Shown here one piece after another: positions 1-44,302 of a stretch of 44,302 nucleotides of DNA. The stretch lies in contig JAHEEE010000023.1 in the NCBI GenBank assembly GCA_024640845.1, positions 5,267 through 49,568 of the forward strand, written 5' to 3'. The number at the start of each line of letters is the position of its first letter. The stretch's first letter is position 1. The stretch comes from Myxococcales bacterium. Its GTDB lineage: Bacteria; Myxococcota_A; Polyangia; Polyangiales; Houyiibacteriaceae. The notes under the pieces are model-generated. The model ran no database searches. It worked only from the letters and a program-made list of their open reading frames with translations, and was not told where the DNA came from. A program made the position numbers and the translations under genes.

Positions 1-6
1 CCTGCC

Positions 7-936
7 TCAGTCCAACCCGTACTCATCCCGATGTTCGCTCAGGTACGCGATGTAGTACTCCGCGGGCTGCCCGCCTTCGATGTCGCCATCTTCGGCCGCG
101 GCGGTGAGCTTCTTCATCAAGTCGCCCAAGCGCTTCGACGGCGGGATGCCGAACGCCTCCATGATCTTCGTGCCCAGGCCCTTTGGCAGGGGCGCGACTT
201 TGTCGTCGTCTTCTTTCAGGTCCCGGATGCGTTGGGCGAGTAGACTTATCTGCTTGACGCCGCGGCGCCGTTTCTCAGGGCGCTTGGTGGTGATGTCGGC
301 CCGGCTCAGGTCGAGGAGATCGCGGAGGCCGTCACCCATTTGCTTGTAGAAGCGGCGGACGGCTGCGTCGGTCCAGTCTTCTTCGTACTGAGCAGCGCGC
401 AGGTGGTGCAAGATCAGGAAGTGAATCCGCTCGCGCTCGAAGCCTTCGAATCCGAGCCGGTCGGCCACGCGCTTGCGGAACATCGCCGCGCCGACCTCGG
501 CGTGGCCGTAGAAGGTGACGTTGCCGCGATCGTCGATCCGGCGGGTCTTGGGCTTGCCAATGTCGTGAAGGAGCGCGCCCCAGCGCACCTCGAGCCGCGG
601 CACCGATTGCTTCACGACCTGTTTGGTGTGCTTCCAAACGTCCTTGTGGCGCCACTCGTTGTCGCCGAAGCCGACCATCGCCGCGACCTCCGGAATCCAT
701 GCGTCGAGGCAGCCGACCGACTCGATGGCATCGAGCCCCGGCTCGGGATGCTTCGACGTGAGAAGCCGGTCCATGTGCTCTCGAAACGCTTCTCTTGGAA
801 CGGCGCGCCATTCTGCCGGCGAAACGCGCGCCGGCACACGGTCAGCGAGCGAGGGATCGGCTGCGACGCCAGCCGCCCACCTGAGGGCCTCCACCGCCCG
901 GTCGGGCGTCACGTCTCGTTTGGTCACTGCCGACAT
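7..936 (-). CDS. HD-domain protein resembling the neck/HD half of CCA tRNA nucleotidyltransferase
   Basis: 309 residues. The N-terminal third (about 10-85) looks like the helical neck that follows the catalytic head in bacterial CCA-adding enzymes and poly(A) polymerases. It is followed by an HD phosphohydrolase domain with H103, the H124-D125 pair in LLHDIGKP and H145 in the GHAEVG segment. The nucleotidyltransferase head (GG/DxD motif) is absent: the protein begins at the neck, and the previous gene ends only 3 bases before its ATG, so no missing 5' part exists here. Known HD domains of this type act as metal-dependent phosphodiesterase/phosphatase. The exact substrate here is unknown. It is the last gene after hisC on the same strand and probably co-transcribed with it. 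Family call is firm; function is inference. Confidence 0.8.
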   Translation of the reverse strand: MSAVTKRDVTPDRAVEALRWAAGVAADPSLADRVPARVSPAEWRAVPREAFREHMDRLLTSKHPEPGLDAIESVGCLDAWIPEVAAMVGFGDNEWRHKDVWKHTKQVVKQSVPRLEVRWGALLHDIGKPKTRRIDDRGNVTFYGHAEVGAAMFRKRVADRLGFEGFERERIHFLILHHLRAAQYEEDWTDAAVRRFYKQMGDGLRDLLDLSRADITTKRPEKRRRGVKQISLLAQRIRDLKEDDDKVAPLPKGLGTKIMEAFGIPPSKRLGDLMKKLTAAAEDGDIEGGQPAEYYIAYLSEHRDEYGLD

Positions 937-939
937 GAT

Positions 940-2034
940 TCAGCCTAGTATATCGCCCACCGCCTCGATGAGGCGCTGATTCTCTTCTGGTGTCCCAATC
1001 GTGATCCGAATGCAACTGCGGAGTCGTTCGTTGCCGCCCGCAAACTGACGGACCGCGATTTCCCGGTCGAGAAGGGCGGCGCAGAGCTCTGGGACGTCGC
1101 CCGAATAGTGAACGAGCAGGAAGTTCGAGTCGCTCGGAAAGCAGGTGAGTGCGCCGTGTCCATCGAGCTCGGTCGCGAGCCGCTCTCGCTCCGAGACGAT
1201 GGTCGTGATGTGATCCTCGAGCAGCGGCGCGAAATCCGTCAAGGCCAGGGTAGCCACCATTTGCGACGGGGTGCTGAGGTTGAACGGTTGGCGCACCTTC
1301 TCGAGCTCTGCTGAAAGTGCTTCGTCAAGCCGCACCCAACCGACTCGAATGCCGGCGAACCCGACCTTCGAGAGCGTTCCGAGCAACGCGCATTGCGGAG
1401 TCTCCTCACAGAGCGACGCAAACGACTGTCCCGAGTAGGCGCCATAGGCTTCATCGATCACATGCAATGTGTTCGGAAACCCGTTCACGAGGGCTTCGAT
1501 TCTGTCGCGGGAGAAACAGTTGCCCGTCGGGTTGTTGGGGGTGGCGTAATAGACGAGGTTCGGTTCGGCCTCTTCGATTGCCGCAGCCATCGCATCGGCA
1601 TCCAGGTCCCAGTGATCGTCCAGAGGAACGCCCATGGTCTGCCATCCGTGGGCCCGGCTCGTCATGCGATACATCACGAACGTCGGTTCGGGAAACACCA
1701 CGACCGGGCGCTCCCGGCCCGCGCGTGGCGCCGACATCGCCGTCGCCATCAGCGAGATCAGCTCGTCCGAACCGGCGCCGAGCACGTACTCGTCCTTGCT
1801 TCCGCCGAGCCCCCACGCCAACGCCTTGCGAAGCTCCACGGCGCGACCATCCGGGTAGCGGTTGATCTCCGCGGTGTGCATCACGCTCGCGACGCGCGCC
1901 CGTGCCTCGGGCGGCAATGTCCAGGGGCTCTCGTTCGCGTCGAGCTTCACCGCCGGAGGGCTCGGCGGAACCCGGTAGGCGGAGAGCTCCGCGAGCTCCG
2001 GTCGAAACAACGATTTGAGGGACTCGATCGACAT
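940..2034 (-). CDS. hisC: Histidinol-phosphate aminotransferase
   Basis: 364 residues from the ATG. It is a fold-type I PLP aminotransferase that converts imidazole-acetol phosphate plus glutamate to histidinol phosphate in histidine synthesis. Visible family motifs are KLDANESP near the N-terminus, ATPNNPTGN, the cofactor-binding VIDEAYGAY, the PLP-lysine motif GTLSKVGFAGIRVGW and a C-terminal arginine region (CIRITIGTPEEN). Length matches the HisC family. A GTG nine bases upstream (2043) is possible, but GGTGA sits five bases before the ATG, so 2034 is preferred. No other his gene is nearby, so a related role with another aromatic or imidazole substrate cannot be excluded. It lies 75 bases downstream of the SirB1-like gene and 3 bases upstream of the HD gene. 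Confidence 0.88.
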   Translation of the reverse strand: MSIESLKSLFRPELAELSAYRVPPSPPAVKLDANESPWTLPPEARARVASVMHTAEINRYPDGRAVELRKALAWGLGGSKDEYVLGAGSDELISLMATAMSAPRAGRERPVVVFPEPTFVMYRMTSRAHGWQTMGVPLDDHWDLDADAMAAAIEEAEPNLVYYATPNNPTGNCFSRDRIEALVNGFPNTLHVIDEAYGAYSGQSFASLCEETPQCALLGTLSKVGFAGIRVGWVRLDEALSAELEKVRQPFNLSTPSQMVATLALTDFAPLLEDHITTIVSERERLATELDGHGALTCFPSDSNFLLVHYSGDVPELCAALLDREIAVRQFAGGNERLRSCIRITIGTPEENQRLIEAVGDILG

Positions 2035-2109
2035 CGAATTCACCGGTCGGGCGAAGTCATTGCACGCCCTACGGCGGTGTAAAGCGGGCGGACTACAGCC
2101 GCGAAAGCC

Positions 2110-2928
2110 TCAGTGCAGGACGAGATCGGCCTGCTGGCGCGCTTCCTCGAGGGCGAGACTAATCGCGCGCGCGTCCTTGGCGTACGGCCGGGCCTCCAAA
2201 TAGGCAGCCAAGTCCTCCGAAGCCGCGCCGTACGTGCGTAGCGCGTGGGCCAGGAGCCCCCGATCGCGACGATGCTCGGGCACTTGGGTGAGCTCGACCA
2301 GGTGATCACAAGCGAGCATCGCTCGGGCGAAGTCCCCGCGTCGCCGATGCGCGTTCTTGAGATTCGCCAACATGCGAATCGTGATCGTATGCGCGTCCAC
2401 CGGTTCGAGATAGCTCGGGTGGAGGGTCATCTCCGCGCCGAGGAATTCTGCGGCCAACATGTTCAGGCCGCGGCCATCGAGAAGGGCGCCCCCATTGAAC
2501 GGATCCTGATAAACACCCTCGGGCCCGCCGACGCGCACGAGGAAATGGCCGGGAAACCCGACGCCTTCGACATCCATGCCGGCACGTTCGCCGATCGCCA
2601 TCGTCAGAACGGAAAGCGAGATCGGGATGCCCTTACGTCGGAGCATCACCTTGTCGAGGTAGCTGTTGTTCGGGTTGTAGTAGTCGTCGCGGTCGCCCTC
2701 GAAACCGAGCTCTTCGAACAAGAGCTCGGCGAGGATGCGGCCGTCGCGTTCGGGCGTCGAACGGAGCCCGCGGCGAATCAATGCTTCGGCTCCGAGACCA
2801 TCGAGTGCGCGCCGCAGGGCGTACTCGTCGAGGATTGGGTTGGCTTCTCTTGCAAGCAGAATGGCGATGTCCTCGACCCGTGCTCCGGGACGCTGCAACA
2901 TCGACACCAAAGAATCTCTGCTCGCCAC
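2110..2928 (-). CDS. SirB1-family transglutaminase-like/TPR protein
   Basis: 272 residues. The middle carries the typical SirB1 signature: NPNNSYLDKVM, then GIPISLSVLTMAIGERAG and GFPGHFLVR, followed by a conserved YQDPFNGG box. This is the transglutaminase-like core that in SirB1 proteins usually lacks a complete catalytic triad. The last 90 residues form TPR-like helices (ANLKNAHRRRGDFARAM, then a second pair). The start is GTG, supported by AAGGA seven bases upstream. The molecular role of SirB1 proteins is poorly defined; names referring to sirC regulation come from Salmonella and should not be taken as function here. It reads in the same direction as hisC and probably opens that operon. 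Confidence 0.82.
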   Translation of the reverse strand: MASRDSLVSMLQRPGARVEDIAILLAREANPILDEYALRRALDGLGAEALIRRGLRSTPERDGRILAELLFEELGFEGDRDDYYNPNNSYLDKVMLRRKGIPISLSVLTMAIGERAGMDVEGVGFPGHFLVRVGGPEGVYQDPFNGGALLDGRGLNMLAAEFLGAEMTLHPSYLEPVDAHTITIRMLANLKNAHRRRGDFARAMLACDHLVELTQVPEHRRDRGLLAHALRTYGAASEDLAAYLEARPYAKDARAISLALEEARQQADLVLH

Positions 2929-3029
2929 GATTCTATCCTTGCGTTGCAGTAGACTGACTCATCGAGCGCTGCTGTCGAGGCGAGCGTTGTGCTACACCAA
3001 CTCTGTTCGCAAGCGTATGTGGTGTTCGG

Positions 3030-3641
3030 GTGGTTGACGAATTTCTGCGCACATTGGAGCAAGGTCCTTCGTTCTGGGCTTACACGCTCGTCGCAGGCGC
3101 TGCTGGCATCGAGTACGTTTTTCCGCCAATCCCAGGGGATACCGTCGCTCTATTTGCCGTTGCGTTGGCTGTTCGCGCTCAACTGCATTGGTTGTTCGTG
3201 TACCTCTCGATGACGGTGGGCGCGCTTGCGGGCGGTCTCGTTGCCTGGGGATTTGGTTTGTGGCTTGCCAAGCACGAGGGGCGCTGGCCCTCGTTTCTGC
3301 GATCGCCGAGTGCTACCCGTGCTCTCGACGCAGTGCGTCGAGGCTACGCGGAGCACGGCGGGATGTACCTCGCGGTCAATCGCTTCTTGCCGGCACTCCG
3401 CGCGTTCTTCTTCGTCGGCGCCGGGCTTTCGCGGATGAGCCTCGGGGCGGTCATCTTGTATGGAGGCATCTCCGCGCTCCTCTGGAACGCGATGCTCATG
3501 GGCGTCGGGTACGCAGTCGGCAATAACTGGGAAGCGCTCAGCGACCTCGCCGAACGCTACACCGTAGCCACGTTGACCCTCATTGTGGTCGTGGTGGTCG
3601 GTATCGTCGCCCGGTTCGTCTACGACGCGAGGCGCGGCTAG
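3030..3641 (+). CDS. DedA-family membrane protein
   Basis: 203 residues with four to five hydrophobic segments. The N-terminal half has the DedA/SNARE-associated pattern of an acidic residue in a re-entrant helix (GIEYVFPPIPGDTVAL, with E and the PPIPGD turn). The second half has the conserved RFLPALRAF and GAGLSRMS segments (family R-x-x-P-x-x-R and G-x-x-x-M-x). DedA proteins are inner-membrane transporters or flippases, with several members implicated in undecaprenyl-phosphate or phospholipid translocation; which one this is cannot be told. The start is GTG without a clear Shine-Dalgarno; a TATGTG hexamer lies eight bases upstream (see the leaderless finding). It ends five bases from the convergent sdhB stop. 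Confidence 0.85.
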   Translation: MVDEFLRTLEQGPSFWAYTLVAGAAGIEYVFPPIPGDTVALFAVALAVRAQLHWLFVYLSMTVGALAGGLVAWGFGLWLAKHEGRWPSFLRSPSATRALDAVRRGYAEHGGMYLAVNRFLPALRAFFFVGAGLSRMSLGAVILYGGISALLWNAMLMGVGYAVGNNWEALSDLAERYTVATLTLIVVVVVGIVARFVYDARRG

Positions 3642-3646
3642 CCGGC

Positions 3647-4432
3647 TCAGCGGTCGCGCGACTCGATCGGTGCCTCGGCCCTCACCATCGAGCGCACGAG
3701 CTCCCGGTTCATCCGCGCGATCCATCGAAGGCTCACGCCCTTCGGGCACGCGGCCTCACACTCGCCGTGGTTGGTGCAACCGCCGAAGCCCTCGGCGTCC
3801 ATCTGTGCGACCATCTTGCGCGCGCGATCCTGTCGTTCGGCTTGGCCTTGGGGTAGCAACGACAAGTGGGAGATCTTCGCGGCCGTGAACAGGCTCGCGG
3901 ACGCATTCGGGCAAGCGGCAACGCAGGCGCCGCAGCCGATGCATTCGGCGGCGTCCATCGCGCTGTCGGCGTCCTTCTTCGGGACCGGTAACTCGTTGGC
4001 CTCGGGCGCGCTTCCCGTGCGGATCGAGATGTAGCCGCCAGCCTGGATGATTCGCTCGAATGCCGAGCGATCGACGATGAGGTCCTTGATGATCGGGAAG
4101 CCGCTCGCCCGCCACGGCTCGAGCCAAATCTCGTCGCCATCCTTGAACTGGCGCATGTGGAGCTGGCAAGCGGTGGTGAGCTTCTGGGGACCGTGGGCCA
4201 CGCCGTTGATGACCATTCCGCACGAGCCGCAGATGCCTTCCCGGCAATCGTGGTCGAACGAAATTGGCAGCTCGCCTTTTTCGATGAGCTCTTCGTTGAT
4301 GACGTCGAGCATCTCGAGAAATGACATGTGCGTGGTGATGTCTTTGGCCTGATGGGTTTCGAAGCGGCCCGCATCGTTGGGACCGTTCTGGCGCCAGACG
4401 TGAAGAGTGAGATTGAGAAGTTGGTCGCTCAT
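3647..4432 (-). CDS. sdhB: Succinate dehydrogenase iron-sulfur subunit
   Basis: 261 residues. SdhB carries electrons from the flavin of SdhA to the quinone site. All three clusters can be seen: the [2Fe-2S] ferredoxin box C63-x4-C68-x2-C71 with C89, the [4Fe-4S] box [12 protein letters not shown], and the [3Fe-4S]-type box [12 protein letters not shown]. The last has no cysteine at the position that would make it a second 4Fe cluster, as usual for SdhB. The start at 4432 (MSDQLLNL) follows an AAGGGG Shine-Dalgarno; the open frame continues further upstream only into sdhA. It is the third gene of sdhC-sdhA-sdhB, 11 bases after sdhA. Could in principle be a fumarate reductase subunit; the pairing with a five-helix SdhC allows either direction. 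Confidence 0.95.
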
Positions 4433-4443
4433 CGATAAGCCCC

Positions 4444-6375
4444 TTACTTGTAGCTCCGCTTGGACGGCTTGACGTACTCGAAGCTCAAAGGCTCCTTGTG
4501 GAGTCGCGGCTCGGCCGGGTTGCCGGTCCACTCCCAGGCGGCGACGTACTTGAAGTGCTCGTCGTCGCGGAGGGCCTCGCCGTTCTCCTCGTATTCCTCG
4601 CGGAAGTGGCCGCCGCAGCTCTCCTCGCGCTTGAGTGCATCGAGGCACATCAGCTCGCCGAGCTCGAAGAAGTCAGCGACGCGGCCCGCCCGCTCGAGCG
4701 TCTGGTTCAGTGTCTCGCCACTGCCCGTGATCTTCACCTCGCGCCAGAACTGGTCGCGGAGCTTCGGGATCTCGCGGAGCGCTTCTTCGAGCCCTTCCTT
4801 GTTGCGAGACATGCCGCACTTGTTCCAAATGATCTTGCCGAGCAGCCGGTGGAAGTGCTCGGGTGCGTGCTTGGGGTCCGGCGCGTTCATCAGCTTCCGA
4901 ATGCGCTCTTCGACGCGGGCGATCGCCTGCTTGACGTCTGGGTGATCCTCGGAGAGCGGTGGAAGTGTGCGCACCTCGCCGAGGTAGTTCCCCACCGTGA
5001 AAGGCAGCACGAAATAGCCGTCGGCGAGCCCCTGCATCAGCGCCGAGGCGCCGAGCCGGTTGGCGCCATGGTCGGAGAAGTTCGCTTCACCGCCGGCGAA
5101 TAGACCCTGTACCGTCGTTTCGAGGTTGTAGTCCACCCAGAGGCCGCCCATCGTGTAGTGCGTCGCGGGGTAGATGCGCATCGGAGTCTTGTAGGGGCTG
5201 TCACCGGTAATGCGCTCGTACATCTCGAAGAGGTTCCCGTAGCGTTCGCGAATGGTGCTCTCGCCGAGACGATTGATCGCATCGGCGAAGTCGAGATAGA
5301 CCGCGCGGCGCTCGCCATCGACTTCCGGGCCGATGCCAAGGCCGTCGTTGGTGACATAAAGCGCGTTCCGAGAGGCGACGTCACGCGGAACCAAGTTGCC
5401 GAATGCCGGATAGCGCTCCTCGAGGTAGTAGAAGCGATCGGCCTCAGGGATGTCCTCCGGCCGCTTGGTGACGTCTTCCTTTTTGCGTGGCACCCAGACG
5501 CGGCCGTCGTTGCGAAGCGATTCGCTCATCAGCGTCAGCTTCGACTGGTAGCTGCCAGCCTGCGGGATGCAGGTCGGATGGATCTGCGTGTAGCAAGGGT
5601 TGGCGAAGGCGGCGCCCTGCCGGTGCGCACGCCACGTGGCCGTGACGTTGCAGCCCTTGGCGTTGGTCGAGAGATAGAAAACGTTGCTGTAGCCGCCGGT
5701 GCACAATACCACCATGTCGGCGATGTGGGCGCTCACCTTGCCGCTCTTCATGCATCGGGTGACGATGCCGCGCGCGCGGCCCTCGTGCACGATGAGATCC
5801 AGCATCTCCGTCCGCGTGTGCATTTCGACGGTGCCTGCGTCGATCTGGCGGCTGAGCGCTTGGTAGGCGCCGAGCAAGAGCTGCTGTCCCGTTTGGCCCC
5901 GCGCGTAAAATGTTCGCGACACCTGTGCGCCGCCGAAAGATCGATTGGCGAGCAGGCCCCCATACTCGCGTGCAAACGGAACACCTTGTGCGACTGCCTG
6001 GTCGATGATGTTCACACTGAGCTGGGCAAGCCGGTAGACGTTCGATTCGCGGGACCGGAAGTCGCCGCCCTTCACGGTGTCGTAGAACAGGCGGTACACG
6101 CTGTCGCCATCGTTTTGGTAATCTTTGGCCGCGTTGATGCCGCCCTGCGCGGCGATGCTGTGCGCACGTCGAGGGCTGTCCTGGTAACAGAAGCACTTGA
6201 CGTTGTATCCCATTTCGCCGAGCGAAGCGGCGGCTGCGCCCCCCGCGAGACCGCTGCCAACCACGATGATGTTGTACCTGCGTCGGTTGGCCGGCGCGAC
6301 GAGCTTGCTCGACTCTTTGTGCTTCTCCCAGCGATGCTCGATGGGACCGGTCGGTTCGTTCGATCGAAGTTCCAT
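4444..6375 (-). CDS. sdhA: Succinate dehydrogenase flavoprotein subunit
   Basis: 643 residues. It oxidises succinate to fumarate with covalently bound FAD. The dinucleotide fold [14 protein letters not shown] lies near residue 35; the flavin-linking histidine is in [15 protein letters not shown]; substrate-site segments HPTCIP and THYTMGGLW are present. The length and C-terminal lysine-rich tail match the non-enteric (Bacillus/epsilon/delta) SdhA/FrdA type. The ATG at 6375 is preceded by GAGGGG. Eight bases separate it from sdhC and 11 from sdhB, so the three genes form one operon. The open frame extends upstream over sdhC, but that part is a shadow. Confidence 0.95.
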
Positions 6376-6383
6376 GACGCCCC

Positions 6384-7031
6384 TCAAAGTGTGATGAATC
6401 CTGCGAGCACGGCGATTGGGAACGACAGGTTCCCAATGGTGATCACGGCGCAAATCGCGATCGCGAGATCGCGGCGATAGTCGTTGTAGCGAGGATGGTT
6501 GGCTCCCACCGTCTGGAAGGCGCTGTAGATGCCGTGAAAAATGTGAAAGCCGAGAGCGAGATTCCCCGCGATGTAAACGCCTGCGATCAGGGGGTTTTGA
6601 AAGCCTTCGACGACGTTGCGGTAGACCTCGCCCGGGTGCGCCGGAAGAATCGTGAAGTGCAATAAATGATAGACGATGAACAAGAGCAAAATCGGCCCCG
6701 ACCAGTACATGGTACGAGCGGCATAGTCGGTCGCGAGATCCTTGTGCACCTTGTAGCGAGAGCCGCGCGCCTTTCGGTTGCGATTCCACAACGAGAATGC
6801 CGATGCGATGTGGGCCCCGAACGCAAACAGCAGCAGCAGCCGGGTGCCCCAGAGGAGCGGTGGCAGGCCCTTCAAAAACTCAGCGTAGCCATCCATCGCC
6901 TCGGCACCACGGTAGAGGTTGAGGTTGCCCAGGAAGTGGCCGATCGCAAAACCGACGATGATCAGACCCGAGAGGGCCATGATGAGCTTCTTACCGACGG
7001 TCGTTTGGTGGAGGGTTAGTGCTCGCTGCAT
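6384..7031 (-). CDS. sdhC: Succinate dehydrogenase cytochrome b subunit (five-helix type)
   Basis: 215 residues with five hydrophobic helices, the single-subunit membrane anchor that holds two b hemes (B-type complex, as in Bacillus and Wolinella) rather than separate SdhC and SdhD. Candidate heme histidines are H32 (GHFLGN), H74 (GAHIAS), H122 and H125 (YHLLHF) and the pair in GFHIFHG. No sdhD is present, which agrees with this type. Di-heme anchors may run reverse electron flow and can work with menaquinone. The start is set by GAGGAGA four bases before the ATG. First gene of sdhCAB; an inverted repeat lies upstream at 7060-7087. Confidence 0.93.
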
Positions 7032-7059
7032 CGTGTCTCCTCAGCGCCCACGCACGCAG

Positions 7060-7087
7060 GCGGCCGATTCATACATCTACCGGCCGC
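7060..7087. repeat. Inverted repeat ahead of sdhC
   Basis: Perfect 7-base arms GCGGCCG (7060-7066) and CGGCCGC (7081-7087) with a 14-base AT-richer spacer, in the 88-base gap between the lysine aminomutase gene and sdhC. It is 29 bases upstream of the sdhC start. No T-run follows on the coding strand, so it is not a good intrinsic terminator. An operator or an mRNA hairpin at the head of the sdh message are both possible; GC-rich arms of this length can arise by chance. Confidence 0.35.
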
Positions 7088-7119
7088 GATTTGCCATGCG
7101 GCGGGCGAAAAAGGTGGTC

Positions 7120-8256
7120 TCATTGGTCTGCTATCTCGGGTGGGTCGTAATACTCCACGAGGTCGCCGCGGAAGGTTTCCAGGACAGTGACTCCCTCGTC
7201 TTCGCTCACCAAATAGCTCGGGCCGATGGGGACCTTTCCGAGGCCACCTGGTGTGTCGACAATCAGTTTTGGCAGCGCGATCCCGCTGACGCGCCCCTGA
7301 AGAGCAGCCATCAGCTCGATCCCGCGCCGTAACGGCGTCCGGAGGTGCCCAGTTCCTCCAACTGGGTCCATTTGTAACAAGTAATAGGGCCGGATGCGCT
7401 CGCGGACCAGGCCTCGAAAGAGAGTTTCGAGTGTTTCGGCGTCGTCGTTGACGCCCCGCAGGAGCACTGTCTGGTTCATGACCGGCAGACCCGCGTCGAC
7501 GAGGCGTGCGCATGCCGATCGCGCTTCCTCCGCGAGCTCCTTCGGATGGTTGAAATGGGTCATGATCCAGGTCGCATCGTGGCTTTCGCGGATCGCGGTG
7601 CAGAGCTCGTCGGTGATGCGCTGAGGCAGTGTGACCGGCGCGCGAGTGGCGAGGCGGACGACGTCCACGTGCGCAATTTGCCCGAGTCGGCGCAATAGGC
7701 GGGCCAGGCGCTCCGTGGACATCACGCATGGATCGCCTCCGGACACGATCACGTCGCGGATCTCCGGATGCGCTTCGATCCAATGGAAGGCCGGCTCGAG
7801 CTCGGCGAGCGACCGGGCGCCGCCGCCATCCCCGACGATCCGAGATCGCGTGCAGAATCGGCAGTAGACGCCGCAACGGTCGGTAGCGACCATGAGAACG
7901 CGGTCGGGGTAGCGTTGGATGAGATGGGGGGCCACCTCGTGGGCCTCCTCCCCGAGCGGGTCTCTCAGGTCGCCGCGCACCCCGATCGCCTCTTCGGCCC
8001 GAGGGATACACTGGCGTCGGATGGGGCAGCTCGGGTCGATCGGATCGCAAAGCGCCAGGTAGTAGGGCGTGATCGAGATCGGTAGCCCGGCGGCTTCGGC
8101 ACGTGCGGCGCCAATCCGCTCCGCTTCGGTGAGGCGGAGCACTTTGTCGAGCGCTTGTAAATTCGTCACCGCGTGCTGCGCCTGCCATCGCCAGTCACGC
8201 CACTCCGACTCGCGAAGTCGCGAGGCATCGCGAAAATTCTGCGGCAGCGCTCGCAC
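7120..8256 (-). CDS. kamA: Lysine 2,3-aminomutase (KamA-family radical SAM enzyme)
   Basis: 378 residues. Radical SAM/PLP enzyme that turns L-lysine into beta-lysine. The SAM cluster motif C128-x3-C132-x2-C135 lies in TDRCGVYCRFCTR. The PLP lysine is K341 in TPGGLGKVPIGP. The two aspartates that bind the lysine side-chain amine in the clostridial enzyme have counterparts at D297 (LLQMDPVGG) and D334 (IVDTPGG), so a true lysine aminomutase is more likely than a glutamate aminomutase. The start is GTG with a weak ribosome site, so the N-terminus is uncertain. No beta-lysine acetyltransferase (AblB) or elongation-factor-P gene is beside it. Divergent from pckA. Confidence 0.87.
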   Translation of the reverse strand: MRALPQNFRDASRLRESEWRDWRWQAQHAVTNLQALDKVLRLTEAERIGAARAEAAGLPISITPYYLALCDPIDPSCPIRRQCIPRAEEAIGVRGDLRDPLGEEAHEVAPHLIQRYPDRVLMVATDRCGVYCRFCTRSRIVGDGGGARSLAELEPAFHWIEAHPEIRDVIVSGGDPCVMSTERLARLLRRLGQIAHVDVVRLATRAPVTLPQRITDELCTAIRESHDATWIMTHFNHPKELAEEARSACARLVDAGLPVMNQTVLLRGVNDDAETLETLFRGLVRERIRPYYLLQMDPVGGTGHLRTPLRRGIELMAALQGRVSGIALPKLIVDTPGGLGKVPIGPSYLVSEDEGVTVLETFRGDLVEYYDPPEIADQ

Positions 8257-8268
8257 GGCGCGGAGCTT

Positions 8269-8287
8269 ACTTGGTGTGCACTTGGTG
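8269..8287. promoter_or_regulatory. Tandem ACTTGGTG direct repeat in the kamA-pckA intergenic region
   Basis: ACTTGGTG occurs at 8269-8276 and again, exactly, at 8280-8287, an 11-base period that places both copies on the same face of the helix. It is in the 141-base gap between the divergent kamA and pckA genes, 13 bases from the kamA start. This is the layout expected of a paired regulator site, but no regulator gene adjoins it and no promoter hexamers stand out. Inference only. Confidence 0.4.
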
Positions 8288-8336
8288 GCAACCGTTCTCA
8301 GTCCTGGACATGCCCGAAAAACATTGTCATATGCCC

Positions 8337-8364
8337 CCTTCGGAGCTTGCCACGAAGGCCTTTT
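8337..8364 (+). promoter_or_regulatory. Hairpin followed by a short T-run in the pckA leader
   Basis: CCTTCG (8337-8342) and CGAAGG (8353-8358) form a perfect 6-base stem with a 10-base loop, followed by CCTTTTG. It lies 34 bases before the pckA start codon. The shape recalls a weak intrinsic terminator or attenuator in the untranslated leader, but the stem is short and the T-run is only four long. Confidence 0.35.
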
Positions 8365-8397
8365 GCTCCCAGTGCCCGTGACGGAAACGGAGAGATC

Positions 8398-10158
8398 ATG
8401 GCGACCGCAGACCCACGCCCCTTCGACGTCGAGTACATCGAGAACCCAAGTCAGTCCGAGCTACGCGAGCTTGCGATGGAACACACCCCGTGTGTCCAGC
8501 GAACCGCAGTCGGCAGCATCAACAAGGTCACGCGCAACAAAGCGCGCATGGCCAAGTTCACGTACATCATCGACACGCAAGATCGATGGAGCCATCAGAT
8601 CATCGATCCGGCGAAGGCCCGTGAGTTGATCGAGCGCCAAGCAAAGTACATCGCCGACAAGGGCAAGCTCATCGCCATCGATGGTTACTCGGGGCTCGGT
8701 GCCGGCGCCTTCGGAACCACATGGCTCTACACCCCAGAGGGCGCGAACATCGCGGGCATGCAACAGATCCTCGCGTTCCCGCGTTCCGCGGTCGAAAGCG
8801 ACGAGGAGCTGAAGCAACCCTTCAAGCCGATCTTCCGCCTGTTCTACACGCCCGACCTCTTCCTCGAAGACATGCCGGGTCGTCAGGCGATCATCGTCGA
8901 CATGGAGAACTGGACGACTTACGTGATGGGTGCCGACTACTTCGGCGAGTCGAAGAAGGGCGTCCTCCGGATGCTCAATCACTACGTCTACAACCGGGGG
9001 GGACTCGTGCTCCACGCCGGCGCGAAGGCCGTCACCACGACCACCGGCGAGAAGGTCACCATGACGATCATGGGCCTCTCCGGGACCGGCAAGACCACGA
9101 CGACCTTCTCCAAGCAGGGCGATGTCACCGAGCCGATTCAAGACGATATGGTGTCGCTCTGGCCGCACGGCGCGCTCACGATCACCGAGAACGGCTGCTT
9201 TGCCAAGACCGATGGGCTTTCACTCGAGACCGAGCCCGTGCTCTACGAGGCAACGATTGGTCCGGACGCTTGGGTCGAGAACGTTTTCCTCGAGGCCGAC
9301 GGCTCCTTCCACTTCACCAAGGGCGCGCTTTCGATCGACGACGTGAAACGCCTTCGGGACATCCTAATCGCGACTGGCGCAAACGAGACGAACGTCGACA
9401 AGTACATCGCGGGCGAGGTCAAGATCGACGACGTCGTCGACAGTCATGGCATCCCGGCCGATGGTTGGGACTTCGTCATGTGGACCCAGAACGGTCGTTC
9501 GATCGTGCCGCTCAGCTCAATCCCAGACGCGGCCGACTTGCACAACATCCCGCAAGTGAAGTCGATGGGCATTCTCAACCGCGACGAAGGCTACGACGCC
9601 GCGACACCAGGTATCATTCGGTTCACCTCGCCCGAGCAGGCCGCCGGCTACTTCATGCTCGGCGAAACCTCGAAGACCAGCGCTGCCGGCAAGGAGCGCG
9701 GCAAGACACGCTCGCCGTTCACGCAGCCCTTCTTCCCCGCCAAGCACGGGCTTCAAGCGAAGCGCTTCGCGGAGCTCGCGGCTACGATGCCCGGCGTGAC
9801 GATGTGGCTGATGAACACGGGCTACATCGGAGGCGAGGCGAACGACGTCAAAGAGGGCAAGGCCCTCAACATCAAGATCCGCCACTCGAGCGCGATGCTG
9901 GAGGCGCTCTTGAGCGAGAAGATCAAGTGGAAGGAGGATCCCGACTTCGGCTACGAGATCGTCGACGTCGACGCTCCGGAGAACGCGGAGCTCGTGGAGC
10001 AGGTGCCGGCCGAGATCCTCGAACCGCGCCGCTTCTACGATGCCCGCGATCGCACTAGTGACTACCAGCAGTGGGTGCACCACATGAAGGAGGGCCGGGC
10101 AGCCTTCCTCAAGCAATTCAACGTGGCGGACACCATCGTTCAGGCGATCGCCGGCTGA
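8398..10158 (+). CDS. pckA: Phosphoenolpyruvate carboxykinase, divergent ATP-type
   Basis: 586 residues. Catalyses oxaloacetate plus nucleotide triphosphate to PEP and CO2, the entry to gluconeogenesis. The phosphate loop is the ATP-type GLSGTGKTT (226-234), unlike the GTP-type loop. Other ATP-PEPCK landmarks are H206 in LVLHAGAK, the metal-binding D249-D250 in PIQDDM, ENGCFAKT, R367 in NGRSIVPLSSIP, and KERGKTRSPFTQ. It is about 50 residues longer than usual: an extra stretch at about 307-362 separates the FHF strand from the NGR motif. The ATG at 8398 follows an ACGGAG Shine-Dalgarno; the open frame reaches further upstream without a start that fits. Own promoter region, shared with kamA. 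Confidence 0.87.
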   Translation: MATADPRPFDVEYIENPSQSELRELAMEHTPCVQRTAVGSINKVTRNKARMAKFTYIIDTQDRWSHQIIDPAKARELIERQAKYIADKGKLIAIDGYSGLGAGAFGTTWLYTPEGANIAGMQQILAFPRSAVESDEELKQPFKPIFRLFYTPDLFLEDMPGRQAIIVDMENWTTYVMGADYFGESKKGVLRMLNHYVYNRGGLVLHAGAKAVTTTTGEKVTMTIMGLSGTGKTTTTFSKQGDVTEPIQDDMVSLWPHGALTITENGCFAKTDGLSLETEPVLYEATIGPDAWVENVFLEADGSFHFTKGALSIDDVKRLRDILIATGANETNVDKYIAGEVKIDDVVDSHGIPADGWDFVMWTQNGRSIVPLSSIPDAADLHNIPQVKSMGILNRDEGYDAATPGIIRFTSPEQAAGYFMLGETSKTSAAGKERGKTRSPFTQPFFPAKHGLQAKRFAELAATMPGVTMWLMNTGYIGGEANDVKEGKALNIKIRHSSAMLEALLSEKIKWKEDPDFGYEIVDVDAPENAELVEQVPAEILEPRRFYDARDRTSDYQQWVHHMKEGRAAFLKQFNVADTIVQAIAG

Positions 10159-10180
10159 GCCGAGCGAGGCTCCGCAGCTT

Positions 10181-10209
10181 TTGCGGGCGCTACCTGGACT
10201 TGTGATAAC
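10181..10209 (+). promoter_or_regulatory. Candidate sigma70-type promoter for the small outer-membrane protein
   Basis: TTGCGG (10181-10186), a 17-base spacer, and GATAAC (10204-10209). The expected transcription start falls at about the ATG (10214), and no Shine-Dalgarno is visible, so the message may be leaderless. The -35 is identical to the one ahead of the methylmalonyl-CoA mutase operon. Read by eye. Confidence 0.45.
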
Positions 10210-10213
10210 ACGC

Positions 10214-10741
10214 ATGGGCGTGAAGCGATTCACGCTCATCGCGCTTTTGGCGCTCTGCGTGGGGGCTGCCGGGCCGAGCTCGGCAAGGGCGTCGGAGACT
10301 GACCTGGTGGCTTTCGACCTCCTGTTTGGCGGCACGACGGCAAAGTTTGGCGGAGATCGGAAGTGGCAGCCGACGCTGTGGCTCGATGGAACGGCCAAAG
10401 TGGCCGGACCTCTTCATTTGGGCGCGTACTTCCAATGGCTCGGCAAGAACTGGCCTCTCGATGATCCCGGGCTCGGTGGGGGCGGCATGATCGCGCTCAG
10501 GCCCAACATCAAGAAGCTGCGCATCACGGGGGCGTTCACGGGCGGTTACCTGAAGGTTCCGCTCCCAGGCCAGTCCGAAGGTGCCGGCACCATCGGTGCG
10601 CTGTTCGGGCTTGGGTACTCGTTTCTGCGTTGGATGGGCTTCGAAGCACGCGGCCGCTGGATGCAGTACTTCCGGATGCCCGACGGCGCGCCCAACCACG
10701 CCTGGAGTATCGAGGCCGGGTTCAGCTTTTTCGTGAAGTAG
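10214..10741 (+). CDS. Small secreted protein, probable outer-membrane beta-barrel
   Basis: 175 residues. The first 27 form a clear signal peptide (K4-R5, then hydrophobic ALLALCVGAAG, cleavage near ARASE). The mature part alternates polar and hydrophobic residues with many glycines and aromatic residues, and ends in a beta-strand finishing FSFFVK, as in small outer-membrane barrels. I do not recognise a named family. The longer open frame from 10181 has no leader-like start, so MGVKRF is chosen. The next gene starts 4 bases after its stop, which suggests one transcript, but the FAD oxidoreductase offers no clue to its role. Confidence 0.7.
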   Translation: MGVKRFTLIALLALCVGAAGPSSARASETDLVAFDLLFGGTTAKFGGDRKWQPTLWLDGTAKVAGPLHLGAYFQWLGKNWPLDDPGLGGGGMIALRPNIKKLRITGAFTGGYLKVPLPGQSEGAGTIGALFGLGYSFLRWMGFEARGRWMQYFRMPDGAPNHAWSIEAGFSFFVK

Positions 10742-10745
10742 GGCC

Positions 10746-12293
10746 ATGGCTACGCCTGTCGACGTTCTCATCGTGGGTGCGGGGCACAACGGCTTGGTTG
10801 CGGCGATCATGCTCGCCCGCGCCGGGCTCCGCGTCCGCGTGCTCGAGTCCTCGAACGCCGTCGGCGGCGCTTGCCGCACCGAGTACCCCTTCGCGAACGC
10901 GCCCAATGTCGGTCAGTCGACTGGCGCCTATCTGCTCGGCTTGATGCCGCCGGAGCTCATGCGGACGCTCGACGTGTCGTTCCCTCTGCTCAGGCGTGAT
11001 CCACACTACTTCTTGCCGACGACCGAAGGTCGGTACCTCTTGATGGGCTCGGACCGGGCGGCCTCCGAGGTGCAGCTCGCGCGCTTCTTCTCGTCGCGGG
11101 ACGCCGAGGCGGATCGTGCGCTTCAAGCGGAGCTCGCCATGTTTCGACAGGACGTCGGCCCCGCCTGGCTGCAGACGCCGCTCTCGATCGAGCACACGGC
11201 GGAGCGCTACGTGCGACCGACTCTGCGAGAGGCGTTCGTCGATTTGTGTCGTGGGTCGGTCGGCGACTACCTCGCGCGATTTGGATTCCAGAGCGAGCTG
11301 CTCGAAGCCATGTATGCCGTCACCGACGGCTTCACCGGCCTTTGCGGCGGCTGGGACACCCCTGGCAGCGGGATGAACTTCCTAGCGCACAACATGTGCC
11401 GCCTTCCGGGCAGTGACGGTACCTGGATGGTCGTCCGTGGTGGCATGGGGACGGTGACCGAGACCTTGGCCGGCGCGGCACGGAAAGCAGGCGCCGAGAT
11501 CCTGCTTCACAATACGGTAACGGCGATCGAGTCCGAAGGCGGTGTCGTGACCGGCGTCGCAACGAATGCGGGTGACGTCCATCGTGCACAGGCCGTGATG
11601 GTCAACGCGGATCCATTTCGCATGGTGTCGATGCTCGGAGATGCGTGCCCGCCAGAGCTTGCGGACCGGGTCGATCGTTATCGGCTTCCGGGGACGAGCA
11701 TCAAGGTCAACTTGTGTCTTCGCGACTTGCCGACGTTCACCTGTTTGCCAGAACGTCGCGGCCAGCACCGAGCGACGATTCACCTACTGCCCGAAGACCG
11801 TCCGCGCGCGGCGCTGCGAGAGGCCTTCGCCCAATGCAAAGCGGGGCACCTGCCCGACCATCCGTCGATCGAGTGGTACATCCATACGACCCTCGACCCG
11901 TCTCTTCGGGACGAACGCGGTCGTCACAGCGCAGCGCTGTTTTGTCAGTGGGTTCCGTACGAACTCGCAAAGAGCTCTTGGCCCGAAGAGGAAGCTCGAT
12001 TTGTCGCGCGACTTCTGGAGATTTGCGACCGCTTCGCGCCGGGCACCTCAGCCTTGGTCGAGGATCTGTTCGTGCTGACACCGCCAAAGATCGAGTCCCA
12101 CTTCGGGATCACGGCGGGTCACATCCACCACGTCGACAACAGCTTTGGCTTCTCTGATCGCGTGCCCTACCGGCTTCCCTTGGCGGGCCTCTATGCCTGC
12201 GGGGCAGGGTGCCATCCCGCGGGCTCCGTGATCGGCGCCGCCGGTCACAACGCCGCCCACGCGCTTCTTTCCGACCTCGCTATTTCTTCTTGA
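10746..12293 (+). CDS. FAD-dependent oxidoreductase, PYROXD2/phytoene-desaturase-like
   Basis: 515 residues. An N-terminal Rossmann motif VLIVGAGHNGLVAAIMLARAG is followed by ESSNAVGGACRTE, the GG doublet of amine-oxidase/CrtI-type flavoproteins. The C-terminus closes the FAD site with LYACGAGCHPAGSVIGAAGHNAA. A middle HIHHVDNSFGF segment and the overall plan fit the PYROXD2 (NAD(P)/FAD oxidoreductase) branch rather than true carotenoid desaturases, and no carotenoid gene is near. Substrate unknown. Follows the small outer-membrane protein by 4 bases. Its end overlaps the convergent TPR gene by 14 bases. Confidence 0.82.
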   Translation: MATPVDVLIVGAGHNGLVAAIMLARAGLRVRVLESSNAVGGACRTEYPFANAPNVGQSTGAYLLGLMPPELMRTLDVSFPLLRRDPHYFLPTTEGRYLLMGSDRAASEVQLARFFSSRDAEADRALQAELAMFRQDVGPAWLQTPLSIEHTAERYVRPTLREAFVDLCRGSVGDYLARFGFQSELLEAMYAVTDGFTGLCGGWDTPGSGMNFLAHNMCRLPGSDGTWMVVRGGMGTVTETLAGAARKAGAEILLHNTVTAIESEGGVVTGVATNAGDVHRAQAVMVNADPFRMVSMLGDACPPELADRVDRYRLPGTSIKVNLCLRDLPTFTCLPERRGQHRATIHLLPEDRPRAALREAFAQCKAGHLPDHPSIEWYIHTTLDPSLRDERGRHSAALFCQWVPYELAKSSWPEEEARFVARLLEICDRFAPGTSALVEDLFVLTPPKIESHFGITAGHIHHVDNSFGFSDRVPYRLPLAGLYACGAGCHPAGSVIGAAGHNAAHALLSDLAISS

Positions 12294-13122
12294 GGTTGGC
12301 CAGCGCGCGCTCCGCGCGCTCCGCCGCAGTGGGGTCGCTCTTCTTCACCGCGCGGATGTAGGCTTCGAACGTGTCGATGGCCCTCTCGGTGTCGCCCGTT
12401 TTCTCGTAGCAAGACGCGAGGTCGAACAAGAGGTCCGGTGGACCGCCCTCTCCAAGCTCGATCGCTTTGACGTAGATCGGTATCGCTTCCTTGTATCGTG
12501 CTGCCCCGCGATAGGCGATCGCGAGATTGCGCGCGGAGGCGGGGTCGTATGGATCTGCGTCAACAGCGCGCTCGTGAGCCTCGATCGCTTGGTCGTAGCG
12601 CCGGGCTTTTCGGAGTGCGACACCGAGATTGTTCAGAAGCTGAGGATCGTTCGGGTGCGCCTTCAGGGCCTTCTCGTAGACCGCGATCGCTGCGTCGTTG
12701 TGGTTTAACCTGCGGTAGGCGACACCGAGATTGAGCCAATGGTTCTTGTGCTCTGGCTCGAGCTCGGTCGCCTTGCGAAGATACGTGATCGCCTGTTTGG
12801 GACGGTCGAGCCGCAGGAGCACGGCCCCAGCCAAGCCATACGCGCGCCCATTCTTGGGCTCCAGCTGGATGCCTCGATCGAACGCCCTGAGGGCGGCTTC
12901 ATAGCGCTCTAGTCTTCGAAGGATCGTACCCCGTGTCACGTGGCCTTGCGCGTAAGTCGGCCTCGCTGCGATGGCGGCGTCGATTTCGGCGAGGGCCTCT
13001 TCGTATCGACCCTCGTCGCGAAGCGTCTTCGCGAGCTGATAGTGCGCGTCCGCCTCGTCTGCCAACGCGCCAAGCGCTGTAAGCCACAGCGCGCACCCCA
13101 AGACCACCCCGATCGACCGCAC
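12280..13122 (-). CDS. Exported TPR-repeat protein
   Basis: 280 residues. A signal peptide (about 1-21, cleaved near ALA-DEAD) is followed by seven tetratricopeptide repeats with the usual 34-residue spacing (for example AHYQLAKTLRDEGRYEEAL, then NHWLNLGVAYRRLNHNDAA and PQLLNNLGVALRKARRYDQA). It probably acts as a periplasmic protein-protein scaffold. The start is GTG; no Shine-Dalgarno is obvious. It lies 15 bases downstream of the M50 protease gene on the same strand, so the two are likely co-expressed, and the TPR protein could be a partner or adaptor, though the sequence does not show this. Confidence 0.82.
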   Translation of the reverse strand: MRSIGVVLGCALWLTALGALADEADAHYQLAKTLRDEGRYEEALAEIDAAIAARPTYAQGHVTRGTILRRLERYEAALRAFDRGIQLEPKNGRAYGLAGAVLLRLDRPKQAITYLRKATELEPEHKNHWLNLGVAYRRLNHNDAAIAVYEKALKAHPNDPQLLNNLGVALRKARRYDQAIEAHERAVDADPYDPASARNLAIAYRGAARYKEAIPIYVKAIELGEGGPPDLLFDLASCYEKTGDTERAIDTFEAYIRAVKKSDPTAAERAERALANLKKK

Positions 13123-13137
13123 CCACGCAGTGTATCG

Positions 13138-13830
13138 CTAGATGCCTTGATAGAGAAGCCCGATCGCCGCAGTGAACACGGGAGGCATCACCTGCGCGAA
13201 GACCACGAACGCCACGACCAGTCCGAGCAGAGAGCCTCCACCGGAAAACAGTCCGAACCACCTATCTCGCAGGCGGTCGTTGAGGAAGAGGGGCACGATC
13301 GCGTACCCGTCGAGCGGGGGCAGCGGGATGAGATTGAAGCTTCCGAGGATCACGTTGATGGAAAACAAGACGCTCAGGAACAGCGCCAAGCCCCGCGCGA
13401 CGCCCTCGGGCGCGACGACCAGCGTGTCCAGGGAAATCCCGCCTGCTGGAAGATCGAAGTGGCCCGCGGCGATGCCGATGCGGATCGCGATGGCCGCGAG
13501 GATGGCCAGAGTGAAATTGGCAGCTGGGCCGGCCGCCGCCATGGCGGCTGCGCGCTTTGGGAACCGATTGGCCCAGGTTGGGTCGTAGGGCGCGCTCGCC
13601 CAACCGATCATCCAACCGCCGCCCTGCAAAAAGAATGACACGATCGGGACGACGAGCGTGCCAAAGGGCTCGCGTTTGATGTGTGGCATCGGATCGAGCG
13701 TTACTTGAGCGCCAGCCGTCGAATCGCCTCCGAGCCGCCCTGCGAGCGCGTGCGCCGCCTCGTGGCAGGTCAGTGACAGCAGGAACGCCGCGAGCCAAAG
13801 GGGCAGTGTGGCCAATAGGTCAGCGTTCAT
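13138..13830 (-). CDS. Site-2 protease family (M50) membrane metalloprotease
   Basis: 230 residues, five to six hydrophobic helices. The zinc motif is H23-E24-A-A-H27 in TCHEAAHALAGRLGGD within the first helix, and the third ligand motif is in FNLIPLPPLDGYAIV, the NxxPxPPLDG box of small S2P proteins. PDZ and CBS domains are absent, which gives the compact form common in bacteria. Such enzymes cut transmembrane segments, often anti-sigma factors or signal-peptide remnants; the target here is unknown. First gene of a pair with the TPR protein; divergent from the HAD gene with 50 bases between starts. Confidence 0.87.
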   Translation of the reverse strand: MNADLLATLPLWLAAFLLSLTCHEAAHALAGRLGGDSTAGAQVTLDPMPHIKREPFGTLVVPIVSFFLQGGGWMIGWASAPYDPTWANRFPKRAAAMAAAGPAANFTLAILAAIAIRIGIAAGHFDLPAGGISLDTLVVAPEGVARGLALFLSVLFSINVILGSFNLIPLPPLDGYAIVPLFLNDRLRDRWFGLFSGGGSLLGLVVAFVVFAQVMPPVFTAAIGLLYQGI

Positions 13831-13880
13831 CGTCGGGCCGGAGCCTACTACGAAACGCCTCGCCTGCTACATTCGGCCCG

Positions 13881-14564
13881 GTGGGCTTCACGATCGCCTT
13901 GTTCGACATCGACGGGACGCTTCTTCGGGCCGGTGGCGCCGGCCGCCGTGCGCTGGATTTGGCACTCGTAGAGGTCCTCGGCGGGCGGGACGACGTGAGC
14001 TTCGAGAGCGTTGAATTCGCCGGCCGGACAGACCCGTGGATCGTCGCCGAGGGGCTGGCGAAACACGGCGTGGAGGCAGATGTTGGGCTGATCGAGGAGG
14101 TGCTACGTCGATACCTAGCGCACCTGCCCGCGCAGCTCGAGCTGGCGTCTGCCTTCGAGGTGCTGCCCGGCGCAATGGAGCTTCTTACGGGCTTGGTCGC
14201 GCGCGACGACCTCGCGCTCGGTCTCGGCACCGGAAACACCGAGCCCGCGGCGTATGCGAAGCTCGCGCGCGGAGGGCTCGATTCGTTCTTCTCTTTTGGT
14301 GGCTTCGGTTCCGATCATCCAGAGCGCGCGGAGCTTCTTCGCGTGGGTCTTCATCGAGGTCTCCAACAGGCCGCCAACGGCCGCGAGGCGAGGGCGGTCG
14401 TCATCGGAGACACCCCACACGACGTTCGCGCCGCCAGGGCGATCGGGGCTGACTGCATCGCGGTGAGCACCGGCGGGTACGACGCCAAGGCCCTCGAGGC
14501 TGCAGGCGCGCAGCTCGTCGTCTCCGACCTGAGGGCGCCGGAAGTCCTTCGAGTGTTCGGCTAG
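13881..14564 (+). CDS. HAD-superfamily hydrolase (phosphoglycolate-phosphatase-like)
   Basis: 227 residues. Motif I is FDIDGTLL with nucleophile D9 and acid D11; a helical cap follows (about 15-85); motif II is GLGTGNT; motif IV is VIGDTPHDVRAARAIGADC. This is the pattern of the beta-phosphoglucomutase/phosphoglycolate phosphatase group. The substrate cannot be read from sequence. The GTG at 13881 is chosen because it puts the first catalytic aspartate at residue 9, as is normal; the longer frame upstream is a shadow of the M50 gene. Its stop shares the TAG/CTA bases with the convergent ArsC-like gene. Confidence 0.85.
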   Translation: MGFTIALFDIDGTLLRAGGAGRRALDLALVEVLGGRDDVSFESVEFAGRTDPWIVAEGLAKHGVEADVGLIEEVLRRYLAHLPAQLELASAFEVLPGAMELLTGLVARDDLALGLGTGNTEPAAYAKLARGGLDSFFSFGGFGSDHPERAELLRVGLHRGLQQAANGREARAVVIGDTPHDVRAARAIGADCIAVSTGGYDAKALEAAGAQLVVSDLRAPEVLRVFG

Positions 14565-14914
14565 CCGAGCAAGGTCAGCACGTTTTCCGGCGGCCGGCCG
14601 ATCGCGGCCCGACCTCCTGAGAATGCGACCGGCCGCTCGATCAAAATCGGGTGGGTCGCCATCGCCTCGACGAGCTCGGCTTCGGTGAGTGCCTCGTCAT
14701 CGAGTCCCAACTCCCGGTAAAGGGCTTCCTTTTTTCGCATGAGCTGGCGCGGCGTCATCCCGAGCTCAGCTAGGGCATGGGTCAGCTCGGCCTCGGAGGG
14801 CGGCGTCTTCAGGTACTCGACGATCCTCGGCTCCACACCCCGGTCTCGCAGGAGCTGAAGGGCCTGCCGCGACTTGCTGCACCGGGGGTTGTGCCAAACG
14901 GTCACATTCGACAT
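14561..14914 (-). CDS. arsC: ArsC-family (glutaredoxin-dependent arsenate reductase-like) protein
   Basis: 117 residues, thioredoxin fold. The catalytic cysteine is C12 in HNPRCSKSR, the signature of the ArsC/Spx/YffB group; EYLKTPP and the C-terminal RPVAFSGGRAAIGRPPENVL are characteristic of glutaredoxin-type arsenate reductases and carry the conserved arginines. The start is decided by GGAGGT seven bases before the ATG at 14914; a longer TTG form would overlap this site. No arsenite pump or ArsR is nearby, so it may have a general redox role or be a YfgD-type homologue rather than part of an ars operon. Confidence 0.83.
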   Translation of the reverse strand: MSNVTVWHNPRCSKSRQALQLLRDRGVEPRIVEYLKTPPSEAELTHALAELGMTPRQLMRKKEALYRELGLDDEALTEAELVEAMATHPILIERPVAFSGGRAAIGRPPENVLTLLG

Positions 14915-15017
14915 CACGCTGACCTCCAAATCGCCCTCGAATTACAGAAAAATACGGCGAAAGTCGACGAAAGATGCCATAGGCGACTAAGATTTAGGAC
15001 GATTCGGGGGGATCGCG

Positions 15018-15476
15018 TTGGGGAAGATGTATCGCTTAGTTTCGACCACGGCAGGCCTCTGCGTCGCCGCGGCCATGTTGACGGCTTGTCAGGGGAGCCT
15101 TTCCAATCCGGACGAGTTCGGAGATGGTGGCTTCGAGATCAAGGACGCCGAGACGATCCTCGCGGAAAGTTGCGGGACGACCGGCTGTCACGACTCCACG
15201 AGCCAGGCTCAAGAAGGCCTCGACCTCGTCTCGCCGAACGTCGAGAGCCGCGTGGTGGACGTGAACGCCGTTGGCGACGGATGCACCGATCAAATTCTGG
15301 TCGTCGCGGGCGATCCCGATAGCAGCTATCTGATCAACAAGATCTCGAACACGCCAGGCATTTGCGGAACGCAGATGCCGGTTGTCGGTGTATTACCGGA
15401 CAACGAGGTCGAAGTGCTTCGGCAGTGGATCGTCGATTTGGGAAGTTCCTTCGGAGGAACAGCGGACGGGGGGTAG
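15018..15476 (+). CDS. Lipoprotein with a CX4CH cytochrome-like motif
   Basis: 152 residues. A signal peptide ends in a lipobox (MLTAC), so the mature protein should be lipid-anchored. Near residue 52 it has CGTTGCHDS, a C-x4-C-H motif. The pattern LDLVSP, then GDPDSSYLINKI, then QMPVVG and LRQWIVDLG is that of small cytochrome-c-like or cytochrome-associated domains common in myxobacteria, where heme binding is often presumed but rarely shown. Other cysteines (C89, C115 region) may form a disulfide. The start is TTG or the ATG three codons on (15027); a run of six G lies upstream. The beta-barrel gene begins 3 bases after its stop. Confidence 0.75.
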   Translation: MGKMYRLVSTTAGLCVAAAMLTACQGSLSNPDEFGDGGFEIKDAETILAESCGTTGCHDSTSQAQEGLDLVSPNVESRVVDVNAVGDGCTDQILVVAGDPDSSYLINKISNTPGICGTQMPVVGVLPDNEVEVLRQWIVDLGSSFGGTADGG

Positions 15477-15479
15477 TCG

Positions 15480-17219
15480 ATGCGGTGCTTGCGCGTGTTC
15501 GCGCTCATAGTGTTGTGTGGCGCGTCATGGTCGAGCGGAACGGCATCGGCCGACGATGGGGCTGCCGCGCTCCTGCCTTTCCAAGGTACGCAGGCCGCCA
15601 AACTTCGGCAAAGCGTGCAAAAAGGCCTTCGGACGCAGGACGTCTCGCTCGTGCCGCTCAAGCAAGTCAGCGCGGTCACGAAGAAGACCAAGGGCTACGC
15701 GAAACAAGCGAGCAAGCTCGATGCGAGCGTGCTCGTGAAGACGCGCGTGCGTAGAGCTGAAGGGCGTTGGATTGCCGACACCGAAGTCCGCAACGCGAAG
15801 GGCGCGCGCGTAGAGAAACTTCGCACCACTTCCTCTAGCCTCGCCCGTCTCTCGAACCGGCTCGTGGCGGCCCTGATGAAGACCGGCTTGATGCCGACCG
15901 CGACGGCCGCTGGCGCTGCCACCGTCGCCACGGAGCAGGAGCCCGCCCCGCCCGAGCAGCCGCGCTTGGTGGTGCGACCGTTCAAGGGCACGCAGGCGGC
16001 CAAAGTTCGGGGCGCCGCCGTGCGCGGGCTCAGCCAGGAGCCGATCGAACTCTATCCGAATGCAAAATTCGCGGATAAAGCCAAGAGCCTTGGGGCGGAC
16101 CTGGACTCGAATGGCGGTCACGTGGCCCCGGCGGTTGCGCTTGCGGTGAGCGGTCTCTTCGAAGGCGATGTGCTTCGCGAGGACGGCGTGTGGTCGGCGT
16201 ATGTTCGCCTGGTCGACGGCCGGAGCGCCTCCGTGGTGAACCAGCACTACTACGACGCCAGCTCGTTGAGCGGCTTGATGAAGAAGGTGCGCGGCAACGT
16301 CGGCCCCGACTTCCGCGGGGACATTCGGAATCTCGGGGTCGTTGCGCCCGGGGCCGTCGCGGTTGCGCCTGCTGCAGCGACGATCGCCGCGCCCATCGAG
16401 GAGGAGCCGAAAAAGGAGCCGGCTGCTGAAGAGAGCAAGGCGAAGCGGAAGAAGAAGGGCGATGGCCCCGCGGCGGTCGACATCGAGGCGGACTTCAGAA
16501 TCGTGCGTCGTACCTTGCGATACAACGACGACATCTACGACGAGTTGCGAGACTATACCCTCAAAGCCGGCCCTGGGGTGGCGCTCAAGTTTCAATACTT
16601 CCCGGGCGCGCACTTCACCGATGGCGTTGGGGCGCAGTTCGGTATCGACTTCGAGTGGGAGCGCGTGATCGACTTCGAGTCCACGAATGCCGATGGTCAA
16701 TCGTTTCCAACACAAGCCCAGCAGTTTCTAATCGGCCTGCGTTGGCGATACCCGACCGGGCGGTGGGAACCGTTCGTCGTCGCCGATTACGGCGTTCAGA
16801 AATTCGAGTTCGGCGTTTCCGGACCCGCAATACCGGGCGAGGACAACACCGCCGGCGTGCCAGGTGTGCGATACAAGTTCGTTCGAATCGGTGCAGGGTT
16901 TCGCGTCGCGCTGGGCAAGAACGAAACCTACATCATCGGGGCGAACATCGCGTTTCGCGGGGTCTTCAGCGTGGGTGGCATCGGCACCTACGCTTGGTTT
17001 CCGGAGGCCACGGCCAACGGCATGGATGCGGGGCTGGTCTTCGGGTTCGCCCTCCCGCTCGGTTTCGAGATTCGCATCGGCGGGGACTACCGTCGCTACG
17101 GGTTCGACTTGAATCCGGTGCCGCCGGACCCCCCGGACGTGCCGCCCCCCCCGTACGTGGCCGGTGGGGCGCTCGACCAGTACTTGGCTGGCACGATCGG
17201 CGTCGCCTGGAGGCGATAG
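15480..17219 (+). CDS. Outer-membrane beta-barrel protein with duplicated N-terminal domain
   Basis: 579 residues. Signal peptide 1-24 (TASA-DD). Two related domains follow: LLPFQGTQAAKLRQSVQKGL at 31-50 and VRPFKGTQAAKVRGAAVRGL at about 163-182, each opening a beta-alpha unit of roughly 110 residues that looks like the surface-lipoprotein/FlgO- or TolB-type alpha-beta domains. A Pro/Glu/Lys-rich linker (about 300-330, PIEEEPKKEPAAEE) leads to a C-terminal barrel of about 240 residues with alternating aromatic strands and a last strand ending VAWRR. The loop PVPPDPPDVPPPP at about 543-556 is proline-rich. I know no named family. Likely in one operon with the CX4CH lipoprotein. Confidence 0.75.
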   Translation: MRCLRVFALIVLCGASWSSGTASADDGAAALLPFQGTQAAKLRQSVQKGLRTQDVSLVPLKQVSAVTKKTKGYAKQASKLDASVLVKTRVRRAEGRWIADTEVRNAKGARVEKLRTTSSSLARLSNRLVAALMKTGLMPTATAAGAATVATEQEPAPPEQPRLVVRPFKGTQAAKVRGAAVRGLSQEPIELYPNAKFADKAKSLGADLDSNGGHVAPAVALAVSGLFEGDVLREDGVWSAYVRLVDGRSASVVNQHYYDASSLSGLMKKVRGNVGPDFRGDIRNLGVVAPGAVAVAPAAATIAAPIEEEPKKEPAAEESKAKRKKKGDGPAAVDIEADFRIVRRTLRYNDDIYDELRDYTLKAGPGVALKFQYFPGAHFTDGVGAQFGIDFEWERVIDFESTNADGQSFPTQAQQFLIGLRWRYPTGRWEPFVVADYGVQKFEFGVSGPAIPGEDNTAGVPGVRYKFVRIGAGFRVALGKNETYIIGANIAFRGVFSVGGIGTYAWFPEATANGMDAGLVFGFALPLGFEIRIGGDYRRYGFDLNPVPPDPPDVPPPPYVAGGALDQYLAGTIGVAWRR

Positions 17220-17272
17220 GCTCCAGCGGGCGGCAAATACCCCGATACGGCATGGCGGGCTAGGATAGCGCC

Positions 17273-18025
17273 ATGGAACGCGCTTTGAGCTGTTGCTTGG
17301 TGGCCGTGCTCGCTTTTGGGTGTAAGGGCCGCGAGGCCCCGGTTCGCCCCGCCGACGAGGGGCTCAAACCGGTTCCGTCCCCGACGGCGGAGACTTCGCC
17401 CGAGGCGCCTGACGAGGCCCAGGAGGCTGAGGGGTGGGTCGCGGATGCGGCTGAGACGGCGGAAGCCCCGAAGGAGCTAGCCGAAGTGCCCAAGCGCGAC
17501 CTCTCCGCCGAGCTCAAGGCCGCGATCGGCACCCCAAAGGAGTGCGTGGCCGATTTCAGCGCACCCGCTCCGACGACGCTTCGAATCAGTGTGAGCGCCA
17601 TCGTCCGTCCGAGCGGAATGATCATCATGCCCTCGGCCTACGGCTCCGGGCTCTCGGACGCCGGGCGCAAATGCATCGAGCGGCGCGTGGGCGCGGTCGT
17701 GTTGAAGCCCCTCGATCAGCCGGACTCCGCAAACGTCTCGACGACCGTCGAAGTCGACTACGCGCCGCCTATGATCGTCGAGGACGAGCGTGAGGGGCTC
17801 GAGCCGCACCTGAAGGATGTGAGAGAGCCCCTTCCGAAATATCCGACGCTTCCACCTTCGGGCATCCCAATCGAGAAGGCGCCCTCCGATTTGATCAGCG
17901 GTGGCTTCGACGGCGGTACTCCAATCGAGAAGGCACCGTCCAAGAAGATCACGGGTCCGCGGCCGGTGCCGATCGAGGGCTACCCACAAGGCGAGGTCGA
18001 CTCCGAGGTCTGGACAGACGAGTAG
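17273..18025 (+). CDS. Lipoprotein with AgmX/TonB-like C-terminal domain and PIEKAPS repeat
   Basis: 250 residues. Lipobox LAFGC puts the acyl cysteine at C17. Residues 20-75 are an Ala/Glu/Pro-rich linker. The middle (about 88-160) has VSAIVRPSGMI, then LSDAGRKCIERRVGAVVLKPLD and VSTTVEVDY, matching the TonB-like domain at the end of AgmX/PglI-type myxobacterial proteins, including a cysteine pair. The tail holds two copies of PIEKAPS at 199-205 and 217-223, encoded by an identical 14-base stretch. A TAGGAT hexamer lies 6 bases before the ATG; its AGGA could also serve as a ribosome site. Function unknown; an envelope-spanning or outer-membrane role is likely. Confidence 0.7.
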   Translation: MERALSCCLVAVLAFGCKGREAPVRPADEGLKPVPSPTAETSPEAPDEAQEAEGWVADAAETAEAPKELAEVPKRDLSAELKAAIGTPKECVADFSAPAPTTLRISVSAIVRPSGMIIMPSAYGSGLSDAGRKCIERRVGAVVLKPLDQPDSANVSTTVEVDYAPPMIVEDEREGLEPHLKDVREPLPKYPTLPPSGIPIEKAPSDLISGGFDGGTPIEKAPSKKITGPRPVPIEGYPQGEVDSEVWTDE

Positions 18026-18073
18026 CGCTTCCCAAGACAGACACGGCAGCGGCGCGCGTCGCACCTCGTAGAT

Positions 18074-20347
18074 CTAGATGTTTGCTCGCATCCAACTCAG
18101 CTCGACCGCAGGGATCAACATCTCCACATCGGTGCCGGCCTGCGCACTGAGCTCGTCCAAAAAGGCCTCCAGCTTGTCAGATGGGGTGATTGGAAGATTC
18201 GCGGGGTCGCGCGCCAAGAACGCTCGGTAGGTCTGCTGATACGTGTCCCAACCGAGTTGCTCGGCCAAGAGAATGAAGCGAAAGGTCATGGCGTTCCAGT
18301 TGTAGGAGCTCGTGGCCACAGCCTGTTGATAGATCTGCTCGTACGGATCGCGGAGGGCGATGCCCTCGTACAGCGTCCCGTCGAAACGCACTCGTCCGTT
18401 GAGGGTCGTGACGACATAGTAAAGCTTGAAGTTGGCAGAAAACTCGGCCTGGAAGACCCACCGATCGTCTAGGTCGAAGCCGTGTGAGATTTCGTGCAGG
18501 ATTCCGAAAGACCAATCGTCTTCGCTGTGCACCCTCCCGATCGCGGTCCCGATGTACTCTTGCAACCAGCGGATCGGATTTCCGGCCACCGCCCATCCAC
18601 CGGGATATTGGCGCACTGACAGCACACGTTGCAGCTCACCATCGTACGGAACGTCACCCACCAGCTCGGTGTATGCCTCGTAGGAGGCGTCGAGGTGCCG
18701 TAGCCAACGGTCGAGCGTTTCGGGGGTAGCCCTGGCAAGGTCGATTCGTTCGAGGTTGAACGAGAGGTGCTTGCTCGATAGCGGAGGTGCGAAGTCGTCG
18801 GCGGTTAGGTTCAGGTCGTCATACCAGGCTGTGCCCGAGACGGTGCTGGCCCAGAACCCGAGCCTTGCATCGATGCTGGGGTCAATTGGCCCGGCGACGC
18901 CCGCGACCAGGCCCTGGGCATCGGTTTCGAAGGTGACCCAGAGCTGCCGCCAGCCAAAGGTTCCCGTCGAACCGGCGCTGTGGCTTTTGGTATAGGTGTC
19001 GAGTAGGCCCAGGTTCGCGCCAGCTCCACCTTCAGTGATGTTCTCGCCCCTGATCCAGCCCGAGAGATTGTAGGGCGTGTTGGGCGTCAGCTGCACCGGT
19101 TGGTACCACCAGGCGTCGTTCGGGGTTGCCGAGTCGGTGGTGATGCGAACCCCTGCGCTCCCGCCCCGCCCCGCGTTGGGTTCCCAGGCAAACTCACTGT
19201 AGTGCCTCCACTCGCCGCTACTCCATCCCACAGGCAAACCTCCCGAGGCCTGTTCGAAATCAACGTTCGTCAACGCCGGTGGAGCGAGGCTCACGACTGC
19301 GAGCGCCGTATCCCACGCACCATCGGTGTCGAACACAGTCAGCAAAACGTCGTAGTCACCGGCTTGGTCGAACAGGTGGCTCCAATGGGGTGTTGTCGTC
19401 ACGACCGGGTCGCCTTCGGCGAGGACCTTCCACGAGTAATGCAGACTATCCCCGTCTGGATCGGTCGATCCGGATGCGTCGAAGTCGACCGTGCGGGGCA
19501 CCTCACCCGTCAACGGATACGCCGTGAGCTTCGCGGTGGGCGGCTGGTTCATAGAGACGCAGACACCGGCCTCACAAACGCCGGGATGCCCTCCAAAGTC
19601 GCACTCAGTTCCATTTTCGACCGGTGTGTGCGGACATCCGCCCGTCATCGGGTCGCAGCTGTCTTCCGTGCAGGGATTCTCGTCCCGGCAGTCGACGCCT
19701 TCGCAGAGGCCGACACACGCGCCGGCGGCGCAGTCGCCGGGAAGGCCGTCGAGATCGCAGGTCGCACCGTCAACCTTGTTCGGGTTGGAGCATGAGCCGT
19801 CCATCGGATCGCACACGTCGTCCGTGCAATCGTTGTCGTCGCCGCAGTCGACCTCGCGGCAGAGTTGGGCGTCCACGCACACGCCCGACTCACAAGCCCC
19901 AGGGAGCTCGCCGAAGTCGCACCGGGCTCCGTTTGGCCGGCGGGTATTCGCGCACTCACCTGTAGCGCGCTCGCAAACGTCTTCGGTGCACTCGTTTTCG
20001 TCGTTGCAATCGACGTCTCGACAAAGACTCACACACTGGCCTGAGTCACATTGGCCGGGGTCCGCGCCGAACGCGCACTCGGTACCGTCTTCTTCAGCCG
20101 CATGGGAGCAACTTCCATCGACGAGGTCACACGCATCCTCGGTGCACGGATTGCCGTCGTCACAGTCGATCGCTTCGCACAGGTCCGAGCCGCCGGCACC
20201 CCCGAGACCACCAAAGCCACCATGACCAGCCGTTCCAGCGGAAGCGCCGCTTCCAGCGGCCCCACCCATCCCGCCTTCTTCGCTGCACCCGAGCACCGTC
20301 AGAGTGCCAAGCGCCAAGACACAGACGAACCCGGCCAAAGGTCGCAT
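18074..20347 (-). CDS. Lipoprotein metalloprotease: Cys-rich repeats, PKD, carbohydrate-binding-like and gluzincin (M60-like) domains
   Basis: 757 residues. Lipobox TVLGC (C21), a Gly/Ala spacer to about 53, four cysteine-rich repeats of about 52 residues (57-263; each reads VDCxDxNxCTxDxC, then GxCxxGxCV), a PKD domain (268-354, with DASGSTDPDGD), a jelly-roll domain like a family-4/9 carbohydrate-binding module (about 358-515, ending AWYDDLNL), and a protease domain. The zinc motif is H618-E619-I-S-H622, with E635 in FQAEFSANF, the gluzincin layout seen in M60/enhancin proteases that attack mucin-type glycoproteins. The start at 20347 is fixed by GGGAGGT five bases upstream. Family of the protease domain is inferred from the motif; a role in feeding or predation is a guess. 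Confidence 0.78.
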   Translation of the reverse strand: MRPLAGFVCVLALGTLTVLGCSEEGGMGGAAGSGASAGTAGHGGFGGLGGAGGSDLCEAIDCDDGNPCTEDACDLVDGSCSHAAEEDGTECAFGADPGQCDSGQCVSLCRDVDCNDENECTEDVCERATGECANTRRPNGARCDFGELPGACESGVCVDAQLCREVDCGDDNDCTDDVCDPMDGSCSNPNKVDGATCDLDGLPGDCAAGACVGLCEGVDCRDENPCTEDSCDPMTGGCPHTPVENGTECDFGGHPGVCEAGVCVSMNQPPTAKLTAYPLTGEVPRTVDFDASGSTDPDGDSLHYSWKVLAEGDPVVTTTPHWSHLFDQAGDYDVLLTVFDTDGAWDTALAVVSLAPPALTNVDFEQASGGLPVGWSSGEWRHYSEFAWEPNAGRGGSAGVRITTDSATPNDAWWYQPVQLTPNTPYNLSGWIRGENITEGGAGANLGLLDTYTKSHSAGSTGTFGWRQLWVTFETDAQGLVAGVAGPIDPSIDARLGFWASTVSGTAWYDDLNLTADDFAPPLSSKHLSFNLERIDLARATPETLDRWLRHLDASYEAYTELVGDVPYDGELQRVLSVRQYPGGWAVAGNPIRWLQEYIGTAIGRVHSEDDWSFGILHEISHGFDLDDRWVFQAEFSANFKLYYVVTTLNGRVRFDGTLYEGIALRDPYEQIYQQAVATSSYNWNAMTFRFILLAEQLGWDTYQQTYRAFLARDPANLPITPSDKLEAFLDELSAQAGTDVEMLIPAVELSWMRANI

Positions 20348-20690
20348 CACTACCTCCCACGGAGACGCTGCGATTTGGTTGCACGGGGTATGCCAGCTCG
20401 CTTTTTCGTCGATTTCTCGTGGCGCGACGCGCAGGCCTTGCGCTTTTGCCGCATCGGGGCGCAGCGGCTGCGTTGCTACGGCGGCGCCGCCAAACGCGCC
20501 TGCGTCGCAGGACGCCGAGATCCGCTTCCCCCCGGTTGAGCGCATCTGGAGCAATTCGATGAAACCGAACTCGCGCGGGGCGCTGTCGTGCTTGCCGCGA
20601 TGACTTTGGGGGTCTCGAAGTTGAGCGCGTGCGGAGGCGAAGGGGGTGGGTCGTCCATGATGGGCAGCGTGGCTGTCGCTGGCTCTCCCG
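20348..20690. other. Intergenic region without a convincing gene
   Basis: 343 bases between the NlpC/P60 stop and the gluzincin start, both on the minus strand. Apart from the Shine-Dalgarno of the gluzincin gene (GGGAGGT) I see no RNA gene and no clear terminator. A 60-codon minus-strand frame (20476-20658) begins with ATG but has low-complexity Pro/Ser composition and no ribosome site. The gap probably holds the end of one transcript and the promoter of the next. Confidence 0.5.
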
Positions 20691-23600
20691 TTACCCGGGC
20701 CGCTCGCGCTCGGCGAACCACACGCGGTATTTCAGCATCCGGCTCTGCTGCTCCGGAGGAGCCCTCCGCTTGCACGTCGCGTGCTCCTTGGAACCCTCGA
20801 GGGCGCCCCATCGGATCTCCACGCAGTCGTTGGGATTGTACGCGACTTCCATCGCCTTCATTCGATCGACTACGTCCGCCAGGGTGAGCGTCCACGTGCT
20901 CCCGTCCGAGCGCGTGTACTCGAAGGTGCGTTTCTGCAGCTCGGCGGCGAGGGCGCTGCGCACCGCGCCCGCTGCCGTGTCTCCATCGGCGACCGCGATC
21001 CCGAAGCGTTCCGGATGCGCAGCGACGGTATCAGGGAACGACACTACGGCGTCGATACTGATCAGCAGGCGCATGTCGCGCGACGGTGTCGAGAAGTCTT
21101 CCCATGGCCCAGTCGTGAGAAACAGCGCCCCGCCGTACGGCATGTCCACCACGGCGTAGCTCTGCTCACGCATGTAGTCCTCGCCGTTTTGCACCGAGCT
21201 CAGCCTTCGCTGGACCGACTCATCGAGGGCGTCGACCAGACTCATCTGCATCCGGATCGGATCGAGCGGACGCGGATTGATGAGGCCTTCCATCGTCGAG
21301 TAGAAGTCATCGGCGCTGCCGCTGTACTGCATGTCGGACCAAGCGCGGATCCCTTTCGCATCCCGAAGCTCCTGATTGGTCGCGATCCTCCAGGGCTGAA
21401 CCGGGCTCAAGGGTTCAGCTTCAGTGTCAGCGCCAGCGCCAGCGCCAGCATCAGTGTCCGCCTCGGGGTCGTACTGCACGGGCCTCCATGCCTTGAACCC
21501 CGCGCCCACGAGATCGGTCTTTGGAGTGAACAAGAACGAGCCCCTCCAAAAGCGCCTCCGGCCGACTGTTCCGTCGGGCTGTGCGTCCGCGCCGATGAGT
21601 ACGCCGTAATCTCTGACGCCCTGTGGTTTCCAACGCGCGACGACGAGGACGTGCCCGTAGGGGTCGGCATACACCGTGCCGGGTCGCAACGATTGACGCC
21701 GCAAGCGCACCGGATAGAAGTCGGTCTCGTCGTCGCCGGGCAAGGTGCGCGGGCTCGAGGAATGTACGGTGTTGGAGAGGCGCCGTGCGAACCTGCGAAA
21801 CGCCGCGGGGGCACTCTTGTCGGGCACGGACTGCAGGTTGCTGAGCACCGTGGGCTCGCACACCGGAGCTGTGTCCTTCCCGCCGCGCGTACACATGCGG
21901 TACACGAACGGCAGTCGGAGCTTCCATGCAAAGTACGCGCGAAGGAAATAGGGAAGGTCGGCACAGTCCGGCTCGAGCGAGAGCTCGGCGTCTTCGCCTG
22001 GCGCGCGATAGTCGTAGAGCAAGTTGCGCTCGCGTTCTGCGATCAACGTCTGAAGGCTCGGCCAGGTCGTGTCGTCGTCCGTCGGCTCTAAGAAGAGCTG
22101 TTCGACGAACGCGGAGTAGAGGTTCTCCGTGGCGCGCCCCCACTGCTCGCTGATCTCCCATGCCGGACCCGGCGCAGCCCGAGGCTCGGGTGGGGCTTCG
22201 CTCTTGGCCACTACGAACCGTTCGCAGGTCAGCACGTCGTCGCCGTCTGCGAGGACCGCCGTCCAGCGACCCGCCATCGGCTCCGGGACCTCGACCCATC
22301 GACTCAACGGCGGTCCGTCGAGGATGTGCTGCTCGGGCTCGACCCGGGTGCCGTCCGGCGCGAAGAGCACCAACGACGCGGCGCCGGGATCGCGCTCGCT
22401 CGAGACGATCACGCGTAGCGGACGCGACGCGTCCGGTCGACGGGGTGAACGGAACACCGAGATGCGTTTCGAGTCGCTGCAGCGCCCCTGTGGACGCGAC
22501 GCGGGCGCGCTCGGGCGGAGCTCGGCATCGGCGACCAGCGCCCGACCAGGAGAATGTCCGAGGACGGTGATGCGTGTGGTTCGACTCAGGAAGTCACGTC
22601 TCGACGTGCCCTCGCCGAGGCTTAGGTCGCTCACAGCGACCCGATCCACTCGATTGATGGTCTCGAGGTCGGTGCCCTCGCAAGAGGTCACGAACTCCGA
22701 GAACGCGTGGATCGCCATCGGCACGCCGTCTCGAGTCGTCCCGAGATACAGCATGATGTGACCTGGGAAGTACATCAGCACGATGCCTCGCCGCGCGGCC
22801 GCCTCCAACAGCAAGCGCTTCTCGTTGAGGTCTTCGACCTCCGAAACGTCGATCGAAAACGTCCCAGCAATCGCCTGCCGTGCGCTGTGTCGTGGAAGCG
22901 CGATACCGAATCGATCGAAGAGCTCGAGCAAGAAGCGCGAGCAATCGTAGCCGCCGTCCTTGCCTCCCCAGCCGTAGGGCTCACCGCGGAGCGAGAACGC
23001 CTCGGTGAGCAGCGCGCGACGAGTGAGTGGTTGGGTGACCCGGCGATCGGCCTCTGCACCGGCCTCCTCGCGATCGAGCGGGGACGAGAGTGTTTCCTCG
23101 GTGACCCAGCCCATCGCGTACGAAGTTCGCGCGAGCAGCATGCCGTTCGGCCAACGCCCGAGGACCTGCACCACTTCGCCCGGGCGCGCCGTGCTGCACC
23201 GATTTCGGTCGAAGTCGAGGTCGATAGGGGCTTGATGGAGGCCCCCGTCGAATGGGCCGCAACGAATCGCCGTCAGCTCTTCGACGCTTCGCCACCCGGC
23301 TTGCATCTCCAGATTGTCCGGCGTCGCGAAGACCTCGATTGCGGCGCTGCCGATCGGATCTCCGGTTGCATCGAGTAGCTCCTCCGTCTCGACCTTCGCG
23401 CGCATGTAGCGCAGCCGCTCGTCGAGCTGCGCACGGAGCGCCTGGTCGTCGATCGGCGCGAACAAATCGGCGCGCCCGATCGGCTCGCCATCGAAGGGCC
23501 GCTCGAGGGCGAGGTTGTGTCGTTCTATGGCATCGCTGCTCAGCAGCGGCTCGTCGACTGGCCCGTACTGCGCGTGGCGCTCGATCCAGTACTCCGCGGT

Positions 23601-23759
23601 CTGATGCTCCGGCCGTACGCCCGCCATCGGAGGGTCGTTCTGCCGCGTGGCTGGGCAGCTGGCGGGACGCTCCTGCTTCTCTGCAGCCTCCCGCGCGTCG
23701 CGACACCCACTGGCACAACATAGCGAAAGAGCCGCCATCACGGCCGCAACTCGCTTCAT
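20691..23759 (-). CDS. Large NlpC/P60 lipoprotein with a second papain-like Cys/His domain
   Basis: 1022 residues. The signal peptide ends at a cysteine (CASGC, C19), probably acylated. Then come an SH3-like region (about 135-225, ending GWVTEETL), an NlpC/P60 domain with catalytic C273 in GGYDCSRFL and H334 in PGHIMLYLG, a beta-sandwich (about 430-517), and a region with DCADLPYFLRAYFAWK (C599) and DPYGHVLVVARW (H703) that repeats the Cys-then-His logic. NlpC/P60 enzymes cut peptidoglycan stems. A Gly/Ala/Asp repeat lies at 768-780 and about 240 more residues of unknown fold follow. The ATG overlaps the TGA of the hydrolase gene (ATGA), which decides this start over one six codons upstream. 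Confidence 0.82.
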   Translation of the reverse strand: MKRVAAVMAALSLCCASGCRDAREAAEKQERPASCPATRQNDPPMAGVRPEHQTAEYWIERHAQYGPVDEPLLSSDAIERHNLALERPFDGEPIGRADLFAPIDDQALRAQLDERLRYMRAKVETEELLDATGDPIGSAAIEVFATPDNLEMQAGWRSVEELTAIRCGPFDGGLHQAPIDLDFDRNRCSTARPGEVVQVLGRWPNGMLLARTSYAMGWVTEETLSSPLDREEAGAEADRRVTQPLTRRALLTEAFSLRGEPYGWGGKDGGYDCSRFLLELFDRFGIALPRHSARQAIAGTFSIDVSEVEDLNEKRLLLEAAARRGIVLMYFPGHIMLYLGTTRDGVPMAIHAFSEFVTSCEGTDLETINRVDRVAVSDLSLGEGTSRRDFLSRTTRITVLGHSPGRALVADAELRPSAPASRPQGRCSDSKRISVFRSPRRPDASRPLRVIVSSERDPGAASLVLFAPDGTRVEPEQHILDGPPLSRWVEVPEPMAGRWTAVLADGDDVLTCERFVVAKSEAPPEPRAAPGPAWEISEQWGRATENLYSAFVEQLFLEPTDDDTTWPSLQTLIAERERNLLYDYRAPGEDAELSLEPDCADLPYFLRAYFAWKLRLPFVYRMCTRGGKDTAPVCEPTVLSNLQSVPDKSAPAAFRRFARRLSNTVHSSSPRTLPGDDETDFYPVRLRRQSLRPGTVYADPYGHVLVVARWKPQGVRDYGVLIGADAQPDGTVGRRRFWRGSFLFTPKTDLVGAGFKAWRPVQYDPEADTDAGAGAGADTEAEPLSPVQPWRIATNQELRDAKGIRAWSDMQYSGSADDFYSTMEGLINPRPLDPIRMQMSLVDALDESVQRRLSSVQNGEDYMREQSYAVVDMPYGGALFLTTGPWEDFSTPSRDMRLLISIDAVVSFPDTVAAHPERFGIAVADGDTAAGAVRSALAAELQKRTFEYTRSDGSTWTLTLADVVDRMKAMEVAYNPNDCVEIRWGALEGSKEHATCKRRAPPEQQSRMLKYRVWFAERERPG
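21421..21458 (-). repeat. Hexanucleotide tandem repeat inside the NlpC/P60 gene
   Basis: On the plus strand, three copies of AGCGCC (21429-21446) plus a partial fourth are flanked on both sides by the direct repeat TCAGTGTC (21421-21428 and 21451-21458). It encodes the DTDAGAGAGADTEAE stretch at about residues 768-782. Because the unit is six bases, changes in copy number would lengthen or shorten this linker without shifting frame. Confidence 0.6.
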
Positions 23760-24694
23760 GTAGGTGCTTGCATCCATTGGATGATCTGGCTTTCGACAGT
23801 GCCCTTAGTGCCGAGTCCGAGGTCCACTCTTTGTGGAAACCCGACGTGGCCCCCATGGCTAGTGACGATCCGCCGAAGCGTGGTCGCATTCTGCAGCCAA
23901 GGCAGCACGCTGTCGATCAAGACCATGGGGTCCCGCTCGGCTGCGATGAACAATGTCGGTGTCTGGATCTGGTCGAGTACGTGGCACGCGCTGGTCTTGT
24001 GCCAGTAGTCCTCGGCCCCTGCAAAGCCATGGCGTGGCGCGATGATCCGTTCGTCCCAGAGCTCGATGGCGTCGATTCTCAATGCCTCCCGCAAGGGCAC
24101 GGGCACCTCCCGGTGCTTTGCGACGTTGCGGTAGATCTCTTTCAGTCCGTTCAACACGTGATGCCGGTAGAAGAAACCACGAGGACGATCGATCGCGCGC
24201 GCACCCGCCTCGAGGTCGATCGGCGAGCACAGGGTAGCGGCCGCGCGAATTCGTGGGTCGGGCTCGCCAGCGAGATAGCGCAGGATCATGTTCCCACCGA
24301 GCGAGTATCCGAGCAGGAGTATGTTCTCGTAGCCTTCCAGTGCCCGGCTTCTCAGCGCTGCAGCGAGATCCTCCGTGAGACCCGCATGGTAGTAGTCCGC
24401 TCCGACACGATCGGCGCCGCGTAGGTTGAGCCGCAGACTGTCGATTCCGGCATCATCGGCCGCTCGCGCGGCCTTGCGCGCATAATAACTCGTCGCGCTT
24501 CCGCCGAGCCCGTGCACGATCACGACGATCGTGTCCGCGGCGCCTCGTTCTGTCAGGCGTCCGCTGAGCCGGAGGGTGCCGACGACCCGGTCATCGAGGC
24601 TCGTCTCCCAGCGCCGCCAGTCCGGCACTCGAGGCGGGAGCAGGTTGTGTCGAAGAAATGGGCCGAGGGTCCAGAAATGACCCCGCCAGTTCAT
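23756..24694 (-). CDS. Alpha/beta hydrolase, YheT-like
   Basis: 312 residues. VIVHGLGGSATSYY forms the oxyanion-hole strand; the nucleophile is S131 in GYSLGGNMILRY; the acid is in FIAAERDPMV; the histidine is in SHGGHVGF. LNLRGADR after the second strand and the GGNMILRYLAGE helix are typical of the YheT/ABHD1-3 branch (COG0429), whose bacterial members are uncharacterised esterases or lipases. No signal peptide. Its ATG overlaps the stop of the upstream M74 gene and its stop overlaps the start of the NlpC/P60 gene, both as ATGA, so the three should be translationally coupled. What a cytoplasmic esterase does with two cell-wall enzymes is not clear. Confidence 0.85.
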   Translation of the reverse strand: MNWRGHFWTLGPFLRHNLLPPRVPDWRRWETSLDDRVVGTLRLSGRLTERGAADTIVVIVHGLGGSATSYYARKAARAADDAGIDSLRLNLRGADRVGADYYHAGLTEDLAAALRSRALEGYENILLLGYSLGGNMILRYLAGEPDPRIRAAATLCSPIDLEAGARAIDRPRGFFYRHHVLNGLKEIYRNVAKHREVPVPLREALRIDAIELWDERIIAPRHGFAGAEDYWHKTSACHVLDQIQTPTLFIAAERDPMVLIDSVLPWLQNATTLRRIVTSHGGHVGFPQRVDLGLGTKGTVESQIIQWMQAPT

Positions 24695-25638
24695 GATTCG
24701 TTGGGTTTGAGCGTCGCCACGGCCGGCGATTGATCCGCCTGCTGGTGCCAGGAGTAAAAGGGCGGGCGGTCTTTGCACATCGGGCGATCGTCGTCCGCGC
24801 AGTAGATGCGTACATGGAAGTGACTGCGATGCGGTGCCCCATGTCGCGGCTGCGTGATCACGCGCCTGGCGCGCATCAGCACCTCGGGGTTCGCACCCTC
24901 TTTGACGGCTTGCTGCAGCAGCCGGCGCTTAATCGCGTTCGCGACGAAGATGTGTTGCACGTCCGTGGTGGAGTGGCTCAGCAGCGATTCGATGAGCGCC
25001 CAGTTGCGCGCAGCGTCGAACTTGTAGAGGTTGCCCCACTGAATACCCATCGCCTTGTTGTTCAGTCGGACGAAGAGTTGCACGTTTACCGGGGTCGATC
25101 GCCGATCCAACAGGTAGAACCCGAGGTCGACGTCGCGGCCGCTTTGGTGTGACACGTGCGGTCGGAACCGACCCCCGCCGGGTCGCGAAAGATCGCCGAC
25201 AGTGAGGCGCGAGCGCGGGTAGCGGAACGCGACGTCGTGGGCGGCCTGCTCGATGATTCGGACGAGCTCGCCGGTGCCGTGACGCGAGTCCTGCGAACCG
25301 ACCTTGACCGCGAAGTCTTTGTGGTCGTTGATGCGCTGACCGAAACGCAGAAGGCCCCGGTTTGGGTAGCCGACAGACACGCTTGGCGCCGCTTCCAAGT
25401 CGGAGGGCGAAACCGCGCGCGGCATCCGTGCGATCTGTTCGAGGTCGTCCTCGGACGGCTCGGCGTGCGCTTCGGCATGCTGCGCCTCACGCAACACGGA
25501 GTCGCCGGTCATCGGCAGCTCGGCGGAGGCAGACGTGCCGAACGACCCAGCCACCCAGACGAGTGCGGTCGCCATGACGGCGCAGATCCACGGTACCAAC
25601 CGTGATCCTGTGCTCCTGTCTGATTCCCTCATCCCCAT
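24691..25638 (-). CDS. Penicillin-insensitive murein endopeptidase-like protein (M74), first copy
   Basis: 315 residues. An N-terminal hydrophobic stretch (about 15-38, VPWICAVMATALVWVAG) serves as signal peptide or anchor. The zinc site of MepA is recognisable: H164 and D171 in SHQSGRDVD and H275 in HRSHFHVRIYC. MepA-type enzymes cut the D-Ala-meso-DAP crosslinks of peptidoglycan in the periplasm and also share the LAS fold of VanX and lysostaphin-type peptidases. The start is one of two ATGs (25638 or 25632), neither with a clear ribosome site. First gene of a coupled trio. A second M74 protein lies at 36448-37458; the two are quite different outside the motifs. Confidence 0.82.
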   Translation of the reverse strand: MGMRESDRSTGSRLVPWICAVMATALVWVAGSFGTSASAELPMTGDSVLREAQHAEAHAEPSEDDLEQIARMPRAVSPSDLEAAPSVSVGYPNRGLLRFGQRINDHKDFAVKVGSQDSRHGTGELVRIIEQAAHDVAFRYPRSRLTVGDLSRPGGGRFRPHVSHQSGRDVDLGFYLLDRRSTPVNVQLFVRLNNKAMGIQWGNLYKFDAARNWALIESLLSHSTTDVQHIFVANAIKRRLLQQAVKEGANPEVLMRARRVITQPRHGAPHRSHFHVRIYCADDDRPMCKDRPPFYSWHQQADQSPAVATLKPNES

Positions 25639-25708
25639 TTTTTTCGACGCCAAGTGTGGCCCGAATCCCCTCGAATGCCAGTGTGCAGGTTGGAGCGCTC
25701 TCATGCCA

Positions 25709-25778
25709 AGGCTGAGAGCCCGTTCAGCCTGCGTTTTACAGGGTTTGCTCTGCTCCCATCGCCGAATTTTTCGAAAAA
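25709..25778. repeat. Hairpin and AT-rich palindrome between the membrane-protein and M74 genes
   Basis: In a 148-base gap, AGGCTGA (25709-25715) pairs perfectly with TCAGCCT (25724-25730) across 8 bases, and the 12-base palindrome TTTTTCGAAAAA lies at 25767-25778, 8 bases after the stop of the minus-strand membrane-protein gene. The second is an A/T island in very GC-rich DNA. The palindrome with its T-rich arm could end the upstream message; the first stem would lie in the leader of the M74 operon. Confidence 0.4.
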
Positions 25779-25786
25779 ACGACGAT

Positions 25787-26335
25787 TTAGCCGGCGGCCG
25801 CAATCGGTTCCGGCGGGTTTTCCGGGGGAAGATCCCCTGGAGGGGGGATCTTATAGCCCAGAAGGTGCCGTGCGAAAAGGGCCCAAATTACGCCGAGGCC
25901 CCACACTAGGCCCAGCACGACCCCGCCGTCGATGATGCCGCGCCAGGGCTGCGGAAGTGAGCGCACCCACCAAATCAACAAGATCAGGGCACCGATGAAG
26001 ACCCAGCTGACCGTTTTTTGACGGCGGGTCGAGTGGAACAGGCTCATACAAAATGGGAGGGCCAGGATCACCCATAAGGGCCTTGGATGCTGTCCGAGAT
26101 AGATGGCCCGCGATACCACACGAGGAGAGAATCGAAGTTGAAAGCCTCGGTACCCTTCGAGATAGGCGTTCGCGATGAGCCACGCCACGTAGATTCCCTT
26201 CTGAGTGCCCGTCATCAGGTCCTCGGTCCACGGCTCGAGCGCGAGCGGAGCGAGCCGCCAAATCGCCTGGCCGAGCAAGAGAGTCACCCAGGCGACACCC
26301 CAGGCGGCCACGAGCTTTTGAACCCAGGGGCGCAT
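25787..26335 (-). CDS. Membrane protein of unknown family
   Basis: 182 residues, with four or five hydrophobic helices (about 8-28, 92-108, 117-132, 145-165) and a long, arginine-containing loop between the first two (QLRFSPRVVSR). The C-terminus is a short proline-rich tail (PPPGDLPPENPPEP). I do not recognise it. The start at 26335 puts the first helix at the N-terminus; a second ATG at 26401 has AAGGAG too close (one base) and would add 22 residues. It is divergent from the Wzz-like gene (90 bases between starts), which suggests a possible link to polysaccharide export, but this is context only. Confidence 0.6.
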   Translation of the reverse strand: MRPWVQKLVAAWGVAWVTLLLGQAIWRLAPLALEPWTEDLMTGTQKGIYVAWLIANAYLEGYRGFQLRFSPRVVSRAIYLGQHPRPLWVILALPFCMSLFHSTRRQKTVSWVFIGALILLIWWVRSLPQPWRGIIDGGVVLGLVWGLGVIWALFARHLLGYKIPPPGDLPPENPPEPIAAAG

Positions 26336-26425
26336 GACCGGCGCGACGGTAGCAGTATCAATCGGGATGTCGACTTGCCCTCGGGTTGCTCCACCCGCCA
26401 TGCTCCTTAGAGACGAGGCGACGAC

Positions 26426-28960
26426 TTGGACGACGAGACCTTCGAACTGGGCGCGGACGAGCCGGATGCCAAACCTCGGCGTCCGGGCTTTCCTGTAGAG
26501 CCGCGTCGAGTCCTTAGGATTCTGGCTCAGCACCGAGGTCGCCTGCTGCGTGTGTTCATGATCACGGCCGCCTTCTCGCTGGCTGCGTACTTCTTCGTGC
26601 CGGAGACATACGAGTCGGTCGCGGTCCTGGTCTACGAGGGCAGCCCACTGCCCGTGCAGCAAAACCAGTCTTCGCCCCTGATGAGCGCGTTCGTGCGCTC
26701 CGCCGCGGTGCCAAGTCGGCTTCGCGAAGTGCGGGAGCGTCTAGGATGGGAGATCTCCGATGAGGAGATCAAGAGCCGCGTTGTGGTCACCGAGGAGAAG
26801 GACGGCGGGTCGATGACCATCACCGCAGAGGCGCCCAATGCGGAGGATGCGCAGCGGCTGGCGCAGACGATGCTCGAGGTGTTTCTCGAGCAACAGGCCG
26901 TCTTCAACTCGAAAAAGCTAGACCTCCTCAAGATCGAAAACGAGGCCTCGTTGGAACGCGCGACGGAAAGGCTGGACGCTGCGCAGGCGGCTTTCGACGT
27001 CTTTCGGGAAAAGAGCGGCAAGCCGAACCTGCTCGACGAAAAAGCGCAACTGATCAAGCGTGCCGCGGAGCTTCGCGTGAAGGTGGAAGAGGCGGGGATC
27101 GAGGTCGCTGCGCAGAGCGCGCTCATCCGGGAGCTCGAGGAGGCGCAGCGCGAGCTTCCACGTCAGGTCGTCGCCAGTTCCACCAAAGGCTCGGCCGTCG
27201 ACGCCCCGCTTGCCAAAGCGCGATCCGAGCTTGCCGAAGCGCGCGCTTCCTTGAGCGAGGAGCACCCTCGAGTGCAGGCTCTGCAACAGCGTGTGGCGAG
27301 ATTACTGGCTCAGAAGGGCGACAACCCGGTGGAGGTTGGTGGCCAGACGCTAATGCTCAATCCTGCGCGCGCCTCCGTCGACGAGCAACTGGCGGGCGCG
27401 CGCGCGGCGGTGGCTGCGGCTCAGGAACGGCAGGCGGCCCTCCAAGTGTTGCTGGAGAACGTCAAGCGCGAGGCGCAGGCCCTCGCGCCAGATGAGGGCG
27501 AGGCGCGTCTGATCATGGGAGAGATGGCCGCGGCGCTTGCGCGGGTCGACGAGCTCAAGGTCCAGCGAGCCGCCATTCGCGACGCATCGCTTCGGTCACT
27601 CACGGGCTTTCGCGTGCTCTCCGTACCCGTCGTTCCGGAGGAATCTTCTCGCGTTGCGTCCTACGTGGGAATCCTCGGCGCGCTACCCATCTTGGTCGTT
27701 CTCCTCGCCGCGATCGTGATTTTAGCCCGCGCGCTGAAGACCCTGCAGCTCGAAGCACCGCGAGAGGTCGCGTGGTGGGGCAACGGCCCGGTCCTCGGGA
27801 CGAGTGTTTGGCCTCGCGACCCAAACGCCCTCGACGCCTTCGTCGACGAGCTCGAGGACCAAGGAATGTACGGCGCCGGTCGAACCCTCGTCGTGCCTGC
27901 GACCGAGGCGGAGCGCGAAGTCGCCTGCTCGTTCGCGATGCGACTCGCGGACGCCCCGTGGCTCGCGGCGGCAATCCTGGACGTCGGCGACCGAGCGGAT
28001 TCACAGTCGCCTTTGGTGACACCCGCTCCGAGCGGGGGCTCACCTTGGAGTCCAGCGACGCCGAGGCGGCTCTCGACCCAAGGGACACCTTCGGTGGCGC
28101 ACGGCCGCGCCGTTCCGCGCAAGCCTACCTTGCAGGGCTTCATTCAGCCCAGCGAGGGTCCCAGATCATCGCCGCCGAACGTGGTGATCACACCGCCTCC
28201 CAACCATGGCCCGCATGAATCCTCATCCTCGAGGCCCCCGCGCAAGAGGACCGTCATCGGACTCCCGGCCGTACAGTCGTCAAAACCGATCGAGATCCAG
28301 GAAGAGGCGGTCGCTGAGTCGGCTCCTCCGGCAAGTACGTCGACCGCCTCGGATCGGCCGAGAACCGGGCCCCAACCATTTCGTCGAAAACGAAGCGCAC
28401 GTGCAACGGTGCGGATGGTCGTTCCCGTGACGCAGGACGCGGCAGCGCCCCAAGCATCGACCGCCCGAGACTCCACGACCGGCGAGGAAGCCTTCCTGCT
28501 GACCCGCCCGGTCGCTGTGACAAACGATGAAACACCGTCTGAGGTTGGCCGCGAGACGCCCGAGAGCGCCGGCAATCCGAATGCGGATTCATCGAACGCG
28601 GTGATGCGCGCGGCTGTGCGACTCTTAGGGCACGCCGACGAAGACATCACTCGACCTCGGCCCTCAGCGCCGCCGGTCGAGCCGCGGTTCGGTGATGTCT
28701 CCGGGGTGGCGCTGGCGTGGAACGGTCCACTGAGCGGTCCGGTGTTGCGCCGCGCTGCACGCCTAGCCCACCGCGTAATCGTCGTGGTTTCAGCCGGCTT
28801 GAGTGCGGTCGACCTGACGCGGATTCGCACTCGGCTCGGTCGAGACGGAGGCGGCGTTGGATACGTGCTGGTGAACGTCGATGATGCCTATGTCGCCGCC
28901 GAGGACCGTGTCGGGCCCGTGGAGGAGTTCTGGCGCGGAGAACGGGAAGCGGACGCCTAG
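26426..28960 (+). CDS. Wzz/GumC-type polysaccharide co-polymerase with a degenerate tyrosine-kinase part
   Basis: 844 residues. Cytoplasmic N-terminus, first membrane helix at about 43-59, a periplasmic region with long coiled coil (about 165-385, many heptads such as EARASLSEEHPRVQALQQRVARL), second helix at about 410-434. This is the Wzz/PCP plan for setting chain length of exported polysaccharide. After it, VVPATEAEREVACSFAMRLA (about 487-506) sits where a BY-kinase has its phosphate loop, but the GKS/T residues are missing. A Pro/Ser/Arg-rich disordered stretch of about 230 residues follows. A last segment, LRRAARLAHRVIVVVSAG to YVLVNVDDAY, resembles the end of a BY-kinase. TTG start with GAGG seven bases upstream. 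No wzx or wzy nearby. Confidence 0.77.
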   Translation: MDDETFELGADEPDAKPRRPGFPVEPRRVLRILAQHRGRLLRVFMITAAFSLAAYFFVPETYESVAVLVYEGSPLPVQQNQSSPLMSAFVRSAAVPSRLREVRERLGWEISDEEIKSRVVVTEEKDGGSMTITAEAPNAEDAQRLAQTMLEVFLEQQAVFNSKKLDLLKIENEASLERATERLDAAQAAFDVFREKSGKPNLLDEKAQLIKRAAELRVKVEEAGIEVAAQSALIRELEEAQRELPRQVVASSTKGSAVDAPLAKARSELAEARASLSEEHPRVQALQQRVARLLAQKGDNPVEVGGQTLMLNPARASVDEQLAGARAAVAAAQERQAALQVLLENVKREAQALAPDEGEARLIMGEMAAALARVDELKVQRAAIRDASLRSLTGFRVLSVPVVPEESSRVASYVGILGALPILVVLLAAIVILARALKTLQLEAPREVAWWGNGPVLGTSVWPRDPNALDAFVDELEDQGMYGAGRTLVVPATEAEREVACSFAMRLADAPWLAAAILDVGDRADSQSPLVTPAPSGGSPWSPATPRRLSTQGTPSVAHGRAVPRKPTLQGFIQPSEGPRSSPPNVVITPPPNHGPHESSSSRPPRKRTVIGLPAVQSSKPIEIQEEAVAESAPPASTSTASDRPRTGPQPFRRKRSARATVRMVVPVTQDAAAPQASTARDSTTGEEAFLLTRPVAVTNDETPSEVGRETPESAGNPNADSSNAVMRAAVRLLGHADEDITRPRPSAPPVEPRFGDVSGVALAWNGPLSGPVLRRAARLAHRVIVVVSAGLSAVDLTRIRTRLGRDGGGVGYVLVNVDDAYVAAEDRVGPVEEFWRGEREADA

Positions 28961-28985
28961 GAGCCGCGCCTGTCCTGAGGGCGCG

Positions 28986-29014
28986 TTGCGGCTGCAATCC
29001 TCGTAGTCTATTTA
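28986..29014 (+). promoter_or_regulatory. Candidate promoter of the methylmalonyl-CoA mutase operon
   Basis: TTGCGG (28986-28991), spacer of exactly 17, TATTTA (29009-29014). A start about 7 bases on would leave almost no leader before the GTG at 29024, and no Shine-Dalgarno is visible there. The 63-base gap after the Wzz-like gene fits a new transcription unit. Confidence 0.5.
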
Positions 29015-29023
29015 GCTTTCGCT

Positions 29024-31065
29024 GTGTCCAACACCGACGAGCGAATGAATCCATTTCCACCGGTGAGTAAGTCGGCATGGCTCGCCAAGGTGGAGGCCGA
29101 TCTCAAAGGCGCATCGCCCGACCGTCTGCGCTCCAAGACCGCCGGCGGGCTCGACATCGAGCCGCTCTACACCGCAGAGGACGCAGTCGCGCCCGACGCC
29201 GGCTTTCCGGGAGTCTACCCATACGTGCGCGGCGCGGCTCCCCTGGCGGGCTGGGTCGTGCGCCAGGAGTACGACGATCCGCGGCCGAGTGTGTGCAAGG
29301 CGCAGATCGCTCAAGACCTCGGTCGTGGGGTCGAGGCGCTGTGGTTGCGAATCGGTCCACGCCACGGTTGTCGCGTGCTGACGACCGAGAGCCTCGACGA
29401 CGTGCTTGGGGCGACGGATCTCGGAGCGACGTCGGTCTACGTCGAGGGCGGTTCGGATGCGCTTGCTGTCGCCGCCGGCTTTCTGGCGGTCGCCGAGCGC
29501 CGCGGCGTCTCCCGCGAAGCGCTGCGAGGCGGTTTCGCGTTCGATCCGATCGGACTTCTCGCGCGTGAGGGGAGGATCCAGGGCGGCCTTCGCGCGCGTC
29601 TTGCAGAGCTCTCCGATCTCGCCGCATGGTGCGCGCAGAACGCCCCCGGGCTTCGCGCCGTCGACGTGTCGGGCGATGCCTACGATGGCGGCGGCGCAAG
29701 CGAGGTCCAAGAGCTCGCATACACCATCGCCACAGGCGTCGAGTATCTTCGTCAACTGACCAAGGCTGGAATGCGAATCGAGGATGCGGCGCGCCAAATC
29801 GGGTTCAGCTACGCGGTCTCGGGCGATTTCTTCACGCAGATCGCCAAGCTGCGCGCGGCTCGGGGGTTGTGGGCCAAGGTGATCAGCGCCGCGGGGGGGG
29901 AACCGAGCGCCGCGGCCATGTCCATCCACGCCCGAACTTCCAGCTTCACGGTGGCGAAACGCGACCCTTGGGTGAATATGCTCCGCGTCACCGCAGAGTG
30001 CACCGCTGCCGTGCTAGGAGGCGCGCAGAGCGTGGCGACGCAGTCGTTCGACGCCGCGGTCGGGCCTCCCGACGAGCTCGCACGACGTGTGGCTCGCAAT
30101 ACACAAATCGTGCTTCGTGACGAGTCGCACCTCGATGCAGTAGCCGACGCTGCCGGAGGTAGTTGGTTCGTCGAGACGCTGACCGACCAGCTCGCGCGCG
30201 CCGCGTGGAAAGAGGTCCGGTCCATCGAAGGCGCCGGTGGCATCGTCCAGGCTCTGGGATCGGGTCGCATCGTCGACGCGATCGACGCAGTCGCGAAGGT
30301 GCGCCAGCATTCGATCGCCAAACGCAAGGCTCCGATCCTCGGCGTGAGCGAGTTTCCCAACGCCACCGAGCAACCGGTCCACCGTGATCCCGTTCCGCAA
30401 GAAGAGATCAAGCGCATGCTTCGCGCCGGGCTGGATGAGCTCGACGTCGGCGCGCACCGCGAAGTCTTGCTCGGACTCGCGCGTCAGGTGAACGATCCGG
30501 ACCGCGCGCCGGGGGCACTCACCCAAGCCTGTGTCGCTGCGACGAGCTCGGGTACGGATATCTACAGCGTGGCGGCGGTGCTCCAACACGGTCAGCCCGA
30601 CTTCCACGTCGAGCCCATTCGGCAATGGCGCGCGGCGGATGCATGGGAGCGGCTTCGCGATCGAAGCGACCGGAGCGAAACCAGGCCTAAGGCCTTCATG
30701 GCCAACCTCGGCTCCATCCCGTCTCACAAGGCGCGTTCGACGTGGGCGCAGAACCTTCTCGCGGCGGTAGGCGTCAGCTGCTCCACGAACGAGGGATTTG
30801 GCGATCCCAAAGCGATCGAGGCTGCCTGGCGGGATGCGCCCGCCTCACTTGCGGTGATCTGCGGCAGCGACGAGGACTACGAGTCGATGCTGGAGCCTGC
30901 CGTGCTGGCCCTCAAGAAGGCGGGGTGCCCGATCGTCTTGGTGGCAGGGCGGCCCGGCGAACGCGCGGCCGCGCTCCGCGAAGCCGGTGTGAGCGACTTC
31001 GTCTTCGTCGGCGCCGACGTGCTTCGCGTCATGGCCGATGTCCTCGATTCCGTGGGAGTAGATCG

Positions 31066-31069
<4 letters not shown>
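29024..31069 (+). CDS. mutA: Methylmalonyl-CoA mutase, small (beta) subunit
   Basis: 681 residues. It forms a heterodimer with MutB; the partners isomerise methylmalonyl-CoA and succinyl-CoA using adenosylcobalamin. The TIM-barrel segments parallel those of MutB ([23 protein letters not shown], and AARIARNTQ-like [14 protein letters not shown], then [17 protein letters not shown]). The C-terminal Rossmann-like domain lacks the DxHxxG motif that binds cobalamin, as is usual for the small subunit, which has a structural role. The start is GTG at 29024; an ATG at 29045 is also possible. The TGA overlaps the ATG of mutB (ATGA), as expected for subunits made in equal amounts. Confidence 0.92.
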
Positions 31070-33236
<2,167 letters not shown>

Positions 33237-33240
<4 letters not shown>

Positions 33241-34238
33241 AGCGCCTCGATGTGCAAACGTACGTCGATGGTGTCCGCGGCGGTGACCGCGCGATCCTCG
33301 CCCGGGCGATCACACTGATCGAGAGCGAGCAGCCGGCTCACGCAGGGCTCGCTCAAGAGGTGCTGGAGGCACTTCTGCCCGCGACAGGTGGGTCTCGTCG
33401 AGTCGGGATCAGCGGGGTCCCTGGAGCCGGCAAGAGCACGTTCATCGATGCGTTGGGCGTTTCGCTTACCGGCCGCGGTCATCGGGTTGCTGTGCTGGCG
33501 GTCGACCCGACGAGTAGCATCAGCGGTGGGAGCATCCTCGGGGACAAAACGCGGATGTCTGCACTCGCCAGCGACCCGAACGCGTTTATCCGCCCTTCGC
33601 CGACGAGCGGCACACTGGGTGGCGTCGCGCGGAAGACCCGTGAGTCGGTTCTGCTCTGCGAGGCGGCAGGGTTCAACGTCGTCCTCGTCGAGACCGTGGG
33701 AGTGGGACAGTCCGAGACGATCGTCGCTGGAATGGTCGACTTCTTCGTGGTGCTGCTGATCGCCGGGGCGGGCGACGAGCTCCAAGGCATCAAGCGCGGG
33801 ATTCTCGAGGTTGCCGACATGCTCGCTATCAACAAGGCGGACGGTGATAACCGGGCACGCGCGGTGCGGGCTCAGGCCTCCTATCAGAGCGCGCTGCGCT
33901 TGATGCGGGCGAGCAGCGTGCCGCCGGTGGTTACCTGTAGCGCGCTCGAGAAGACTGGGCTGGACGAGCTCTGGAGTCTCCTCATGACGGAGTGGAACCG
34001 GATGCAAAGCACCGGGGAGCTCGAACGCAAGCGCCAAAAGCAGCAGGTTCGATGGATGTGGGACATGGTCGAGGACGGGCTGCGCAAGGCACTTCGCGGC
34101 GATCCCGAGTTGGCAGCTTTGATTTCAGAGCTCGAGGATGCCGTAGGGCGCGCGCAGACGACCCCGAGCGTTGCTGCATGGCGAGTGCTTGCGCGCTTTG
34201 CCGAGCGCGCGGGCGACGTGCTCAAGCGGCGCGGCTGA
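33237..34238 (+). CDS. meaB: MeaB, GTPase chaperone of methylmalonyl-CoA mutase
   Basis: 333 residues, G3E-type GTPase that guards mutase from inactivation and gates loading of adenosylcobalamin. Walker [16 protein letters not shown] at about 57-71, then [19 protein letters not shown], Walker [13 protein letters not shown] and the guanine-specificity motif NKADGDN. The C-terminal helical region ([10 protein letters not shown]-like) is where MeaB dimerises. The GTG overlaps the mutB TGA by four bases, so the three genes are coupled. Its 3' end overlaps the convergent permease gene by 17 bases. Confidence 0.94.
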
Positions 34239-35286
34239 GCTCGTCGGCCGAGTCGGGTTCTCCTGATGCGGACTTCCCAGAGGGCTTTGGAGTCGGACCG
34301 AGGAGCTCCGCCATCCAGCGAAGTTGTTCGCTGTGTGCCAGCGCGTGCTTGATCACCATCGTGAGCGGCGCGGAGACGAGCGCGCCCACGGGGCCGAGCA
34401 ACCAACCCCAAACGACCATCGAGACCAGCACCACCAGCGCGGAGAGCCCCAGGGCATCCCCCATCACACGCGGTTCGACCGCGCCTATCGCGAGGTTGAT
34501 TCCGCCGAACCCTGCGGCGACGACGATCGCTTCTCCGGCACCGAGTTGGAGTAGTGCGAGTGCGATGGCCGGCACGGCGGCGATGATCTGGCCGACAGTC
34601 GGGATGTAGTTGAGGAGATAGGCGAGCAGGCCCCAAAGGAGAGGCACGTCCACACCCCTCCACCAACACCACCCGAACACGAGCACGCCCGTGAGCAAGC
34701 TGAGAACGGTCTTGGCGACTAGATAGGTGTTGACCTCGCGTGCTGCTGCCGAAAGCTCTTGGATCTGGCTCGGGGTTGCGATCCTGGCGAGCTTCTCGCG
34801 GATCCCGGTGGCTTCGAACAGCATGAACGCGACGATGAGAAGTACGAGCACCATTTGCGACACCAGCGACGCGGCATACTGCGCCATCACTGTGGCCATG
34901 TTGAGCATCCAGGTCGGCTCGGAAAAGTCGTAGACTGACTCGAGGTACAGGCCGCGTGCGGCGAACCAAAGCTCCGCTTCGTGCATTCGTCCCGCCAACA
35001 TCGTGGCGTATTCGGGCACGCGCTCGGTGAATGTGGCGACGGCGCCCGCCAGCGGGATCCCCAAGGCGGTGCCGGCTGCAACATCGAGCAGCAGCCCGGC
35101 GAGCACGGCCACGAGCGTGGGCACGCCTCGATCGCAAAACCACATCACGATGGGCGCAGTGACGATTGCGATGAACGAGGCGACCAATACGGGCACGAGC
35201 AGCGGCGCAGCGAGCTTGATTCCAGCTCCGATCACGATGATCGAAGCGAGAATCAGAATGATTCGCGCGCCTTTGCTCACGGCCAT
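34222..35286 (-). CDS. AI-2E-family (PerM-type) membrane transporter
   Basis: 354 residues with about eight hydrophobic helices. The AI-2E exporter-family marks are LLAYLLNYIPTVGQIIAAVPA and DALGLSALVVLVSMVVWGWLLGPVGALVSAPLT. The large soluble loop between helices 3 and 4 (about 110-170) is typical. Despite the name, few members transport AI-2; some are ion antiporters. The C-terminus is a polar Pro/Ser-rich tail. The ATG at 35286 is taken because the longer open frame upstream is only a shadow of the RNase D gene. Last gene of the TetR-M74-rnd-permease run, 19 bases after rnd. Confidence 0.86.
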   Translation of the reverse strand: MAVSKGARIILILASIIVIGAGIKLAAPLLVPVLVASFIAIVTAPIVMWFCDRGVPTLVAVLAGLLLDVAAGTALGIPLAGAVATFTERVPEYATMLAGRMHEAELWFAARGLYLESVYDFSEPTWMLNMATVMAQYAASLVSQMVLVLLIVAFMLFEATGIREKLARIATPSQIQELSAAAREVNTYLVAKTVLSLLTGVLVFGWCWWRGVDVPLLWGLLAYLLNYIPTVGQIIAAVPAIALALLQLGAGEAIVVAAGFGGINLAIGAVEPRVMGDALGLSALVVLVSMVVWGWLLGPVGALVSAPLTMVIKHALAHSEQLRWMAELLGPTPKPSGKSASGEPDSADELSRAA

Positions 35287-35305
35287 CCTAACAATGTAGC
35301 GCGAA

Positions 35306-36451
35306 TCACGATGGGGGGCGATCCACGAGCTCGAGCTCGGCTCCCTTGACGCACAAAGCCGCCGTTCCTCCGATGATCGACGACAACTCACGTCCAACCA
35401 GATCCTGTCGCCATCCATCCGAGAGGCGCGACGGTTGCTCGAGCACCAGGTTGGTGACGTCTTCGCGCGTACCGAGGACAGTGGTGTCGAGGTCCTCCTC
35501 GGAGGCCCGTTGTGCGAGCCACGCGAGGCAAAGGGAGACGATGCCATCGACGTTGGCCGCGTTCGCGGGCTTCTTCGGGGGAAGCCGAACGTCACTCGGG
35601 GAAAGCTGAACGCCTCGACGAATCGCAGCGAGAAGAGCGTCGGCGTGTTTGAAGCGTTGGGCGTCGAAATTCCGTATGCCACGCAACTGAGCCGCGTCGC
35701 GGACCGGCCGCTGTGCGAGAGAGAGCAGTGCCATGTCGGACAGCACCGAGCGCACCGGCTTGTTCCGCCTTCGGGCTTCATCCTCGCGCCACGCGGCCAG
35801 CTCTTGGGCGACGCCTCGCGCCTTGGCGCCGAGCTTCGCCTTGCCGCGGAGCTTCCACCAGAGCGTCCTCGGGTCGGATTGAGATCGATCCTTGGAGCGG
35901 AGCCGTTCGATTTCCTCGTGAGCCCAACCGAGTCGGCCGCGCGCGTCGAGCGCCGCGCTGAGCGTATCGCGAAGCGCCAAGAGGTGCGCGACGTCGGATG
36001 CGGCGTAGGCGAGATCCGCGGCGGGAAGCGGACGCCGCGTCCAGTCGGACAGTTGCGCGCTCTTGTCGAGCTCCAGGCCGAGAAACCCTTCGACCAACTT
36101 TCCGAGCGAGCTGGTTCGATACCCGCAAAAAAGTGCGGCAATTTGGGTGTCGAAGAGCCGACGAGGCGCAACGCCACAAACGAGCTCGAGGATCTCCAGA
36201 TCCTGCGATGCCGCGTGCATGACGCACACGGTGTCGGCCTCCAGGGCCTTTCTGAGCGGCTGCACGTCGACCGCGAGCGGGTCCACGAGGGCGATGCGAT
36301 CGGGTGTAGCAACCTGGATGACCGCGAGGACCGGAAGATAGGTGCGCTCCCGATGAAACTCCGTGTCGAGCGCATACGCTTGCGTCTCGCAGAGCTCATC
36401 GACGAGCATCTCGAAATCGCGTTGCGTGTCGATCCAATCGAAATCATTCAT
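35306..36451 (-). CDS. rnd: Ribonuclease D
   Basis: 381 residues. 3'-5' exoribonuclease used in tRNA and other small RNA 3' trimming. The DEDDy catalytic set is visible: LDTEFHRE (D, E), HAASQDLEIL (D) and YAASDVAHLLAL (Y, D). After a linker, an HRDC domain follows at about 215-295 (LSDMALLSLAQRPVRDAAQLRGI), and a second helical domain of HRDC type ends the protein. The start at 36451 overlaps the M74 stop as ATGA, so the enzyme is co-translated with a cell-wall lipoprotein, an odd pairing. Confidence 0.92.
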   Translation of the reverse strand: MNDFDWIDTQRDFEMLVDELCETQAYALDTEFHRERTYLPVLAVIQVATPDRIALVDPLAVDVQPLRKALEADTVCVMHAASQDLEILELVCGVAPRRLFDTQIAALFCGYRTSSLGKLVEGFLGLELDKSAQLSDWTRRPLPAADLAYAASDVAHLLALRDTLSAALDARGRLGWAHEEIERLRSKDRSQSDPRTLWWKLRGKAKLGAKARGVAQELAAWREDEARRRNKPVRSVLSDMALLSLAQRPVRDAAQLRGIRNFDAQRFKHADALLAAIRRGVQLSPSDVRLPPKKPANAANVDGIVSLCLAWLAQRASEEDLDTTVLGTREDVTNLVLEQPSRLSDGWRQDLVGRELSSIIGGTAALCVKGAELELVDRPPS

Positions 36452-37458
36452 GGGCAGTACGGCCGTCCCGGATGAGGTTTCTTGATCCATTCTTGGCGGC
36501 GGTCGAGCCAACGCTCCACCTCGGTATCCATGGCCCCGGCGGATTGTCGAGCTTCGGCGTGAGTGACGATCTTCGAAGAGGCCTGCTCTCGTTTCTCTTC
36601 GAGCGGGAGCGGACGGACGCCCGCATCCGCCAGTCGCTGCCGCTGCCACGGGTACACCGGTTGGGAGTCCCGGCAATCCCGCGCGATGTCGTCCGGTGTG
36701 CAGAAGAACCGAAAGTGGAAGTGGTCGTCGTGCGGGTAGCTCGGCTGGCAGGTCAGCGCCTCGAATCGCTGGATGGTCGACGCAGGTGCGTCCTCTGCGC
36801 GCGCGTGCTCGAGGAGAAGGGTTCGGAGGTGCTCGGCAACATAGATGTTCTGGAGCTGCGCCGTCTGTCCTTCGATCAGTGCCTGGAGGAAGAGCCAATT
36901 GCGAGGAACGTCGAGAGTGAGAGCGACGTCGTCCGTCGGGTCCGCGAGATCGCGAAAGTCGACCCCTCGACCGTTCGGATCGAAGAATGCTCCTACGCTC
37001 TCAATCGGTTGGCCGTCGGGTCCCAGTTGGTAGAAAAGCGCGTCGACGTCGCGCCCGCTCTGGTGAGAGCGGTGGTGGGGGATCGGACCGCCCCTCTCGA
37101 GGCTGAGGTCGTTGATGGTGATCGGCAGCCCGCCGAGCTCACGCTCCACTCGCGCCGAGGCTTCGAGCAGTGCGCGTACCACCTCGACGGTCCCGTACCG
37201 CGCGGCCGGGTCGCGGCCCGGGTTGAATCGCAGACCGGGCGCCTCGAGGGGCAATGGAACGCCGCCGAGGAGTGAACCATCGTTCGGGTTCCGGAGCGAG
37301 GTCGACTCGAGGCCCTCCAAGTCGAGCGCTGGTGGGGCGGCCGGCGGTGTCTCGGGCTCCAACACCGGTGACGCGGTCTGTGCCTTGGGCGGTGGCACGC
37401 TGCAGCCGAGGACGGCGGTCCCTAGCCAGAGAAGGACGGCGAGGCGTGCGGCGCCCAT
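36448..37458 (-). CDS. Murein endopeptidase-like lipoprotein (M74), second copy
   Basis: 336 residues. Lipobox VLGC with C19; a Pro/Ala-rich linker to about 48; then the M74 catalytic domain. SHQSGRDVDALFY carries the first zinc His and Asp; HDDHFHFRFFC carries the last His. Between them is an inserted stretch that begins GPDGQPIESVGAFFDPNGRG, lacking in the first copy. A lipoprotein form places the enzyme at a membrane rather than free in the periplasm. The start is ATG at 37458, overlapping the TetR stop as TGATG; the GTG just before it would give one more residue. In one unit with the TetR regulator. Confidence 0.83.
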   Translation of the reverse strand: MGAARLAVLLWLGTAVLGCSVPPPKAQTASPVLEPETPPAAPPALDLEGLESTSLRNPNDGSLLGGVPLPLEAPGLRFNPGRDPAARYGTVEVVRALLEASARVERELGGLPITINDLSLERGGPIPHHRSHQSGRDVDALFYQLGPDGQPIESVGAFFDPNGRGVDFRDLADPTDDVALTLDVPRNWLFLQALIEGQTAQLQNIYVAEHLRTLLLEHARAEDAPASTIQRFEALTCQPSYPHDDHFHFRFFCTPDDIARDCRDSQPVYPWQRQRLADAGVRPLPLEEKREQASSKIVTHAEARQSAGAMDTEVERWLDRRQEWIKKPHPGRPYCP

Positions 37459-38072
37459 CACGTTTCGGTCGGACGCAGGACGGAAGCGAAGACGAAGTTG
37501 GACATCTGCAGGAGAAGGTTGAGGAAGCTGTCCGCATCGAGCTGCTGACGTTCGGCCCAGTCGAGGCTTGCCGCCTCCAGGAAACCAAGCCAGCCACGCA
37601 AGCGCAGCCGTGTGCTCGGGTCGTCTGGACGAGCCCCAAACCGCGAAAGACGCGTCAGCATGCGATCGACCAGCGCCTCTCGCGTGCGTTCGAGGACCAC
37701 CGCGACCTCGGGGTCGGTGCCGATGCCTCCGCGGAGCAGAAATGCGTAGACCACCCGGTGCCTCGACACGTAATCGAGAAACGCGCGGAGTCCCGCGCGT
37801 TGTCCTTCGGGGTCCGGTTCCGATCCGGTTCCGTGCTCATCCACGTCCGTCTCATCGAGGAGCTGTCGAGCCGCCTCGGCCACCGCAGCGACATAGAAGG
37901 CCCGCTTGCTGGGGTAGTAGTGGTAGAGAAGACCCTTGGATACCCCGGCGCGCTTGGCGATGTCGTCGATCGAGAGCTCATCGTAACTTTGGCTCGCGAA
38001 CAGATCGAGCCCGAGCTCCAGGAGCTGTTGCCGACGAACATCGACTTGTAGGCGTGTGCGTACAGGTTGCAT
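37458..38072 (-). CDS. TetR-family transcriptional regulator
   Basis: 204 residues. The N-terminal helix-turn-helix is clear: RRQQLLELGLDLF, then YDELSIDDIAKRAGVSKGLLYHYYPSKRAFYVAAV. The C-terminal ligand/dimer domain is variable, so the signal is unknown; members with the LLYHYY motif often sense lipids or drugs. The start at 38072 (MQPVRTRL) is chosen because the frame upstream has no TetR-like sequence. TATACT lies 12 bases before the ATG (38085-38090, minus strand) and no Shine-Dalgarno is seen, suggesting a very short leader. As the first gene of the operon it probably controls itself and the M74, rnd and permease genes. Confidence 0.87.
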   Translation of the reverse strand: MQPVRTRLQVDVRRQQLLELGLDLFASQSYDELSIDDIAKRAGVSKGLLYHYYPSKRAFYVAAVAEAARQLLDETDVDEHGTGSEPDPEGQRAGLRAFLDYVSRHRVVYAFLLRGGIGTDPEVAVVLERTREALVDRMLTRLSRFGARPDDPSTRLRLRGWLGFLEAASLDWAERQQLDADSFLNLLLQMSNFVFASVLRPTET

Positions 38073-38161
38073 CGTGTGAGGCCCAGTATAGCCCAGCTTC
38101 GAGCGCGCGCCGGGACTCGCGAAGGTTTGCGTTCGGGACCCCAATTCCCCATGCTCTGCGG

Positions 38162-38413
38162 GTGCGCGATGCGCTTCAGCGACTGATCGACGACGTTCTC
38201 AATCCGCTTCTCGAAAAGGACGCGAGCAGCATCGAGCTGCTGAAGGCGGAGGACCACGAGGTCGTGGTGCGCGTCACCGGTCGTGCAGCATTTGGCGTTG
38301 GCGCGGAATACGTTCGCACAGGCGTCATCGAGCCGGCGCTTCGCAAGGTGGTCGGCAACGACTGCGCGATTCGAATCAAGAAGGCCGTCCCAAAAGCGAA
38401 ACGCCGTTTGTGA
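38162..38413 (+). CDS. NifU-like domain protein lacking the cluster cysteines
   Basis: 83 residues from a GTG. The plan matches the NifU C-terminal domain: VRDALQRLIDDVLNPLLEKDASSIELL, then VVVRVTGRAAFGVGAEYV where typical proteins have GxCxxCP, then a helix GVIEPALRKVVG and a basic tail KKAVPKAKRRL. The two cysteines that hold an iron-sulfur cluster are replaced (A and V), and the only cysteine lies later, in NDCAI. It therefore should not carry a cluster in the usual way. No ribosome site is visible, so the start is tentative, but upstream there is no alternative. Divergent from the TetR gene; convergent with the crotonase. Confidence 0.6.
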   Translation: MRDALQRLIDDVLNPLLEKDASSIELLKAEDHEVVVRVTGRAAFGVGAEYVRTGVIEPALRKVVGNDCAIRIKKAVPKAKRRL

Positions 38414-38433
38414 AGCGTTCCCCGCGGGTGACG

Positions 38434-39222
38434 TCAGCGGCCCTTGAAGTCGCCTTCGCGACGCTCGACGAACGAGCGAATGCCTTCGGCTGCGTCCTCG
38501 GTGTCCATGAGCTCTCGTGCGATGATCAAGAGCTCGGCGATCGCCGCGTCGACGCCCTGATGAGAAGCGGTCCGAGAGGAGCGAATCGTCGCTTGAACGC
38601 CGAGTGGCGCCCGTTTGGCGATGGTCCGCGCGATCTCGATTGCCTTGGTCCGAAGCTCGTCAGCCGGCAGCACTTCCTGAACGAGGCCGATCCGCAACGC
38701 CTCTTGGGCATCGAACCGATCGCCGGTCAGAAGCCATCGCATGGCGTTGCCCCAACCCGCGACCTCGGGGAGCCGAATGGTCGCGCCCCCAAACGGGAAG
38801 ATACCTCGGTTGATTTCGATCTGGCCGAAGCGGGTACCCTCGTCGCACAAGCGGATGTCGGCAGCCAGCATCAGCTCGATGCCGATCGTCAGACACCAGC
38901 CTTGAGCGGCCATCACGAGCGGCTTCTTGCGCTTCGGTTCATGCAGACTGAGCACGTCGACCGAACCTTCCGGAAAGAGTGGCGCGCCGCTCCGAACGGC
39001 TGGGCCGACCTCGGCGAGATCCAAGCCGGCGGTGAAGTTGTCCCCGTTGGCATACAGAACCGCGCACCAAAGGGATTCGTCCGCCTCGTACTCCGTCACC
39101 GCCTCGGCGAGCTCCCGAAGCATGCGAAGATCGAACGCGTTCATCTTGTCGGCGCGGTTGAGAACGATGTGAAAAACGCGGTCGTCCCGCTCTTTGAGTA
39201 CCCGTGGCTTGTCGTCGGTCAT
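38434..39222 (-). CDS. Enoyl-CoA hydratase/isomerase (crotonase) family protein
   Basis: 262 residues. Crotonase fold with VLNRADKMNAFDLRML, the oxyanion strand GDNFTAGLDLAEV, and GWCLTIGIELMLAADIRL followed by FGQIEINRGIFPFGG. Glutamates that serve as general acid/base in hydratases are at the equivalent sites in both (IGIEL and QIEI), so hydratase activity is plausible; isomerase or other crotonase chemistry cannot be ruled out. Its ATG overlaps the stop of the membrane-anchored YbjQ gene. Last gene of the MBL-YbjQ-YbjQ-crotonase set. Confidence 0.87.
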   Translation of the reverse strand: MTDDKPRVLKERDDRVFHIVLNRADKMNAFDLRMLRELAEAVTEYEADESLWCAVLYANGDNFTAGLDLAEVGPAVRSGAPLFPEGSVDVLSLHEPKRKKPLVMAAQGWCLTIGIELMLAADIRLCDEGTRFGQIEINRGIFPFGGATIRLPEVAGWGNAMRWLLTGDRFDAQEALRIGLVQEVLPADELRTKAIEIARTIAKRAPLGVQATIRSSRTASHQGVDAAIAELLIIARELMDTEDAAEGIRSFVERREGDFKGR

Positions 39223-39686
39223 GGGGCGCGATCGTAGTGGACGGCCGTACCATAGGCCAGCACTTCGATCGTTCCCATCCCCTCGTTGCCCGTTGCGCTA
39301 GCGATGGTCGACGTTTCGAGCCGCGTGTTGATGTACGCGTCTGCGTCGGGGTGCGACTCCTTCATCCGGAGCACCGCTTCGCGTCTGCCGCGCTCGATGA
39401 GTGTCGAATACGACCGTACCTCGCCGCCGAAGAACATACGCCATCCACCGATGAATCGCTTGAAGTGGTCGACGGACACCACGACCGACCCGGTGGCTAG
39501 CTCGGTGCTGCGAATCGACACCGGCGGCACGAGCTGCTTGGTCGACAGCGCGGGTTGGTTTCGAAACCGAGCCTCGCGTTCGGCGATGTTCTCGAAGTGC
39601 GCGCGCTCGATGCGTGCACCGATGACCCTGCCCACGATGATCAGGACGATGGGGATTCCGAGACCGATGATGAGCTCTATCGACAT
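39219..39686 (-). CDS. Membrane-anchored YbjQ-family (heavy-metal-binding fold) protein
   Basis: 155 residues. A single N-terminal membrane helix (IELIIGLGIPIVLIIVGRVIG, about 3-22) is followed by a juxtamembrane helix and a YbjQ/UPF0145-type domain: FGGEVRSYSTLIERGRREAVLRMKESH, then ADAYINTRLETST and EVLAYGTAV. Function of the YbjQ family is unsettled; the fold resembles heavy-metal-binding proteins and many members form pentamer-like rings. Starts 7 bases after the soluble paralogue, so the two YbjQ proteins are made together, possibly as a complex with one membrane and one soluble subunit. Confidence 0.78.
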   Translation of the reverse strand: MSIELIIGLGIPIVLIIVGRVIGARIERAHFENIAEREARFRNQPALSTKQLVPPVSIRSTELATGSVVVSVDHFKRFIGGWRMFFGGEVRSYSTLIERGRREAVLRMKESHPDADAYINTRLETSTIASATGNEGMGTIEVLAYGTAVHYDRAP

Positions 39687-39693
39687 CAGGTGC

Positions 39694-40008
39694 TCACTCG
39701 ACTCGGACAGCCGTGCCATAGGCGAGGATTTCGGACGCCCCTTGTGCCACGGAAGATGTCGTGAACCGCACGTTCACCACGGCGTTGGCGCCAAGCGACG
39801 TTGCCTGCTCGATCATTCGGCTGGTCGCTTCTGCTCGGCTCTCTTGTAACAGCTCTGTGTACCCTTTGAGCTCTCCGCCTACGATGTTCTTGAGCCCCGC
39901 GGCGAAGTCCCTACCGAAGTGCTTTGCGCGGATCGTGCTCCCTTGAACCAAGCCGAAGTGCTGCACGATCTGACGACCTGGCACGGACTCGATGTTGGTG
40001 AGAATCAC
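39694..40008 (-). CDS. YbjQ/UPF0145-family protein
   Basis: 104 residues, about the usual length of stand-alone YbjQ. The family marks are the start MILTNIESVPGRQI, VGGELKGYTELLQESRAEAT, GANAVVNVRFTTS and EILAYGTAVRV. No cysteines are visible, so metal binding by thiols is unlikely here. Homologous to the next gene in its second half. It follows the MBL-fold gene by 12 bases and is probably co-transcribed. Confidence 0.85.
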   Translation of the reverse strand: MILTNIESVPGRQIVQHFGLVQGSTIRAKHFGRDFAAGLKNIVGGELKGYTELLQESRAEATSRMIEQATSLGANAVVNVRFTTSSVAQGASEILAYGTAVRVE

Positions 40009-40020
40009 TCGAACCTCCCT

Positions 40021-41337
40021 CTATAGACGAACGCGGCCTGCCTTGAGGCGGCCGCCGAAAAGCGTAGCGACGATCTCCTCTCGCCGATTCCACAGGAAGC
40101 GCCGTCCCTCCGGCTCTCGCAGGTACTCGAGGCAGCTCTGGGGGTCGAGGTGGCTGGCCTCCAATAGGGTGACCAGCGCCCATCGCTCGATTGCAGTGGT
40201 GTTCGCATCGAGGATGCGAAAGTGTGCGCCCGCGATGAAGGTGTCATCTCCGAAGCGTCGGGCGAGCCAGATGCGCATTGCTTGCGAATGCGCCTCGATG
40301 TGCGGTGTGTCCGATGGGTGCGCCTCGCACGCCGGCTGACCGAGCGAGAGCCTCAGGTTGCGCGCGTGATCGCTCACGCGGACGACGAGGTCTGGCACCG
40401 CCAAGCGACCCATTTGGAGAAACTGTGCGTGGAGGGCCTTTGTTCGCGCCGAGACCTCCGCGACCAGCTCGTCCCAGGGGACTTCCGGACCGTAGTCGTG
40501 CGTCTCGAGGGGCTGGTGCGGGATTGCGGGCCTCCTAGCGTGCACTGTCGCTTGCGTCGGGCTCTCGAAGACGACCTGGTCGCCGATGCGGGGTACGACG
40601 TAGCGTCCGTCGAGCCTCGCGAGGTCGTCGAGATCCTCGAAGCCGAGCATCGAGCGGTTCTGGTCTGCGCTCGCACTCGTTCGGTAGTAGTGGTTCGAGG
40701 CGAACGGTATGACGCGGGTGGGATCGAGCGCCTGCGCGGTGAGCTCGAGGACTTCAGCGAGTTGGCCCTTTCGCGTTTCGTCATCGACGACGTCGAAGAG
40801 CTTTCCCGCATGGTTGTAGTTGGTGAAGAGGATGTCGAGCGGGCCGATGCGGCGGCGAAGGGCGTGGATCGCCTTTGCCGGCAGATTGCAGTCGTTGTAG
40901 TTGAGTATCGACCAGGGGCCGGACCTGATGTGCAGCATGTTGTCGATGCCCGCAGTCGGGTAACGGCAGCAGGTGGTTTCGCCGTCGAGCGCGAAAGGCT
41001 CTCGTTCACCGAGCGACCGAACATCGCGAAAGCCGAAGCTCCGCATCCGGTCGACCATCGAGAAATTGGCCGAGACGTTGGCGAGGACGGTCATCTTGGG
41101 GTTACGGTCGGCCAGCCTCGTGAGAGAGGGCGCGTGCAGATGGTCGCTGTGCCAGTGAGAGATCCACAGGTGCGTCGCTGTCGCGCCTAGGTCGAACGCA
41201 TCGGGGTTGTCGTAGCGCAGACCCCAGCCCCCCGAGAACGCGGTGCCCTCGAGCCAGGGATCGAACAAGATGCGGACCGCGCCGACCTCGACGAGCAGCG
41301 AAGCGTGATTGAGATAGTGGATGCGAACAGAAGACAT
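40021..41337 (-). CDS. MBL-fold metal hydrolase, CMAH-hydroxylase-like
   Basis: 438 residues. The zinc motif is H61-W-H63-S-D65-H66, preceded by NHASLLVE and DPWLEGTAFSGGWGLRYD. This N-terminal pattern and NYNDCNLP are typical of the MBL-fold part of CMP-sialic-acid hydroxylase, but the Rieske iron-sulfur domain that makes that enzyme an oxygenase is absent. The C-terminal 170 residues (about 270-438) are a helical region I do not recognise. The role may be a hydrolase on a sugar nucleotide or lactone; this is open. First gene of a four-gene set; divergent from ugd with 112 bases between starts. Confidence 0.75.
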   Translation of the reverse strand: MSSVRIHYLNHASLLVEVGAVRILFDPWLEGTAFSGGWGLRYDNPDAFDLGATATHLWISHWHSDHLHAPSLTRLADRNPKMTVLANVSANFSMVDRMRSFGFRDVRSLGEREPFALDGETTCCRYPTAGIDNMLHIRSGPWSILNYNDCNLPAKAIHALRRRIGPLDILFTNYNHAGKLFDVVDDETRKGQLAEVLELTAQALDPTRVIPFASNHYYRTSASADQNRSMLGFEDLDDLARLDGRYVVPRIGDQVVFESPTQATVHARRPAIPHQPLETHDYGPEVPWDELVAEVSARTKALHAQFLQMGRLAVPDLVVRVSDHARNLRLSLGQPACEAHPSDTPHIEAHSQAMRIWLARRFGDDTFIAGAHFRILDANTTAIERWALVTLLEASHLDPQSCLEYLREPEGRRFLWNRREEIVATLFGGRLKAGRVRL

Positions 41338-41435
41338 GTTGCGCGTTCAATCCCGGAAGCGACGCGGCCCCCTTTGGCTTCCACGATAGTCTTTTGATCG
41401 GAGGATGGCACCTTTCGGGGGGGCGGAATCGGTGC

Positions 41436-41441
41436 TAGCAT
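41436..41441 (+). promoter_or_regulatory. Candidate extended -10 of ugd
   Basis: TGCTAGCAT (41433-41441) fits the TGn-TATAAT extended -10 pattern, and the GTG start lies 8 bases after it. No good -35 or Shine-Dalgarno is visible, so the transcript may start at or next to the start codon. Confidence 0.4.
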
Positions 41442-41449
41442 TTTCGGCT

Positions 41450-42766
41450 GTGAAACTCTGTGTCATTGGTACTGGGTACGTCGGCCTCGTCACGGGAACC
41501 TGCTTTGCGGCGACCGGTCAGCGGGTCGTATGCGTCGACAAAGATGCTTCCAAGATCGAGCGTCTCAAGCGATTCGAGATACCGATTTTCGAGCCTGGCC
41601 TCGAGGAGATGGTGAAGGAGCAAGCCGCTTCCGGTCGACTCACTTTCACCACGGATCTCGCAGCGGCCGTGCGCGACGTGGATTTGGCATTCATCGCCGT
41701 CGGAACTCCGCCGACGCACGACGGAGAAGCGGACCTCAGCGCCGTCTTCGCGGTCGCGCAGAGTCTTGCCGAGCACGCCACCCATGATCTGGTGATCGTC
41801 ATGAAGAGCACGGTGCCGGTTGGAACCAACGCGCAGGTCCAAAAGCTCATCGCTGGTGCCAAGCACGACATTCAGGTCGCGTCGAATCCGGAGTTCCTGA
41901 AGGAAGGCGGAGCGATCAACGACTTCATGTACCCAGACCGGATCGTCATTGGCGTTCGTCCGGGTCACGATCGAGCGCGGCGCCTGATGGACCGCGTCTA
42001 CCATCCGCTCAATCTCTCCAACACGAAGATCGTGTGGATGAACCCAGAGAGCGCCGAAGTCACGAAGTACGCTGCAAATACGATGCTCGCCATGCGCATC
42101 TCGTTCATGAACGAGCTGGCGGTTTTGTGCGAAGAGGTCGGAGCGGACGTGCAGAGCGTTCGGATGGGGGTAGGAAGCGACCCGCGGATCGGTCCGCAGT
42201 TCCTCCATGCGGGTCCGGGTTACGGCGGCTCTTGCTTCCCGAAGGACGTCAAGGCGCTGGTGGCGGTTGCCCGTCGGCACGGCATCGAGCTCGAGCTCGC
42301 GGACGCCACCAACCGAGTGAACGTGCGCCACCGGAGCTTCGTCGTTCGCAAGCTGAAGAAGCAGTTCGGCGCCGAGCTGCAGGGGAAGCGCGTGGCGCTC
42401 TGGGGGCTGGCGTTCAAGCCCGGCACCGACGACATCCGCGAATCCCCCTCGATCACGACGATCGAGTTCCTCTTGAACGAGGGCTGCGAGGTCGTAGGCC
42501 ACGACCCAGAGGCCATGGGGAACATCAAGGAGATGTTCGGAGACAGCATCAAGCTCGTCGACGACGCGTACGACGCGGTTGTGGACGCGGACGCGCTAAT
42601 CCTCCTGACGGAGTGGCGCGAGTACCAGTATCCGGAGTTCGAGCGAATCGCGGAGCTCATGCGAACGCGCGTCGTTCTGGACGGTCGCAACATCTGGGTG
42701 GCCTACAAGCTCGGCGAACAGGGCTTCGACTACGACGGCGTTGGGATTCAGTCCGACACGGTCTAA
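41450..42766 (+). CDS. ugd: UDP-glucose 6-dehydrogenase
   Basis: 438 residues. Makes UDP-glucuronate from UDP-glucose with two NAD+. The NAD fold is VIGTGYVGLVTG at the N-terminus; the middle has STVPVGTN and NPEFLKEGGAI; the catalytic cysteine is in GPGYGGSCFPKD. The C-terminal NAD/UDP domain (GLAFKPGTDDIRESPS, ALILLTEW) is complete. The GTG at 41450 gives the usual N-terminus; an ATG 15 codons upstream would add a tail not seen in the family. UDP-glucuronate feeds capsule or exopolysaccharide, which the Wzz-like protein could help export, although the two genes are 12 kb apart. Confidence 0.95.
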   Translation: MKLCVIGTGYVGLVTGTCFAATGQRVVCVDKDASKIERLKRFEIPIFEPGLEEMVKEQAASGRLTFTTDLAAAVRDVDLAFIAVGTPPTHDGEADLSAVFAVAQSLAEHATHDLVIVMKSTVPVGTNAQVQKLIAGAKHDIQVASNPEFLKEGGAINDFMYPDRIVIGVRPGHDRARRLMDRVYHPLNLSNTKIVWMNPESAEVTKYAANTMLAMRISFMNELAVLCEEVGADVQSVRMGVGSDPRIGPQFLHAGPGYGGSCFPKDVKALVAVARRHGIELELADATNRVNVRHRSFVVRKLKKQFGAELQGKRVALWGLAFKPGTDDIRESPSITTIEFLLNEGCEVVGHDPEAMGNIKEMFGDSIKLVDDAYDAVVDADALILLTEWREYQYPEFERIAELMRTRVVLDGRNIWVAYKLGEQGFDYDGVGIQSDTV

Positions 42767-42772
42767 CAGGCG

Positions 42773-43399
42773 ATGTGCGGCCGTTACACCCTGACGTGCC
42801 CGGACCACGACGCCCTCATCGAGAGCCTTCCGTTCGACGAGTTTAGCGAAACCCGAATCGAGCTGCGGCCGCGGTACAATATCGCACCCGGGCAACGCAG
42901 CCCCATCGTATATCTCGGGGACAGCGGTCCGGTGTTGGTCGAAGCGGAGTGGGGCTTCGAGCGCGCAGCCGGAGGGATCACGATCAACGCTCGTTCGGAA
43001 TCGGCGAAACGCACGGCGATGTTCAGGGAGGCGTTTGAGCGAGGGAGATGTCTCGTCCCTGCCGACGGCTTCTTCGAATGGCGCAAGGAAGGGCATACGA
43101 ATCAGCCGTACCTGTTTCGAAAAGGGCAGGGCGAGCTCTTCGTCATGGCGGGTCTTCGCGAAAAGGGCCGCTACGTCGTGCTCACGCGCGCCGCCAAGGG
43201 TAGCGTTGCGGACATCCACGACCGAATGCCGGTGCTGCTTGAAGCAGAGGACGCCCGACGGTGGCTCGATGAAGGAAGCATTGGAGAGTCACCACCCCTC
43301 GAGAGGACGGCGGTGTCGCCGCGCGTGAATCGAATCGAAAATGATGACCCGGCGTGTCTCGAGAAGGTGGCGCAAGAGTCGTTCGATTTCGAGGTTTAG
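42773..43399 (+). CDS. SRAP-domain protein (HMCES/YedK type)
   Basis: 208 residues. Binds abasic sites in single-stranded DNA and forms a covalent thiazolidine link through C2 after loss of Met1. C2 (MCGRY), N72 (INARSES), E102 (FFEW) and H149 (DIHDRMP) match the four active-site residues of E. coli YedK (C2, N75, E105, H160). The length is slightly below that of YedK because the WxxxxxWAKD-type loop after strand three is shortened here to EWGFERAAGG. Lies 6 bases after ugd and may be read through from it. Confidence 0.93.
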   Translation: MCGRYTLTCPDHDALIESLPFDEFSETRIELRPRYNIAPGQRSPIVYLGDSGPVLVEAEWGFERAAGGITINARSESAKRTAMFREAFERGRCLVPADGFFEWRKEGHTNQPYLFRKGQGELFVMAGLREKGRYVVLTRAAKGSVADIHDRMPVLLEAEDARRWLDEGSIGESPPLERTAVSPRVNRIENDDPACLEKVAQESFDFEV

Positions 43400-43415
43400 T
43401 TAGATCGCGCCAGGG

Positions 43416-44009
43416 TCAGCGCCGCCGGCTTGGCGCGGACTCCTCGACGGCCTCGGTTTCGATGACCTCTTGTTGGACTCTCACCCGAGGTCCGGCTCGG
43501 GCTGCAAGCTTTCTGGATGCGGCGTCTACGAGCGCATCGACGCCGACTTGAATGGCGCGGTCGACTTCCTTACGGACTTGCTTTTCCCAGTTGCCGCGTC
43601 GGCGCTTGGCAAGTCGTCGCCGAGCTCTCGCGCGAAGCCGGCCGCGATCGGGCATCAGCGCCCGTCGAGCGCCGAGGGCGAGGACGATCCCCCAGCCGGC
43701 GAGTACCCATTGGACCCACCAGCCGGGCCCGGACATGATGTCGATGAGAAAGAGGCCGGCGTTGACGACCACGAAGGTGTAGATGCTCTGAAGGAAGCGC
43801 TTCTTTCGGTGACCGACGATCCGGTCTTCCTCGAGGTGAAGCTCGCGCTCCTCTTCGATCTGTTGGGCTGCTGCTTCGACATCATCCGCGTCGATGCCGG
43901 CCTCGACGGCCGACGCGACCAGATCTTCGTGCGAGAGCGTTTCGAGCGGCTGCGTTTCGAGCGCTCGCCGGAGAATCTCCTCGACCTCATCTCGCGTGTA
44001 TTGGGTCAC
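43416..44009 (-). CDS. 2TM-domain protein
   Basis: 197 residues. An N-terminal helical region with acidic repeats (about 1-65, similar to the DUF1707-like or SHOCT-type domains that precede 2TM) leads to HRKKRFLQSIYTFVVVNAGLFLIDI and a second membrane helix WVQWVLAGWGIVLALGARRAL, the 2TM domain. The C-terminus is very basic then acidic (RARARRRLAKRRR, then a coiled helix), so the soluble tails are cytoplasmic. No catalytic motif; such proteins are often small regulators. Begins 2 bases after the stop of the acyl-CoA dehydrogenase on the same strand. Confidence 0.75.
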   Translation of the reverse strand: MTQYTRDEVEEILRRALETQPLETLSHEDLVASAVEAGIDADDVEAAAQQIEEERELHLEEDRIVGHRKKRFLQSIYTFVVVNAGLFLIDIMSGPGWWVQWVLAGWGIVLALGARRALMPDRGRLRARARRRLAKRRRGNWEKQVRKEVDRAIQVGVDALVDAASRKLAARAGPRVRVQQEVIETEAVEESAPSRRR

Positions 44010-44011
44010 GC

Positions 44012-44302
44012 TCAGATCGTATCCCAGCGAAACCCTTCGGCCTCGAAGGCGTCGTCCGCGAGGCTCTTGAGCATCTCGTCGTCGTTACTGTCGATACGGC
44101 GAAAGTTGCGCTTGATACGCACTTTGGCCGCGCGAGTAAAGGTCTTGAGTATGTCGATCTCGCGTGAAGCAGCCTCCGCGCCGTTGGCCTCGATGGAGGC
44201 CTGCACGCGGCTGATCGTCGCCGCCATGACGAACAAGTCGATCATGATTTCGGCGAGCCGGTGGCTGGCGAACTGCTTGCCGATGATGGCTTTTCCGTGC
44301 TT
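44012..44302 (-). CDS. Acyl-CoA dehydrogenase, C-terminal end (gene cut by the window edge)
   Basis: The frame stays open to base 44302, giving the last 96 residues. The sequence KQFASHRLAEIMIDLFVMAATISRV, followed by a helical region ending EGFRWDTI, matches the C-terminal helical domain of long/very-long-chain acyl-CoA dehydrogenases, which extend past the usual ACAD core. The catalytic glutamate and FAD sites lie outside the window. It runs directly into the 2TM gene and may be in one operon with it. Confidence 0.75.
   Translation of the reverse strand, partial: KHGKAIIGKQFASHRLAEIMIDLFVMAATISRVQASIEANGAEAASREIDILKTFTRAAKVRIKRNFRRIDSNDDEMLKSLADDAFEAEGFRWDTI

Follow-up and report, generated by a model that had tools for sequence, protein, structure and literature searches.

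Does the second Cys/His unit of an NlpC/P60 lipoprotein encoded in this DNA belong to a second papain-like domain, and what might such a domain do? A first-pass annotation of the window, that is, of the whole 44,302-nucleotide stretch that was analyzed, had noted two such units in one protein and had suggested either a two-headed cell wall enzyme or an enzyme accompanied by a pseudo-catalytic, substrate-binding copy. The explanation that we favor, at a probability of about two in three, is that the gene encodes a lipoprotein that is exported and carries two papain-like heads independent of each other, the second of which (D2) represents an undescribed papain-like family that hydrolyzes a second murein-type bond.

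Layout of the lipoprotein and its first head

The lipoprotein frame lies on the minus strand, which the first-pass annotation had left unstated; it reads from 23759 down to 20691, stop codons interrupting the plus frame, and encodes 1,022 residues from the ATG at 23759 (Table 1). There is an additional in-frame ATG at 23777; the ATG at 23759 shares an ATGA with the upstream gene's stop codon and is followed directly by the lipoprotein signal. We take ASG↓C19 to be a lipobox by the usual lipobox rule.

Table 1. Coordinates of the lipoprotein gene, its parts and the two genes upstream
Feature	Position	Strand	Remarks
Lipoprotein gene (1,022 aa)	20691..23759	(-)	Signal/lipobox, N-terminal region, NlpC/P60, middle region, D2, D3
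Signal peptide and presumed lipobox (ASG↓C19)	23703..23759	(-)	C19 retained in 34/34 relatives with a residue aligned there
N-terminal region, aa 25-235	23055..23687	(-)	Least conserved part; C167/C188 nearly invariant
NlpC/P60 domain, aa 247-400, C273/H334/H351	22560..23021	(-)	PF00877, E 2.8e-9
Middle region, aa 405-530	22170..22547	(-)	Accompanies D2 in most solo proteins too
D2, second papain-like domain (predicted), aa 531-768	21456..22169	(-)	C599 21963-21965, H703 21651-21653, Q727 21579-21581
D3, conserved helical C-terminal domain (predicted), aa 790-1022	20694..21392	(-)	GPWEDFSTPSRDMRL motif; C979, C996
Alpha/beta hydrolase gene	23756..24694	(-)	PF00561, E 8.8e-17; directly upstream, stop overlaps lipoprotein ATG
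Penicillin-insensitive murein endopeptidase gene (M74, MepA type)	24691..25803	(-)	PF03411, E 1.5e-19; first gene of overlapping run

Both Cys/His units were found where they had been annotated, C273 and H334 being 61 residues apart and C599 and H703 being 104 residues apart, and their conservation is not random. In a 44-row alignment of relatives, with counts taken over the rows that carry a letter at the position, C273 was retained in 35/35, H334 in 36/38, C599 in 44/44 and H703 in 43/43. Other Cys and His residues, for example C14 (1/24), H62 (4/35), H175 (4/35) and H402 (4/39), drift freely. The presumed beta-sandwich that had been placed between the two units probably corresponds to the middle region.

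NLPC_P60 is the sole Pfam match of the window lipoprotein. The first head scores 37.3 bits against a membership cutoff of 23 for PF00877 and has the Cys-His-His triad, with C273 and H334 identical in 64/64 sequences and H351 in 63/64; since this triad is nearly invariant, the head should be active. NlpC/P60 enzymes cut murein stem peptides, and the first head would do so through Cys273-His334-His351.

Fold, conserved residues and relatives of D2

The fold list obtained with a two-domain D2-D3 model (pLDDT 93.7, pTM 0.90) was dominated by the helical D3, and D2 was then modeled separately (pLDDT 91.1, pTM 0.91). The 492-residue alignment behind the former drew on 73 of 80 loci, leaving out a duplicate (L118), the truncated L058, L064, L110 and L115, and L049 and L051, whose contigs lack D3; that behind the latter drew on 76 of 80 loci, leaving out L055, L058, L064 and L118. 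In the D2 model, to whose numbering 530 is added to obtain residue numbers, C599 precedes helix 72-84, H703 precedes strand 174-181, and Q727 follows the next strand, 190-196. Passages of PMC10318531 and PMC3573020 describe papain-like enzymes as having their Cys where the core helix starts, along with a third, polar residue, which is Asn, Gln, Asp, Glu or His. The predicted model of D2 shows this order, with an invariant Cys at the core helix, a His at the next strand and a third polar residue.

Structural comparison of D2 alone with VIA-align ranked the CHAP lysin Ly7917 first (Z 7.3, 129 residues aligned), followed by MepS (Z 7.0, 120 aligned) and PlyC (Z 6.0, 122 aligned), Z values of 7 to 8 being common for unmatched models. 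Thirteen of the rows listed had at least 95 aligned residues, and 11 of these are papain-like by title or known family. Foldseek returned nothing at E ≤ 0.001 from the PDB and viral models (best PDB E, 0.62). These fold searches gave no certain family, and absence from their lists excludes nothing; for the solved papain-like module of RflaF_05439, excerpts of PMC3573020 give DALI Z scores of 7.5 to 7.8 to NlpC/P60-type relatives. The annotated second papain-like domain is backed by the helix and strand order, by a collinear alignment with DUF4846, which is considered below, and, at a level near background, by the structural matches to CHAP and NlpC/P60 proteins.

Conservation within D2 is strict around the putative active site. 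Among 135 distinct D2 sequences, D598, C599, H703 and P728 are identical in 135/135 and G702 is identical in 134/135, while position 727 is Gln in 120, His in 14 and Glu in 1, which suggests a Cys-His-Gln/His triad. Two of the short D2 proteins described below, L033 and L034, carry His at position 727. Homologues lacking C599 or H703, which the first-pass annotation had named as evidence against its proposal, were sought and not found, all 135 sequences keeping both. C623 and C634 co-vary across 22 rows (both present in 18, neither in 4), and because they appear and vanish together, a Cys623-Cys634 disulfide may be expected.

Could D2 be a noncatalytic module of papain descent that binds substrate and offers it to the NlpC head, or that controls this head? 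There is a precedent in the papain-like DUF1175, which passages of PMC10318531 name as inactive and peptidoglycan binding. However, C599, H703 and D598 stand at 135/135, including in solo proteins that have no NlpC head, and across 31 fused relatives, D2 and the NlpC domain evolve equally slowly, each with a median identity to the window protein of 0.63 (D2 being the higher in 12 of the 31). Neither head therefore looks vestigial, and we consider a binding module improbable.

None of the libraries searched describes the D2 family. In a search of Pfam and NCBIfam, D2-D3 of the window member had no match, and the 74 members scanned gave scattered chance hits only. The NLPC_P60 and CHAP models of Pfam did not match D2-D3 of the window and were absent from the 18 families listed for the 74 members at E ≤ 1; the DUF4846 model (PF16138) did not match the window protein at E ≤ 10, nor was it among the families listed for those members. 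When PDB sequences were searched with the D2-D3 profile, one chance match came back, to methylglyoxal synthase (E 2), and searches of the open-licence PMC literature yielded no account of D2. D2 differs from the CHAP amidases and endopeptidases (Ly7917 and PlyC), its best and third-best structural matches, in having no CHAP match in Pfam and, for the D2-D3 profile, no credible PDB sequence match. With the NlpC/P60 family (PF00877, including MepS, its second-best structural match, and its own first head), D2 shares the predicted fold order and placement of Cys and His, but the Cys-His spacing in the first head is 61 rather than 104 residues, and the third residue there is His rather than mostly Gln. 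A GD motif on strand 1 marks the NlpC/P60-CHAP group, according to passages of PMC10318531; this motif is absent from D2, which has PG-T in the window, and while G694 is present in 81/81 sequences, the residue after it is T, S, A, V or I and never D (22 rows).

The closest resemblance at the sequence level was to DUF4846, a family that excerpts of PMC10318531 present as newly recognized, papain-like and perhaps NlpC/P60-like, and for which no relative was found in the PDB. With hhalign, D2 and DUF4846 align collinearly over 108 columns, from the Cys to beyond the His, with Cys set on Cys and His on His, at a score of 30.7; none of 300 column shuffles reached this score (best, 25.9), and the reversed profile reached 11.3. 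The program's own probability was low, at 8 to 17%. Profiles of the N-terminal region, the middle region, D3 and DUF2272 scored at most 17.2, and that of the NlpC head scored 18.0. The Cys-His spacing of DUF4846 is 103 to 107 residues in 28 of 30 members (119 to 120 in the other 2) compared to 104 in D2, and therefore the wide spacing flagged in the first-pass annotation is of the DUF4846 type. A Gln follows the His by 19 to 22 residues in the 27 of 30 DUF4846 members where the pattern was found and by 24 in D2. Both families also have the Cys in an xCAD motif and a PG-x-x-[FY] strand ahead of GH, whereas the Cys623-Cys634 pair belongs to D2, which sits between the middle region and D3 and has GT in place of the GD motif. 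From these profile comparisons, we treat D2 as a distant relative of DUF4846 that lies outside its membership. DUF4846 itself occurs in 66 of 235 sampled Myxococcota genomes (L195 to L224 among our loci), yet the genome from which the window comes gave no match.

Whether the two heads arose by duplication was considered for both partners of D2. As regards INDEPENDENCE and history, D2 and its own NlpC head align over only 25 columns (P 0.07), though His falls on His; this P value lies near those of unrelated controls (0.13 to 0.68), so a recent duplication of the first head into D2 is unsupported. D2 and DUF2272, a neighbor in other bacteria (see below), likewise have no profile similarity (P 0.6 to 0.9), and their pairing therefore reflects no detectable duplication. 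Excerpts of PMC3573020 describe another protein with two papain-like (NlpC/P60-type) modules, RflaF_05439 of Ruminococcus flavefaciens, but there the two are repeated in tandem and 45% identical, whereas the two heads of the window protein are unrelated within detection. The two-headed alternative is thus favored over the pseudo-catalytic copy: no copy is detectable, D2 occurs alone, and its residues are fully conserved.

The final 240 residues had been annotated as having no recognizable fold. This stands insofar as no relative was recognized, but the segment is confidently predicted as a mostly helical, conserved domain, D3, whose GPWEDFSTPSRDMRL motif is near-invariant. The best structural match (DisA, Z 6.1, 119 aligned) falls under the chance level for helical bundles, and therefore we claim no relative for D3. 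D3 probably shapes the substrate site of D2.

Solo, split and fused forms of D2

A whole-protein search found relatives in 47 of 57 genomes, mostly from the genus, family and order of the window's source, and a D2 profile matched 66 genomes of a 282-genome sample of the phylum. Across 84,980 species genomes, 456 stretches were confirmed, the best 80 of which were analyzed further. D2 without the first head occurs in Pseudomonadota and in many Myxococcota. The solo form, composed of the middle region, D2 and D3, occupies open frames of about 570 to 740 codons in Rhizobiales, Methylococcaceae, Chromatiaceae and some Myxococcota. One lineage has a split form: at five distinct myxobacterial loci (L113, L160, L161, L185 and L188), the NlpC part is encoded by one gene and the D2 part by its neighbor, with which it overlaps.

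A tree was built by a quick method, with midpoint rooting, from 105 D2-D3 sequences, omitting the duplicate loci L118, L165, L191 and L193 and rows that do not cover the full D2-D3 span. All 59 fused proteins fall within one clade of 63 (SH-aLRT 99). The four other members of this clade (L058, L064, L106 and L194) either run into the end of their contig or sit in a different frame beside an NlpC frame. The sister of the fused clade is the two-gene group together with one solo row (SH-aLRT 100). The simplest reading is that D2 was first solo, then encoded next to an NlpC/P60 gene and finally fused to it, and the gene-pair intermediate is still preserved.

An NLPC_P60 match was missing from 14 of 30 genomes searched, some of which have solo D2. 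In some genomes, for example G036, G055, G045 and G050, solo D2 occurs and neither an NLPC_P60 match nor a DUF2272 match was found; a papain-like partner is therefore dispensable. Being small proteins, the solo forms lend themselves to direct tests of activity, of substrate and of what D3 does.

Several variants were observed. L033, L034 and L186 (in G036, G055 and G268) are short proteins of 318 to 434 aa that have D2 without D3, and each of these genomes also carries a D2-D3 gene at another place. L170 (G234) has tandem D2 genes at 2679-4937 and 5152-6567, and the D2 matches of that genome span four contigs. The solo D2 proteins L036 and L037, of 915 and 1,023 aa, have in place of NlpC/P60 an N-terminal half that looks helical and has no Pfam match. 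Searches of IMG/VR, phages and plasmids found no D2, and a phage or plasmid origin was rejected on this ground.

Gene neighbors and proposed role

The M74 gene, the alpha/beta hydrolase gene and the lipoprotein gene follow one another in this order, each pair overlapping as ATGA. An M74 homologue was present at 10 of the 80 named loci. In Pseudomonadota, the neighbor of D2 at 8 of 15 loci is a DUF2272 gene, which lies upstream in alphaproteobacteria and downstream in gammaproteobacteria; none was present at L189 and L190, the two Pseudomonadota loci from the random sample. With the seed genome excluded, DUF2272 was found in 10 of 14 D2-bearing Pseudomonadota genomes compared to 10 of 149 in a sample of the phylum (Fisher p 5e-8, ignoring kinship). 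Passages of PMC10318531 assign DUF2272 to the NlpC/P60-CHAP group, with Ser substituting for Cys.

These neighbors bear on two further interpretations of D2. One is that it acts not as a hydrolase but as a papain-like transamidase or ligase of the transglutaminase kind, which would attach a protein or an amine either to murein or to a different protein. Transglutaminases do belong among the papain-like folds (passages of PMC10318531), and the invariant D598 and P728 and the entire extra domain D3 suggest a special substrate. We nonetheless regard this as unlikely, as the best structural matches of D2 are murein hydrolases and the neighboring genes encode an M74 peptidase, NlpC/P60 and DUF2272 proteins. 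The other makes D2 a protease that acts on an envelope protein, for instance, its partner enzyme, rather than on murein. Papain-like enzymes are frequently proteases, D2 has weak structural matches to C39, IdeS and calpain folds, and its partners differ from lineage to lineage. Murein enzymes, however, surround D2 in the window, at the split loci and at the DUF2272 loci, and CHAP and NlpC/P60 are its nearest folds, which makes such a protease very improbable.

Under the two-headed explanation that we prefer, the lipoprotein would stand at a membrane, facing the murein. While the first head cuts stem peptides, D2 would attack another peptide or amide bond, located either in murein itself or in a protein linked to it, via Cys599-His703-Gln727, and the M74 enzyme of the same overlapping gene run may open cross-links. 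That the two heads were probably first encoded by neighboring genes and later fused fits joint work on one substrate, along with the M74 endopeptidase. A bolder version, which we put forward tentatively and hold to be doubtful, is that D2-D3 forms a new envelope enzyme family in which a papain-like Cys-His-Gln site under the helical D3 forms or cleaves a linkage of murein or of a lipoprotein that known endopeptidases leave untouched, and that this family was recruited separately beside NlpC/P60 genes in Myxococcota and beside DUF2272 genes in two Pseudomonadota lineages.

A papain-like enzyme in an envelope protein is ordinary in kind, but two unrelated heads together are unusual, and the window protein is a rare example of their union within one murein-type enzyme. 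D2 would join the papain-like superfamily as a probable cysteine hydrolase family missing from the copies of Pfam-A and NCBIfam that we searched.

Three other genes of the window were noted. At 26426-28960 (+), an 844-aa protein resembles Wzz/Wzc-type chain-length proteins by eye and has no Pfam match at E ≤ 0.001. The gene at 18074-20554 (-) encodes a large secreted protein in which repeats matching PF00526 (Dicty_CTDC) accompany an M60-like peptidase domain and a PKD domain. About 11 kb from the M74 gene described above, at 36448-37461 (-), lies another gene for a murein endopeptidase of this MepA type (PF03411, E 1e-13).
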